This document shows, in pieces, positions 1 to 41,408 of a stretch of 41,408 bases of DNA (positions are counted from its first letter, which is position 1; each line of letters begins with the position of its first letter). Location of the stretch: NCBI GenBank assembly GCA_900696515.1, contig CAADGK010000026.1:1-41408 (forward strand). Direction: 5' to 3'. The DNA is from an uncultured Nitrosospira sp. Its GTDB lineage: Bacteria > Nitrospirota > Nitrospiria > Nitrospirales > Nitrospiraceae. The translations under genes were made by a program, and so were the position numbers. The notes under the pieces were generated by a model, which saw nothing but the letters and a program-made list of their open reading frames with translations, had not been told where the DNA came from and did not search any database.

Positions 1-1
1 C

Positions 2-2122
2 CAAGTGAGTAACGTCCAGAACGTGATCGGGACCAGCATGGACGACATCCTGTCCGGCGACAGCAACGCCAACTCTCTCTCCGGCAGTACCGGTAACGAT
101 ATCCTCAACGGCGGCGCCGGCAACGACGAGTTGATCGGCGGCGCCGGCAACGACACGATTCGTTACACGATCGGCGACGGGATCGACACGGTAATCGACG
201 GCGGCGCCGACACCGACACGGTAGACATTCTGGCCAATGGCGGCGATGACACACTGACCGTCACCTATGACGGCACGACGATCACCACCTTCGTGGGCAA
301 TAGTGCGCTCACCTCCATCGAGCGCTTCACGGCAAACCTCGGGGCCGGCAACGATACCTTGGTCTACACCAATGCCACGGGCGTTACGGCGGATCTCGGC
401 GCCGGAACCGCGTCGGGCTTTGCTTCGATCGCCGGCATCGAGAACGTCACCGGCGGCACGGGCGCCGACACGTTCATTGCAGGCGTCAATGATGTGCGCA
501 ACACCCTTAACGGAGCGGGCGGCACCGATACGGCCGACTATGCGGCCTATACAGCCAACTTGACCGTCAACCTGGGCGGAACAGCACCGATCGTGGTCGT
601 GGGATCCGGATCCACGACGGCAAATTCCGACGTGCTCGTCGCCATCGAGAACTTCACTGGCGGCACGGGCATCGACTCGATCACGGGCAACAGCGCGGAC
701 AACATCCTCAACGGCGGAGCCGGCAACGACACCATCAACTACGTGATAGGTGGCGGAGCTGACACCGTGGATGGTGGCGCCGGCACCGACACGCTGAATA
801 TCACGGACGGCAACGGCAACAATATCCTCGATGTCATCTACAATGGCACAGTCATCACCTCGGTCGAAGGCGGTGCAATCAGCAACATTGAAATCGTGAA
901 CGCCAATATGGGAGGCGCCGCCGACACGCTGTCCTACACCGGGTCGACTGCCAGCGTTACCGTCAATCTCGCAGACGGGACTGCCTCAGGCACGGCCTCC
1001 GGCTTTAACCAACTGATCAGTGTGTTGCACGTGACGGGTACCGCCCAAGCCGATAGCCTCTCCGGCAATAGGGGCGCCAACACCCTCATCGGCGGAGCCG
1101 GCAACGACACCTTCAACTACGTGATGGGCGGCGGAGCTGACACCGTGGATGGCGGCGCCGACATAGATACGTTGAACATCACGGAAACCGGCGGCATCGC
1201 CAGTACCCTCGACGTCCTCTACAACGGCACGGTCCTGACCTCGATCGAAGGTGGCACGATCAGCAACATTGAGATCGTGAACGCCGACCTGGGCGGCAAT
1301 GCGGATAGGCTGTCCTACGCCGGATCCACCGCCGGCGTAACCGTCGACCTTGAAGCCGGCCCCTCAGGCACCGCCTCGGGCTTCACCCAGCTGTTTAATG
1401 TCGAACACGTGACGGGTACGGCCCAGGCCGACAATCTGTCCGGCCACTTGGGCACCAATACGCTTGACGGCGGTGATGGAGACGATACATTGAACGGCGA
1501 GGAAGGAAGCGACACACTTAACGGAGATGGCGGTAACGATAGTCTCAACGGCGGCGCCGGTGCCGACATTCTCGTCGGCGGAGCAGGCGCCGATCAGATC
1601 AATACGGGCGCGGCCGATGACAACGTGCTCGATCGCATCCGCTTCAGTGCCGCCAACGAATTTGGCGACACCATCACGAATTTCGACGCGACCGGAACGG
1701 TCGATCGAATCGAGTTCGGCGGCGCGCTCAACACGGCATGGGATGATCGCACGCTCGACGATAACGTCCAGTTTTCCAGCGGCAACGGGACGTCCGGCGC
1801 AATCACCGTGAATATGACGACAACCGTGGAAGCATTGCGGTTGACAGGGGCAAACAGCGAAGGGGTCACGACGGCCAATCTCGGCAATGCGGCCCTGGTC
1901 GCGGCAGCGTTCAACGCCGAATTCGCGATCACCGCCGCGAATGGAGAGGACGCGCTGCTGGTCATCAATGACACCGACGGCAACAGTGCCTCGGTCTGGC
2001 AGTGGATTCAGAACACGGCCGTGGCCGGCAATACGGCAGAAGTCGATGCGAACGAGCTGACGCTGATCGGCGTCATCACCGCCAACGGTACGGTGGGCAC
2101 GGCCAGCTTCGACTTCTTCTGA
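2..2122 (+). CDS. RTX-type calcium-binding repeat protein, C-terminal part (type I secretion substrate)
   Basis: The reading frame is open to the left edge of the window, so this is probably the C-terminal part of a larger protein; the GTG at position 5 has no ribosome binding site. The sequence is acidic, rich in Gly, Asn and Asp, and free of Cys. It carries many nonapeptide RTX motifs such as NGGAGNDTI, VDGGAGTDTL and LNGEEGSDTL, with the densest block at about residues 485-535. These motifs bind calcium and fold as a parallel beta-roll after export. The non-repetitive C-terminus (about the last 170 residues) ends in DFF, like the uncleaved C-terminal secretion signals of type I substrates. 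A large internal repeat of 126 residues is described separately. The exporter, adaptor and outer membrane channel follow on the same strand, so this is probably their substrate. The true function (adhesin, S-layer-like or enzyme) depends on the missing N-terminus. Confidence 0.85.
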   Translation, partial: QVSNVQNVIGTSMDDILSGDSNANSLSGSTGNDILNGGAGNDELIGGAGNDTIRYTIGDGIDTVIDGGADTDTVDILANGGDDTLTVTYDGTTITTFVGNSALTSIERFTANLGAGNDTLVYTNATGVTADLGAGTASGFASIAGIENVTGGTGADTFIAGVNDVRNTLNGAGGTDTADYAAYTANLTVNLGGTAPIVVVGSGSTTANSDVLVAIENFTGGTGIDSITGNSADNILNGGAGNDTINYVIGGGADTVDGGAGTDTLNITDGNGNNILDVIYNGTVITSVEGGAISNIEIVNANMGGAADTLSYTGSTASVTVNLADGTASGTASGFNQLISVLHVTGTAQADSLSGNRGANTLIGGAGNDTFNYVMGGGADTVDGGADIDTLNITETGGIASTLDVLYNGTVLTSIEGGTISNIEIVNADLGGNADRLSYAGSTAGVTVDLEAGPSGTASGFTQLFNVEHVTGTAQADNLSGHLGTNTLDGGDGDDTLNGEEGSDTLNGDGGNDSLNGGAGADILVGGAGADQINTGAADDNVLDRIRFSAANEFGDTITNFDATGTVDRIEFGGALNTAWDDRTLDDNVQFSSGNGTSGAITVNMTTTVEALRLTGANSEGVTTANLGNAALVAAAFNAEFAITAANGEDALLVINDTDGNSASVWQWIQNTAVAGNTAEVDANELTLIGVITANGTVGTASFDFF
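713..1468 (+). repeat. Two tandem 378-bp repeat units inside the RTX gene
   Basis: Two adjacent units, 713-1090 and 1091-1468, share the same order of motifs with an exact period of 378 bp (126 codons). Both start with GGCGGAGCCGGCAACGACAC, pass through a TVDGGA calcium motif, an SNIEIVNA segment and a VTGTAQAD segment, and the next GGCGG start falls exactly 378 bp later at 1469. A more diverged copy seems to lie upstream from about position 115. Both DNA and protein are clearly related, which suggests fairly recent duplication and possible length variation between strains. Confidence 0.8.
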
Positions 2123-2135
2123 TTCGCATGTCACA

Positions 2136-2170
2136 CACACCGGGTCGCGGTTTGTCCGCGCCCCGGTGTG
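2136..2170 (+). terminator. GC-rich hairpin after the RTX gene
   Basis: CACACCGGG (2136-2144) pairs with CCCGGTGTG (2162-2170), and CGCGG (2146-2150) with CCGCG (2156-2160), around the loop TTTGT, with one mismatch. It starts 13 bp after the RTX stop codon. There is no T-tract, so it may act as a weak terminator or a 3'-end stabiliser that sets substrate mRNA levels apart from the exporter genes. Confidence 0.55.
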
Positions 2171-2498
2171 GTCACCCGCAATTGCGCCTGCTGCGCGTCC
2201 ACTCTGGGTGCAGTCACGCCGGCTCAGGCGCGGAACTGCATTGAGACCCTGCCTCGCCTGGAGAATCCTCATTGAGCTTCTTCCCAGCGAAGCCCATCAT
2301 CATCAGGTTGCGACTCGCACCGACCGCGATGCATTGCCCTCTGCTGAGCACGCCTCCGCTGCGAATCAACTGCTTGGCGGGCGATTCACGGAATACGGGA
2401 TCAAAACTCTCCAATTGCTGGCGTGAAACGCGAGAGCGTTAGACAATGGACCGTCATACATCAGCTGCCGTCCATCCATCACAAAGGAGTATGCCCCC
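2171..2498 (+). other. Intergenic stretch without a supported gene
   Basis: About 330 bp between the RTX hairpin and the next gene. Short open frames exist on both strands but lack ribosome binding sites and recognisable sequence. The only clear signal is the AAAGGAG Shine-Dalgarno of the next gene near 2481-2487. Confidence 0.5.
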
Positions 2499-2828
2499 AT
2501 GAGCGAACGCAAAGATGCCTCCGTCGGGTTGAAGGTTCAGTTGACCCCCTCTGATTCTTCCGCGCACCCACGTCTGACGAACTACACCACGATCGGTGTA
2601 GCCCATGGGATGGCCTATCTTGATTGTGGCTTCATCGAACCGACACTGCTTGCCTCTGTCGTGAAGACGGAGAAAGAAGGCCCCGCCGGCCCCAAGCGAA
2701 TAGGCGGTCACCTGGTTGCCCGTGTCGCAATGGACGTCAATGCACTTGCCCATCTGTACCAGCAAATCCAACAGGTGCTCGTCGGGTTACAAGCTGCCCG
2801 CAAAGCAACGGCAAAGGGATCAGCCTAG
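2499..2828 (+). CDS. Small DUF3467-like protein in the type I secretion locus
   Basis: A 109-residue protein starting at an ATG behind a good AAAGGAG site. A central segment (about residues 28-50, around GVAHGMAYLDCGFIEP) and a C-terminal segment with VARVAMD and LAHLYQQIQQVL resemble the DUF3467 pattern, where a short beta-rich half is followed by a helix that reads like a displaced regulator dimerisation segment. It has no signal peptide or membrane helix, so it is probably cytoplasmic. It lies between the RTX substrate and the ABC exporter, so a chaperone-like or regulatory role in secretion is possible, but that is inference from position only. Confidence 0.6.
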   Translation: MSERKDASVGLKVQLTPSDSSAHPRLTNYTTIGVAHGMAYLDCGFIEPTLLASVVKTEKEGPAGPKRIGGHLVARVAMDVNALAHLYQQIQQVLVGLQAARKATAKGSA

Positions 2829-3025
2829 GAACAGAACGACGGCATGACGAAGACACCACCGTACATCCCTCGATGATCCTGTTCCGCTTTACCGGAGCCG
2901 ACATGTCTTGCTTCGGGATCGGTCGCCCGTTCACCGAGAGACATAGATGACATGACGCTTTAGTGGTACGTGGCCACGCTTTTGAGACAGATGCTTGCAC
3001 CATCACCGATGATATATTCCCCGTC

Positions 3026-4885
3026 ATGTCTTTGCCTGACAATACGTGCGCGACTGATCGTCGGCTGAACGGATCCTCAGCTTCCGCATCCAGCACGTCC
3101 CCTCCAACACCCGATTTCGCCACCGCGCCGTCCGATCTGGGCCGCGCCCTGGCGGCCTGTCGCCGCTCCTTTCTGACCACCGGATTCTTCAGCTTGTTCG
3201 TGAATCTGCTGATGCTCGTGCCGTCGATCTACATGATGGCCGTCTATGATCGCGTGATGATGAGCGGGAGCGAATCAACGCTGATGATGCTCTCCCTCAT
3301 TACCCTGTTTCTGTTTCTCGTACTCGGGGGTCTGGAATGGGTCCGGACCCGGATGTTGGTGGCCGCGAGCGCACGGCTTGACGAACAGCTGGGCGACCGT
3401 GTCTTCAATGCCATCTTTACCCAATCCCTCACCAGCGGCGGCGCGCGCTCGACGGCCCAGCCGTTGAATGACCTGGTGCAGATCCGGCAATTTCTGAGCG
3501 GGACGGGATTACTGGCCTTTTTTGATGCACCGTGGATCCCAATCTATGTCGGGCTCATGTTTCTCTTTCATCTGTATTTCGGAGCTGTGGCCGTCCTCTC
3601 CATGCTGCTGCTGACGGCTCTGGCTATCTGGAACGAGATGGCAACCCGCACTGATCTGGCGGAGGCCAACCGAGAATCGATCGAGGCCACCCAGTTCGCG
3701 CAACGTAATTTGCGTAATGCCGAGGTCGTTGAGGCCATGGGCATGTTACCCCGCCTGCGCGCCCGCTGGCAGGTTCGCCAAATGAAGGTATTGGCGCTAC
3801 AAAGCCGGGCCAGTACCAAGGCCGGGTTGATCAACGCCCTGTCGCGGACGTCCCGTCTCACGGTTCAGTCACTCGTGTTGGGCCTGGGGGCCTATCTGGC
3901 CATCCATAAAGAGATCTCACCGGGGCTTGTCATCTCCGGATCGATCCTCCTGGGGCGAGCGCTGGCTCCGCTCGATCAAATGATTGGAGGGTGGCGCGCG
4001 TTTCTCACGGCGCGAGAGGCCTATCTGCGGCTTGATCTTCTCCTTCGTACTATCCCGGAACGCGAACCTCGAATGACGCTGCCGACGCTCCGAGGGCAGG
4101 TCACATTGGAGGGGCTTGTGATTGCGGTGCCGAGCCGAACGGAACCGATTCTCAATGGGATCACGCTCACCATCGAACCCGGAACCACGGTGGCGCTCAT
4201 CGGACCCAGCGCGGCGGGAAAATCGACATTGGCGCGGGCGATGCTCGGCCTCTATCCCCCGGCACACGGACGGGCGTGCCTCGATGGAGCGGACATCCTT
4301 AACTGGGATCGGATCCAGCTCGGTGAGTCCATCGGGTACCTTCCTCAAGACGTGGAATTGCTCGACGGCACTGTGGCGGAGAATATCGCTCGCTTTGGGG
4401 CGGTGGATGCCAAACGAGTAGTGGAGGCTGCGCAGTGGGCGGGAATCCATGAGATGGTGCTGACCTTGCCACAGGCCTACGATACGCCGCTGATCGGAGG
4501 GGGCGTCGCACTCTCGGCCGGACAACAGCAACGCATCGGCATAGCGAGGGCGATCTATGGGCGCCCGCGTGTCGTGGTCCTCGACGAGCCCAATGCGAAT
4601 CTCGATATGGCCGGAGATACCGCCCTCATGACGACAATCCAACAACTCCAACGTGACGGCTGTACCGTCGTGGTGGTCACCCATCGCACGAATGTGCTCC
4701 AGGTGGTGCATAAGATTGCCATGATCATCGGCGGCAAAGTCGTCCGCTACGGACCGCGTGAAGAGGTCCTGGCAGCGATGGCCAAACCGCCGCAACCACC
4801 AGTCCAACCGCCTGGGCTGGCCAGGACAAACGGGCTGACTTCAAGAACGCCCAGCATGCCTGAACCACAAGAAATGACATTATGA
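3026..4885 (+). CDS. Type I secretion ABC transporter/ATPase (PrtD/HlyB family)
   Basis: The inner-membrane ATP-driven exporter of the type I system. The N-terminal membrane domain spans about residues 50-310 and has hydrophobic helices including LVLGGLEWV. The ATPase domain follows with Walker A GPSAAGKST (about residue 393), signature LSAGQQQRIGIARA (about 496), Walker B VVVLDEP (about 515) and the switch histidine in VVTHRT. It lacks the C39 peptidase domain of bacteriocin exporters, which fits the PrtD/AprD group that exports RTX proteins with uncleaved C-terminal signals. The frame is open further up, to a GTG at 2963; I prefer the ATG at 3026, giving 619 residues, closer to family length. 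The Pro-rich C-terminal tail after the ATPase domain is longer than usual. The HlyD-type gene follows 21 bp later, so the two are probably co-transcribed. Confidence 0.93.
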   Translation: MSLPDNTCATDRRLNGSSASASSTSPPTPDFATAPSDLGRALAACRRSFLTTGFFSLFVNLLMLVPSIYMMAVYDRVMMSGSESTLMMLSLITLFLFLVLGGLEWVRTRMLVAASARLDEQLGDRVFNAIFTQSLTSGGARSTAQPLNDLVQIRQFLSGTGLLAFFDAPWIPIYVGLMFLFHLYFGAVAVLSMLLLTALAIWNEMATRTDLAEANRESIEATQFAQRNLRNAEVVEAMGMLPRLRARWQVRQMKVLALQSRASTKAGLINALSRTSRLTVQSLVLGLGAYLAIHKEISPGLVISGSILLGRALAPLDQMIGGWRAFLTAREAYLRLDLLLRTIPEREPRMTLPTLRGQVTLEGLVIAVPSRTEPILNGITLTIEPGTTVALIGPSAAGKSTLARAMLGLYPPAHGRACLDGADILNWDRIQLGESIGYLPQDVELLDGTVAENIARFGAVDAKRVVEAAQWAGIHEMVLTLPQAYDTPLIGGGVALSAGQQQRIGIARAIYGRPRVVVLDEPNANLDMAGDTALMTTIQQLQRDGCTVVVVTHRTNVLQVVHKIAMIIGGKVVRYGPREEVLAAMAKPPQPPVQPPGLARTNGLTSRTPSMPEPQEMTL

Positions 4886-4906
4886 CGATCAGAAACATGG
4901 TGTGCG

Positions 4907-6265
4907 ATGGCTGAACAGTTACTCGAAGGCCCACGCCCGGTGTTGAGCGACGATCGTGCGATTCGCTGGCAGGGGTTTGCGCTCGTGCTGGTGGTCTTCG
5001 GCGGACTCATTCCCTGGGCCTCGCTGGCCCCCCTCACGAGTGCCGCCTTAGCTCCAGGCGTCATTACCGTCGAGCACTATCGAAAAACGGTACAGCATCT
5101 CGAGGGAGGGATCATTCGAACGCTCGATGTGCATGACGGGGACTTCGTGCAACAAGGCCAAGTGCTCGCAACACTGGATGATACCCAATCCCGTGCCCAG
5201 CTTGAAGTCTTCCGGGGGCAGCTCTATATGCGGATTGCCCAGGAAGCTAGGCTGGCTGCGCAGCGGGATGACCTGCCGTCCGTACACTACCCCCAGGAAT
5301 TGCTTGAACACCGCGACGATGTGCGCGTTCAGGAAGCAATCCGGCTGCAGAATCAAACATTCCGGGTGCGTCAGGCGGCGAACGACGGTGAGACGGCCGT
5401 CTATCGCCGACAGATCGAGCGATTGCGAGCCAAAGTAGAAGGGCTCCGGGCACAGAAGCGCACCAAAGATCACCTCGTGGACTCCTACCGCGAGGCCCTG
5501 ACCGACTTCGAGAGCCTGCTGCATGAGGGATACACCGAAAAGCAAAAGGTCGAGGAACTGGACCGCGCGCTGGCCCAGAGTGAGGGGCACCGTGTGGAGT
5601 TGATGTCCGACATTGCGGGGAGCGAGTTGCAAATAGCCGAGATCGAGTTGAAGGTTTTGCAGCTGAAGAAGGATCTCCAACGAGAAGTGGCCAAGGAATT
5701 AAGCGAAATCCAGGCCGAATCATTCGGGCTTCGGGAGAAAGTGCAGGTCCTCGACAGTACGGTGAACCGAACCGTCATCAAGGCTCCGGTCGCCGGAATG
5801 GTACTGGGACTAGCCGTGCATACCATCGGAGCCGTCATTCCCCCGGGCGGCCACCTGCTTGACATCGTGCCCAAGGATCACAAACTGCTCATTGAAGCTC
5901 AAGTTTCGCCCATCGACATCGATCGAGTGAAGATAGGGCAGCTGGCGGAGGTCCGGTTCGGTGCATTCAATACCCGCGATGTGCCCACGATCATGGGAAC
6001 ATTGATCAGCCTCTCGGCAGACCGGATGGCCTCGGACAATGCCAGCGCCAAGAATTCCAAGGAGTCCAGCGGAGACAACGCCGCCTACTATCTGGTGCGT
6101 GTGGCCGTCTCACCCGAGGGGCTGGAAGCCTTGAGCGCCGCGAACCTCGAACTGGTGCCGGGCATGCCTGCCGAGGTACTCATCAATACGGGAGAACAAA
6201 CCCTGGTGCAGTATTTGGCAAAACCCATGACGGATACCTTCAAACGTGCTTTCATCGAGGATTGA
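4907..6265 (+). CDS. HlyD-family membrane fusion protein of the type I secretion system
   Basis: A 452-residue periplasmic adaptor linking the inner-membrane ABC exporter to the outer-membrane channel. One N-terminal membrane helix (about residues 20-45) is followed by a biotinyl-lipoyl-like half-motif around VQHLEGGIIRTLDVHDGD, a long coiled-coil hairpin (about 110-270), the second lipoyl half with APVAGMVLGL, and a beta-barrel ending in EVLINTGEQT. This order is that of the PrtE/HlyD adaptors. It begins 21 bp after the exporter gene and is followed 9-30 bp later by the TolC-type gene, which gives the usual three-gene export unit. The last residues, FKRAFIED, match the conserved C-terminus of the family. 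Confidence 0.93.
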   Translation: MAEQLLEGPRPVLSDDRAIRWQGFALVLVVFGGLIPWASLAPLTSAALAPGVITVEHYRKTVQHLEGGIIRTLDVHDGDFVQQGQVLATLDDTQSRAQLEVFRGQLYMRIAQEARLAAQRDDLPSVHYPQELLEHRDDVRVQEAIRLQNQTFRVRQAANDGETAVYRRQIERLRAKVEGLRAQKRTKDHLVDSYREALTDFESLLHEGYTEKQKVEELDRALAQSEGHRVELMSDIAGSELQIAEIELKVLQLKKDLQREVAKELSEIQAESFGLREKVQVLDSTVNRTVIKAPVAGMVLGLAVHTIGAVIPPGGHLLDIVPKDHKLLIEAQVSPIDIDRVKIGQLAEVRFGAFNTRDVPTIMGTLISLSADRMASDNASAKNSKESSGDNAAYYLVRVAVSPEGLEALSAANLELVPGMPAEVLINTGEQTLVQYLAKPMTDTFKRAFIED

Positions 6266-6295
6266 GCAGCCCCCATGGTCTCCAAGGACAACTCC

Positions 6296-7690
6296 ATGAT
6301 GCCCTATCCCGTCCTCTTCCTGTCCGTACTCACACTCCTCACCCCTACGCTGACGATGGCGTCAGACACCGCAGATAGCCAACCAGTTCTCCAGGCAGGC
6401 TCGGCGAATTTGCTACAGCTCTATGATTTGGCCATGACCACCAACCCCATAGTGGAAGGCCGCCGGTCGTCCATCGTGCAAGCCGAATCACAAAAGGATC
6501 AGGCCCTCAGCAAACTCTTGCCGCAGGTTTCGGCCACCGGCAACATCGGGTGGAACGAGTTCACCCAGGAGGTTCCCAACAGTTTCACGCGGCAGTCCAC
6601 GGATATCACCACACAATATCAGACGTTGCGCGGCGTGGTCCAGGCTCGGCAAGCGCTGTTCGATCTGGCAGCCTATCGGGCCTATGAAGGCGTCGGCTTC
6701 TCCGTGAAGCAGGCGGAACAGGATTTAGAAGACGCCCGCATGAAGCTCACCACCGATCTGGTCGATCACTACTTCGAGTTCCTCCATGCCCATGATGAAG
6801 CCGGTTACCTGCAGGGCGAGCTGGAATTGACTGATGGGGATATGCAACGGGTCCAACGCATGTATGAGCGCGCCAGAGCCAAGGTCACCGATCTGTATGA
6901 AATCGAAGCCTACTATCAGACGCTGAAGACGCGCGAACTCGAAATTGGGAATGCAAGGACGGTCGCGCTGGAAAAGGTCCGGGAAGTAGTGGGGGTGCCA
7001 GTCACCGATCTGGCGCGCCTCACGAAAGACGAATTGCCGCCGGTGCCTGGCCATCCCGACCAGTGGGTGACGGAGGCGGTCCAGCGTCATCCGGCGATGC
7101 AGGCGTTGCAATATGCGTTGGATGCAGCGGCCAAGACCATTGCCAGCCAATGGGCCAACCATTTGCCCCAAGTATCACTCCAAATGTCCGGCATCTACGC
7201 CAAGAACGGCGGGTTCGACAACCGTCAGCTCGATCCCTACACGGTCGGCACCTTGGGCTTGCAGCTCAATATCCCCTTGTATGCCGGCGGCAACACGAAA
7301 GCCGGCGAACGCGAAGCCATTGCCCGGTTCGAAATCACCAAGTACAAGCGCATGGAAAAGCAACGTGCGATCGAACGGGAGACCCGCACGGCGTACCTGA
7401 GCGCGCAAACCGGATACTCGCGCATTGCCTCAACGGCGCGTGAGGTCGAGGCCCGGGTCAAGGCGCGGGACGGTCAGCAACGGGGCTATGAGTTGGGTGC
7501 CTCCACGATCGTGGCCCTGCTGGAAGCGAAAAAGAATCTCCTGAAGTCCCGGTTCGGTTACGCCAAGGCTCGCTATGACTATATCCGATCGCTTGTGGCC
7601 CTTCGGGTCTGGGGTGGGACTCTAACGCGTGCGGATATTGAGCAGATCAACGGGTGGCTGACCCAAGACCGATTGCTCTCTCAGCCCTAG
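6296..7690 (+). CDS. TolC-family outer membrane efflux protein
   Basis: The outer-membrane and periplasmic tunnel of the type I secretion system. I place the start at the ATG at 6296, behind CCAAGGACAACTCC (AAGGA, 8-bp spacing); an in-frame ATG at 6275 lacks such a site. The protein then begins with a normal signal peptide (MMPYPVLFLSVLTLLTPTLTM, cut near ASDTADS). The rest shows the duplicated TolC repeat: LLQLYDLAMTTNPIVEGRRS in the first half and VTEAVQRHPAMQALQYALDA in the second, with long amphipathic helices and the beta-strand segments LRGVVQARQALFDLAAY and LGLQLNIPLYAGG. Length (464 residues) is typical. It completes the export unit with the preceding two genes. Confidence 0.92.
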   Translation: MMPYPVLFLSVLTLLTPTLTMASDTADSQPVLQAGSANLLQLYDLAMTTNPIVEGRRSSIVQAESQKDQALSKLLPQVSATGNIGWNEFTQEVPNSFTRQSTDITTQYQTLRGVVQARQALFDLAAYRAYEGVGFSVKQAEQDLEDARMKLTTDLVDHYFEFLHAHDEAGYLQGELELTDGDMQRVQRMYERARAKVTDLYEIEAYYQTLKTRELEIGNARTVALEKVREVVGVPVTDLARLTKDELPPVPGHPDQWVTEAVQRHPAMQALQYALDAAAKTIASQWANHLPQVSLQMSGIYAKNGGFDNRQLDPYTVGTLGLQLNIPLYAGGNTKAGEREAIARFEITKYKRMEKQRAIERETRTAYLSAQTGYSRIASTAREVEARVKARDGQQRGYELGASTIVALLEAKKNLLKSRFGYAKARYDYIRSLVALRVWGGTLTRADIEQINGWLTQDRLLSQP

Positions 7691-8681
7691 GCCACCGGAT
7701 TCAGGAACATCCTTCCCACAACACCCCGCCCGCCACTCCAACGAGCCGTGTAACGGGTATCTGTAGCCAGCAGGATGGCATGGACGTGATCGCCTGCGGT
7801 GTAAAGAAACATCGGCAGGCCTCAGTGAATAAGCGCACTCCATGAGCACTATCAAGAGTTCTACCATGTCCCCTCTCCGGATTCGTAGGACTGAAAACGG
7901 ATCCTGGTTTGTGTGCAGCCTGCGGACGCAGACCGCTCTCTTCCTTACCATCCACTCCCCTCTCTTCATTTCATCCTCTGCAACGATCGCATTTCGCTTG
8001 GCCTCCGCTGTGGATCAGAGAGAGCATGAAAGCGGTCTCTTGCCTTGTGACAAGTCAGTCGTTGGCAATGCATGGATGACCTGGTTTGAGTTGGCTGCGG
8101 CACTCAAATAGAGTTACCTCCGACTTCCGCAGCCCTGGCCTGATGCCCACCACTCACGAATGCTGCCGACAGCTCACTCTCAAGATTCATTACCAGCATT
8201 ACAGTTTAGGAATCCGATATGTCGTACAATATCTGTATCCATTACGTAACCCTTTAGGGGAATTTTAAGGGTGCTGCACTTAGGCGTATACCCCATGCAC
8301 CATGTCTCAATCCTCCCTTCAAACAATACTGGCTTCCCCATCAATGGCTGCTTCCACTTTGCTGCCATACACCTCTCGTCCAGGGAATACCGGACCATTC
8401 GGAACAAGCATGTGCGGATGCCGCAATATTCCTCGTCAACTCTCCTCACGCGAACAGTTCGGACCTCGGTCGAACTCATCAGTTGCCGGCAGGGATCTGC
8501 ATCTTGTTTGGTCTTACGCTCACCCGATCTCCTCGATGCGCCTGAGCCCTGTGGCTCAGCCCGCTCACGATCGCGATAATCGGACGATATCGTCCCGAAC
8601 AAAGCACTCCACACGAATCAATGACGGTGAGGCAATTCGCAGAGGCACCTACAGTCCACATACACACGAAGAGGTCTGGAA
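7691..8681. other. About 1 kb with no supported gene
   Basis: Short open frames occur on both strands (the longest about 144 codons on the minus strand at 8180-8614), but none has a ribosome binding site, a recognisable protein or a plausible amino-acid composition. An AT-richer patch at about 8200-8270 contains a near-palindrome, GATATGTCGTACAATATC at 8216-8233, which might be a regulator site. I see no RNA gene. The 3' end holds the ribosome binding site (GAGGT) of the multicopper oxidase gene. Confidence 0.5.
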
Positions 8682-10790
8682 ATGAGTGATCAGAAATCAA
8701 ACGACATAAGCCGGCGTGACATGCTCAAGTTTGGACTCATCGCCGGGGGCGCGGCTCTACTCGGCCCAGGCGCCGTCCGTGAAGTCCTGGCCCTGTCGTG
8801 CCACAACAGCATGGTCGCCAACTCTTGTGGAGCGGCCAACGAACAGTATCCGACCAGTCCCCTGATCGGCGGAAAGATTGTATTGGTCGGAACCGTCTCT
8901 CAGGTGTCGAGGAAACCGGGAGATTTCACCGCCTTCACCGACCTCCTTCCGATTCCCAGGGCTTTACCGGCGGCCACAACCCCATTTGGGGACCCCAGAA
9001 CCGGCGGTGTGCAGGACTCGGATGGACAGGTCCATCAAGTTGGGGTGAATGATCCGACCGTGACCTCCTATCCAGGCTGGATCAGCACCCCCATGTTTTA
9101 TAAGATCCAGTTGAAGGTGGCCCAGCATCGGTTCACCAGCAAACAGGCGGTGCCTATCGATGCACTGGGGAATATCGTCCGTGCGCCCGGGCAAAACACG
9201 ATTGGTCTGAAGTTCTTGCCCACGAGCACGATCTGGGGCTTCAACGGACAGTTCCCCGGACCGATGATCAACGCGGAATATGGCCGCCCCTGTCTGGTGC
9301 GGTTTGAGAACAAGCTGAACATTGATAACGGCCTGAGTTCCCAGAATTTCGGTGCCCCTGACCGGGCGTTTCTGACCCACTTGCATAACGCCCATACGGC
9401 GCCGGAGAGCGATGGCAACCCCAACCACAAGCCCTGCCCCTACGGACCAGGACAGTGGGTGGACAACCTGTATCTCAACTGGACCCCTGATGGCGATGAC
9501 AGGGAGAAACAGTCCTTCTTCTGGTTCCACGACCATCGGATGGACCATACGGGAGCCAATGTCTACAAGGGATTGGTCGGCCTCTATCCCATCTACGATC
9601 CGGTGAAGGATTTCGGGGACGAACGGTTCGGACTTCGGCTCCCGGGGAAACGCATCAACAACTCAGACGGCACGTTCAACGTCAACTATGACATCCCGCT
9701 GGCGTTTTACGACTGCCGGTTGGACGACGGCGTGACGCGCCACCAGGACTTCCACAACGGGTGTCAAGAAACACACCCCGAGTGGTGGGGGAAAACGTAC
9801 TTCAAGCATTTCCCCGACAAGGGCTTCGTCGGAGACGTCTTTACGGTCAATGGGAAGGCCTGTCCCGTGTTGTACGTCAAGCGGCGAAAGTATCGCTTCC
9901 GCATGCTGGACGCCTCGATCGCGCGGCAATATGAGTTCAAGCTGATGCAAGGCACTGTCGCAGCAGCTCCCGGCCAGCAGGGCCAGTACAATTTCGTCGG
10001 CAGCAATGGGCTGAACACCAGTGGGGAGCAAGTCATGCGATTCAGGCAGATCGCCACCGATGGCGGGCTCCTGCCCTTCCCCATTGACCGCGACTCTATC
10101 GAACTCTGGCCCGCCAATCGCCGTGAAGTCATTGTCGACTTCCGCTACTATCAGGATGGAATCAGCCCGACCAAAGGCGGCGATGTGATCTATCTCGCCA
10201 ACATCGCCGAAATGCCGGATGGGCGCAAACGGACCCTACCGGGCGATGTCGACTTCAATCCGAACTACTGTGTGCCGGTCCTCAAGATCGTCATCGATGG
10301 AAACGATGCGCCGCCAGATGATTACAGCCTCATGCCGGATCTCAACGAACCGTTGCGCGAGCTGCCGCCACTCCCGGATCTGAGGAATTTGCCCACCAGG
10401 GTATTTGAGTTTGCTAAAGCCGCTGTGGGCGGAGAATTGAACTGGACCATCAATGGCAGGCCGTTTGATCCAGCCAGAGATGAAGCCGACCCACTGGGCA
10501 ATAATCCCATCCGGAAAGGCCGGCCGGAGCTCTGGACCTATATCAACAGTGGAGGAGGCTGGACCCATCCGATCCATCACCATGAAGAGGAGCATCGGAT
10601 CATCTCCCGGAATGGGCAACCTGCTCAGGGGGAGGATGTTGCACGAGCAGACGTCGTCAATCTGCAAGGCGGTGAGTCCGTGACCCTCTACCGGAACTTC
10701 CGCACCTTTACCGGCAAGTATGTGGCCCATTGCCATAACCTCTCTCATGAAGACCATGCCATGATGTTCGGCTGGGAGATCAAGCCGTAA
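8682..10790 (+). CDS. Tat-exported multicopper oxidase
   Basis: A 702-residue protein with a twin-arginine signal (SRRDMLKFGLIAGGAAL) at the N-terminus, so it is exported folded, probably already loaded with copper. It has the four copper-binding clusters of three-domain multicopper oxidases: HLHNAH (about residue 232), WFHDH (about 281), HPIHHH (about 629) and HCHNLSHEDHAMM (about 683), the last providing the type 1 copper ligands His, Cys, His and Met. Overall it resembles CotA/bilirubin-oxidase-like and PcoA-like enzymes, which oxidise phenols, metals or Cu(I) with reduction of oxygen to water. The substrate cannot be told from sequence. It stands alone between a gene-free kilobase and a strong hairpin. 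In an ammonia oxidiser, roles in copper tolerance or in NO/nitrogen-oxide handling are possible, but this is speculation. Confidence 0.9.
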   Translation: MSDQKSNDISRRDMLKFGLIAGGAALLGPGAVREVLALSCHNSMVANSCGAANEQYPTSPLIGGKIVLVGTVSQVSRKPGDFTAFTDLLPIPRALPAATTPFGDPRTGGVQDSDGQVHQVGVNDPTVTSYPGWISTPMFYKIQLKVAQHRFTSKQAVPIDALGNIVRAPGQNTIGLKFLPTSTIWGFNGQFPGPMINAEYGRPCLVRFENKLNIDNGLSSQNFGAPDRAFLTHLHNAHTAPESDGNPNHKPCPYGPGQWVDNLYLNWTPDGDDREKQSFFWFHDHRMDHTGANVYKGLVGLYPIYDPVKDFGDERFGLRLPGKRINNSDGTFNVNYDIPLAFYDCRLDDGVTRHQDFHNGCQETHPEWWGKTYFKHFPDKGFVGDVFTVNGKACPVLYVKRRKYRFRMLDASIARQYEFKLMQGTVAAAPGQQGQYNFVGSNGLNTSGEQVMRFRQIATDGGLLPFPIDRDSIELWPANRREVIVDFRYYQDGISPTKGGDVIYLANIAEMPDGRKRTLPGDVDFNPNYCVPVLKIVIDGNDAPPDDYSLMPDLNEPLRELPPLPDLRNLPTRVFEFAKAAVGGELNWTINGRPFDPARDEADPLGNNPIRKGRPELWTYINSGGGWTHPIHHHEEEHRIISRNGQPAQGEDVARADVVNLQGGESVTLYRNFRTFTGKYVAHCHNLSHEDHAMMFGWEIKP

Positions 10791-10806
10791 CCATCGCTGC
10801 AGCGAG

Positions 10807-10844
10807 TTCCAGCCCCGTGGCACTTCAGTGCCACGGGGCTGGAA
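10807..10844 (+). terminator. 17-bp perfect hairpin after the multicopper oxidase gene
   Basis: TTCCAGCCCCGTGGCAC (10807-10823) pairs perfectly with GTGCCACGGGGCTGGAA (10828-10844) around a TTCA loop, 16 bp after the stop codon. No T-tract follows, but the stability makes it a likely transcription end or mRNA-stabilising structure. Confidence 0.7.
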
Positions 10845-11221
10845 CGGGGTGTAACCGGACATGACCGTCAATGGCCTGACGATCCTGAACTCATAAACAA
10901 CTTTGCTGCTGCAGCTCCTTTCTTCTCACTGTTCAAGCAGGTGGCTCAGGTTAGCCACGACACACAGGCATCGCAGCGCGCATCATCAAAGAATGCGCGA
11001 AGAAAAGAGCCTGCAGGCTAAACTCCAAAGCCCCCCCCATGACAGTCGTGCCTTTCTTTATCGTCTCGGTGTTCTATCTGCTGATCGCCGAAGAACATCA
11101 ATCGGCTCCAGCACCGGAAAACGAGACAGGCACAACGCTCCTACCAGCAGAAGCATAGGCCACTACCGGTAGCTGGACCAGCTTGTTCCTCCACAATCTC
11201 GATATCAACAGAAGTAAGCCC
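10845..11221. other. Intergenic stretch, possible very small ORF only
   Basis: Nearly 380 bp without a convincing gene. An ATG at 11039 opens a 39-codon frame ending at 11158 whose product would have an N-terminal hydrophobic helix (MTVVPFFIVSVFYLLIA), but no ribosome binding site precedes it (a run of C), so I do not call it a gene. Confidence 0.4.
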
Positions 11222-11253
11222 TGTCGATTTTTCCATTCTCGACGACTATCTTA
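11222..11253 (+). promoter_or_regulatory. Candidate ECF42 sigma promoter upstream of the VOC-YciI-sigma operon
   Basis: TGTCGA (11222-11227), a 15-bp spacer, then CGACTATCTTA (11243-11253). The published ECF42 target motif is TGTCGA in the -35 region and a CGA-type -10 element, and the same pair is found before two other genes in this window (15684 and 16117). This would make the sigma factor operon autoregulated, with a leader of about 65-70 bases. Confidence 0.65.
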
Positions 11254-11323
11254 GGAGCAAGCCGATAGCCTATAGCCAATGGCGTATGGCAGAAGCCAAC
11301 CACTTCAACAGTAGGAGGGAACC

Positions 11324-11737
11324 ATGGCGAAAAAGACGACAAAGAGAAAGACTCGCATCGCGCAGATACCGGCCAGTATTTGCTGGTTTGAAGTACCGGC
11401 CGATGATCTGAACCGAGCCCAGAAATTCTATAAGGGGATGTTCGGCTGGACCTTTAATAAACTCCCCGCCGCCATCAACGACTATTGGCACATCGACACC
11501 GGAGGGCCTGAGGCCTCGCCCGATGGTGGCATGATGCTCCGCATGCATCCTCAACAGCCGATCACCAATTACATCAGCGTGCCATCGGTCAGCAAGACAT
11601 CGGCGAAAGTCGAGAAGCTCGGTGGAACCGTCTGCAAACAGAAAACCGCCGTACCAGGCATGGGCTACTTCGCCATCTGCTTGGATACGGAGGGCAATAC
11701 CTTTGCCCTGTGGGAAATAAACGAACGAGCCAAGTAG
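11324..11737 (+). CDS. VOC (glyoxalase/bleomycin-resistance fold) family protein
   Basis: A 137-residue single-domain vicinal-oxygen-chelate protein with a strong AGGAGGGA ribosome binding site. After a basic N-terminal tail it has the usual pattern: ICWFEVPADDLNRAQKFYKGMFGW (first beta-alpha-beta unit), a metal- or substrate-lining strand around PDGGMML, and the second unit ending in GMGYFAICLDTEGNTFALWE. Metal ligands are not certain. The family includes many enzymes with unrelated chemistry, so no reaction is assigned. It is the first gene of a probable operon with a YciI/DGPF protein and an ECF42 sigma factor, a known neighbourhood for this sigma group, and a candidate promoter for that sigma lies about 70 bp upstream. 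Confidence 0.85.
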   Translation: MAKKTTKRKTRIAQIPASICWFEVPADDLNRAQKFYKGMFGWTFNKLPAAINDYWHIDTGGPEASPDGGMMLRMHPQQPITNYISVPSVSKTSAKVEKLGGTVCKQKTAVPGMGYFAICLDTEGNTFALWEINERAK

Positions 11738-11785
11738 TCGATATGTCTGCTTAGTTCCCATACTCACATGCCCCAGGAGGCCATG

Positions 11786-12145
11786 ATGAAATATCTCTGC
11801 CTTGTCTATGTTGAAGAACAGATCCTGAATGCGTTCCCGAGCGAGAAGCGGCGCTCGATCTCGGATGAAGCCATGTCGTACTGCGAGAAGTTACAGAAAG
11901 CCGGCCAGTTGCTTGCCGCTTCTCCACTGCACCCAGTGGAGACTGCCACGACCGTACGGGTGCGAGAGGGAAAAACCACGACCACCGATGGGCCATTTGC
12001 CGAGACGAAAGAACAGCTTGGCGGGTTTCTGATGATCGATGTCCCAGACCTGAACGATGCCATCCGTATCGCCGCGCAGTTTCCTGCCGCTCGTTTCGGC
12101 AGCGTCGAAGTCCGGCCAATGAAGGAACTGGGCTGCGCAGACTAG
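11786..12145 (+). CDS. YciI/DGPF-domain protein next to the ECF42 sigma factor
   Basis: A 119-residue protein of the YCII-related (DGPF) family. The start at 11786 is preceded by AGGAGG with 5-bp spacing; an upstream in-frame ATG at 11768 would place that site inside the gene. It begins MKYLCLVYVEEQ and carries the diagnostic segment TTDGPFAETKEQLGGFLMID, then VPDLNDAIRIAAQFP and EVRPM near the end. DGPF proteins are the standard genomic partners of ECF42 sigma factors and are often their main targets; their biochemical function is not established. It is separated by only 3 bp from the sigma gene, so translational coupling is likely. Confidence 0.9.
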   Translation: MKYLCLVYVEEQILNAFPSEKRRSISDEAMSYCEKLQKAGQLLAASPLHPVETATTVRVREGKTTTTDGPFAETKEQLGGFLMIDVPDLNDAIRIAAQFPAARFGSVEVRPMKELGCAD

Positions 12146-12148
12146 CGG

Positions 12149-13411
12149 ATGATCATGGATAGCGATGCCCTTACAGCAGCCCATGCGAAAGTCGATGCAA
12201 TCTATCGCGACGAGTCACGGCAGGTCCTCGCCACGTTGATTCGTCTGTTGGGTGATTTTGACGCAGCCGAAGAAGCCTTGCAGGAAGCCTTTGCGGTTGC
12301 AATGGAACAGTGGCCGCGTGACGGCATCCCGTCCAATCCTCGCGCCTGGCTGGTCTCCACCGGACGCTTCAAAGCCATCGATGGTATGAGACGGCGAGCA
12401 CGTTACGATGCGTCGCTGAATGAACTCACCAAGCACATTGAAAATACGACAAGTGAACCATTAGTAGAACACGAAGATGAACACATCGAAGACGACCGTC
12501 TCCGTCTGATCTTTACCTGTTGTCATCCGGCTCTTGCGGAAGAAGCGCAACTGGCCATGACGCTGCGGGAGGTCTGCAACCTCACCACAGAGGAGATCGC
12601 TCGGGCCTTTCTCACCAAACCGGCGACGATGGCCCAGCGAATTGTCAGGGCAAAAACCAAGATTCGTGACGCACGTATCCCCTATGAGGTCCCACTGCCG
12701 TCAGAACTCCCGGAACGGCTAGACTCGGTGCTGCGCGTCGTGTACTTGGTCTTTAACGAAGGCTACTCCGCGTCATCCGGAGCCTCACTCACCAGAGCGG
12801 ATCTCTCTGGCGAGGCGATCAGACTCGGACGTCTATTGTTACAACTTTTGCCGGAGCCCGAAGTCATAGGCCTCCTAGCCTTGGTGCTGTTGCACGAGTC
12901 GCGAAGACCGGCGCGAGCCGCGGCGAACGGCGATCTTGTGCTCTTGGAACAACAAGACCGATCATTGTGGAACCAAGACCTCATCAGAGAAGGCATCTCC
13001 CTCGTTGAACGGGCACTCGCATCGAAACGAATCGGCCCCTACACCCTGCAAGCGGCGATTGCCGCAGTCCACGCTGAAGCGCCCAACGCCAAAGAAACCG
13101 ATTGGGCTCAGATCGTCGCGCTGTACGATCTGCTCATGCGAGCAGATCCATCCCCGATTATCGAACTCAACCGGGCGGTGGCGGTAGCCATGCGCGATGG
13201 TCCAGCGAAAGGTTTGGAATTGGTTAATGCGCTTCTGGAGCGCGGTGAGTTAGCCCAGTATCACTTGGCCCATGCCACACGGGCCGACTTCTGCCAAAGA
13301 CTTGGCAAGTTCGCAGACGCCCGCGCCTCGTACCAGCGCGCGCTGGCCCTCGCGAAGCAAGAACCGGAACGGAGGTTTCTGGAGAAGCGGCTGAATGAAT
13401 TGAATGATTGA
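12149..13411 (+). CDS. ECF42-type RNA polymerase sigma factor with C-terminal extension
   Basis: A 420-residue sigma factor. The N-terminal part (about 1-185) has ECF region 2 (VLATLIRLLGDFDAAEEALQ) and region 4 (LREVCNLTTEEIARAFL), with the recognition helix near TMAQRIVRAKTKI. The long C-terminal extension (about 185-420) holds the DUF6596-type segment LVFNEGYSASSGASLTRADL and helical TPR-like repeats (IELNRAVAVAMRDG, YQRALALAKQ). This build is that of ECF42, a group without a membrane anti-sigma factor in which the C-terminal extension itself controls activity. Its DGPF partner lies 3 bp upstream. Three copies of a TGTCGA/CGACTAT motif before this operon and two nearby genes suggest its regulon. 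The signal that activates it is unknown. Confidence 0.93.
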   Translation: MIMDSDALTAAHAKVDAIYRDESRQVLATLIRLLGDFDAAEEALQEAFAVAMEQWPRDGIPSNPRAWLVSTGRFKAIDGMRRRARYDASLNELTKHIENTTSEPLVEHEDEHIEDDRLRLIFTCCHPALAEEAQLAMTLREVCNLTTEEIARAFLTKPATMAQRIVRAKTKIRDARIPYEVPLPSELPERLDSVLRVVYLVFNEGYSASSGASLTRADLSGEAIRLGRLLLQLLPEPEVIGLLALVLLHESRRPARAAANGDLVLLEQQDRSLWNQDLIREGISLVERALASKRIGPYTLQAAIAAVHAEAPNAKETDWAQIVALYDLLMRADPSPIIELNRAVAVAMRDGPAKGLELVNALLERGELAQYHLAHATRADFCQRLGKFADARASYQRALALAKQEPERRFLEKRLNELND

Positions 13412-13459
13412 CGCGCACCATGCAAACCCGTATCGATACGAGCTTGCGCCGCTTGTGGG

Positions 13460-13888
13460 TCAGCTGAGTGGATGTCTCCACCGCAAACCTGAAAACCGCG
13501 CATAGTCTCGGTCCGTTGTAATCCACTCGGCGCCGGCCTCAATAGCGAGAGCAGCCAAATACGCATCGGCGATGAGATTCCCCCTTGCGCTTACCTCTTG
13601 GCACAACCGTTGAAAGATTTCCCAATGACGCTCGCCAGGCGCCAAGGTCACCGCATGAGGGTGGTTGCGCACCGACGCTGCATACTCCATAGCGACGTCC
13701 AGCGGTGTCGGATCGCCGAAGACCCGCGGATGAGTCACCACTCGTAGAAACCCACTCAGCACCAGGTCGGATATTCCGAAAGCCGTATCCGATGCGAGAA
13801 TCCGGTTTAGCCAACCCCGGTAATCCGAATGGCGGACCGAGTCCTCCCGGTGCGCGTAAACCAGCACATTAACGTCGGGAAGAATCAC
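13460..13888 (-). CDS. vapC: VapC-family PIN-domain toxin
   Basis: A 142-residue PIN-domain ribonuclease, the toxin of a type II toxin-antitoxin pair. The acidic metal-binding residues expected in the fold are visible: Asp in LPDVNVLVYAHRED near the N-terminus, the SDLVLSGFLRVVTHPRVF segment typical of this VapC subgroup, Asp in NLIADAYLAALAIE, and TTDRDYARF near the C-terminus. Such enzymes cut tRNA or rRNA when freed from the antitoxin. The start overlaps the end of vapB by 20 bp, so the two are translationally coupled, and the gene is complete. The sigma factor operon converges on it with a 48-bp gap containing a 12-bp palindrome, CGTATCGATACG (13429-13440). Confidence 0.88.
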   Translation of the reverse strand: MILPDVNVLVYAHREDSVRHSDYRGWLNRILASDTAFGISDLVLSGFLRVVTHPRVFGDPTPLDVAMEYAASVRNHPHAVTLAPGERHWEIFQRLCQEVSARGNLIADAYLAALAIEAGAEWITTDRDYARFSGLRWRHPLS

Positions 13889-14126
13889 GAGATGACTCCA
13901 TCACATCGAGCAGAGACGCGGTGTCATCGATATCAACTCCCGGAAGAAGCCCCTGCTTTCCATACGTCGGCAATTTCATGGGTGCCCGCCGTCCGGTACG
14001 ACGGCGCCGCGCAAGCGCCTCGCGCAATGTTTCCTCAATCAGGGCGGTCACTGTCGAGTGAGTCGAGGCTGCCAGCTTCTTGATTTGGGTCATAAGGTCG
14101 TCTGGCAAATTGATCGTCGTCCGCAT
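13869..14126 (-). CDS. vapB: Ribbon-helix-helix antitoxin of the VapBC pair
   Basis: An 85-residue antitoxin. The N-terminus MRTTINLPDDLMTQIKKLA is a ribbon-helix-helix DNA-binding domain, with the strand TTINLP contacting the operator and STVTALIEETLREALA forming the second helix. The C-terminal part, including LLPGVDIDDTASLLDVME, is the expected toxin-binding tail. There is no Shine-Dalgarno sequence; a good sigma70-type promoter places the transcript start at or next to the ATG, so the mRNA is probably leaderless. An imperfect inverted repeat over the start codon (14122-14143) could be the autoregulatory operator. It overlaps vapC by 20 bp. Confidence 0.87.
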   Translation of the reverse strand: MRTTINLPDDLMTQIKKLAASTHSTVTALIEETLREALARRRRTGRRAPMKLPTYGKQGLLPGVDIDDTASLLDVMESSRDSSRR

Positions 14127-14133
14127 GCATCAA

Positions 14134-14162
14134 AGCATACGCACCAGCCATATTGATGTCAA
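14134..14162 (-). promoter_or_regulatory. Sigma70-type promoter for a probably leaderless vapBC transcript
   Basis: On the minus strand a perfect -35 TTGACA (14162-14157) is followed after exactly 17 bp by the -10 TATGCT (14139-14134). Seven bases later comes the vapB ATG at 14126, so transcription would begin at the start codon itself. The imperfect repeat TGCGTATGC-N6-GCATGCGGA overlaps the -10 and the ATG and could bind the VapB antitoxin. Confidence 0.6.
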
Positions 14163-14276
14163 ATGACTGACAAGACTCAACAAAAATGCCGAGATAGACC
14201 ACCTCTGCTCATTTTCCGCCAGACAGAAACGATCGGGGAAAGAGAGAGCAAAGAAGTTGGGGCAGTAGTGTACACG

Positions 14277-14669
14277 CTATTTCAGCCTTTCCAGCCGCCC
14301 TTTACGCCGGACGAGATTCTTATAGTCCCACTGAATCGCCCGGGCTTTCTTCAGCCATCGTCGCAAATCGGCCTTTGTTATCTCTGAGACTTCGTTATAG
14401 AACACCGATGCATCCTTGAACCTCTTGCCGACGACATTCAATCCTGCTTCGTCAAAATCCGCTCCGCTCCAGAACATCAGCCGTATGCCTGGTTTCTGTT
14501 TGCTATATCCAACGATTGGATTCTCGTCCAAGAACCAGACAGGATGCGCGTGCCAGATCTCATTTTCCGCCTTGAGCAGGTGTCTGTCTATTTCCTCGGC
14601 AAGAACGTCGCACACGTCCTTGTGATGAGGCACTTGCTGCTGGTTGTACTTCAGGATCTCTGGATGCAT
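14277..14669 (-). CDS. DUF1801-domain protein
   Basis: A 130-residue cytoplasmic protein. It has the DUF1801 (YdhG/YobT-like) pattern with EIDRHLLKAENEIWHAHPVWFLDENPIVGYSKQKPGIRLMFWSG in sequence blocks, that is, a helix, a conserved W-x-x-x-P region and the strand LMFWSGADF, followed by a basic helical C-terminus. The fold resembles frataxin-like proteins, but no activity is established for the family. Proteins of this family are common near ECF42 and DGPF genes, as here, although no copy of the candidate ECF42 motif is found upstream of this one. It is separated by about 195 bp from the acetyltransferase gene upstream. Confidence 0.75.
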   Translation of the reverse strand: MHPEILKYNQQQVPHHKDVCDVLAEEIDRHLLKAENEIWHAHPVWFLDENPIVGYSKQKPGIRLMFWSGADFDEAGLNVVGKRFKDASVFYNEVSEITKADLRRWLKKARAIQWDYKNLVRRKGRLERLK

Positions 14670-14863
14670 CGCATTTCTCCGACTACATGAGAATGTTTAG
14701 GCCACGCCCTATCAGCATGGTTCACTTCAGGCAGGCATCCGCAATCTTAATCGCACGGGCCTCAATTCACTGATACAGATCTACGGGCAGACCAAGGAGA
14801 ACGAGCGATAGAGCGTACCACCAGTAACAATTGCAGTCCTTCCCTTGAACGACATGTTTGGCC

Positions 14864-15328
14864 TCATTTCTCTTCTCTCACCATGCGGTAATTTCTCAAC
14901 ACAACCCCGCGTCGTTCAACCGATTGCCCCTCCACCACCTCAAATCCCTGCGCTTCAAAGAACGGACGCGCCGTCACACTCACGTCGGCGTGAAGTCGCC
15001 GAAAACCGAGATTCTTGGCCATCTCCGTTAATTTCTCGACCAGCCTTGTGGCCACCCCACACCGTTCAAATGCTGGATCAACATAGAGCAAATCAATGTT
15101 TCCGTCTTCATCGAGGCGGGCAAAGCCCGCCATCCTCTCCCCTTCTTCAGCGACGAGAACAGTTCCCGAGCCGAGGCGGTCTGCCCAGACGTCCATATCA
15201 GGATGCTCCGGCGCCCACGCAGCGATCTGTTGTTCATCGTAATCGCGTCCGGCAATCTGTCGGACCGATCGACCAAACAGAGCAACGACGGCTTCAAGGT
15301 GATGTGCGCGGTACTCTCGGACAACCAT
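14864..15328 (-). CDS. GNAT-family N-acetyltransferase
   Basis: A 154-residue acetyl-CoA-dependent acetyltransferase. The start at 15328 gives MVVREYRAHHLEAVVALF, the usual GNAT opening; a longer frame to 15367 adds 13 residues without homology support. The central DGNIDLLYVDPAFERCGVATRL block is the acetyl-CoA pyrophosphate-binding motif A (here RCGVA replaces the usual R/QGxG/A), followed by LVEKLTEMAKNLGFRRLHADVS and the C-terminal FEAQGFEVVEGQSVERRGV, like the YafP/small-molecule group. The acceptor is unknown. No good Shine-Dalgarno precedes the start. Confidence 0.85.
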   Translation of the reverse strand: MVVREYRAHHLEAVVALFGRSVRQIAGRDYDEQQIAAWAPEHPDMDVWADRLGSGTVLVAEEGERMAGFARLDEDGNIDLLYVDPAFERCGVATRLVEKLTEMAKNLGFRRLHADVSVTARPFFEAQGFEVVEGQSVERRGVVLRNYRMVREEK

Positions 15329-15683
15329 GGCTTCTATAACGAGGAATCCAGTATAGATCACTCCCAACGCACGTGGTGTCTGCAGGATCGTCTATTACGA
15401 TCTCTCATGCGGGTTCTCGTGCATGCTTTCCGCACTGATGACATCACATTCACAACAGACTCCGGAGGCCGGCATCCTTTGATGAATAATGTGGGTATAA
15501 ATCGCATCACTGTCGAGACATCACGATATCCCAACAACTCCTGATGGTTCGAATGTCTCAACCGCATTCGAAAAGGGCGCGTGTCTCGTGCCCAGACTAT
15601 GCACCAGATGCAGACTAGACTCTCTCGGGAATATCAACGGCTTACACGAGCCTGTCATTCACTCCTGGGCAACGGAGGGTCGA
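15329..15683. other. Intergenic stretch without a supported gene
   Basis: Roughly 355 bp between the acetyltransferase start and the ECF-type promoter of the second YciI gene. A further TGTCGA at 15511 is not followed by CGACTAT at the proper distance. No coding region or RNA gene is recognised. Confidence 0.4.
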
Positions 15684-15716
15684 TGTCGAATTTGCCCTTG
15701 GCTGGCGACTATCTTA
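15684..15716 (+). promoter_or_regulatory. Candidate ECF42 sigma promoter upstream of the second YciI/DGPF gene
   Basis: TGTCGA (15684-15689), a 16-bp spacer, then CGACTATCTTA (15706-15716), the last 11 bases being identical to the site at 11243. It ends 18 bp before the ATG, with the GGGAGGTG ribosome binding site in between, so the leader is short. Confidence 0.65.
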
Positions 15717-15734
15717 TGTCACGGGAGGTGCTTC

Positions 15735-16100
15735 ATGAAATATCTGCTGCTGGTCCATCACAACGAGGACATGTTCACGCGCATGCCAGAGGGTACCAGG
15801 AAAGACATGCTCGCCGAGTCCATCCAGCTCTGCCACCAACTCGACAGCAAAGGGCAATATGTTCACGCGTCGCCACTCCAGCCTGAAAAGACAGGAACCG
15901 TCGTTCGAGTGCGAGAGGGCAAAGCAATCGTCACAGACGGCCCGTTCATGGAGACCAAAGAACAGCTCGCCGGCTACTTCTTGGTCGATGCCGAGAATCA
16001 GCAATCGGCCATTGAGATTGCTCAACGAATACCTGGCGCGCGCATCGGCACGGTCGAGATTAGACCTGTGCGCGAAATCAGTGGGTTACCGGGGGAATAG
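15735..16100 (+). CDS. YciI/DGPF-domain protein, second copy
   Basis: A 121-residue DGPF-family protein starting at the ATG at 15735 behind GGGAGGTG. It begins MKYLLLVHHNEDMF and carries the family signature VTDGPFMETKEQLAGYFLVD, then AIEIAQRIPGARIGTVEIRPV. An in-frame extension to 15588 has no ribosome binding site and would swallow the promoter motif, so I reject it. It is a paralogue of the gene at 11786 and is preceded by the same TGTCGA/CGACTATCTTA motif, so it is probably a second target of the ECF42 sigma factor. The molecular role of DGPF proteins is not known. Confidence 0.9.
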   Translation: MKYLLLVHHNEDMFTRMPEGTRKDMLAESIQLCHQLDSKGQYVHASPLQPEKTGTVVRVREGKAIVTDGPFMETKEQLAGYFLVDAENQQSAIEIAQRIPGARIGTVEIRPVREISGLPGE

Positions 16101-16116
16101 CTTGCAGCAATACGGA

Positions 16117-16150
16117 TGTCGATTTGGGGGCTGTCGGTTCGACTATTAGG
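16117..16150 (+). promoter_or_regulatory. Candidate ECF42 sigma promoter upstream of the SRPBCC gene
   Basis: TGTCGA (16117-16122), a 17-bp spacer, then CGACTATTAGG (16140-16150). The -10 part differs from the other two sites after CGACTAT, and the spacer is the longest of the three, so this is the weakest copy. Confidence 0.5.
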
Positions 16151-16221
16151 CAAGCCGCATCTTCACCAAGGAATCACGCTTGTCCCAAATCACACCCTTT
16201 TCAGACCACGGAGACAGAACG

Positions 16222-16668
16222 ATGGACACGAATACCATTCGCCTCCACCGTGTGTTTCGCGCAACGCCTGAACGCATCTATCGCGCATTCCTCGATGCCG
16301 ATGCTATGGCAAAATGGGTACCGCCCAATGGCTTTACGGGCAAGGTACACCACATGGATGCAAGGGTCGGAGGAACGTTCAGAATGTCGTTCACCAATTT
16401 CACAACAGGCAAAAGCCACTCATTCGGCGGCAAGTACCTTGAACTCGTGCCGCATCAACGGCTCCGCTACACCGATGCGTTCGATGACCCAAACCTTCCG
16501 GGTGACATGCACGTGACCGTAACTCTGACACAGGTATCGTGTGGAACGGAGGCGAACATCGTGCAAGAGCATGTGCCTGCGGTCATTCCTCCCGAGGCCT
16601 GCTACCTTGGTTGGCAAGAGTCCCTGATCCTACTCGGCAAACTCGTCGAGACAGAGATTTCGGAGTAA
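16222..16668 (+). CDS. SRPBCC/AHSA1-domain protein
   Basis: A 148-residue protein of the activator-of-Hsp90-ATPase-like (AHSA1) branch of the SRPBCC hydrophobic-pocket fold. The start at 16222 follows GGAGACAGAACG. Diagnostic segments are IRLHRVFRATPERIYRAFLD at the N-terminus, WVPPNGFTGKVHHMDARVGG, and a C-terminal helix ending in GWQESLILLGKLVE. Such proteins often bind small hydrophobic ligands; here none can be named. The family is a regular companion of ECF42 sigma factors with YciI proteins, and a related promoter motif lies about 70 bp upstream. Confidence 0.88.
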   Translation: MDTNTIRLHRVFRATPERIYRAFLDADAMAKWVPPNGFTGKVHHMDARVGGTFRMSFTNFTTGKSHSFGGKYLELVPHQRLRYTDAFDDPNLPGDMHVTVTLTQVSCGTEANIVQEHVPAVIPPEACYLGWQESLILLGKLVETEISE

Positions 16669-16806
16669 CTCGGCAGATGAGCCGGTCTTAGAAATCTGAC
16701 TGGCATCCTCTACCCCTTGATCGGACTGATCGTGAAGTTTAGGGTGAAGGAGCAGTTATCGATGACAAACAGAACGAAGCAATGATCTCAACCAAAAGGA
16801 GGCTTT

Positions 16807-17406
16807 ATGCGTTTCATATCTTTTAGCGTTACCACATTGTGTGTTGCATTAATGGTTTCCCCTGCTCTTGCCAAGGAAAAGAAGCATGAGAAGCCAATGG
16901 ACCCGCAGGCCATGATGGAGTTGTGGAAGCAACTCGGCACACCCGGCGAGCCACATAAGCAATTTGCCGCTCTGGCCGGCAGTTGGACCACCACGACAAA
17001 AGAATGGATGGAGCCAGGCAAACCGCCAATGGAATCCACCGGCACCGCAGAGATGAAGATGCTGCTGGATGGGCGCTTCCTCTACCAGGAATTCAACGGT
17101 CAGATGATGGGCCAGCCGTTCAATGGTATCGGCATTGACGCTTATGACAACATGACCAAGAAATATATGACGGCCTGGATGGACTCGATGGGAACCGGGA
17201 TCTTCATGATGGAAGGTACCGCCAGCCCTGACGGAAAAATCATCACCCTGCGAGGCTCACATCCTGAACCAGGTGGAGGCAAGATGACCCATCGCGCAAT
17301 CTGGAAATTGATCGACGACAACACCCAACAGTTTGATATGTACGGTGCACATCACGGCCAGAAGGAAATGAAGATGATGGAGATCACGTATACCCGGAAA
17401 CAATAG
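16807..17406 (+). CDS. Exported DUF1579-domain protein
   Basis: A 199-residue protein with a strong AAAAGGAGG ribosome binding site and a cleavable signal peptide (MRFISFSVTTLCVALMVSPALA, cut before KEKKHEK). The mature part is a DUF1579 domain, seen in FAALAGSWTTTTKEWMEPG, a central LLDGRFLYQEFNGQMMGQPF and ITLRGSHPEPGGGK. The fold is a lipocalin-like barrel and the proteins are periplasmic or secreted; no ligand is established. It is rich in Met (a segment near residues 28-40, and MKMMEIT at the end), which may only reflect composition. It is the third gene rightwards from the second YciI gene, but its own upstream region (16669-16806) has no TGTCGA/CGACTAT motif. Confidence 0.85.
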   Translation: MRFISFSVTTLCVALMVSPALAKEKKHEKPMDPQAMMELWKQLGTPGEPHKQFAALAGSWTTTTKEWMEPGKPPMESTGTAEMKMLLDGRFLYQEFNGQMMGQPFNGIGIDAYDNMTKKYMTAWMDSMGTGIFMMEGTASPDGKIITLRGSHPEPGGGKMTHRAIWKLIDDNTQQFDMYGAHHGQKEMKMMEITYTRKQ

Positions 17407-17553
17407 GAGCCGATGGCCGACGGCAAATCGCTGTAGGCAGCAGGACTGTCCTGAGTTCCGCGAAACCCGCGGTGACTTTATCGAACGGGATGAATGGAGG
17501 GGAATCCCGGCAGAATGGATCTGTCGCAGTAACGGCGAAGTTCCACTTGTGCG

Positions 17554-17853
17554 TTACGCGGCCTGGCCTCGCGCACCTCTAATTTGCCGTTCTGCTTCCA
17601 ACCAGTGATCCAGGTCCTTCCCGTCTTGGAACCCGCTTCGTTCGTACAACATATAGGCCCGTTCCGCAATTCGCTGATGAAGATGATCCTGCCCTTCCGC
17701 GTGAGCCTCCGCTCTGCCCTTCGCGGGTCCGACCGAACACAACTCCTCGCGACTGGCTCGGCGCAAGCCGACCGTTTTACCCACCTTGGCAACCGAGACA
17801 CGAGGCCCATTGATCTTAGTCTCTTTCTGTTCACTGCCCGCCCGACGCGACAT
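17554..17853 (-). CDS. DUF2934-domain protein
   Basis: A 99-residue protein. The start at 17853 is chosen because GGAGGAGA lies a few bases upstream on the minus strand. The N-terminal half is basic and low-complexity; the C-terminal half has the DUF2934 signature, HQRIAERAYMLYERSGFQDG followed by KDLDHWLEAERQI, a short helix-turn segment found in one or more copies in soil and water bacteria and of unknown function. It lies downstream of the CHAT-protease gene in the same direction, with a gap of about 210 bp, so co-expression is possible but not shown. Confidence 0.8.
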   Translation of the reverse strand: MSRRAGSEQKETKINGPRVSVAKVGKTVGLRRASREELCSVGPAKGRAEAHAEGQDHLHQRIAERAYMLYERSGFQDGKDLDHWLEAERQIRGARGQAA

Positions 17854-18064
17854 ACTTCTCCTCCACCTATGAGCCCTGACCCCCACCAAGAGAACCGAGT
17901 CCCTTAGCACCGTCTCGTTCATATTTTACCCAGATCACCCATCGATACAACCTTCTTTGGAGATTTCAGAATCCTCGCTGGCGCGTTTTGTGCCGCAATC
18001 TGATTCACGACTGTCGGTGCGGCAAATCCACAATTGCCGTAGACCTGTTCAGGAAGACCGCAGG

Positions 18065-21000
18065 CTAGCCGACATGCTTCCCCGACAAGCTGATCAACTT
18101 TGCCGTCGCTTGCCCATAATGCTGATAGGCCCCCCACGTAGACCCGAGGGTGAGGATCGCCTCTCGGGCTTTCGAGAGGGACGGCCCGAGTTCTTCACCG
18201 GAGAGCGCTTCTGCGTAGAACACCTTGGCCAACTCCAACGCGGCTGCATCATCCACCGGCCATCCGGTACCGATGTAATTCTCGACCCCTCGCTCAAAAA
18301 ATGCCTGGGCCAAGCCGGCGAGGTTCCGGTTGGATTCCTGCAGCGTGAACGGCTTTCCAGATCGAATGACTCCGGAGAAGCAGGCGTTGGCAAAAACCAA
18401 GCGTGGTACACGCCGTGCGCGGAAGATATCCCGGGCGGACAGTACGTGCTCTTTCCCCAGGATCCATCCACTCTTGGCCGGGTTCTTTTCGTCAAAGTCC
18501 CCATGTCCGGAATAATGAATGAGGTCGAATTCTTCGCTCAAGATCAGGGCGAGCAATTCGACCGGATCACATTCATTCGCCCCGATTCGCTGCTCAATCG
18601 TGATATCCAGGCCCTGCTGCTCCTGCATCTCTCGCATGATCTTGACGACCTCGCGCCCCTCCTCACGCGCGCCCGGCAATTGCAGCTCGGTCTCAGGCGC
18701 GGGATCGGCGATGACAAGCACACGAAGCCGATTGGGGATGGACGGAGCGATCAATCCTGGCGCCCCGGACAAAGTGGTCCGAAACTGTCTGGTGAGATGG
18801 CGCCCAGGGCCATAAAATACGACCTTCCCATGCCGCTCAAATGCCGCCATCTCCCATGGGAACGCCGCGGTCGCACGATCCACCATGAGCGTCAGCGGGG
18901 TCATGTCGAGCGTGTCCTGAAAATCCTCCGGCATGAGATAGGTATGGAACAGTTTCCCATATTTCGACTGTTCCTCCAGCGTACGAGCCTCCCTCAGGAA
19001 ATCGGCAATGCCGTCGACATAGGACGATTGGATGGACATTTCACGGACCGGAATCACCGCCTGCTTCGTAATCGCCGAGAAACGGAATCCATCATGGTCT
19101 CGCTCAATCGTGACACGGCTGCCTTCCAGCATCTCGACCTGCTCCGGCTGCGTCGTCGGCCGACCATGGGTTCGCTTCGGCAATTGCCGCGATGACAGCG
19201 TTAATATCAGCGACCCGTCACTCCCGGCTTTGATCGTGTCCAAAATCTTTTTAATCTCCTTGAAACGACCTTTGTCGTACTCCACGATCTGGATGGTCTC
19301 GAGACGCCCGTGCCCCTTGATCCGTCTGAGTGCCGACGCCACCCCTTCGAGCATGCCCTCGATCGCCTGCTCCAACGAGAGATTCCCTTCACCGGACGCA
19401 ACCACAACCGTGGCAAAGGTTCGCCACCCGAGCGCGGTAACGCCATACGTCACATTGGCAAACAGGAGATCGACATCCTCTCGATGGAAGCGTCCATACT
19501 CGCCCATGCCGGCAAGAATCACGTTGTCGGCGGCGAGAGACCGATGCGTATTGGGGATAAGAAACACTTCACCCAACCCCCCGCCGATCATGCCCCGCTT
19601 GACCGCCCGAGAAATCCAAAACTCAAGCGCCTGATCCAGTGCTCCGACCGCCCGCACCGGCGGCACCCCCCGATAGTGGCCGGCTACCACCGCCGGTGCC
19701 TTCATATCGCGGATATCGCCGTGGACGACCTCAATCTTCAGCGCAATAGGCTCTGGGACCGACCGCTGTGCCGCCCACACCCTTGAGGCCGTTCTCACCG
19801 CATCAGTCATGGTCCGCGACACGGGAGACGCCTGTGCCATAATGGCCTGGCGAAGCATCGCCTCGGCCCGACGCCGATCGGCTGCACTGCTCCGCTCGGC
19901 CTTGGTCTCTTCCGCAATTCGGCGGATCTGCTCCGCATCCTGGCGATCTTGAACGGCCCGGGCACGCGTCGAGGTCAGCGCACGGACAGCGCGGACCGCC
20001 ACCGGCTCCGTCGCCAGCGCGCCGGTCTTGCCGGTGCGTAAGATCTCGTCGATGGCTTCGAGCACCTGCTCATGTTTCTGAAGATCACCATGGATCTCAT
20101 CGACATAATACGTCGGCACTCCCGGCAGCAGCCCCAGGGCGTGCGTAACGCGGCCATCCCCTTTCAAAGTTGTGTCAAACTCGAACCGGCCAGGGCCACT
20201 GATCGTCACCCCGCTCAATGTCTCGTGATTGCACCCGGCGATATAGGTCATCCGCTCCGGATCGATCGTGGCTGAGGCCTCAAGGTCTTCATGGAACTTC
20301 CGCGCACGAATCAGGTGCGACGCCACGACCGGATAGGAGCCCCAATTGCTCGAGGTATAGATCGCGTGTTCCGATGCAGGGAGTTTGGCGGGTGACGGCA
20401 GCAGTTGGTAACTCCCTACGAATCCATTGAGCACTTCAAGCACCTCGTCCAAATCGTGTCTCAAATCCGCCGCAGCCAGCCACTTCACGAGTTTTTCCTT
20501 GGCCACCATCGCCTGCGCAATGGCATAGGACCCATAGTTCGGCGTGCCGAGCATGATGAGTCTGCCACCCTGCACCTTCTTCGGCTCCAACATGGACTTC
20601 CACATTTTTGGATAGAGCCGAATAAAATTCCTGGACACCAAGCCCCCCATCGAGTGGGCCACCAGATGAACCGGTTGGTTCTTGAACTTGGTTTCGACGA
20701 GATCTTTCAATCGTTCCGCGGCCTGATCGAGATCTTTTCGCCAATCATAGGCAAACGGTTCCACGTTCCAGTAGGCCTTCAGCCAGAGAATCGTCTCGGC
20801 GTAGCTGCGCTTGTCGAGTCCGCTGGCCTGTACTCGCAGATTCGAATCGGCCTCTTGGACCCCATCCTTGGCCAGCCGAAGCTTGTCAATACCGCCCCAC
20901 ATCAGCCTTAGAAAACTGATCCACACCCTGTCCTCATCGCCGTCGTCGGTCACCGTCAATTCAGATCCCATGATGCCGGGGATGAAGATGACGTTGCCAC

Positions 21001-21226
21001 GAAGCGGTTCTCGCTTGCTGCGCACCGATCGCACCCGTTCCGCCAGGCGTTGTAGCCGCTCAAACTGTTCGGACCCGAACTGATCTCGTAACGCGTGCTC
21101 GGAAGCGGCTCGTGATTTCCCTCCTCGTGCTGAACGAGAAAGCGCGGCTTCAAACTCGTCCCACCCCATCTCGCGGACCACCCGGTCTGAATCATGGGAC
21201 TTGGCTCCCCTCTGTTTTCTCTTCAT
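18065..21226 (-). CDS. Alpha/beta-hydrolase (lipase-like) fused to a C-terminal CHAT protease domain
   Basis: A 1053-residue multidomain protein. The start at 21226 follows GAAAGGATG. The N-terminal part is a lipase/LCAT-like alpha/beta hydrolase with IPGIMGSELTV (oxyanion region, about residue 82) and VHLVAHSMGGLVSRNF, giving the nucleophile Ser at about 192, and GTPNYGS after it. A basic coiled segment follows (about 400-460), then a domain with VVHGDIRDMKAPAVVAGHY and GGGLGEVFLIP that resembles the M17-aminopeptidase N-terminal/macro-like fold. The C-terminus is a CHAT domain, a caspase relative, with catalytic His in IHYSGHGD (about 908) and Cys in FANACFSG (about 949), and the closing LAQAFFERGVENYIGTGWPV. 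All visible catalytic residues are intact. A metacaspase gene precedes it in the same direction. Substrates are unknown; a lipase and a protease in one chain suggests a regulated killing enzyme. Confidence 0.88.
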   Translation of the reverse strand: MKRKQRGAKSHDSDRVVREMGWDEFEAALSRSARGGKSRAASEHALRDQFGSEQFERLQRLAERVRSVRSKREPLRGNVIFIPGIMGSELTVTDDGDEDRVWISFLRLMWGGIDKLRLAKDGVQEADSNLRVQASGLDKRSYAETILWLKAYWNVEPFAYDWRKDLDQAAERLKDLVETKFKNQPVHLVAHSMGGLVSRNFIRLYPKMWKSMLEPKKVQGGRLIMLGTPNYGSYAIAQAMVAKEKLVKWLAAADLRHDLDEVLEVLNGFVGSYQLLPSPAKLPASEHAIYTSSNWGSYPVVASHLIRARKFHEDLEASATIDPERMTYIAGCNHETLSGVTISGPGRFEFDTTLKGDGRVTHALGLLPGVPTYYVDEIHGDLQKHEQVLEAIDEILRTGKTGALATEPVAVRAVRALTSTRARAVQDRQDAEQIRRIAEETKAERSSAADRRRAEAMLRQAIMAQASPVSRTMTDAVRTASRVWAAQRSVPEPIALKIEVVHGDIRDMKAPAVVAGHYRGVPPVRAVGALDQALEFWISRAVKRGMIGGGLGEVFLIPNTHRSLAADNVILAGMGEYGRFHREDVDLLFANVTYGVTALGWRTFATVVVASGEGNLSLEQAIEGMLEGVASALRRIKGHGRLETIQIVEYDKGRFKEIKKILDTIKAGSDGSLILTLSSRQLPKRTHGRPTTQPEQVEMLEGSRVTIERDHDGFRFSAITKQAVIPVREMSIQSSYVDGIADFLREARTLEEQSKYGKLFHTYLMPEDFQDTLDMTPLTLMVDRATAAFPWEMAAFERHGKVVFYGPGRHLTRQFRTTLSGAPGLIAPSIPNRLRVLVIADPAPETELQLPGAREEGREVVKIMREMQEQQGLDITIEQRIGANECDPVELLALILSEEFDLIHYSGHGDFDEKNPAKSGWILGKEHVLSARDIFRARRVPRLVFANACFSGVIRSGKPFTLQESNRNLAGLAQAFFERGVENYIGTGWPVDDAAALELAKVFYAEALSGEELGPSLSKAREAILTLGSTWGAYQHYGQATAKLISLSGKHVG

Positions 21227-21374
21227 CGGCACATCCTTTCTTGAGCACGTCGGACGAGTCGGTGTTCCACGAATCATTGATACTGCGGCTGCTGACTTAC
21301 TAGCTGCTACAAAACTCGGTTAGGACATCACCCTCTGTTGAAATATGACGGAAGGACGTATGACACGATACACC

Positions 21375-21501
21375 AACAGGATGATCAAAAAAGCCGTCCA
21401 GCAAGGCCGCAGTAAGTGAAGAGGTGAGGCGTACGCTCCGGTACGTTGAGCCTCTGAACGATGCGAGAACGCCGCTGGCGGCATTTTTCAGCATCCTGTT
21501 A
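21375..21501. repeat. Nested inverted-repeat element between the CHAT and metacaspase genes
   Basis: Outer arms AACAGGATGATCAAAAAAGC (from 21375) and GCATTTTTCAGCATCCTGTT (21481-21500) pair almost completely, with inner arms around CGTAC/GTACG (about 21430-21445) giving a second, nested hairpin. The whole element is about 127 bp. It resembles a dispersed, non-coding palindromic repeat that I associate with Nitrospira genomes. Its right arm overlaps the stop codon of the metacaspase gene (21499-21501), so it could end transcription or form the 3' end of that mRNA. Confidence 0.65.
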
Positions 21502-22335
21502 GCTCAGAAATTGGCAGTCAAACGAGGTGCGCTGTCCTTCCAGTTGCGGAATCTGATCAAAATCTTCCGCCTTCAGTTTGACCAGGGTTCGTCGGTGCAA
21601 TTCTCTATAGGTCAGCTTGCCCCCAGCTTCTTTGATCGACTCGACAAGGTAATAGGTGAGAGCCCCGTTATAGGTCCCACCGATATGCGCATCGGCGGAG
21701 GTTTGGGTAGCGCGACAGCCGGTAATCAGCATCTCCGGAATAGCGGCATGAACAACATCGCTCTTTCGCTTGCGACCACGGGGGGCCTTGCCCAGCTGGC
21801 CGCGCACGGTTCCACGGAGCCTCCGGCCTGATTCGGTGGCCATGAGATCGAGCGGACAGGGAAGGAACCGCTCTCTTCTGGAGGCATCAGGCGGAGTGAC
21901 GGCACGCGTAATGGTGCCGGAGTGGCAGCAGTCCATGATCACCGTGAGGTTGACGCCCTTCCGAAGCTTGTTGAGCGTCTTTCGAAGCCAATCGTCACGT
22001 AACGTATCCTTCCAATCCAAATCGGTCGGGCATAGAATTTCATCACGTCGATCCGCCTCATCGCCGTTGTCATCCGGCACATTCGATCCATGTCCGGAAT
22101 AATGAAACAGCAAGGTGTCGCCTTTCTTCCCGCTCTTGATGAGCTTCTGAATAGCCGCCTGCATAGCCTTCTTCGTGGCCTTCAGGTCGGTGAGGGTCGT
22201 GATATCCTTGTCCTGGAAACCGTAATAGGTCTTCAACACTCCGCTCAGATTCTTGACGTCATTGACACACCCGTTCAGATCCGACCCGGGAACTTGATAC
22301 TTGTTGATCCCGATAAGCACCGCTCGTTTCGCCAT
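21499..22335 (-). CDS. Metacaspase (caspase-family cysteine protease)
   Basis: A 278-residue caspase-like protease. The start at 22335 follows AAAGGAGAGACC; a GTG or ATG further up at 22359 is less likely. It has KRAVLIGINKY at the N-terminus, catalytic His in FHYSGHGSNVPDDNGDE (about residue 82) and catalytic Cys in IMDCCHSGT (about 137), then a basic segment (RGRKRKSD) where the p20 and p10 parts of such enzymes are divided and often self-cleaved, and a p10-like part with ITGCRATQTSADAHIGGTYNGALTYYL split across two strands. It has no signal peptide, so it is cytoplasmic. Metacaspases cut after Arg or Lys, unlike animal caspases. It is upstream of, and in the same direction as, the CHAT-hydrolase gene, with a repeat element between them. 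Confidence 0.9.
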   Translation of the reverse strand: MAKRAVLIGINKYQVPGSDLNGCVNDVKNLSGVLKTYYGFQDKDITTLTDLKATKKAMQAAIQKLIKSGKKGDTLLFHYSGHGSNVPDDNGDEADRRDEILCPTDLDWKDTLRDDWLRKTLNKLRKGVNLTVIMDCCHSGTITRAVTPPDASRRERFLPCPLDLMATESGRRLRGTVRGQLGKAPRGRKRKSDVVHAAIPEMLITGCRATQTSADAHIGGTYNGALTYYLVESIKEAGGKLTYRELHRRTLVKLKAEDFDQIPQLEGQRTSFDCQFLS

Positions 22336-22718
22336 GGTCTCTCCTTTCCGTGGTGACATGTTGCTTTAAACAGATGAGTACAATACGAGGATTCCATATC
22401 TTCCTCGCTCATTGAGCAAGCCGCTTGCCATTTCACATACGGGAAGATGAGGCACACGAGATCACACCTAGGTTGTACTACATGAATGGAGAATACAGTA
22501 TTCTTATGTTCCCTGGAAGTCTCCAGGGAACACATTCTCGTTTACGGATGGGATGGATACATCAGAACAGAGGATCCAAAAGGATACAACCCTGTATCGA
22601 AATAGGTACAGCTACCTCTGGTTCAGCCCCGGGTACGGCTGTCGTCTTGCCCACCGCCGGACGTCTGACTCCATCAAAAGCGTAGAGAGTTGAGCTGCTA
22701 TCTTCCGAGCAAGACACG
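22336..22718. other. Intergenic stretch with a perfect 11-bp hairpin
   Basis: TGTTCCCTGGA (22507-22517), loop AGTC, TCCAGGGAACA (22522-22532) is a perfect stem between the metacaspase start and the 3' end of the methyltransferase gene. There is no T-tract on either strand, so it may be a weak terminator for the methyltransferase transcript or an operator for the metacaspase promoter. No gene is seen here. Confidence 0.45.
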
Positions 22719-23375
22719 TCAATTGCAGTACGATCCTGTTCTCGTTATCACCAAAATCCCGTCTCGAATCGTCACCAGTACCGCGCTCACACAGGGATCC
22801 GCTGCAACGGTACGGTTCAGTTCCTGAATGGCGGCAGTGGATTCGTCCGGTGGCGGTTGTTTCAACACCTCACCGCTCCACAGCACGTTATCGATCAAGA
22901 TCACCCCGTTCTGCGCGAGCAAGTCGAGCGAACGCCTGTAGTAGTTCAGATAATTGGCCTTGTCGGCATCGATGAAGATGACATCAAATGGACCGGTGAG
23001 CGTCCGCATGGTGTCGAGGGCCGGGCCCATACGGATGTTGATTTTCTTCCCAACCGGCACCTTCCCAAAATAACGCCGAGCCATGGCGGCTGACTTTTCG
23101 TTAATCTCACAGGTGATGATCTCTCCATCGTCCGGCAATGCTTCAGCGAAGCACAGGGCGCTGTAACCGGTAAACATGCCGATTTCCAGCACCCGTTTCG
23201 CCCCGACCAAATTCGTCATCATTTTCAGGAATGCTCCTTCCAGCGGGCCGACCACCATCTGAGGATATTCCATAGTTCGAAGGGTTTCCTCGCGCAGCGC
23301 ACGACAAATGGCCGACTCCGGCATGGAATGCTGCTCCGCATACGCTTCGATCTCCGTCGGAACCAACTTTTCCAT
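22719..23375 (-). CDS. SAM-dependent O-methyltransferase (caffeoyl-CoA OMT family)
   Basis: A 218-residue class I methyltransferase. The start at 23375 uses AAAAGGA with good spacing; the ATG two codons up overlaps that site. It shows the SAM-binding motif I VLEIGMFTGYSALCFAEALP, the acidic residue in EIITCEINEKSAAMARRYF, metal-binding Asp in DVIFIDADKANYLNYY, and VILIDNVLWSGEV with the second Asp/Asn ligands. This is the divalent-metal-dependent catechol/caffeoyl-CoA O-methyltransferase type, which in bacteria acts on catechols and other phenolics. The natural substrate is unknown. It is divergent from the M32 carboxypeptidase gene and shares a short intergenic region with it. Confidence 0.9.
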   Translation of the reverse strand: MEKLVPTEIEAYAEQHSMPESAICRALREETLRTMEYPQMVVGPLEGAFLKMMTNLVGAKRVLEIGMFTGYSALCFAEALPDDGEIITCEINEKSAAMARRYFGKVPVGKKINIRMGPALDTMRTLTGPFDVIFIDADKANYLNYYRRSLDLLAQNGVILIDNVLWSGEVLKQPPPDESTAAIQELNRTVAADPCVSAVLVTIRDGILVITRTGSYCN

Positions 23376-23476
23376 AAGCATCCTTTTCAGCTATTTGAAA
23401 ACGTGTCAGCCCTTGCGTACACTGCGAGGCATCATACCGCATTCCTTCCCGCACCTGGGAGGAATGCAGGCAGGCT

Positions 23477-23543
23477 AAGGTTCAGGTTCAGATTGAGCGC
23501 CGGATCTTCCCTGGGTCTTCACCTTAACCTCAACCTTGACCTT
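23477..23543. repeat. Imperfect inverted repeat of GGTTCAGGTT/AACCTTGACC type
   Basis: AAGGTTCAGGTTCAGATTGAG (23477-23497) and the reverse complement of 23523-23543 agree at about 16 of 21 positions, with a 25-bp loop. The arms consist of six-base-like quasi-repeats (AACCTC, AACCTT). It lies in the region between the divergent methyltransferase and carboxypeptidase genes, just upstream of the latter's ribosome binding site. Confidence 0.5.
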
Positions 23544-23570
23544 CATACTTGGACAAACCAGGAGGCCGAT

Positions 23571-25103
23571 TTGAAAACCCTTGCGACGTTAGAACCCCTC
23601 ACGACAAGACTCTTGGAAATTCAACGGATCAACAGTGCCGCCTCGGTCTTGTCCTGGGATCAGGAAACCTATATGCCGGCCGGTGGCGGAGAGGCACGGG
23701 CGGAGCAGATCGCGGTGCTTCAAGGTATTGCCCACCGGAAATTGGTGTCATCGGAGGTACAGTCGCTCTTGTCTCAATGGGTGGATCCGGTGACCGGCCA
23801 AGCAGCAGAACGGCCAGGCGACACCTGGGATGAACCCTCTCGATCGCTCTTGCGGGAAGTGTGGCGGGACTTCAGCCGGGCACAGAAGCTCCCATCCGAC
23901 TTTGTGATGAAACTGAGTCGTGAATGTTCCCTCGCCCAACAGGTCTGGGCGGAGGCCAAACAGCACAACAAGTTTTCGATGTTCCTGCCGAACCTTCGAA
24001 CCGTGCTCCAGCTCAAACGCGAAGAAGCGGAGTACCTTGGCTATGAGGATTCACCCTACAACGCATTGCTCGATGTGTATGAGCCTGGTGCGACCATCGC
24101 AGCGCTCCAGCCGATGTTTGCCGTCCTGAAGGCACGCCTGGTGCCGTTGCTCAAAAAAATCACCCGGAGTCGGGTCCGGATCGACGACAGCATCCTCCAC
24201 CGTTCCTATGATCATGGCCGCCAGCTGGAGTTTGGGCGGTTGGTGTTAACCGCCATGGGATATGACTTCGACCGGGGTCGACTGGACCTCTCGGCCCATC
24301 CCTTTACAACCTCGTTTCATCCGACCGATGTCCGCGTGACGACCCGCGTGCATGAACATGAACTCCAGTCATGCCTGTTCAGCTGTATCCATGAGGGCGG
24401 GCATGGGTTGTACGACCAGGGATTAGATCAGCGCTATTTCGGCACGCCGCTGGGCGACTCGGTGTCCCTCGGGATCCATGAGAGCCAATCCCGTCTCTGG
24501 GAAAACTGTGTCGGGCGCTCCCGGCCTTTCTGGCGCTTCTTCTATCCGATTTTGCAACAGACCTTCCCCGACCAACTGCACGGCATGGGTGTCGACCAAT
24601 TCTATGCCGCGATCAATTGCGTGAAACCCTCGTTGATTCGCGTGGAAGCCGACGAACTGACTTACAACCTTCATATCATGCTGCGGTTTGAGATTGAGCA
24701 AGGACTGGTGGAAGGGAAGACGCGGCCGGATGAGTTGCCTGCTCTCTGGAACCAGAAAATGGAGGAATACCTCGGCATCCGACCTCCGTCTGATACCGAA
24801 GGTGTATTGCAAGACGTGCACTGGTCGTTCGGCGCCTTCGGATATTTCCCGACCTATACGTTAGGCAACCTGTATTCCGTCCAATTCTTTGAACAGGCCC
24901 AATTGGAGCTCCCGCAGTTGGAGACCGACATCGCTGCCGGGCAATTGCTCCCCCTGCGCCGGTGGCTGGAGCAGAAGATCCACCGCTGGGGCCGCATGTT
25001 TACCCCAACCCACCTGGCCGAACGGATCACAGGCTCCTCACTCCGTCCCGAACCCTTCCTCAATTATGTGGAGCAGAAATACGGCGAGCTCTACCAGCTC
25101 TGA
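23571..25103 (+). CDS. M32-family metallocarboxypeptidase
   Basis: A 510-residue zinc carboxypeptidase that removes C-terminal residues from peptides, cytoplasmic (no signal). The active site is HEGGH (His274, Glu275, His278) in the segment CIHEGGHGLYDQG, the HExxH of family M32, followed by GIHESQSRLWENCVG with the third metal ligand Glu. The frame is open 81 codons further up, but that extension is low-complexity and overlaps the inverted repeat. AGGAGG at 23560-23565 with a 5-bp spacer points to the TTG at 23571 as the real start, giving LKTLATLEPLTTRLLEIQRI as the N-terminus and the usual length of about 500. It converges with, and overlaps by 13 bp, the next gene. Confidence 0.92.
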   Translation: MKTLATLEPLTTRLLEIQRINSAASVLSWDQETYMPAGGGEARAEQIAVLQGIAHRKLVSSEVQSLLSQWVDPVTGQAAERPGDTWDEPSRSLLREVWRDFSRAQKLPSDFVMKLSRECSLAQQVWAEAKQHNKFSMFLPNLRTVLQLKREEAEYLGYEDSPYNALLDVYEPGATIAALQPMFAVLKARLVPLLKKITRSRVRIDDSILHRSYDHGRQLEFGRLVLTAMGYDFDRGRLDLSAHPFTTSFHPTDVRVTTRVHEHELQSCLFSCIHEGGHGLYDQGLDQRYFGTPLGDSVSLGIHESQSRLWENCVGRSRPFWRFFYPILQQTFPDQLHGMGVDQFYAAINCVKPSLIRVEADELTYNLHIMLRFEIEQGLVEGKTRPDELPALWNQKMEEYLGIRPPSDTEGVLQDVHWSFGAFGYFPTYTLGNLYSVQFFEQAQLELPQLETDIAAGQLLPLRRWLEQKIHRWGRMFTPTHLAERITGSSLRPEPFLNYVEQKYGELYQL

Positions 25104-25687
25104 GCGTCCCACGCCGGTCGGGACTCAAACCCCATCGCCGCATTGATCTTTCCCGCGATAGCGGGTGAGACGGTGAATTCAGCCTGCACCTCGATCCGAT
25201 GCGGCACAAGCAGGGTCGTGTGGAACACGATATCGCGGATGGGGATTTTGAGTTCAGGATCCTGCGGCGTACTCAGCTGCACCGCTTCGACCGAGTTCGT
25301 GATCGTCCCGCTGTCTTGCGGCGCATAGGTCGCCACGACGGCCTCGATGATATCTTTCACCTGCTCGTTGGCCTCCACACCTTCGATTGCCGTCAGCAGC
25401 AACGGGATCGCCTCCTCCTTGGCCAGATCTGACACCGTGAAATTTTCAATCCGGCCTTTCCGGCGAAGCGACGTCAGATCATTATCGAGCTCTTTACTGA
25501 AGGCCCCGTACGCAAATCGGAAGAATTCGAAATGAAGCGCCTTGACCCCCTTGGCAAAGGTTTGGAGCTCGCACAAGAAACCGAGCTGCTGCAGCTTGAC
25601 GTCGCTCAGCGGTCCGTGGGGTTCCGCGAGCTGCAGCATATAGAGCAGGAGCGCACGGTCAACAAGAATTTGGCTGGGCGTTCTCAC
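25091..25687 (-). CDS. Hypothetical protein with a Panacea/SocA (DUF4065)-like domain
   Basis: A 198-residue cytoplasmic protein. The N-terminal half, with LLLYMLQLAEPHGPLSDVKL, then LQQLGFLCELQTFAKG, and FRFAYGAFSKELDNDL, has the pattern of the Panacea (DUF4065, SocA-like) antitoxin fold, where a GP-like turn in the middle of the domain is typical. I am not certain of this. The C-terminal half (about 110-198) is unlike anything I can name. No toxin gene is next to it: its neighbours are the M32 carboxypeptidase (convergent, overlapping by 13 bp) and, divergently, fur. It might be a solitary antitoxin-like regulator. Confidence 0.6.
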   Translation of the reverse strand: MRTPSQILVDRALLLYMLQLAEPHGPLSDVKLQQLGFLCELQTFAKGVKALHFEFFRFAYGAFSKELDNDLTSLRRKGRIENFTVSDLAKEEAIPLLLTAIEGVEANEQVKDIIEAVVATYAPQDSGTITNSVEAVQLSTPQDPELKIPIRDIVFHTTLLVPHRIEVQAEFTVSPAIAGKINAAMGFESRPAWDAQSW

Positions 25688-25845
25688 TGAATCCTCATGA
25701 AACGACCGAGGGCCTCACTATAGCCAGCCACGGGAACGTCCGTCAAAGGCGAACCAGATGCCCGGCGATCGCGGCGAGAAAGACTCTTGACCCACTGCCT
25801 TATTTCGTCTTTAATCCTCTCCCAAGGGAGGAGCGATCTGCCACG

Positions 25846-26277
25846 ATGTCCAAACATGCCAAGGAAATGGGGATTCTGAAAGAGCATTTGGGGAAACACC
25901 AGCTCAAATTTACGCGCCAGCGCGAGTTGATTCTCGACGCCTTTTTGAAACAAGAGCACATCACGGCCGAGGAAATGTATCACCAGCTAGCCCGCAGAGA
26001 TCCCCATCTCGGGCTTGCAACCATTTACCGGACCCTCAACCTGTTCTGTGAAGCCGGACTGGCTCAAGCCCGGCACTTTGGGACCCAGACTCAATATGAC
26101 AATGTGTCCCATAAGGGCCATCACGACCATCTCATCTGCACCGGCTGCGGCAAGATCGTGGAATTTGAAAACTGCGATATCGAACGGCTCCAAGAGGAGG
26201 TCGCGACCCAAAACGGTTTTACGATCACCACCCACCGGCTCGAACTCTACGGGCTCTGCTCCCGCTGCCGTCATTGA
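25846..26277 (+). CDS. fur: Fur-family transcriptional regulator
   Basis: A 143-residue metal-responsive repressor. The N-terminal winged helix has LKFTRQRELILDAFLKQ, HITAEEMYHQLARRDP and the recognition helix LATIYRTLNLFCEAGL. The dimerisation and metal-binding part has KGHHDHLICTGCGKIVEF with the regulatory-site ligands and the first Cys pair, and CSRCRH at the C-terminus with the second Cys pair of a structural zinc site. It is a Fur/PerR/Zur family member; iron is the likely metal because a ferric importer with a Fur-box-like promoter site follows 82 bp downstream and TonB/ExbBD lie close by, but zinc or manganese is not excluded. The -35 of the importer promoter overlaps the stop codon of this gene. 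Confidence 0.9.
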   Translation: MSKHAKEMGILKEHLGKHQLKFTRQRELILDAFLKQEHITAEEMYHQLARRDPHLGLATIYRTLNLFCEAGLAQARHFGTQTQYDNVSHKGHHDHLICTGCGKIVEFENCDIERLQEEVATQNGFTITTHRLELYGLCSRCRH

Positions 26278-26325
26278 CCCTCAGAAATGTTTCTGGTATT
26301 CTTTTTGATATAGCTTATCAATTTC
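26274..26325 (+). promoter_or_regulatory. Promoter and Fur-box-like site for the iron ABC importer
   Basis: TTGACC (26274-26279), a 17-bp spacer and TATTCT (26297-26302) form a sigma70-type promoter whose -35 overlaps the stop codon of fur. The expected start point falls inside GATATAGCTTATCAATTTC (26307-26325), which matches the 19-bp E. coli Fur consensus GATAATGATAATCATTATC at 13 positions and contains the perfect repeat TTGATA-N5-TATCAA. This is where a repressor would sit. Confidence 0.65.
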
Positions 26326-26359
26326 AAGTCGTACCGCCCCTATCGTAAAAAGGTCTGCC

Positions 26360-27427
26360 ATGTTGAAATCCCTTCACCAGGCTTTGGGGACTACTCTGCA
26401 CGCCCAGTCCCGTCGATTCATTGGCGTCCCCCCCGCGTGTCTTGTTCTGCTCTTGTGCATGATGCTCCCGAGCTCCGCCCCCGCGGCCGACCAATTGACC
26501 GTCTATTCGGGTCGAGCCGAACGATTGATCAAGCCGGCTCTGGATGAATTCACCGCGAAGACCGGCATCCGCATCGCGTTGTTGTCCTCCGGTACGACCG
26601 AACTGGTGAATCGAATGAAAGCGGAGGGGTCCAGAAGTCCGGCCGATGTGTTTATCACGAACGACGCCGGAAGTCTGGAACTCGCCCGTGCGGCCGGGCT
26701 GTTTCGACCGCTGAGTATGCGCGAAGTCGAGCGGGCCATCCCTCCGCAGTTTCGCGCCACGGATAACAGCTGGATCGGCCTGTCCGGTCGCTTTTGGATC
26801 ATTGTCTACAACACCAAGATGGTGAAACCGGACCAGATCAAGTCACTGCTGGACTTAGCCGATCCGACCTGGAAGGGGAACCTCGCCATTCCGAACGCCG
26901 GCAGCGAATATTTACAAGCAGGCGTCTCGGTGGTCCGGGCCAGTATCGGTGATGATCGCGCCAAGAAGTTCCTTGAGGGGCTTCGAGACAACGCTGGGAC
27001 TCAGGTCTACCAAAAGAGCTCCCAGATCGTCGAGGCGGTCGCCAAAGGCCAGGTCGCACTTGGGATCGTCAATCACTACTACGTCTATCGTCACCTGGCC
27101 GCCCAACCGGCTTCTCCCGTAGCGGTCTTGATGCCGGATCAACAGGAAGGCGGGATGGGGGCCATTATGAACGTCGCCGGCATCGGCGTCCTGAAACACA
27201 CCCCTCGTGTAGAACAGGCCAAACTGCTCGTCGAATTTCTCGTCGCACAGGCAGGTCAGAAGATCTTCGCCGATCTGGACAAGGAATACCCGCTCCATCC
27301 CGAGGTCCAAGCTGACCCTGCCCTTGTCGACCGAAAGAGTTTTCGAGCGGCCATGGTACCCTTGGCCAAGCTCGCCGAACTCCGAGCGCCTACACTTCGA
27401 CTCATCGAACAAGTGGGCATGCGGTAG
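26360..27427 (+). CDS. Fe(3+) ABC transporter substrate-binding protein (FutA/FbpA type)
   Basis: A 355-residue periplasmic ferric-binding protein. After a long signal region (residues 1 to about 42, ending LPSSAPAADQ) the mature part begins LTVYSGRAERLIKPALDEF and has the family segments SGTTELVNRMKAEG, PADVFITNDAGSLELARAAGLF and, near the C-terminal lobe, GIVNHYYVYRHL, whose Tyr pair is the ferric iron ligand of FbpA/FutA proteins. The AAAAAGG ribosome binding site gives a clear start. It is followed 16 bp later by the permease gene and then the ATPase gene, so it is the first gene of a three-gene importer operon. The upstream Fur-box-like promoter suggests induction under iron limitation. 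Confidence 0.92.
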   Translation: MLKSLHQALGTTLHAQSRRFIGVPPACLVLLLCMMLPSSAPAADQLTVYSGRAERLIKPALDEFTAKTGIRIALLSSGTTELVNRMKAEGSRSPADVFITNDAGSLELARAAGLFRPLSMREVERAIPPQFRATDNSWIGLSGRFWIIVYNTKMVKPDQIKSLLDLADPTWKGNLAIPNAGSEYLQAGVSVVRASIGDDRAKKFLEGLRDNAGTQVYQKSSQIVEAVAKGQVALGIVNHYYVYRHLAAQPASPVAVLMPDQQEGGMGAIMNVAGIGVLKHTPRVEQAKLLVEFLVAQAGQKIFADLDKEYPLHPEVQADPALVDRKSFRAAMVPLAKLAELRAPTLRLIEQVGMR

Positions 27428-27443
27428 CACCGAGTGACCCGTG

Positions 27444-29024
27444 ATGACCGTACGCCCATTATCGCTCTCTTCCCTCCAATTGGCTGCCCTGGCCAGCGCG
27501 GCACTGGTCCTCTTCCCATTGATCTATATCATATGCTTGGCCCTCTCGGCCGATACGGCAGTCTGGTATCGACTGTGGACGACTCGCGTACCTGAACTCC
27601 TCTGGAACACGATTTCGTTGGCCGGTGCGGTTGTACTCCTCTCGCTTGTATTGGGGGTCTCGACTGCCTGGATCGTCACCCGTTGTGAGTTTCCCGGGCG
27701 CAGGCTCTGGGAAGTCGCCCTTGTGCTTCCCCTCGCCATGCCGACGTTCGTGCTGGCCTATGTCTTCAACTATCTGCTGGGATTCGGCGGGCCGATCGAG
27801 CAACTCTGGCAACTGCTCGCCGGCCCCCAGGCCAGACTCTTCTCGCCGCAAAGCTTTATGGGCGTCACCTTGGTCATGGCGCTCGCGACATTCCCGTTCA
27901 TCTATTTGCTCACACGAAGCGCACTTCTTGATTTCAACGTGTCGTTTGAAGAAGTCGCCCGTACCTGTGGCGCCTCTCCCCTGAGACGGATCCTCTCTGT
28001 GACCCTCCCGCTGTTGCGACCGTCCATCGCCGCCGGAGCCGCATTGGTCATTCTGTACGTGGTCTCCGATTTCGGGGCCGTATCCCTCTTGCGCTATCAA
28101 ACACTGACCTACGCCGTATTTCAACAAATGACCGGTCAGTTGGACAACCAGGCTGCGAGTATTTTGAGCGTCTTGCTGGTCGTCCTGGCACTCCTGTTCT
28201 TGTCAACCGAACGATGGTTTCGCCGCAAAAGTCGTTTTTACCAAACCGCCGGTCGCTACCGCGCCCCGCAGCGGATTCGTTGCAGCTGGTTCCAGACCCT
28301 AGGTCTGACGGCGTCCCTCGCCATAATCATGGGAGCCGCCTTTGGTGCTCCGGTCTGTCTCTTGATCTCATGGAGCCTCTCTCCTGAGGCCCTCGCCATG
28401 CTTGATGCGCGATTCTTCGGCTTCGTCTGGAACAGTGCCTTGCTTGCGACTCTGGCTGCCACCGTCGGCCTGTTCGTCGGACTCCCGTTGGCCTATCTGG
28501 CAAGTCGCAAACCCACATGGCTCAACACCGGCTGCCTACAGGCCGCCTATGCCGGATATGTGCTGCCGGGACCGGTCGCAGCCCTCGCCGTACTGGTCCT
28601 CTGTCTCAACCTGATGCCGATCGTCTATGGAACGGTGATTGTATTGATCATCGCCTATGTCTTGCACTTTCTTCCGGCCGGCCTCCAATCCCTCGAACCG
28701 GCAATCCAGCAGATCACCCCCAATCTTGAAGAAGTCGCCCGCACCCTTGGACTGAGCGCCCGCGAAACCGTGCGACAGGTCACGCTGCCGCTCATCCGTA
28801 ACGGCATCATCGTGGCCTGGGTCCTGATCTTTCTTCAAACAATGAAGGAGCTGCCTGCCACGCTCTTGCTCCGACCGGTTGGGTTTGACACCTTGGCGAT
28901 CCGCGTCTGGCTTGAAGCGAGTGAAGAGTACTATCAGCTGGCGGCCCCCTCCGCGCTCCTGATCGTGCTGGTCGGTCTGCCGGCCCTTGGCTTGTTACTC
29001 TCCCGCGATTGGCGCGCCGCGTAG
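27444..29024 (+). CDS. Iron ABC transporter permease (FbpB type, two fused halves)
   Basis: A 526-residue inner-membrane permease in which two six-helix halves are fused. Each half carries an EAA loop for docking the ATPase: EVARTCGASPLRRILSVTLP at about residue 170 and EVARTLGLSARETVRQVTLP at about 430. The first ATG at 27444 is preferred over an adjacent GTG. The fused FbpB/CysTW-like architecture is usual for ferric importers. It lies between the binding-protein and ATPase genes with short gaps (16 and 9 bp), so all three are almost certainly co-transcribed. Confidence 0.92.
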   Translation: MTVRPLSLSSLQLAALASAALVLFPLIYIICLALSADTAVWYRLWTTRVPELLWNTISLAGAVVLLSLVLGVSTAWIVTRCEFPGRRLWEVALVLPLAMPTFVLAYVFNYLLGFGGPIEQLWQLLAGPQARLFSPQSFMGVTLVMALATFPFIYLLTRSALLDFNVSFEEVARTCGASPLRRILSVTLPLLRPSIAAGAALVILYVVSDFGAVSLLRYQTLTYAVFQQMTGQLDNQAASILSVLLVVLALLFLSTERWFRRKSRFYQTAGRYRAPQRIRCSWFQTLGLTASLAIIMGAAFGAPVCLLISWSLSPEALAMLDARFFGFVWNSALLATLAATVGLFVGLPLAYLASRKPTWLNTGCLQAAYAGYVLPGPVAALAVLVLCLNLMPIVYGTVIVLIIAYVLHFLPAGLQSLEPAIQQITPNLEEVARTLGLSARETVRQVTLPLIRNGIIVAWVLIFLQTMKELPATLLLRPVGFDTLAIRVWLEASEEYYQLAAPSALLIVLVGLPALGLLLSRDWRAA

Positions 29025-29033
29025 AGACCCATC

Positions 29034-30161
29034 ATGAACACACCGGCACAGCCCAGACCAATGGATAATGAGCAACTCTTCACTCGCGCTCACCACTCCA
29101 CTCAGACGGCTTCGATTGTGGAGCTTCGCTCCATCTCCTGCGCCTACGACTCAAATCGACCCGCCGTACATGACATGTCATTCTCCGTCAGGGAAGGTGA
29201 AATCCTCTGCTTACTTGGCCCATCCGGCTGCGGGAAAACCACGGTTCTCCGAGCCATCGCTGGATTCGAGCCTGTACGGTCCGGAGAAATTCTTTTGTCG
29301 GGTCGGATGGTCTCATCCCCCTCGGAGACGGTTCCGACGGAACATCGCCGCATCGGTATGGTCTTTCAGGAATACGCCCTCTTTCCGCACCTGCGTGTCG
29401 CCGACAACATCGCCTTCGGACTCAACCACCTGCCGCGAACAGAGCGAAGGCGGCGTGTGGAGGAGATGCTGTGCCTGACCGGGTTGGAGGGGTTTGAGCG
29501 TCGATACCCCCATGAGTTATCAGGGGGACAGCAGCAACGGGTGGCCCTCTCACGGGCCCTGGCGCAAAATCCGGTGTTACTCTTACTGGATGAGCCGTTC
29601 AGCAATCTGGACCCCGACATGGCCGGTCGCATGCGCCAAGAAGTCCACGCGCTGTTACGTCGGATGAAAACCACCAGCATCATGGTCACGCATGACCATG
29701 AGGAAGCCTTTGCCATGGCCGATCGCATTGCGGTGTTGAACCACGGGATACTCGAACAGATCGACTCCCCCGAACTCATTTACCATCTCCCGACCACACG
29801 GTTCGTGGCCGACTTTGTCGGCCAAGCGGACTTCATTGCCGGCCGGATCCAACAGGGGTTGGTTCACACTGAGTTGGGAACGTTTCCCAATACCATCAAC
29901 GGATCGGAAGGAGACCCTGTCGCGGTCATGATTCGCCCGGACGATGTGCATCTCGTGCCCAACCTATCCGCCGAACCCAGAATCGTGGCCAGGCAATTTC
30001 GAGGGTCTGAAAATTTGTATCGGGTTCGACTTCCTTCCGGTCAGATTGTCCACAGCAGTGAAAGTTCGACCAGCGTCTACCAAGAAGGCACCGCTGTCGA
30101 ACTCCGTGTTTCGGCCACCCATACCGTGTTGTTTCCTGCCGAAGCGCCCCCTCGTCACTAG
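29034..30161 (+). CDS. Iron ABC transporter ATPase (FbpC type)
   Basis: A 375-residue cytoplasmic ATPase that powers the importer. Walker A is GPSGCGKTT (about residue 61), the signature LSGGQQQRVALSRAL (about 162), Walker B LLLLDEPFSNLD (about 180) and the switch His in VTHDHEEA. The C-terminal third (from about 260) is a TOBE-type regulatory domain with VAVMIRPDDVHLV. This order is that of the FbpC/PotA subfamily. The N-terminal 28 residues before the first beta-strand are longer than usual; a later start is possible. It starts 9 bp after the permease gene. About 128 bp of apparently empty DNA separates it from exbB. Confidence 0.92.
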   Translation: MNTPAQPRPMDNEQLFTRAHHSTQTASIVELRSISCAYDSNRPAVHDMSFSVREGEILCLLGPSGCGKTTVLRAIAGFEPVRSGEILLSGRMVSSPSETVPTEHRRIGMVFQEYALFPHLRVADNIAFGLNHLPRTERRRRVEEMLCLTGLEGFERRYPHELSGGQQQRVALSRALAQNPVLLLLDEPFSNLDPDMAGRMRQEVHALLRRMKTTSIMVTHDHEEAFAMADRIAVLNHGILEQIDSPELIYHLPTTRFVADFVGQADFIAGRIQQGLVHTELGTFPNTINGSEGDPVAVMIRPDDVHLVPNLSAEPRIVARQFRGSENLYRVRLPSGQIVHSSESSTSVYQEGTAVELRVSATHTVLFPAEAPPRH

Positions 30162-30289
30162 CGACACAGGACCAGAATGGCTGCAGGTGAAGATTGACAG
30201 TCTCCCCGGAAATCTGGCATGGATGAACAAGCGCTGAGGTCTCCAACCCCACCAGGCATGAGCCCCCTTCCACACTATAAGGAGTCGTG

Positions 30290-30721
30290 ATGGACGCATT
30301 GAAAGACGTCATTGATTACGGGGTGATCGGTCTCTTACTGGTGCTCAGTGTGTGGTCCGTGGCCGTGGCCATCGAACGGTGGCTCTTCTACAAGCGTATC
30401 GACCTCTCTCAGTTTTCCAGCGCGCAGCTGCTGGAAATCACGCTGACCAAGCGTCTCGTCGTCATCGGAACCGTCGCGGCCAACGCCCCCTATATCGGCC
30501 TCCTCGGAACCGTCCTCGGAATTATGTTAACCTTTCATACGATGGGGACGTCCGGCACGATGGCCGTGAATACCATCATGATCGGGTTAAGCCTGGCATT
30601 GAAGGCGACCGCGGTTGGTCTGCTGGTCGCCATTCCCTGTGTCGTCATGAATAACCTCCTGCGTCGGCGCGTCACCGAAATCTTGACGGCCTATAGGGCA
30701 CAACATGGATCGGAACATTGA
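30290..30721 (+). CDS. exbB: TonB-system energizer ExbB
   Basis: A 143-residue inner-membrane protein of the ExbB/MotA family, part of the proton-driven motor that energises TonB. The start at 30290 has AAGGAG with 5-bp spacing, better than the adjacent GTG. Three membrane segments are visible: residues 8-28, then around NAPYIGLLGTVLGIMLTF, the family's hallmark with the conserved GLLGTV, and LSLALKATAVGLLVAIPCVVM. At about 140 residues it belongs to the short type-2 ExbB group. It overlaps exbD by 17 bp, so translation is coupled. Confidence 0.93.
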   Translation: MDALKDVIDYGVIGLLLVLSVWSVAVAIERWLFYKRIDLSQFSSAQLLEITLTKRLVVIGTVAANAPYIGLLGTVLGIMLTFHTMGTSGTMAVNTIMIGLSLALKATAVGLLVAIPCVVMNNLLRRRVTEILTAYRAQHGSEH

Positions 30722-31079
30722 TCAAATCAACGTGATTCCGCTTGTGGACGTGATGTTGGTCCTGCTGGTCATCGTGTTGACGACGGCCACTTTCATCAGT
30801 ACGGGCCAGATTCCCGTCAACCTTGCTAAAGCGAAAGCCGTCAGCGATCGGCAAGACGTGCCGATCGTGATTGCCTTAACGGCGGAAGGGAACTTGTTTG
30901 TTAATGATACGCCAGTCCCTGAGGGTGGTCTTTCCTCAGTCCTGAACTCTCGGCCTCGCGAGTCGGCAGTGATCGTTCGTGCAGATAAGGTCACGTTGCT
31001 CGAAAAGTTCGTGGGACTGGTCGATGAGATCCGTGGCCTGGGATTTCAGCAGGTAAGCTTGGAGGTCATTCGGCTCTAA
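30705..31079 (+). CDS. exbD: TonB-system biopolymer transport protein ExbD
   Basis: A 124-residue protein with one N-terminal membrane helix and a periplasmic domain. The helix contains the essential proton-carrying Asp in INVIPLVDVMLVLLVIVL. The periplasmic part, with VNLAKAKAV, VIALTAEGNLFVND and ESAVIVRADK, is the standard ExbD fold. It overlaps exbB by 17 bp and ends directly before the tonB ATG. Confidence 0.93.
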   Translation: MDRNIDQINVIPLVDVMLVLLVIVLTTATFISTGQIPVNLAKAKAVSDRQDVPIVIALTAEGNLFVNDTPVPEGGLSSVLNSRPRESAVIVRADKVTLLEKFVGLVDEIRGLGFQQVSLEVIRL

Positions 31080-31931
31080 ATGCAAGACGGACGGCGACCT
31101 GCTCTTGATTATTCCAACTCCGCGACCACTGGCTGGCTTCTGTCATGCCTGGTGCATGGCGGCTTGGCCCTTGCCACCATCCTTTTCATGCAGCATATAC
31201 ATCTGGCTCCACAAGGGGAACCGTTCCAATGGAATGTGGCGATGGTGGCAACGCTGTCGCCTTCAGAAAAAGCGGCTGCTCCCAGTGAACCAACGACCCC
31301 GCCAACCAAGCGTACCCCTTCATCGATTCGATCGGCTCAACGTATCGAATCGACCGCGGTTGCTTCAGCTCCACCGACGCCGACAGCTGATCTCCCTCCG
31401 CCGTCCCAAGAGGTGGACCCGCTTCAGAACGAATCACGTGCACCACGCGCGATGTCGGCGGTACCGGCTCATCCGTCATCGCAGCTGGTGCCATTGTCTG
31501 AACAGGCACCGACTCCCTCTACCGAAATCAATCAGTCACCCGGATCACCATCGGATATGAGTCCCGCTTCTGACCCTGTACTCGCCACGAATACTCCAGT
31601 GGCATCAGCCGGTTCACTGCGATCGGTCAACGTCGACTATGGATGGCTCGCTGCGCTCATGGCGCAATGGATCGAGGGGCTCGACAAACGTTACCCCGCA
31701 GGATTGCGTGCCGAAGGGATTGAGGGAAAGGTCACGCTGATAGCGCTCTTGCACGAAGATGGCTCGCTGACCAACGTGCGCATCGCCAAGGGTTCAGGGA
31801 ACACAGCATTGGACCAGGTTGCATTGGAAGACGTTAGAAACGGCCCGCCGGTGAAATTCGCCCATCCGCTTCAACGCCCTCAGATATCGGTGAAATTCTC
31901 GATCAGCTACGACCTGAAGACGACCCAGTAA
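31080..31931 (+). CDS. tonB: TonB energy-transducing protein
   Basis: A 283-residue protein that links the ExbBD motor to outer-membrane receptors. It has an N-terminal membrane helix (about residues 17-38, LVHGGLALATILFM), a long Pro-, Ser- and Thr-rich periplasm-spanning region (about 60-180) and a C-terminal TonB domain (about 195-283) with GIEGKVTLIALLHEDGSLTN, SGNTALDQVALEDVR and the last strand ISVKFSISYDL. Its ATG follows the exbD stop with no gap (TAAATG). No TonB-dependent receptor lies in the window, so its partner receptors are elsewhere. The convergent apbE gene ends 15 bp beyond it. Confidence 0.93.
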   Translation: MQDGRRPALDYSNSATTGWLLSCLVHGGLALATILFMQHIHLAPQGEPFQWNVAMVATLSPSEKAAAPSEPTTPPTKRTPSSIRSAQRIESTAVASAPPTPTADLPPPSQEVDPLQNESRAPRAMSAVPAHPSSQLVPLSEQAPTPSTEINQSPGSPSDMSPASDPVLATNTPVASAGSLRSVNVDYGWLAALMAQWIEGLDKRYPAGLRAEGIEGKVTLIALLHEDGSLTNVRIAKGSGNTALDQVALEDVRNGPPVKFAHPLQRPQISVKFSISYDLKTTQ

Positions 31932-31945
31932 TCACCGGGCTTGCC

Positions 31946-32971
31946 CTATGGGGCGCGCAACCGATCCCGGATCCCGGAAGACACCACCAGGTACCCTTTC
32001 ACATCGATGATGATGGCTTCAACACCCGGTAGCCGTTCTACCAACGCCATCCCTTCTTCAGGTCCCAGCACAAAAATACCTGTATCCAACCCGTCGGCCA
32101 TCGTACCGTCCTTGGCGATGACCGTCACGCTCTGACATCCTCGTGCCGGCTGCAACGTGTGTGGGTCTAAGATATGATGATACCGCACGCCATCCTGTTC
32201 GAAGTACCGTTCGTAGTCCCCGGCCGTTGAAATCGCTTCATCATGTAAATCGATGATGCCGATCAGCATTCCCTCCTCACGGGGATGTCTGATCCCGACG
32301 GGAAACCCGCTTCGTTCAGAAAGCACACCGAAGGCTTTCACGTCTCCGGATAAGGCGACTACTCCCCCTTCGGCACCTGCTCGTTTCATCACCTCGACCG
32401 CCCGATCGGCGGCATAGCCTTTTCCGACCCCACCGACATCAATGCGCATTCCCTTATGCGGCAAGTAAATCGTCCGTGCTGTCTTATCAATTTGAATGCT
32501 TGTCCAATCAACGAGCGATTTCAATCGTTCGAGGGTTGGCCCATCGGGAATCTGCTGTCGCCCGGTGACGCTCCACGCTTCGATCGCAGGTCCCAGAGCA
32601 ATATTGAACCCGCCATGAGTGAGTTGCGCCATTTCCAGAGATCGAACAACCAGCTCAAATGTCTCGCGACTGACTTGGACAGACCGGCGACCAGCTTCGG
32701 CATTCACCTGCGAGAGCTCACTGTCAGGACGCCAGGTGCTTAATAATTGTTCAAGACGCTTAATCTCGTCGAAGGCCACCTGGACGGCGCGATCACCTAT
32801 GTCTTTGTCGGAAGCCAGAGCTGTGACAGTGACGAGGGTTCCCATGTGCATCTGGGCACGTTTTGAAATAGTGGGTGGAGAAGATGGGCGTATTCCCGCA
32901 CAACCTTCCGGCATGATCAGGATAAGAACCATGATCACCAGATGGCTGATCGTGGACTGAGCGATCTTCAT
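31946..32971 (-). CDS. apbE: FAD:protein FMN transferase (ApbE), lipoprotein
   Basis: An enzyme of about 341 residues that attaches FMN covalently to a Thr or Ser of target proteins, using FAD and magnesium, on the periplasmic side. I start it at MKIAQSTISHLVIMVLILIM, which gives a signal peptide and a lipobox ending in GCAG; a longer frame reaches 33160, but it overlaps the previous gene by far and adds nothing recognisable. Family motifs are HMGTLVTVTALASD, WRPDSELSQVNAEAG, GGVGKGYAADRAVEVM, VALSGDVKAFG and the metal-binding HILDPHTLQPARG with DGLDTGIFVLG. It is preceded 13 bp upstream by a lipoprotein gene in the same direction. A candidate target, an FMN-binding protein with a TGAT motif, is in the divergent operon. 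Confidence 0.92.
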   Translation of the reverse strand: MKIAQSTISHLVIMVLILIMPEGCAGIRPSSPPTISKRAQMHMGTLVTVTALASDKDIGDRAVQVAFDEIKRLEQLLSTWRPDSELSQVNAEAGRRSVQVSRETFELVVRSLEMAQLTHGGFNIALGPAIEAWSVTGRQQIPDGPTLERLKSLVDWTSIQIDKTARTIYLPHKGMRIDVGGVGKGYAADRAVEVMKRAGAEGGVVALSGDVKAFGVLSERSGFPVGIRHPREEGMLIGIIDLHDEAISTAGDYERYFEQDGVRYHHILDPHTLQPARGCQSVTVIAKDGTMADGLDTGIFVLGPEEGMALVERLPGVEAIIIDVKGYLVVSSGIRDRLRAP

Positions 32972-32984
32972 TGTGCGATCCCCC

Positions 32985-33596
32985 TTACCACCAGTGCCGG
33001 CAAAAGTATCTCGGATACCGCGGGTACGGCATAACTTCATAGAGCCGTGCTTCGACCCGAGCCGGCAAGGGAAGCGTTTCAGCCATCGAGCTGCCCCTGA
33101 GCATCGGATACCGGCCATCGAGAAAGTCCCGTGCCTGGGTAGTCTCGGATTGGTCGGCAACCACAGAGACCACGATCATCCGTCCATAACGCGGCGAATC
33201 GATTTCGAATCTCCAAGTCCCCACATAGCTAATGGCCGTGGCGCCGACGGGAAAAGTCATCGATACATCCGCCATGGACCTGAAGGGTCCCCCAGCACTC
33301 TGTACCCGCGTCAATTGATACGTCCCAGACGGCAGGGCGGCAGTAAAATATCGATCGTGCGAGTCGATCTCGACTTGAAATCGCTTGTGCGACGTTTGAT
33401 TCTCCAACTCCAAAAATTGCACGGCTGGTGAATACCACCGAGATCGGTCACCGGCCAAGATAATGACAGCTCTCCCAACAACCAGGTTCTCCGTCACTTC
33501 ATTTGGATCGACCAATGGAGACAACTGGGTTACACAGCTCCACAAGCCTCCAACCGTAATTAACAGCCCTAGCCCCTGGATCACACCGAGTTTCAT
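32985..33596 (-). CDS. Hypothetical lipoprotein upstream of apbE
   Basis: A 203-residue protein starting MKLGVIQGLGLLITVGGLWS with a Cys at about residue 21 that could serve as a lipobox (GLWSC). I do not recognise the family with certainty. Segments such as FTAALPSGTYQLTRVQSAGG resemble the beta-sandwich of DUF2846/PEGA-type domains, where a strand and a GTY turn recur. The C-terminus is rich in Tyr, Arg and Trp (YPRYPRYFCRHWW). It is the first gene of a leftward pair with apbE (13 bp apart), driven by a promoter next to a Fur box, so it may help in flavin-protein assembly or anchor another component. Confidence 0.7.
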   Translation of the reverse strand: MKLGVIQGLGLLITVGGLWSCVTQLSPLVDPNEVTENLVVGRAVIILAGDRSRWYSPAVQFLELENQTSHKRFQVEIDSHDRYFTAALPSGTYQLTRVQSAGGPFRSMADVSMTFPVGATAISYVGTWRFEIDSPRYGRMIVVSVVADQSETTQARDFLDGRYPMLRGSSMAETLPLPARVEARLYEVMPYPRYPRYFCRHWW

Positions 33597-33652
33597 ATTT
33601 ACTCAAAAAGTATACGAAATTTCACAGGCTTCGGCATCCCTGTTTTCCGGAA

Positions 33653-33701
33653 ATTATATCTTGACAGCAAAGCGCATGTCAGGATATTAATAATCGTTCT
33701 C
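33653..33701. promoter_or_regulatory. Divergent promoters with a Fur box between the apbE pair and the porin operon
   Basis: Rightward: perfect -35 TTGACA (33661-33666) and, 18 bp on, -10 TATTAA (33685-33690). Leftward: -35 CTGACA (33682-33677) and, 18 bp on, a perfect -10 TATAAT (33658-33653). GATATTAATAATCGTTCTC (33683-33701) agrees with the 19-bp Fur consensus at 15 positions. It covers the rightward -10 and directly abuts the leftward -35, so a bound repressor should block both directions. Confidence 0.72.
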
Positions 33702-33731
33702 AATTTCATGACGAGAGATACGCTGAACACC

Positions 33732-33908
33732 ATGGCAATTGCCAAGACTTCTTCCCAGGAACCTTGCTCGCCCCTCGAAACCCGCTGTGAATGCGGACAG
33801 TTGATTGCCAAGGTGTGCGGGCAAGGCCTGGAGCTGAAGTGCAAGCGATGCAAGCGTATCGTCGTGATCCCCTTTTCTTCCATCGAAGGCTGGGGAACGG
33901 CAATCTAA
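33732..33908 (+). CDS. Small Com-like zinc-finger protein
   Basis: A protein of 58 residues (66 if the ATG at 33708 is used). RCECGQLIAKVCG followed by LELKCKRCKRIVVIPF has two Cys pairs, CxC and CxxC, like the zinc-binding Com family of Mu-like phages and similar small proteins. The transcript of the Fur-linked promoter is expected to start near 33697, which would leave the 33708 ATG almost without a leader, so I prefer 33732. It is the first gene of the rightward unit, 122 bp ahead of the porin. A regulatory or metal-sensing role is possible but unproven. Confidence 0.65.
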   Translation: MAIAKTSSQEPCSPLETRCECGQLIAKVCGQGLELKCKRCKRIVVIPFSSIEGWGTAI

Positions 33909-34030
33909 GAATTCTCTCAAACGGGAGGAATGACCGTCATGTAGTCGTGCTAGTTTTCGATGTACCTGAAGACCAGAGACCAGCGAGTCCCGAGTCAGTC
34001 TATAACCTTACTTAATCAGGGAGGATACCG

Positions 34031-35461
34031 ATGAAGATGCGGTTACTCCTCGGGGCTCTTTCGATTCTTGCGCTGTCGGTCACTCCGGTCTTCGCAGAAG
34101 AGAGTCTTGAGGAACGAGTGAAAAGACTCGAAGAAGCGTTACAGAAAGCACAGGAACGTGAATCGCGAGGGGTTCCTGTGGAAAGTTCGCAGCCTAAGCA
34201 ATACCCGGTGCCGACCGGGCCAATGACCGATATTAGGGTCGGACGTCAAGGAGAGGAAAAAACCTCTCTGGGATTCGGTTCCACAGGGTCAGGAAAATTG
34301 ATCTACGCAAAGCCATTCTTGAGCGCTCCGAAGGCCACGATCGGCGGTTATGCGGACGTGATGTATAACATCCTGTCTCGTCAAAATTTGGACAATCCGA
34401 GCCGCAATAGTTTCGGTCAGCAGCGATTGGTGCCGTTCATCTATGCCGATATCACCGATCGTGTCAAATTTGCAGCAGAAATTGAGATTGAACGTGGTGG
34501 AACCAATTCACCCCAAGGCGATGGTTCGATTCAGGTCGAGTTTGCTCAACTGGACTATCTGGTCGACGAGCGAATCAACATCCGAGGCGGCATCCTCCTC
34601 ATGCCGGTCGGTAAGTTTAACCTGCTCCATGATTCGCCGTTAAATGATCTGGTTGATCGGCCGATGGTATCGAGGCTCATCATTCCAAGCACCTGGTTCG
34701 AAGCCGGCGCCGGCATCTATGGAACCTTCTATCCAACTGCGCTGTCGAAGATCGATTACGAACTCTATGCGGTCAACGGGATGACCCAAACCGCTGGCGC
34801 GATCACGGACTTGGGTATCCGAAGTGCACGCGGAAGTGTGTCACGCGATCGCGATGACAGCAAAGCCATCGTCGGTCGTTTGGCCTTTAGTCCCATGTTA
34901 GGGATTGAAATCGCCGGATCCGGCTACCATGGGCAATATAAGCCCTCGACTGCGACGATCGGCTCAGGGAATATCGATATCTTCGCAGTAGATTGGACCT
35001 TACAACGTGGTCCATTCGAGCTGATCGGCGAAGCGGCATGGACCAGAATCAGCAACAACAACGCGACCGGTGTGGCAAACAACCCCATCGGTCCTGCCGG
35101 CATGTTCGGCTACTACGTCCAGGGAAACTATCACTTTATGCCGGAAATCCTGAAGAGGCTGGCACCCAGTCACTTCTCCGATGCCTCCACCTTCACGGCA
35201 ACGGTGCGCTGGGAGCAAATCGACACCGATACAGACAACCGTACGGTTGGCGGAGCAAACAGACTGGGCAATCGGCGAGAGCTTGATCGGTTGACGGTGG
35301 GTCTGAATTTCAGACCCGTCGAGGACATGGTCTTTAAAATCAACTGGCAGTATAACACCCAAAATGGAGGCGTAGGTCTCACACCGGCAGGAGACCTCGG
35401 TAATGCCAGTAGTCCGATGGATGGAGACGGGTTTCTGTTCCAAGCAGCGACCTACTTCTAA
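34031..35461 (+). CDS. Outer membrane porin with N-terminal coiled coil
   Basis: A 476-residue protein with a GGGAGG ribosome binding site and a signal peptide (MKMRLLLGALSILALSVTPVFA). The mature N-terminus is a coiled coil (ESLEERVKRLEEALQKAQERE) like that which anchors OprP/OprO and OprB-type porins to peptidoglycan. The rest is a repeating run of amphipathic strands such as RVKFAAEIEIERGG, INIRGGILLMPVGKFN and VFKINWQYN, and the C-terminus ends in ATYF, the Phe needed for insertion in the outer membrane. The first strand, IGGYADVMYNI, also fits a phosphate-selective porin-like or DcaP-like family. The solute is unknown. It is part of the rightward Fur-linked unit and is followed by a hairpin and a lipoprotein gene. 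Confidence 0.85.
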   Translation: MKMRLLLGALSILALSVTPVFAEESLEERVKRLEEALQKAQERESRGVPVESSQPKQYPVPTGPMTDIRVGRQGEEKTSLGFGSTGSGKLIYAKPFLSAPKATIGGYADVMYNILSRQNLDNPSRNSFGQQRLVPFIYADITDRVKFAAEIEIERGGTNSPQGDGSIQVEFAQLDYLVDERINIRGGILLMPVGKFNLLHDSPLNDLVDRPMVSRLIIPSTWFEAGAGIYGTFYPTALSKIDYELYAVNGMTQTAGAITDLGIRSARGSVSRDRDDSKAIVGRLAFSPMLGIEIAGSGYHGQYKPSTATIGSGNIDIFAVDWTLQRGPFELIGEAAWTRISNNNATGVANNPIGPAGMFGYYVQGNYHFMPEILKRLAPSHFSDASTFTATVRWEQIDTDTDNRTVGGANRLGNRRELDRLTVGLNFRPVEDMVFKINWQYNTQNGGVGLTPAGDLGNASSPMDGDGFLFQAATYF

Positions 35462-35477
35462 CTGTACAGCGAAGGAG

Positions 35478-35502
35478 GCTCCCCGCCGTCTCGGCGGGGA
35501 GC
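35478..35502 (+). terminator. Hairpin between porin and lipoprotein gene that holds the next ribosome binding site
   Basis: GCTCCCCGCCG (35478-35488), loop TCT, CGGCGGGGAGC (35492-35502) is a perfect 11-bp stem 16 bp after the porin stop codon. No T-tract follows. The GGGGAG in its right arm is the only Shine-Dalgarno-like sequence for the lipoprotein ATG at 35510, so the hairpin probably lowers expression of the downstream genes relative to the abundant porin, either by partial termination or by hiding the site. Confidence 0.6.
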
Positions 35503-35509
35503 TCATAAC

Positions 35510-35986
35510 ATGACACAGTTTCTTGAGCGAATGAACGTGTACATTCTCCCGTTTCTTCTGGTTGGAAGTGTGGGAGGATGTGCTTTGATGACCAGCGGCA
35601 TGGAACAACGGGCTACCACCTGCAGCTATGACCAAGCCTGGGACGCGGCCATCGAAGTCGTCAAGGATCGGGCAGCCGATACGAATGATAAAGATGCTGG
35701 ATTGATCGTCACACACTGGCTCGAAATCCCGATGCCCGGCCGAAAGTACGGTGCCTTTCGCCGGGAAATCACTGACAGCAAAGATCGATCCCGCCTCACA
35801 CTCCGAGTGAAGCGAGCGGACGACGGGACAAGAATCTTTTTCATCGAAGAACGGCAGAGCTGGGTCATGCGGGGTGGGTCACGTCTCTTCGGCTGGGCTC
35901 CGACTGATCCATCCGTAGATGTCATGCGAGATATCCAAAATCGTCTTGATGCCAAGCTGCAGGAGTACGGATGTTCAGTTATCTAG
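35510..35986 (+). CDS. Hypothetical lipoprotein in the porin/FMN operon
   Basis: A 158-residue protein with a signal peptide and lipobox (VGSVGGCAL, Cys about 24). The N-terminal part could also start at the second Met (35531). The mature part, with TCSYDQAWDAAIEVVKDR, then LIVTHWLEIPMPG and LTLRVKRADDGTRIFFIEERQSW, resembles small lipoproteins with a BamC-like helix-strand domain, a similarity I judge as weak. It overlaps the FMN-binding protein gene by 16 bp, so the two are coupled. Confidence 0.75.
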   Translation: MTQFLERMNVYILPFLLVGSVGGCALMTSGMEQRATTCSYDQAWDAAIEVVKDRAADTNDKDAGLIVTHWLEIPMPGRKYGAFRREITDSKDRSRLTLRVKRADDGTRIFFIEERQSWVMRGGSRLFGWAPTDPSVDVMRDIQNRLDAKLQEYGCSVI

Positions 35987-36660
35987 GAAGACTTTTTGCC
36001 TGTTTCTTGATCGCGACAGTGCCTTGTCTCACCACTCCCCTATCGGCTGGAGCTGAAAAGGTATGGGATAACGATCTGAAGCGTTATCTCACCGAAGCTG
36101 AATTAAACCATGCCGAAGTCTTCATGTCGGAAGACGAGGCCGTGAAGATCGCCCTCCCGAAATCGCAACGTATTCGCAAGGACGTCATCCAGCTGACCCA
36201 GGAAAAGAAAGATCTGATTGAACAGCGGATCGGATGGAAATTTCCGGAAGAGACTTTCGAAGTCTATATCGGCGAAACAGGAGATAAGATCGACGGCTAC
36301 GCCATGGTCCACAATACCATCGGTAAGCACAAGCATATGACGTACATGGTCGGTGTCGATGCAACCGGGGCCTGCTCCGACGTCGAACTGTTGGTATTCC
36401 GTGAAGCCAGAGGAAGTGAAGTCGGACGTAAACGATTCAATGTGCAATACGAAGGCAAGACGGTCTTGGACCCGATCCGGATCAATAAGGACATCATCAA
36501 TATCACCGGTGCAACCATGTCCGTCCGATCGATCAGTGCCGGCGTGAAGCGCGTCCTTGTCTTGGTCGATGAGTTCTATTTGAAGCCTGCCGGGCTCGGA
36601 AGCGACACGCTGGCTGCCAAGAAGGACAAGGGATTCCTGCCGTCAATATTCGGCAATTAG
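35971..36660 (+). CDS. Periplasmic FMN-binding-domain protein with a flavinylation-like TGAT motif
   Basis: A 229-residue exported protein (signal peptide MFSYLGRLFACFLIATVPCL, cut near AGAEK). It has the FMN-binding domain of the NqrC/RnfG family: an N-terminal half with FEVYIGETGDKIDGYAMVHN, then YMVGVDATGACSDVELLVFREARGSEVG in two strands, and INITGATMSVRSI near residue 180. The SGAT/TGAT Thr (Thr182) is the residue to which ApbE links FMN in the family; the consensus Asp six residues before it is Ile176 here, although Asp174 is close. An ApbE gene lies in the divergent unit from the same Fur-linked intergenic region. So this is likely a flavin-carrying electron-transfer protein in the periplasm. 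It overlaps the preceding lipoprotein gene by 16 bp. Confidence 0.85.
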   Translation: MFSYLGRLFACFLIATVPCLTTPLSAGAEKVWDNDLKRYLTEAELNHAEVFMSEDEAVKIALPKSQRIRKDVIQLTQEKKDLIEQRIGWKFPEETFEVYIGETGDKIDGYAMVHNTIGKHKHMTYMVGVDATGACSDVELLVFREARGSEVGRKRFNVQYEGKTVLDPIRINKDIINITGATMSVRSISAGVKRVLVLVDEFYLKPAGLGSDTLAAKKDKGFLPSIFGN

Positions 36661-36685
36661 TCACAGCGGACCCAGCGTCCCGAAC

Positions 36686-37204
36686 ATGCGAAACTTCAAC
36701 CAGAAATTCAGGCTGCGTGACTCGGATCGCCATATTCGCTTGCTGTACACGTTGTTTTTATTGTTGATGTTCGTGGGATTCTGCTTCTCATTTTTTTGGG
36801 CGCACAGCATGACGGGATTATCCCCACAAGGCATTGCCGAACACTATCGCGGATCGGATGCCACGTTCGGCGAACCCATGTCGTTCCGAGAGCTGGCGGA
36901 AATCACCCATTTTCATCTTTTTACCATGCCGGTCGTCTTCATGATTTTGATCCACGTGATGTACCTGACCAACGCCAGCCATACCCTCAAAGCCGTCGTG
37001 ACCTGGGCCGGATTTGGTGGAGTCATGCTAGATCTGCTGTCGCCCTGGCTCATCAGCTATGTCTCTCCCATGTTCGTCGTCTCCATGCTCACGGGTGACA
37101 TGCTGATGACCCTCAGCTTTCTGGTCATGATGGTCGTTCCGCTGTATGAAATGTGGGTGCTCGGACAGCCGCTTATGGGAGGGAAACGTCCACAAGAATC
37201 GTAA
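36686..37204 (+). CDS. Four-helix membrane protein with histidines (possible heme-binding partner)
   Basis: A 172-residue inner-membrane protein with about four hydrophobic segments: residues 20-40, 78-96, 104-126 and 128-158. His75, His77 and His90 lie at the start and middle of the second helix (ITHFHLFTMP, FMILIHVMYL), and His40 ends the first helix, so b-type heme or metal binding is possible though unproven. No CxxCH motif exists. It is not a family I can name. It starts 25 bp after the FMN-binding gene and ends before a strong terminator, so it is the last gene of the rightward unit and may pass electrons from the quinone pool to the flavin protein. Confidence 0.72.
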   Translation: MRNFNQKFRLRDSDRHIRLLYTLFLLLMFVGFCFSFFWAHSMTGLSPQGIAEHYRGSDATFGEPMSFRELAEITHFHLFTMPVVFMILIHVMYLTNASHTLKAVVTWAGFGGVMLDLLSPWLISYVSPMFVVSMLTGDMLMTLSFLVMMVVPLYEMWVLGQPLMGGKRPQES

Positions 37205-37251
37205 GGTGTCGGCACCATAATTTATTCTAAGCGGCCAGCGGTTGTTCACCC

Positions 37252-37292
37252 AGAGCCCGGAATCACACAAGTGGTTTCGGGCTCTTTGTTTT
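37252..37292 (+). terminator. Rho-independent terminator of the porin/FMN operon
   Basis: AGAGCCCGGAATCAC (37252-37266) and GTGGTTTCGGGCTCT (37271-37285) pair over 15 positions, including two G-U pairs, around the loop ACAA and are followed by TTGTTTT. It lies about 50 bp after the membrane protein stop codon and before the HD-GYP gene. Confidence 0.88.
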
Positions 37293-37307
37293 CAAGGAGG
37301 TTGCGTC

Positions 37308-38000
37308 ATGCTTGTCCATAGGGCTGATCAGGTCCAACCAGCCGTCCTGATGATTCAAGGCATGCTCCGGAAAATAGACCGGCTCTATCTTTCTCCGATC
37401 TCACAGCACGATCTGGAGAGCATTCTTGTTCGACAAGTGACAAGGGAGATCGATCGCCTCCTGCCCTGGCAAGCAGGACATGGTGAGGCCACGGCGGTGA
37501 TCGCGGTTCAGGTAGGACAAGCGCTGCAACTGCACGACGAGGTCCTGCACCAGCTGGAGCTGGCCTCGCTGCTCCACGATATTGGTCTCCTGATGCTCCC
37601 CCCTTATCTGCAAACGGGGCGGGAATCGCTGGACACGGCGTCCTACACCACCATGCAGAATCATCCTCGGCTTGGATCGACTTTGCTTGAGCCTTTTCTG
37701 TTCCTCCGTGAAGCAACCGTCATGATCGCCCATCACCATGAGCAATGGGATGGATCAGGCTATCCCTATGGACTCAGGGGACAATTTATTCCATTAGGAG
37801 CGAGAATCTTGGCCGTTGCCGACGCCTTTGCCGCGATTCGGATTCCACACCCCCATGACCGACTTCGACGTGATCACGTCGCGGTCCGCATCCTACGGAT
37901 AGCCGCAGGAACTCAATTTGATCCTCTTGTAGTGAATACCTTGATCGAATGTTGTTCCAACACGATTCCAACACTTAGGAGAGAACAATCCCATTCGTAA
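37308..38000 (+). CDS. HD-GYP-like domain protein (possible degenerate c-di-GMP phosphodiesterase)
   Basis: A 230-residue protein with an excellent AAGGAGG ribosome binding site. It has the HD-GYP pattern in order: HGEATAVIAVQVGQAL, LLHDIGLLMLPPYL (HD pair), NHPRLGSTLLEP, HHHEQWDGSGYPYGLRG (GYP) and IPLGARILAVADAFAAI, then GTQFDPLVVNTLIECC. Two conserved positions differ: HDIGK is HDIGL and the ADxFDA Asp is Ala. This may mean no or altered activity, or binding without hydrolysis. It is a stand-alone domain without receiver or sensor parts. It is transcribed after the terminator of the previous operon and ends 64 bp before a strong hairpin, so it is probably monocistronic. Confidence 0.85.
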   Translation: MLVHRADQVQPAVLMIQGMLRKIDRLYLSPISQHDLESILVRQVTREIDRLLPWQAGHGEATAVIAVQVGQALQLHDEVLHQLELASLLHDIGLLMLPPYLQTGRESLDTASYTTMQNHPRLGSTLLEPFLFLREATVMIAHHHEQWDGSGYPYGLRGQFIPLGARILAVADAFAAIRIPHPHDRLRRDHVAVRILRIAAGTQFDPLVVNTLIECCSNTIPTLRREQSHS

Positions 38001-38063
38001 CTCCACCGGCGTACCACCTCCGCCGAATTCAAGATGGAAGGCCCCACCCCTTCCACTTGACCA

Positions 38064-38096
38064 GGCAAGGGTCCTCGCCTCCCGAGGACCCTTGCC
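38064..38096 (+). terminator. 14-bp perfect hairpin after the HD-GYP-like gene
   Basis: GGCAAGGGTCCTCG (38064-38077) pairs perfectly with CGAGGACCCTTGCC (38083-38096) around a CCTCC loop, 64 bp after the stop codon. There is no T-tract; a terminator or 3'-end stabiliser is the best reading. Confidence 0.65.
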
Positions 38097-38292
38097 GCCA
38101 ATCCGACGATGGATGTAACCGAAGTCTGCTGACGATGAAAGATGACGGCGCAAGGCTCCGTTATGAAAGGAAATGATTCGCCATGAGTTTGGCTGCTACC
38201 CCGCATCAACCCCAAAACTGTGTTGAGGATCGCGATAGAGCAAGGACTCCTCCGTGTCGCAGTGCATCCTCACCTTATAATAGGTAAAATCT

Positions 38293-38490
38293 ATGAAGCC
38301 CCATATACCTTCATCTTTACTCGCGATGACCTGTCGACGCTGCCGGGGACCAATCTGTCACCAGGATCCAACACTGTGGTGCATTAAGTGCCGATGCCTT
38401 AAACGCCAGCTCGGGCAAGCCAGAGGACTGGAGAATTCAATGCAGACACGACGCTTGAAAGCCTGGCTGAGACGGTTTTCAGGCTCATGA
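38293..38490 (+). CDS. Possible small Cys-rich protein (doubtful)
   Basis: A 65-codon frame whose product has four or five Cys in TCRRCRGPICHQDPTLWCIKC, like a zinc ribbon, and a basic C-terminus. There is no clear ribosome binding site, only a TATAAT-like box at 38276-38281 that would give an almost leaderless mRNA. I give this low weight; chance is possible. Confidence 0.3.
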   Translation: MKPHIPSSLLAMTCRRCRGPICHQDPTLWCIKCRCLKRQLGQARGLENSMQTRRLKAWLRRFSGS

Positions 38491-38970
38491 TTGGTTCTCC
38501 AGGCGCAAGAGACGATGCTGATCGGGAAGCACCGTCTCAAACGCCGCTGATTGGATCGTGATCATCAGCCATGCGGCGGACACCTGTGTGGTTATTGTTG
38601 TTGTTTTATGCCTATCTCCCGCGAGCCAATTCGACACGAGCTTAGAGCAGGGCAACGTTCGGCACACCATCCCGTTCCCAATTGCCAGCGCTGTCGCCTC
38701 CGATAAGAAAACCAGGTAGCCGTCCGCTAGGTATTATGCGCGTGGGACAGTACGCTCGATACTGCTGGACTGAACAGCTCCATCCGCTAGGATAGCGCTC
38801 TAGTTCCGTCTTAACTGCCGTGCCCTGCCGACCAGACTAGCGGTTTCACTTATCACTGAAGCTAAGTGATAGGGGACTGCTAAAGATCAGCTGCAGGCTC
38901 GATACCTAGGATCAAAACAATAATGGTGGCACCAGTGAGTTGCAGAGTGGGAAAGAATGTATCCGGCTCC
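38491..38970. other. Gene-free stretch before the amo terminator
   Basis: About 480 bp without a convincing gene on either strand. The only visible structure is TATCACT/AGTGATA (38851-38871) with CACTTA/TAAGTG overlapping it, which can form two alternative short stems. I see no RNA gene. Confidence 0.45.
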
Positions 38971-39013
38971 AAAAAAACACCGGCCCGTCACACCTTACGA
39001 TGCGACGGGCCGG
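38971..39013 (-). terminator. Rho-independent terminator of the amo operon
   Basis: Read on the minus strand, CCGGCCCGTC (39013-39004) pairs perfectly with GACGGGCCGG (38989-38980) around a 14-base loop, followed by TGTTTTTTT. It begins 28 bp after the amoB stop codon and is a textbook intrinsic terminator. Confidence 0.92.
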
Positions 39014-39040
39014 CATCCGACTTATCCAGCTGTCAGCTCG

Positions 39041-40300
39041 TTATGCCCCCAATCTCGTGAAGACTGGAAGAACCGGAGCCCAGACCGGATTGATGAGTCT
39101 TTCACCGCCCTCGGTGTAAGACATAAACAACCCTGCGAAGCGCTGGTCAGGATCGTGGAGGATGTCCACTAACCGCTGCACTTCCCAGAGCACGTCTTTC
39201 GACTCAACCTTAATATCGACCGTCTGACCTGGCATGACGGCACCTTCTTTATCCATGGTCAGCCCGGCACTTGCAACCAGCTCCTGCGGATAGTTCGGAT
39301 CCACCTTAGCAGCACCAACCTTGTTGGTGAAGCGAATACCTGCCGTGGTGAACTCTCCGATGCTGATCGGCTGAGTGCCGTTGTTGGTCACATGAAGATT
39401 CATGCGCAACGCACGACCAGGAACATCGTACTCCGCATGCGTAACTTCAATGGCCAATGGATTCGGCTTCACAGGCAACGGCTTCACCTTGGTTTCACCG
39501 GCCTGCAGAGGAACACTGATCGGGTGCTTGGACTCGGCCGCCAAATACCCAACGACCACGACGACCAACACGAACACGAGCATTGCGGCCCCGACCTTAC
39601 GATCGATCGGGTCCAACAGAATCTCATCTCCGTAAGCCGCAAGGACGCGGGCGCGAACCAAGTACATCGGGCGAATCATGAACCAACCTACCCAAAAACA
39701 TGCGACCACCACCCAGAACAGGTGCCACATGATTCCTGTCATACCGCCCATGGTCTCGGAGTCGAACGTCTCACCGGTGAGGGTCTTAACCGGGTTCGTA
39801 AAGTCTTCATAACGACCCGTGATGTCCATCCATCCACCTGGACCAGCGACCGGACCGGCCTCCTTGATCGCGAGCATAGGATGAATGTGGTGATGGCCAG
39901 GGAGTCTCGCCTTAAGCTTGACGACGTATTCATAGTCGCCGCCAATATCAAGCGGACCCGAGTTAAACATCGGAACACCGTTCATCTTCGAGCTCAAACG
40001 AACGAACACCGAGCTCGGAGACCCGACGTTCAAGAACGTGCGGTGTGGTTTCACGACGGCGCGTGGCCAGTCTTCCGACAAATGGAACCTGCCGCGCAAT
40101 TCAGTTACGTCGTTGACCTTTGTCGACTTACCAACCCATTCCGTATCATACCAGTTCACAGTACGCATCCGCAGGAATGGTTCCTGCGAGCGCTCTCCAT
40201 GAGCAAATGCAGGAGTCACATCAACCACAGGCGTGAACGCCAGCGTCGCAACTCCGCAGAAGCCCAGCACCCAGCGTTTAAAGGCTTGTTTGGCGTTCAT
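39041..40300 (-). CDS. amoB: Ammonia monooxygenase subunit B
   Basis: A 419-residue subunit of the copper membrane monooxygenase that oxidises ammonia to hydroxylamine. The signal peptide ends at TPAFA, making His34 the first mature residue (HGERSQEPF), which is the N-terminal copper ligand; the second site is in [10 protein letters not shown], where His138 and His140 correspond to His137 and His139 of PmoB. Two membrane helices follow ([18 protein letters not shown] and [18 protein letters not shown]), then the C-terminal cupredoxin domain. It overlaps amoA by 4 bp (ATGA) and is followed by a strong terminator. The sequence resembles comammox AmoB; no orthologue search was run. Confidence 0.95.
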
Positions 40301-41139
40301 GCTTTCCCCCCGATTTTTGCCTTGTCGCCATGTGCTAACGTGGCGTAGGCGAATACGTCGTAAACCTTCACCGTTCTCTGCCTGTCATCCGTGAAGTAGA
40401 AGTATGAGGTGCAGAAGAATTTCCCGAACTGCCACCACAGTACGTACACGAGTGACGATGCAAACGCAGAGAAGAAGGCCGAGATCATGGTGCTGTGACC
40501 ACCGAAGGTGCGCAGCGAACCAACCTCGATCATGCGGATGTACTCGGGAGTCCCGGTACGAACATACATGAAGCCCATGTAGTCAGCCCATGAAAGCAAT
40601 GAGCCGTCAACCACGAGCGGGGTGTGGCTATAACCAAATATTGGCCAGTTGCTCGGGTAGAATAGAATGGCGTACATCCATGCCCCGATCACGGCCGTCA
40701 GCGTCCAGTTCCTGGTCAGCAAGAGCGTAATATCCAAGACCAGCGCGCTAGGAAGCAAGGTCGCGGGCATGACGAAGTTCGGCGGATAATTGGACCACCA
40801 CCACCAAGAGGTATAGACGGCAATCCACTTTCCAAAACCGAGCGCCAGAATAGTAATCGTCGCGCCGAACGGCTGACGATAGTTCACCCAATTGTAGTAC
40901 TGGAGTGCAGCACAAAAGGTAATGGTTGTAATCGGAGTCACGATCGGCCACCATTGCCGATCCTTCCAGTCTAGCCAGAAGTCCCAGTCTCCACACAGCA
41001 ACGCGGTGTGCATGTGAAAAGTCCCGACGATGGTGATGAACAAAATCGGGATAAAATAGATGTGATCAATGTGCCGAGACATTGCCACGCCTTCCGGCGG
41101 CAATTTCGAGGCCTTGATAATTTCATCGGTTCTAAACAT
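40297..41139 (-). CDS. amoA: Ammonia monooxygenase subunit A
   Basis: A 280-residue membrane subunit of ammonia monooxygenase, the usual marker of ammonia oxidisers. I choose the ATG at 41139 ([17 protein letters not shown]) because GGAGG lies 9 bp before it; the first in-frame ATG at 41148 abuts that site. Family blocks are [76 protein letters not shown] and [24 protein letters not shown] in separate stretches. The combination of [20 protein letters not shown] and [16 protein letters not shown] reads as comammox Nitrospira rather than betaproteobacterial AmoA. It overlaps amoB by 4 bp. Confidence 0.95.
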
Positions 41140-41261
41140 AACTGACATCCTCCGTCATTCTAGCCGACCAGAAGCGGCCCGGACACTCGTCATTAACGAA
41201 ATCCCACGGACCAGCTTCTGATATCGACCAATGATACATGTGAACTACTGACCATTGCTGC
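41140..41261 (-). other. amoC-amoA spacer with a weak hairpin
   Basis: A 122-bp spacer between the amoC stop and the amoA start. CAGAAGC (41169-41175) can pair with GCTTCTG (41214-41220), but the loop is long. A Shine-Dalgarno GGAGG (minus strand, 41153-41149) serves amoA. No separate promoter is evident. Confidence 0.5.
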
Positions 41262-41408
41262 TTAGTACACGCTCTTGGCGCTCTGCACCTGGGCCGGGAA
41301 CGGATCCAAAATGCTCTTCGGCGCGTTGTTCCAGATCACGTCCGCCAGATTCGACATCCGGCTCACGATCTGCGCCGCCACACCCCCTGCCGCCCCGAAC
41401 AACCCGCA
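41262..41408 (-). CDS. amoC: Ammonia monooxygenase subunit C, C-terminal fragment
   Basis: Only the last 48 codons are in the window; the rest continues past the right edge. The visible end, LFGAAGGVAAQIVSRMSNL followed by ADVIWNNAPKSILDPFPAQ and ending KSVY, matches the PmoC/AmoC C-terminus, where the block QIVARYSNLTDVVWNN is known from methanotroph PmoC. None of the metal ligands of AmoC lie in this fragment. It is in the same direction as amoA and amoB, giving the usual order C-A-B. Confidence 0.85.
   Translation of the reverse strand, partial: CGLFGAAGGVAAQIVSRMSNLADVIWNNAPKSILDPFPAQVQSAKSVY

What the first reader, a model, noticed from the sequence alone, without database searches (positions are those of the whole stretch)
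18065..22335. Metacaspase next to a lipase-CHAT protease fusion: possible two-protease death or defence module
Seen: a metacaspase (His82/Cys137) and a 1053-residue chain with an alpha/beta-hydrolase, an M17-N/macro-like domain and a CHAT domain (His908/Cys949), both with intact catalytic residues, in the same direction. Known: CHAT and caspase-like proteases act as effectors or activators in bacterial conflict and anti-phage systems, and proteolysis often frees a toxic partner. Inference: the metacaspase could cleave the basic coiled linker (about 400-460) of the fusion and release the lipase.
Basis: partly seen in the sequence, partly recalled or inferred. Interest (0 to 1): 0.78.

Follow-up and report, generated by a model that had tools for sequence, protein, structure and literature searches.

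The report
Metacaspase paired with lipase–macro–CHAT protease
Two neighbouring genes of a nitrifying bacterium, one a caspase-like protease and the other a lipase joined to a ligand-binding domain and a second protease, stay together and move together across several bacterial phyla, so they probably form an uncharacterised cell-suicide or virus-defence switch related to known two-protease immune cascades.

Summary
A metacaspase (21499-22335, minus) lies directly upstream of a 1053-aa lipase–macro(M17-N-like)–CHAT fusion (18065-21226, minus). Catalytic residues are invariant in the homologues aligned (20 Nitrospira and 9 other metacaspases; 15 fusions). The pair is more than chance neighbourhood. 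In Nitrospira (this window is a comammox species, with amoA/amoB) it occupies one variable site between an O-methyltransferase and an FKBP gene, empty in some relatives. There the metacaspase is the commonest component and its downstream partner is swapped: lipase–macro–CHAT, macro–CHAT–TPR-S, patatin, TIR–TPR-S. Pair and flanking genes have different histories. Outside the genus, 8 of 18 genomes have a caspase directly beside the lipase or lipase–CHAT gene (Acidobacteriota, Pseudomonadota, Chloroflexota; about 0.01 expected). The CHAT part is structurally close to SAVED-CHAT, which starts the known CHAT-to-caspase cascade; the middle domain is a macro fold. Cleavage, ligand and phage defence are untested. 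New variant of a known kind.

The parts
21499..22335 (-). Type I-like metacaspase, 278 aa (286 aa from the upstream ATG at 22359); dyad H82 (22090-22092) and C137 (21925-21927)
   Evidence: PF00656 E=4.2e-35; best PDB matches metacaspases; H82/C137 invariant in 20 genus orthologues and across phyla; dN/dS 0.04-0.08
21757..21825 (-). Very basic stretch of the metacaspase between the catalytic Cys and the p10-like part (residues 171-193), candidate processing loop (inference)
   Evidence: present in Nitrospira orthologues and in L144, absent or shorter in other linked caspases
18065..21226 (-). Lipase-macro-CHAT fusion, 1053 aa (1070 aa from the upstream ATG at 21277)
   Evidence: full-length relatives at 75-91% in the genus, 47% in Bryobacterales, 25-35% in other phyla
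20021..21001 (-). LCAT/alpha-beta-hydrolase domain, residues 76-402; S192 (GHSMGG type), D357, H379
   Evidence: PF02450 E=2.7e-9 above cut-off; triad invariant in 15 fusions; weak PDB match to group XV phospholipase A2
19751..20020 (-). Basic, predicted helical linker, residues 403-492
   Evidence: dN/dS 0.11-0.28 against 0.05-0.11 for lipase and CHAT; helical in a low-confidence model
19229..19750 (-). Macro-fold (M17_N-like) domain, residues 493-666, proposed ligand sensor
   Evidence: PF02789 E=3.2e-6; VIA-align Z 13.6 to macroH2A1.1 macrodomain and 13.2 to a leucine aminopeptidase with aligned range in its N-terminal part
18113..18943 (-). CHAT protease domain, residues 762-1038; H908 (18503-18505), C949 (18380-18382)
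   Evidence: PF12770 E=1.3e-27; Foldseek best match SAVED-CHAT 8tl0, VIA Z 19.0; dyad invariant
21365..21498 (.). Dispersed repeat element (MITE or REP-like) lying between the two genes
   Evidence: 42 matches in the own genome, 66-97% identity
22719..23381 (-). O-methyltransferase gene that marks one border of the variable site
   Evidence: PF01596 E=5e-64; same border in the genus loci read and at the empty sites in G055 and G039

Best explanation
A two-gene regulated-death or defence module. The macro domain of the fusion senses a small ligand made during stress or infection, most likely an ADP-ribose-type molecule from TIR/DrHyd enzymes, and this activates the CHAT protease. CHAT then cleaves and switches on the neighbouring metacaspase, probably in its basic inter-subunit loop; the metacaspase cleaves many proteins, and the lipase, which has no recognised export signal, attacks the cell's own membrane lipids. 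Shown here: domains, intact catalytic residues, macro and CHAT folds, conserved linkage, shared history of the pair, partner swapping in a variable locus with NAD-signalling genes. Inferred: ligand, order of cleavage, lipase target, defence role.
For: Conserved pair: in the genus the caspase is directly or within two genes upstream of a lipase-(macro)-CHAT or macro-CHAT gene in most genomes that carry it. Outside the genus, a caspase is a direct neighbour in 8 of 18 genomes, about 0.01 expected; in five of them it is the only caspase of the genome. Pair moves as a unit: window versus G035 dS 0.60 and 0.60 for the two genes, 1.39-1.76 for six flanking genes; versus G004 the reverse, 1.60 and 1.30 against 0.56-0.96 for five. 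Variable site with empty sites in G055 and G039, holding TIR, DrHyd-like, TPR-S, SLATT, SLOG-like, patatin and trypsin genes in relatives. Macro fold Z 13.6 and SAVED-CHAT as top Foldseek match. SAVED-CHAT acts through a proteolytic cascade (PMC11229360). Macro domains sense His-ADPR in type II Thoeris and a caspase-like protease is switched on by N7-cADPR in type IV Thoeris (PMC12847820).
Against: No signal-producing enzyme lies beside the pair in this genome; TIR and TPR-S genes are on other contigs. The metacaspase also stands without any CHAT neighbour in G024, G016, G045, G031 and G012. The model of the macro-CHAT part has mean pLDDT 66 and the full-length model 48, so domain arrangement is unknown. 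No ligand, cleavage or phage phenotype was tested. Related M17_N domains in aminopeptidases are not known to bind ADP-ribose, so the ligand is a guess.
Confidence: 0.42

Rival explanations
1. One reading: the metacaspase is the upstream protease and cuts the basic linker of the fusion, freeing an active lipase (and the macro-CHAT part).
For: Metacaspases generally cut after Arg/Lys (own knowledge) and the linker is Arg-rich; the caspase gene comes first in almost all pairs; a lipase without CHAT also has a caspase neighbour in Anaerolinea, gap 9 bp (L147).
Against: No linker site conserved beyond close orthologues. The Anaerolinea lipase has no macro-CHAT part to be freed from. Relatives with macro-CHAT and no lipase keep the same metacaspase (G011, G032, G006).
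Confidence: 0.2
2. Parallel effectors: metacaspase, CHAT and lipase are each switched on by the same or different signals and do not cleave one another; linkage reflects joint deployment from a defence site.
For: The locus is a mosaic in which effectors are added and swapped; metacaspase occurs alone in some genomes.
Against: Direct adjacency recurs in distant phyla, and pair distances (dN Pearson 0.67) correlate better than pair-flank distances (-0.11 to 0.33), which suggests a closer tie.
Confidence: 0.23
3. Not a conflict system: the genes serve proteolysis and lipid turnover in ordinary stress or envelope regulation, and the neighbourhood is that of a general genomic island.
For: CHAT-like folds occur outside defence, such as the anti-sigma factor DdvA and separase; PADLOC gives only generic caspase and partial BovA matches.
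Against: Patchy distribution, empty sites, partner swapping, discordant history and company of TIR, SLATT and TPR-S domains.
Confidence: 0.15

Closest known systems
SAVED-CHAT and PCaspase of Haliangium ochraceum type III-B CRISPR / CBASS
   Same: A sensor domain fused to a CHAT protease, with a separate caspase-like protease encoded beside it; SAVED-CHAT is the top Foldseek match and provides immunity by a proteolytic cascade (PMC11229360; that CHAT cleaves PCaspase is from my own knowledge of the 2024 Science paper, not held here).
   Different: Sensor is a macro fold, not SAVED; a lipase is fused at the N-terminus; no CRISPR or cyclic-oligonucleotide synthase gene was recognised nearby; the partner here is a metacaspase whose relation to PCaspase was not tested.
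Thoeris type II (macro-domain effector, His-ADPR) and type IV (N7-cADPR-activated caspase-like protease)
   Same: Macro fold as proposed sensor; caspase-like protease as effector; TIR genes beside the metacaspase in relatives G042 and G012 (PMC12847820).
   Different: No TIR gene at the window locus; two proteases and a lipase; architecture of the type IV protease not compared (paper not held).
Craspase / TPR-CHAT (Csx29) of type III-E CRISPR
   Same: CHAT protease fold.
   Different: No Cas7-11 or RNA guide; macro and lipase domains instead of the TPR sensor.
TPR-S / TIR-DrHyd-SLOG conflict systems predicted by Burroughs and Aravind
   Same: TPR-S, DrHyd-like, TIR, SLOG-like, SLATT and patatin genes occur in the same site in sister species; TIR-DrHyd-SLOG enzymes as signal producers (PMC9503650).
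   Different: None of these domains is in the window's own pair.
Bacterial gasdermin with caspase-like protease
   Same: Protease gene next to a membrane-damaging effector.
   Different: No gasdermin; effector is a lipase fused to a second protease.

Membership tests
Metacaspase (peptidase C14) | PF00656 above curated cut-off | tested here: met
   121.9 bits, cut-off 21.4
Metacaspase (peptidase C14) | His/Cys catalytic dyad | tested here: met
   H82/C137 invariant
Metacaspase (peptidase C14) | Arg/Lys specificity and Ca2+ dependence | not testable with these tools
   needs biochemistry; acidic residues near the dyad are conserved
CHAT protease | PF12770 above cut-off with His and Cys conserved | tested here: met
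   97.5 bits, cut-off 24; H908/C949 invariant
LCAT-type lipase | PF02450 above cut-off with Ser-Asp-His triad | tested here: met
   37.2 bits, cut-off 21; triad invariant
Macro fold | structural match over most of the domain | tested here: met
   Z 13.6, 169 residues, rmsd 3.1 to macroH2A1.1
Macro fold | ADP-ribose binding | not testable with these tools
   G503 of the GDI loop is invariant in 15 fusions, no binding data
SAVED-CHAT / PCaspase system | SAVED sensor fused to CHAT | tested here: not met
   no SAVED match at E up to 1 in the fusion; its sensor position holds a macro fold
SAVED-CHAT / PCaspase system | separate caspase-like protease gene beside the CHAT gene | tested here: met
SAVED-CHAT / PCaspase system | CHAT cleaves and activates the caspase | not testable with these tools
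   needs biochemistry
Thoeris | TIR gene in the same operon | tested here: not met
   no TIR among window neighbours scanned; genome TIR genes on contigs C114 and C108
Borvo (BovA) | match along the BovA model | tested here: not met
   only 92 of 711 model positions, in the CHAT part
TPR-S conflict systems | TPR-S domain in the module | tested here: not met
   absent from the window pair; present in relatives at the same site and elsewhere in the own genome

The most novel reading that the evidence does not exclude
A bacterial suicide or immune pathway in which an ADP-ribose-type signal is read by a macro domain fused to a CHAT protease, which fires a metacaspase and a covalently tethered phospholipase: signal sensing, protease cascade and membrane lysis in two genes, spread over at least four phyla.
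Probability: 0.28. Interest if true: 0.8.

Novelty: new variant of a known kind. Interest (0 to 1): 0.6.

Why it matters
Only a few bacterial protease cascades of the caspase type are known. If this pair is one, it would add a version in which the trigger is read by a macro fold and the executioner includes a lipase, with no CRISPR or CBASS partner, and a two-gene system simple enough to test whether bacterial metacaspases are activated by cleavage. It would also give a function to metacaspases in comammox Nitrospira, key nitrifiers for which no such system was found in the literature searched.

Tried and rejected
Full-length AlphaFold model: mean pLDDT 48, so nothing is concluded on how the domains pack. 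PADLOC, NCBIfam: no system-level match. Looking for remnants of SLATT or DrHyd-TPR-S-SLOG beside the window pair: none. Phage records: no relative of the fusion. SAVED family in the own genome: no hit, but the control rang nowhere, so absence is not shown. Conserved cleavage site in the linker: none found beyond close orthologues. Papers on SAVED-CHAT/PCaspase, type IV Thoeris and the Burroughs-Aravind 2020 survey are not held; statements from them rest on citing papers or on my own knowledge. PCaspase and type IV Thoeris protease sequences were not at hand, so homology of our caspase to them is untested.
Full report
What is there. The window is one contig (C26) of a 4.59-Mb, 144-contig genome. 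Relatives of the pair at 76-91% identity are in Nitrospira, and the window carries genes for ammonia monooxygenase subunits A and B, so this is a comammox Nitrospira. On the minus strand lie a 278-aa metacaspase (21499-22335) and, downstream, a 1053-aa fusion (18065-21226). The fusion has an LCAT-type lipase, a basic linker, an M17_N-like domain and a CHAT domain, each above Pfam's cut-off. The lipase triad S192/D357/H379 is intact too.

Conservation. H82 and C137 are invariant in 20 Nitrospira metacaspases (mean column identity 90%) and in nine caspases from outside that set. The lipase triad and the CHAT dyad are invariant in 15 fusions, five of them only 28-29% identical. dN/dS against the window is 0.04-0.08 for the metacaspase and 0.08-0.13 for the fusion; within the fusion, CHAT (0.05-0.07) and lipase (0.06-0.11) are tightest and the linker (0.11-0.28) and N-terminus loosest. 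Both proteins are kept functional.

The site. Among 59 genus genomes the metacaspase orthologue occurs in about 24 and the window-type fusion in 13, 12 of which have the metacaspase (P=2e-5 without correction for kinship). Where contigs allow, the metacaspase is always at the same place, between an O-methyltransferase / M32 carboxypeptidase block and an FKBP-type gene. In G055 and G039 these border genes are direct neighbours: empty sites. In others the site holds a changing set: lipase-macro-CHAT (window type); macro-CHAT-TPR-S in G011, G032 and G006; a longer DUF7379-lipase-macro-CHAT, with TPR-S where complete, in G023 and G018; patatin in G034; TIR-TPR-S, patatin, fusion and DUF4062 in G042; TPR-S-patatin and fusion in G004; TIR, trypsin-TPR-S and DrHyd-TPR-S in G012; and upstream a SLATT (DUF4231) two-TM protein and a DrHyd-like-TPR-S-SLOG-like protein in several (DrHyd and SLOG are my readings of the sequence, the rest are Pfam matches). 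G038 has SLATT, DrHyd-TPR-S-SLOG, a TIR-like gene and patatin without the metacaspase. G024, G016 and G045 have the metacaspase with no CHAT gene beside it. So this is a variable conflict-type site in which the metacaspase is the commonest member and its effector partner is exchanged.

The pair has its own history. Window versus G035: dS 0.60 for both genes, but 1.39-1.76 for six flanking genes. Window versus G004: pair 1.60 and 1.30, five flanking genes 0.56-0.96. Over eight genomes, pairwise dN of metacaspase and fusion correlate at 0.67, pair against flanks at -0.11 to 0.33. The two genes therefore tend to be exchanged together, independently of the flanks.

Beyond the genus. A scan of 84,980 species genomes found lipase-CHAT relatives in Acidobacteriota, Pseudomonadota, Actinomycetota, Bacteroidota and Chloroflexota. 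A caspase gene lies immediately upstream on the same strand in Bryobacterales (L124), Burkholderiales (L144, 59% identical to ours), Rhodocyclaceae (L133), Denitromonas (L140), Thauera (L141), a betaproteobacterium (L148) and Azonexus (L164). In Anaerolinea a solo lipase is followed by a caspase after 9 bp (L147). Of 18 genomes checked, 8 have such a direct neighbour; about 0.01 would be expected by chance (P about 1e-22, or 2e-10 if only four independent cases are counted), and in five of the eight it is the genome's only caspase. The betaproteobacterial cases are related to each other. In 10 of the 18 there is no caspase neighbour, so the partnership is common, not universal. Linked caspases from four phyla group together apart from unlinked Nitrospira caspases, though the sampling favours this.

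Fold. A model of residues 483-1053 (mean pLDDT 66) gives SAVED-CHAT (8tl0) as best Foldseek match, then Csx29/TPR-CHAT and separase. VIA-align gives Z 19.0 to SAVED-CHAT, tied with gingipains and separases, and for residues 11-184 of the model Z 13.6 to the macroH2A1.1 macrodomain and 13.2 to a leucine aminopeptidase. So the architecture is a possible ligand-binding domain followed by CHAT, as in SAVED-CHAT, with a lipase added in front. The full-length model is too poor to use.

Mechanism. SAVED-CHAT acts through a cascade of proteolysis (PMC11229360); from my own knowledge the CHAT domain cuts and activates a caspase called PCaspase. By analogy, and given a sensor-like domain on the CHAT protein and none on the metacaspase, I think CHAT to metacaspase is the likelier order. 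The ligand is proposed to be ADP-ribose-like for three reasons: macro fold; type II Thoeris reads His-ADPR with a macro domain and type IV switches on a caspase-like protease with N7-cADPR (PMC12847820); and TIR, DrHyd-like, SLOG-like and TPR-S genes keep company with the metacaspase in sister species (TIR-DrHyd-SLOG enzymes as signal producers, PMC9503650). In the window's genome such genes are on other contigs, so the signal would have to come in trans. The lipase could act with, or after, the proteases. None of these steps has been measured.

Against it: no linker site conserved beyond close orthologues, and the same metacaspase serves relatives whose CHAT partner has no lipase.

Verdict. 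A real, conserved two-gene module, probably for regulated death or defence; a new variant of known sensor-CHAT plus caspase systems. No description of this pairing was found in the papers held, which leave out most subscription journals.

Noticed in passing
39041-41148 (-): Genes for ammonia monooxygenase subunits B and A: the genome is a comammox Nitrospira.
   Followed up: partly
21365-21498: 134-bp repeat between metacaspase and fusion with about 40 relatives in the genome; another copy lies between the same two genes in G029 (L091 11407-11530), at a different distance.
   Followed up: partly
5-7690 (+): RTX-repeat protein followed by ABC transporter, HlyD and outer-membrane efflux genes: a probable type I secretion set.
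   Followed up: no
L114 (own genome, C114: about 26000-45000): Separate island with TIR, DrHyd-like-TPR-S and CHAT-TPR-S genes, a possible source of an NAD-derived signal in trans.
   Followed up: partly
L119 444-1418 (-), own genome C72: A second caspase gene a few genes from what looks like a type I restriction gene.
   Followed up: no
L094-L100: A 30%-identical lipase-macro-CHAT without a caspase neighbour sits at other places in seven Nitrospira, six of which also have the metacaspase (P=0.015, uncorrected for kinship).
   Followed up: partly
L089 7124-9381 (-): In G019 the metacaspase C-terminus is altered and overlaps a WD40-repeat ORF, as if being fused or decaying.
   Followed up: no
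L167 2929-7902: Azospirillum: a 1657-aa ORF with a caspase match directly before a lipase gene.
   Followed up: no
L218 5827-11289: On a Rhizobium leguminosarum plasmid the lipase-CHAT relative is followed by SIR2-family and nuclease genes.
   Followed up: no
L221 5947-8469: Qingshengfaniella plasmid: a related lipase annotated in one protein with a trypsin-like protease, again lipase with protease.
   Followed up: no
L091 8354-11333 (-): In G029 the fusion is split over three frames, a pseudogene or assembly error.
   Followed up: no

Follow-up and report, generated by a model that had tools for sequence, protein, structure and literature searches.

Gene content and control region

The window, the whole stretch of 41,408 nucleotides that was analysed, is a comammox-type Nitrospira contig carrying fur-fbpABC-exbBD-tonB, followed by the module genes (Table 1). 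From one gap, apbE and lipoprotein 1 run leftward, and a zinc ribbon, a porin, a BamC-like lipoprotein, an FMN_bind protein and the four-helix membrane protein mem4 run rightward. All seven genes were found at the positions and on the strands given by the first-pass annotation. Its outline of the module holds for these genes, but the conserved unit reaches further left, to fur and fbpABC, and lipoprotein 1 turned out to be the least conserved part of the set. Judged by its sequence, the hairpin behind mem4 probably ends the rightward unit, and the HD-domain gene that follows (likely start 37308) is therefore regarded as separate; it was rejected as an operon member on account of this hairpin and because no such gene turned up next to the module in the other families. 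In this genome, the amoBA genes follow mem4 at a distance of about 1.8 kb.

Table 1. Features of the locus in window coordinates.
Feature	Position	Strand	Basis or remark
fur, Fur-family regulator	25846..26277	+	E 1.6e-30 with the Fur equivalog model, whose cut-off it does not reach; also beside the module in further families and orders
Fur-box-like site, 14/19, between fur and fbpA	26307..26325	+	consensus scan
fbpA/futA-type ferric-iron-binding protein	26360..27427	+	nearest solved structures: Fe(3+)-binding proteins
fbpB, ABC permease	27441..29024	+	named from operon position and conservation
fbpC, ABC ATPase	29034..30161	+	part of the conserved unit
exbB-like	30287..30721	+	sequence; genus-wide conservation
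exbD-like	30705..31079	+	sequence; genus-wide conservation
tonB	31080..31931	+	TonB_C E 5e-13
apbE, FAD:protein FMN transferase, lipoprotein-like N-terminus	31946..32971	-	PF02424 E 8e-83
Lipoprotein 1, fast-evolving	32985..33596	-	in 13/20 loci of family f1
Promoter-like site, CTGACA-18-TATAAT, 11/12	33653..33682	- (leftward)	
Promoter-like site, TTGACA-16-GATATT, 10/12	33661..33688	+ (rightward)	
Fur box GATATTAATAATCGTTCTC, 15/19	33683..33701	+	consensus scan
Com-like zinc ribbon, CxCG...KCxRCKR	33708..33908	+	invariant Cys and RCKR in 12 diverse members
Outer-membrane porin, Porin_O_P-like	34031..35461	+	PF07396 E 4e-7
Lipoprotein 2, BamC N-domain-like helix-grip fold	35510..35986	+	Foldseek and second structural comparison
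Periplasmic FMN_bind protein, signal peptide, TGAT	35971..36660	+	PF04205 E 2e-6, over cut-off
Thr182 codon, predicted FMN attachment site	36514..36516	+	TGAT motif
mem4, four-helix membrane protein, no family	36686..37204	+	H53, H75, H77, H90 invariant in Nitrospirales
Terminator-like hairpin, 15 pairs, closes rightward unit	37252..37285	+	

The 41-kb window was scanned with a 19-base Fur consensus, keeping sites with at least 14/19 matches, of which 0.4 were expected. Only two such sites were obtained, one in front of fbpA and the other between the divergent genes, where a Fur-like site had already been noted. The pattern GATAWTRATAATCGTTMTC, allowing up to two mismatches, occurs once in the 4.59-Mb genome, at the latter site, compared to 0 in the control. 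This box overlaps the -10 element of the rightward promoter-like site and abuts the -35 element of the leftward one; promoter-like sites are no more numerous in this region than chance predicts, and their informative part is their position. The box at the divergent promoters is kept in most genus loci, and Fur boxes are also located upstream of the module in several loci of sister orders. This conservation argues for Fur control, and repression by Fur is a predicted part of the best explanation given below.

For lipoprotein 2, a single domain of ~130 residues, a sequence profile found no match among PDB sequences. In Foldseek the top 13 matches of its fold were all BamC (best E 1.6e-5), and comparison with 2yh6_A gave a Z of 11.0 and an rmsd of 3.4 with 102 aligned positions. 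Its model thus appears to have the BamC N-domain fold, a resemblance of fold only. The zinc ribbon gave only sub-threshold Com or zinc-ribbon matches in Pfam, with 3 of 12 members matching PF10122 (Mu Com) at a best E of 0.03, below the curated cut-off. At the outer membrane, the BamC-like lipoprotein is probably a partner of the porin, and the Com-like protein may regulate the operon.

Conservation in Nitrospirales and beyond

Whether the gene set is conserved as a unit had been named beforehand as a check on the module, and the outcome is clear. Of 59 Nitrospirales genomes, 49 have both the FMN protein and mem4, and the other 10 have neither; five of these 10 are without any ApbE, and in three the only ApbE/FMN_bind pair is a separate one at another place. 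The order porin-lipoprotein-FMN-mem4 is retained in 37/40 loci from four families, the porin being a conserved neighbour across Nitrospirales and in sister orders as well. fur and FbpABC adjoin the module across families and orders; in family f4, FbpABC and ApbE are absent within the stretch seen. A scan of genome contigs returned at least 80 loci; judged by their titles, those listed belong to Nitrospira and near relatives, apart from one labelled Nitrosospira.

In eight genomes of sister orders, ApbE and an FMN_bind domain form one fused protein, and a Tat-like motif marks the junction. mem4 is the next gene in all eight cases, with overlapping stop and start in five of them, and these loci mostly lie beside fur; the zinc ribbon accompanies the module in sister orders, too. 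In the distant lineage L191, FeoB and an FTR1-like REGAE frame replace the fur/FbpABC neighbours.

The predicted flavinylated protein and its putative membrane partner

The locus encodes an ApbE-family transferase with an export signal, which is a lipoprotein-like N-terminus read from the sequence, and an exported FMN_bind domain bearing [ST]GA[ST], the signal peptide of which was read by eye. The FMN_bind protein carries TGAT at residues 179-182, and the predicted attachment site is therefore Thr182; the [ST]GAT motif is present in 40/40 orthologues. That ApbE acts on this protein, as the first-pass annotation assumed, is supported by their co-occurrence and by the gene fusions. RnfG models score far below their cut-off against the FMN protein (~22 bits versus 102-205). 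An RNF/NQR complex was rejected, as no other subunits of such a complex lie beside this protein and the neighbours are the porin, a lipoprotein and mem4.

Searches of Pfam, NCBIfam and PDB sequences gave no match for mem4, and the Pfam models for NapH, MsrQ, PepSY, DsbD, NqrB/RnfD and DUF4405 likewise failed to match either mem4 or any member of its alignment. By sequence, mem4 is none of the described classes of flavinylation membrane partner. Its structure model is of moderate quality only (pLDDT 73.5); Foldseek returned nothing at E < 0.001, and with a second aligner the only matches were generic helical bundles. Throughout the superfamily H75 and H77 do not vary, whereas conservation of H90 is confined to members whose partner has [ST]GA[ST] (17/17 versus 0/16). 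In the flavinylation-partner group all three histidines are invariant, and the model places them on one helix. Some relatives carry CXXCH, a c-haem motif, and one of these adjoins genes for a Rieske protein and cytochrome b; a plasmid search using one c-haem relative as query found no match. Translational coupling, the histidine conservation tied to the partner motif and the c-haem relatives make it plausible that mem4 passes electrons to the FMN protein. We predict mem4 to be a cofactor-bearing inner-membrane protein that is probably quinol-linked, possibly carries haem b and is perhaps homodimeric.

The c-haem relatives, together with the interchange of flavinylated proteins and cytochromes in related systems (PMC8238504), would also suit a general outlet for periplasmic electrons, or a branch of respiration, released from repression at low iron, for instance with a flavin replacing iron-rich cytochromes. 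Such a role seems quite improbable to us, given the close linkage to iron importers and Fur in several orders and a module without a terminal reductase gene.

Combining mem4 with the fusions, we tentatively put forward a joint proposal that we hold to be possible. mem4 may found a new transmembrane electron-transfer family, probably quinol-linked and perhaps with homodimeric haem b, pairing with ApbE-flavinylated proteins or, via an inserted c-haem domain, with cytochromes; in the sister orders, ApbE may stay cytoplasmic and flavinylate its own C-terminal domain in cis, this domain then being exported by the internal Tat signal. If read in this way, the fusions offer a possible route in which the flavin is attached before export.

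Probable reductive iron acquisition and known systems

As would be expected of an iron reductase system, the module combines a conserved Fur box at divergent promoters with a linked importer, either FutA/FbpA-type or, in L191, FeoB. Because it is tied to Fur and to these importers, iron is its best-supported substrate. The presence of amoBA downstream of mem4 could point to another target, such as copper for the ammonia monooxygenase or oxidised periplasmic substrates such as proteins, as with MsrPQ. We consider this highly improbable: amo genes occur within reach of the module in no more than 7/80 loci among the matches listed, the module also occurs in families and orders without amo linkage, and its regulator and importers are iron-type.

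We therefore favour reductive iron acquisition by an envelope electron-transfer module under Fur repression, with a probability of roughly 0.6, based on gene content, conservation, the Fur box, the ApbE/FMN_bind linkage and the importer swap between lineages. ApbE would attach FMN to Thr182, and electrons would flow from quinol via mem4 to the flavin of the FMN protein and on to Fe(III), which may enter the periplasm free or as a ligand complex by way of the porin or of a TonB-dependent receptor. Once released, the iron would be imported in Nitrospirales by the ABC transporter of FutA/FbpA type and in another lineage by FeoB.

The weakest step of the first-pass reading is that the module feeds FbpABC. 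FbpABC-type transporters take Fe(III), and reduction must therefore serve ligand release and re-binding, or another importer. The best solved relatives of the FbpA-type protein bind Fe(3+) (E 5e-50; 2pt1 E 3e-48), its alignment to them retains the YY pair ('nhyyvyrhl'), and FeoB over the cut-off was not found in the 59 Nitrospirales genomes. Accordingly, the flavoprotein/mem4 pair might serve iron uptake through a ligand or transporter cycle, by ligand release or by keeping an envelope component reduced, and not through free periplasmic Fe(II); in Pseudomonas aeruginosa, the iron reductase FpvG, in complex with binding proteins, frees iron from pyoverdine (PMC6954188). We regard this as unlikely, though less so than the other alternatives, since FeoB stands beside the same module in L191, which suggests ferrous iron as the product at least there.

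Nitrifiers rely on iron-rich enzymes, and the passage of iron across the Nitrospira envelope is little described in the literature searched. In the main texts of open-licence PMC literature, we found no paper combining Nitrospira, ApbE and FMN-binding, and none combining flavinylation, porin, Fur, iron and FMN-binding. A reductive, Fur-controlled module in this FeoB-free group would supply candidate genes and add a membrane partner class for flavinylated proteins, its gene set being kept together across Nitrospirales and traceable far beyond that order.

Clusters of flavinylation and iron-transporter genes and their repression by Fur are a published precedent (PMC8238504). The PepSY-like/DUF2271 and MsrQ-like clusters that have been implicated in assimilating iron (Meheust et al. 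2021, PMC8238504) share with the module ApbE, an exported substrate, a membrane protein and linkage to iron transporters or TonB, with Fur control reported for some. Here, however, the membrane protein is the four-helix mem4, which matches none of their classes, a stand-alone FMN_bind protein takes the place of the substrate, the linked importer belongs to the FutA/FbpA type or is FeoB, and the unit includes the porin, the BamC-like lipoprotein and the zinc ribbon. DUF4405/FezC membrane cytochromes (Huang et al. 2024, PMC11334425) are likewise small histidine-bearing membrane proteins linked to flavinylation or iron, with haem sites of FezC proposed to form via homodimerisation; mem4 is without a DUF4405 sequence match and differs in its histidine arrangement, with H75, H77 and H90 on one helix.

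Pseudomonas FpvGHJK-FpvCDEF (PMC6954188) also joins an inner-membrane iron reductase to periplasmic binding proteins and an ABC importer, whereas here an FMN_bind protein with its own ApbE takes the periplasmic position, and the membrane protein comes from another family. ApbE-substrate fusions are known from trypanosomatid fumarate reductase (PMC12052999) and ApbE-DUF2271 (PMC8238504), which likewise hold transferase and substrate in one chain; those of the sister orders join ApbE to FMN_bind with an internal RRxFL Tat-like segment, an arrangement of which no description was found in the literature searched. Cyanobacterial reductive uptake (reviewed in PMC7676907) shares the porin, the TonB system with ExbBD, a FutABC-type transporter and a reduction proposed at the inner membrane, but its proposed reductase is the respiratory oxidase ARTO, whereas that of the module would be mem4 with the flavinylated protein.

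Gene set and predicted Fur control in the window

The seven genes that the first-pass annotation had grouped as a flavin redox module were all found at the positions and on the strands it gave, with apbE and lipoprotein 1 running leftward and a zinc ribbon, a porin, lipoprotein 2, an FMN_bind protein (FMN protein) and a four-helix membrane protein (mem4) running rightward. The FMN protein carries the claimed TGAT motif with Thr182, and also a signal peptide. The left side of the window additionally harbors fur, fbpABC, exbB, exbD and tonB, the FbpA-type protein having FutA/FbpA iron-binding proteins as its nearest relatives. Since amoB and amoA are encoded on the right, shortly after the module, the contig is assigned to a comammox-type Nitrospira; among the matches listed, 7 of 80 loci have amo genes near the module. 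Further left, the window encodes an RTX calcium-binding repeat protein at the contig end, followed by an ABC-transporter-type protein, as well as a CHAT-domain protein beside a caspase-domain protein, these last two being encoded on the minus strand.

Features by position, and loci of related proteins
Feature	Position or locus	Strand	Remark
RTX calcium-binding repeat protein	5-2122
ABC-transporter-type protein	2963-4885
CHAT-domain protein	18065-22359	-	LCAT-like region; 1070 aa; position given jointly with the adjacent caspase-domain protein
Fur-box-like site	26307		between fur and fbpA; at least 14/19
apbE	31946-32971	-
Fur box	33683-33701		divergent gap; 15/19
Zinc ribbon	33708-33908	+	Com-like
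FMN protein	35971-36660	+
mem4	36686-37204	+
amoB/amoA	39041-41148
Second ApbE/FMN_bind pair	G000:C93:89950-93797		same genome, outside window
ApbE::FMN_bind fusions with RRxFL-type junction motif	L184-L187, L189, L212, L217, L218
c-haem mem4 relatives	L081:7317-8045, L194:5124-5846, L196:8451-9224; L082, L083, L192, L193, L197, L198, L200, L202, L203
FMN_bind-like proteins without [ST]GA[ST], beside mem4 relatives	L194:3928-5107, L201:7974-9202

Scanning the entire window with a 19-base Fur consensus (threshold at least 14/19) yielded two sites against 0.4 expected, one of them in the divergent gap where a Fur-like site had been proposed. The pattern of this box, allowing up to two mismatches, occurs only once in the 4.59-Mb genome. 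It covers the -10 element of a rightward promoter-like site and adjoins the -35 element of a leftward one, and Fur bound there could repress both units. Most loci of the genus have the identical sequence or a one-base variant at the same position, two loci of family f2 show similar boxes upstream of the porin, and several sister-order loci have boxes upstream of porin, zinc ribbon, fusion gene or fur; some loci have no box at the threshold used.

Conservation and domain fusions

Of 59 Nitrospirales genomes, 49 have both the FMN protein and mem4 and the other 10 have neither; these are raw counts that ignore relatedness and include several incomplete genomes. G027 is counted among the ten, its weak mem4 match being a c-haem relative. 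Five of the ten contain no ApbE (G003, G008, G009, G032, G053). In three (G005, G017, G027) the sole ApbE belongs to a second ApbE/FMN_bind pair that differs in type and is presumed from its lengths to be NQR-linked, and G029 and G041 have ApbE though the module pair is absent. A second pair, probably NQR-linked, is also encoded elsewhere in the genome studied here.

The order porin-lipoprotein 2-FMN protein-mem4 is retained in 37 of 40 loci from four families. In f2 and f4, neither apbE nor the zinc ribbon was detected in the stretch around the module, and in f4 the fbp genes are missing there as well. In the three exceptions, differently arranged, the best lipoprotein 2 match precedes the best porin match. 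In family f1, apbE adjoins in 20/20 and the zinc ribbon in 19/20 loci, and both do so in all 11 loci of f3.

In other families of the class, ApbE and FMN_bind domains occur in one protein (L185: 2e-85 and 5e-12), whose gene is followed directly by mem4; most loci also have porin, zinc ribbon and fur nearby, and FbpB/FbpC adjoin in four. A phylum search gave eight such fusions (G171, G207, G211, G220, G227, G288, G295, G381), and mem4 overlaps the fusion stop codon in five. Between the domains, all eight feature a hydrophobic stretch and an RRxFL-type twin-arginine motif (RRxVL and RRxFM in one case each); judged by eye, none has an obvious N-terminal signal. The junction looks like an internal Tat signal, so that the ApbE part would sit in the cytoplasm, implying flavinylation in cis before export. 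Alternatively, the second domain may be made from a separate internal start. At L191, fur, an FTR1-like frame (REGAE motif, from translation alone), FeoB (PF02421, E 3e-50), zinc ribbon, porin, FMN protein and mem4 follow in this order on one strand. FeoB_C exceeded the cut-off in 0/59 Nitrospirales genomes; FTR1 was found in 10/29.

Properties of mem4 and the accessory proteins

For mem4, no match was found in Pfam, NCBIfam or PDB sequences. Its AlphaFold2 model (mean pLDDT 73.5) predicts four long helices. H53, H75, H77 and H90 are invariant in Nitrospirales; across a wider family, conservation is complete or almost complete at H75, H77, Y54 and W157. In a by-eye count from the alignment, H90 occurs in 17/17 proteins whose partner has [ST]GA[ST] and in 0/16 others, the latter having a c-haem motif or a motif-less partner, or being solitary or fragments. 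H77 and H90 share a helix and are spaced 13 residues apart, so haem could in principle be bound between equivalent histidines of a dimer. The c-haem relatives (about 245 residues) carry a CXXCH segment inserted between helices 1 and 2; that of L196 clusters with Rieske protein and cytochrome b genes, and those of L081 and L202 adjoin cytochrome c. Histidine conservation and these relatives favor a role of mem4 in electron transfer in the membrane. The motif-less partners in L194 and L201 possibly represent a non-flavinylated version; L199 encodes a mem4 relative of the same kind that lacks an FMN_bind-like neighbor.

The lipoprotein 2 model adopts a helix-grip domain nearest to the BamC N-domain, which suggests that this lipoprotein partners the porin at the outer membrane. 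The zinc ribbon, which accompanies the module across several orders, retains CxCG...KCxRCKR and resembles Mu Com at sub-threshold level only. Since Mu Com is a translational activator, an RNA-binding regulatory role is conceivable.

Proposed mechanism and known systems

Most likely, quinol would pass electrons to mem4, which would hand them to FMN on Thr182 for reduction of Fe(III) or an Fe(III) chelate in the periplasm, with Fur turning the system on under iron limitation. FbpABC as the subsequent step is awkward because this importer is Fe(III)-specific; iron might be freed from its ligand and then re-bound, for which FpvG of Pseudomonas offers a parallel (PMC6954188). Cyanobacterial reductive uptake with porins and FutABC is a further parallel (PMC7676907). 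Work on flavinylation has catalogued five uncharacterised classes of membrane protein in addition to those already characterised (PMC8238504), with DUF4405 as a further class (PMC11334425). By sequence, mem4 fits none of these.

Follow-up and report, generated by a model that had tools for sequence, protein, structure and literature searches.

A conserved Fur-like operator, a Com-like gene and a porin leader element in the iron-uptake island of Nitrospiraceae: a proposed two-step control of a porin

Introduction

The classical Fur box is a 19-bp word of overlapping 7-1-7 sites that lies over the −10 region or start of iron-uptake genes; its consensus, GATAATGATAATCATTATC, was used for scoring in this study. 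In the FsrA/FbpB system of Bacillus subtilis, a Fur-repressed small protein acts after transcription. The locus described here resembles that system in that a small protein under Fur control is proposed to act on mRNA; unlike FsrA/FbpB, its cis RNA site adjoins the gene, and no sequence relation is claimed. ApbE and covalent-flavin proteins have been linked to iron uptake and Fur (PMC8238504).

In phage Mu, the com/mom pair is controlled at an RNA hairpin. The published description of the Com target (PMC6483171) gives it as CC(N)2-3GAG, with a six-base loop closed by C-G and with the GA of the loop protected by the protein. The Mu sequence record shows this site (CCTGCGAGCATCCC) adjoining the mom start. 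The present locus shares with com/mom a small gene for a Cys4 zinc ribbon that precedes its presumed target on one transcript, a hairpin loop C-NNN-GA closed by C-G near the target's start (Mu: CCUGCGAG), and an inhibitory structure, here predicted, over that start. Unlike com/mom, it is chromosomal, conserved across a bacterial family and located downstream of a Fur box within an iron island; its genes do not overlap, the target is a porin rather than a DNA-modification enzyme, and binding and activation are here proposed. Searches of open-licence papers returned no description of a Fur box in Nitrospira, of a link between Fur and Com, or of a porin under Com control.

Results

The window analysed is a stretch of 41,408 nucleotides, contig C26 of a 4.59-Mb genome, whose source is, to judge from amoA/amoB and the named relatives, probably a comammox Nitrospira. 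Pfam names in the window include Fur, an ABC transporter with an extracellular binding protein, ExbB, ExbD, TonB, ApbE, a Porin_O_P porin, an FMN-binding protein, an HD-domain protein and AMO subunits. With the ABC transporter and its binding protein read as a putative fbpABC, the window carries an iron-uptake island of fur, fbpABC, exbBD, tonB, ApbE, porin and FMN-binding protein (Table 1). This island shares with the Fur-controlled ApbE/flavinylation clusters (PepSY-like, Shewanella, Caulobacter) the tie of ApbE and flavin proteins to iron and Fur (PMC8238504); compared with those clusters, the flavin protein here adjoins the porin, FbpABC and TonB/ExbBD, and none of the island proteins examined was identified as PepSY.

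Table 1. Positions of the features discussed, in window coordinates
Feature	Position	Strand	Remarks
Fur-family regulator of the island	25846..26277	+	
Second conserved Fur-like site	26307..26326	+	between fur and fbpA; 14/19 (26307-26325)
Divergent pair	31946..33596	-	ApbE (31946-32971), 203-aa protein (32985-33596)
Conserved-position leftward −10	33609..33614	-	TATACT in the window and TATAAT in the majority of relatives; the 203-aa protein's ATG follows after 12 nt
Leftward promoter of the initial annotation, CTGACA-N18-TATAAT	33653..33682	-	present (11/12), not conserved
Rightward promoter, TTGACA-N18-TATTAA	33661..33690	+	TTGACA 33661-33666; −10 within the operator
Fur operator (predicted)	33683..33708	+	GATATTAATAATCGTTCTC (33683-33701) plus conserved AATTTCA
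58-aa Com-like Cys4 zinc-ribbon protein	33732..33908	+	first gene behind the box; PHROGs, hhalign
Leader element, GACCAGAGACC-NNN-GAGTCCCGAGTC	33971..33996	+	hairpin, Com-type loop C-NNN-GA, C-G closed
5′ arm of predicted inhibitory stem	33985..33994	+	GAGTCCCGAG
Porin Shine-Dalgarno (GGAGG) and ATG	34020..34033	+	enclosed by the predicted stem
Porin (Porin_O_P), proposed switch target	34031..35461	+	Pfam
3′ arm of predicted inhibitory stem	34049..34058	+	porin codons 7-10, CTCGGGGCTC; synonymous sites frozen
Rest of rightward unit	35510..37204	+	lipoprotein-like 158 aa, FMN-binding protein (35971-36660), 172-aa conserved protein

A scan of the whole window against the Fur consensus returned GATATTAATAATCGTTCTC as the best 19-mer, with the 15/19 match that the initial annotation had reported. 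Sites of at least 15/19 are expected by chance at a mean of 0.05 per window (first-order Markov background), and 7 of 4000 intergenic-like 135-mers attained that score. In the 4.59-Mb genome, GATATTAATAATCGTTCTC has a single exact copy and one further place at up to three mismatches. The interval first given for the site (33653-33701) was correct as far as it went, but the conserved operator is larger and takes the form CTTGACA-N16-GATATTAATAATCGTTCTC-AATTTCA: each column of AATTTCA, which lies outside the search word, was kept in 86-103 of 103 instances, and TTGACA stood exactly 16 nt 5′ of the box in 87 of them. Conservation within GATATTAATAATCGTTCTC is biased by the search, and the flanks AATTTCA and TTGACA, free of such bias, are about as conserved. 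The operator can be written as a 25-26 bp array of four hexamers, GATATT-AATAAT-C-GTTCTC-AATTTC (6-6-1-6-6), which would have room for more than one dimer. Like the classical Fur box, it lies over the −10/start of an iron-uptake unit, in a conserved island; compared with that box, it is near-invariant genus-wide, non-consensus letters included, it is extended, and there is usually one such word per genome.

We then examined the operator among relatives. At up to two mismatches, GATATTAATAATCGTTCTC occurs in 51 of 79 genomes of the genus Nitrospira, nearly always exact and single; a sample of the phylum gave it in 110 of 395 genomes. Among 119 distinct box instances, 103 had, by tblastn, a small Cys4 ORF on the same strand no more than 300 bp away; a stricter regular expression detected it in 43. 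The box was also present at all loci chosen independently of the word, whether by the 203-aa protein (30/30) or by the small Cys4 protein (30/30). Box, small gene and island neighbours kept their order in 18 of 20 relative stretches, the exceptions being L125, which lacks the small gene, and L126, which is unrelated. In two groups of loci, the box lies further downstream, with TTGACA 30-31 nt (L026, L027, L031) or 37-38 nt (L138-L140) from it, so the box is not retained merely as a −10.

The word is also found at other iron genes. Family f3 has it upstream of fur (L125, L144), and in L147 it runs across the start of a binding-protein (fbpA-like) gene. L135 carries two words, one at the start of a Fur-family gene (17/19 to the Fur consensus) and one at that of a binding-protein (fbpA-like) gene (18/19). 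A related site precedes fbpA in family f1, and a weak one lies on C51. The recurrence of the same word before fur and fbpA in sister families supports Fur as the binder. The second conserved site of the window lies just downstream of TTGACC-N17-TATTCT, and TTATCAATTTCA, its 3′ portion, is similar to TTCTCAATTTCA in the main site; most relatives examined keep this second site as GAGACGGCTTATCAATTTCAA-like words, and it has no clear trace in L120, L125, L143, L144, L149 and L150. With conservation, position and neighbouring genes considered, we are highly confident that GATATTAATAATCGTTCTC marks a Fur operator controlling transcription.

A genome scan was built from the sites, as the initial annotation had advised. 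The half-word pattern from both sites found 18 places against 3 with a reversed control; the best two were the two window sites and one other lay before a second exbBD. The remaining matches fell mostly within ORFs. A broad Fur regulon was also sought in the same genome by a relaxed consensus scan and was rejected, as its nine places (two in the control) were mostly intra-ORF; the sole plausible one was the C51 site before exbBD. That site (L130, G000:C51, 3-21) is a 15/19 Fur-like word located 26 bp before the second exbB/exbD pair. Word matches in L146 and L204-L207 lie inside ORFs and were taken as chance. The genome has two Fur-family genes, that of the island and one on C113.

The initial annotation had described two divergent promoters at the site and proposed that one repressor dimer switches both. 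On the rightward side, its TTGACA-N18-TATTAA pair is present with the −10 inside the operator, and a promoter scan pairs the same −35 with GATATT at N16 (10/12); two promoter-like pairs were found against 0.4 expected. The leftward CTGACA-N18-TATAAT does adjoin the box in this genome, but its two hexamers are both retained at ≥4/6 in only 2 of 103 instances. The −10 (33653-33658) keeps its place at ≥5/6 in 8 of 103, and relatives mostly have CCGATC, CTGATC or TCAATC as the abutting −35. A perfect leftward TATAAT stands further from the box in 63 of 103 instances, mostly 69-82 bp away, with an ATG at most 45 nt from it in 59 of the 63. Because of this distance, plain occlusion of the leftward −10 by box-bound Fur is unlikely. 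Direct repression of both divergent promoters by one dimer at GATATTAATAATCGTTCTC is accordingly improbable, since the leftward half of the proposal lacks support while the rightward half is supported; the divergent pair may respond to iron by another arrangement. We do not claim helical phasing of the leftward −10 (69, 78-82 bp), as relatedness explains the spacing equally. TATAAT-N6-ATG is frequent on the ApbE side of relatives, which suggests a leaderless mRNA there. As for other variants, the upstream region of L025 has a tandem partial copy of the box, and L138-L140 have a GATATTA-type −10 separate from the box downstream.

Neither the 58-aa ORF that begins the rightward unit nor the RNA element in the porin leader had been mentioned in the initial annotation. 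The small protein has the Com-family Cys4 zinc-ribbon pattern RC..C-(n)-KCxRCKR. Its core, RCECGQLIAK-ELKCKRCKR, is kept in 94 distinct sequences (L153 is broken there), and the four Cys are invariant in the family alignment. PHROGs assigns all 36 aligned members to Com/translational-regulator families (best E 1.2e-4), and hhalign of the family against Mu Com gave 89.9% (E 1.7e-6). The window's protein has no match among the Pfam and NCBIfam models, and Pfam Com (PF10122) is reached weakly by 3 of 36 relatives (best E 0.015); for this reason we call the protein Com-like rather than a family member. Structure prediction gives it three strands (mean pLDDT 73.9); a PDB fold search with it found nothing at E ≤ 0.001, and tblastn against phages gave E of about 7-9 at best, with no Com. 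Com-like paralogues without box or element exist; those at L134 (7531-7710), L166 (5985-6197) and L167 (5901-6344) adjoin HD-GYP-type genes in genomes lacking both.

The leader element lies between the Com-like ORF and the porin, where 122 nt separate the ORF stop from the porin ATG. In a search that allowed two mismatches, 84 of 91 element contexts matched the search word exactly and carried 22 different loop triplets. Positions outside the triplet were kept in at least 88 of 91, except the second (A in 70, G in 21), and the variable triplet falls where the published CC(N)2-3GAG (PMC6483171) permits any base. The isolated element folds as GAC-[CNNNGA]-GUC with an outer GAC/GUC stem (−4.3 kcal/mol), that is, as a CC(N)2-3GAG hairpin with a six-nucleotide, C-G-closed loop near the start of the presumed target. 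Covariation in the hairpin is slight (a double change at one pair; scores attained by 68/500 and by 313/500 shuffles) because the element hardly varies. Leader variants before second porins in L111 and L115 have an inner G-C pair in place of A-U. Rfam gave no match to the leader at gathering score.

Element, box and Com-like gene go together. The element (≤1 mismatch) is present in 51 of 51 box genomes versus 1 of 28 genomes without the box (G007); it is exact in 50 genomes and has one mismatch in G020 and G007. At E < 1e-15, the Com-like gene is found in the same 51 box genomes and in G003; in G007, the element precedes a porin without a Com-like match. In G018, genes have been inserted and the box, the Com-like gene and the porin 5′ end are lost together. 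The insertion (L155, 4600-9870) looks foreign. The 80 loci from named genomes, which overlap the 79-genome set and were picked by the Com-like protein itself, had the box in 80, the element in 77 and leader-porin pairing of at least 9/10 in 76. A three-mismatch variant of the element at G002:C17:57839, G039:C45:32901 and G040:C1:55089, about 5.5 kb from a weak Com-like match, is possibly a second Com-like target.

The 3′ half of the element is antisense to porin codons 7-10. With G-U pairs allowed, the leader sequence GAGUCCCGAG is complementary to these codons at 10/10 positions in 82 of 89 loci and at 9/10 in six more, a count that leaves out loci without a readable porin start; the 0.5% chance calculated for a 10/10 antisense run is an upper bound, as the drawn pool included the site itself. 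Among 79 conserved four- or sixfold degenerate columns, codon choice is most restricted at codons 8, 9 and 7, which use GGG (98.8%), GCT (97.4%) and CTC (95.1%), respectively, against 16.8, 11.4 and 24.9% elsewhere in the same porin genes. Synonymous freedom returns at Leu10, whose third base lies outside the stem. The freeze of these three codons, and its end where the pairing ends, place the constraint on codons 7-9 at the nucleotide level.

Fold prediction gave the stem a mean probability of 0.74, which fell to 0.15 when codons 7-9 were replaced by random synonyms. The minimum-energy fold included the stem at 69 of 89 loci (complete in 51) and lacked it at 20. The 152-nt leader of the window as a whole is no more stable than its shuffles (z −0.27; 71/200). 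Without protein, the Com-type hairpin has a mean predicted probability of 0.006 across the leader loci; hairpin and stem share ten bases, so the two folds are mutually exclusive. In L140 of family f2, both arms are changed (GAGTCCCCAT with ATGGGGGCTC) and still pair at 10/10 in the same register; among other f2 loci, L142 has 8 pairs, L138 has 7, and L137 has only 4 contiguous ones. The f3 locus L143 has a partial GAGTCCCG in its porin leader without a Com-like gene beside the porin. In the same leader (5414-5480), GAGTCCCGCG can part-pair with GTCGGGAC of the porin start. The pairing of leader and codons 7-10 in the RNA is very probably real.

Discussion

The comparisons above establish, as far as sequence can, that the operator is conserved, that the small protein is homologous to Com, that the porin leader carries the element, that porin codons 7-9 are frozen, and that operator, Com-like gene and element are coupled. 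We propose that Fur controls the com-like/porin/FMN-binding transcription unit with GATATTAATAATCGTTCTC as its operator. Under iron-replete conditions Fur, probably as more than one dimer on the 6-6-1-6-6 array, would cover the rightward −10 and start. With iron scarce, the rightward mRNA would be made and its first gene, the Com-like zinc ribbon, translated. By default, the porin start on this mRNA would be enclosed by the stem between leader GAGUCCCGAG and codons 7-10. The same ten leader bases also belong to the Com-type hairpin, GAC-[C-NNN-GA]-GUC with its outer stem, and the Com-like protein, by binding the hairpin loop, would open the start of the porin in the way that Mu Com opens mom. 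That the Com-like protein acts on the porin leader is likely, and that it does so as an activator is moderately probable. The whole model, in which Fur derepression makes the mRNA and the Com-like protein then opens porin translation, is on balance the reading we favour; within it, the binding of Fur to the operator and of the Com-like protein to the RNA is inferred, as is the choice of activation over repression.

One competing account is that of a plain Fur box that represses rightward only, with the Com-like ORF doing some other job and the leader stem tuning basal translation or mRNA stability. The Fur box evidence fits it too, the predicted default stem encloses the porin start, and Com-like paralogues do occur without the element; yet the invariance of the 5′ half of the element, GACCAGAGACC, the agreement of its loop with the published Com motif and the 51/51 versus 1/28 coupling of box and element would go unexplained, and we hold it unlikely. 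That the box is bound by another Fur-family protein, such as the PerR- or Zur-like candidate on C113, is hinted at by the second Fur-family gene in the genome and by a similar word before a Fur-family gene in L145, but is made very improbable by the iron-uptake neighbours, by the word preceding the island's own fur in f3, and by the 17-18/19 Fur-consensus scores of the intermediate words in other families.

The same sequence facts are compatible with the Com-like protein as a repressor of the porin, in a negative loop limiting porin under iron starvation, and binding near a start site can block. Activation is nevertheless likelier because the hairpin and the inhibitory stem share bases: the default fold already encloses the start, and binding to the shared ten bases should open it. 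Mu Com activates (PMC6483171), and we consider repression improbable.

If the proposed Fur and Com-type control is right, porin output would need both low iron and a zinc-loaded Com-like protein, so that Fur control and zinc-dependent translation control would be joined in one transcript. Com-like proteins would gain a cellular role with an identified RNA target, the leader would be a compact, natural and testable protein-triggered RNA switch, and the lineage-specific Fur operator could be used for mapping the Nitrospira iron regulon. Chances are about even that a phage-type Com/mom switch became, or shares a source with, a core chromosomal iron regulator of Nitrospiraceae, in which Fur gates transcription and a zinc protein gates porin translation. 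In that case, the control of a phage DNA-modification operon would run iron physiology in globally important nitrifiers, comammox included.
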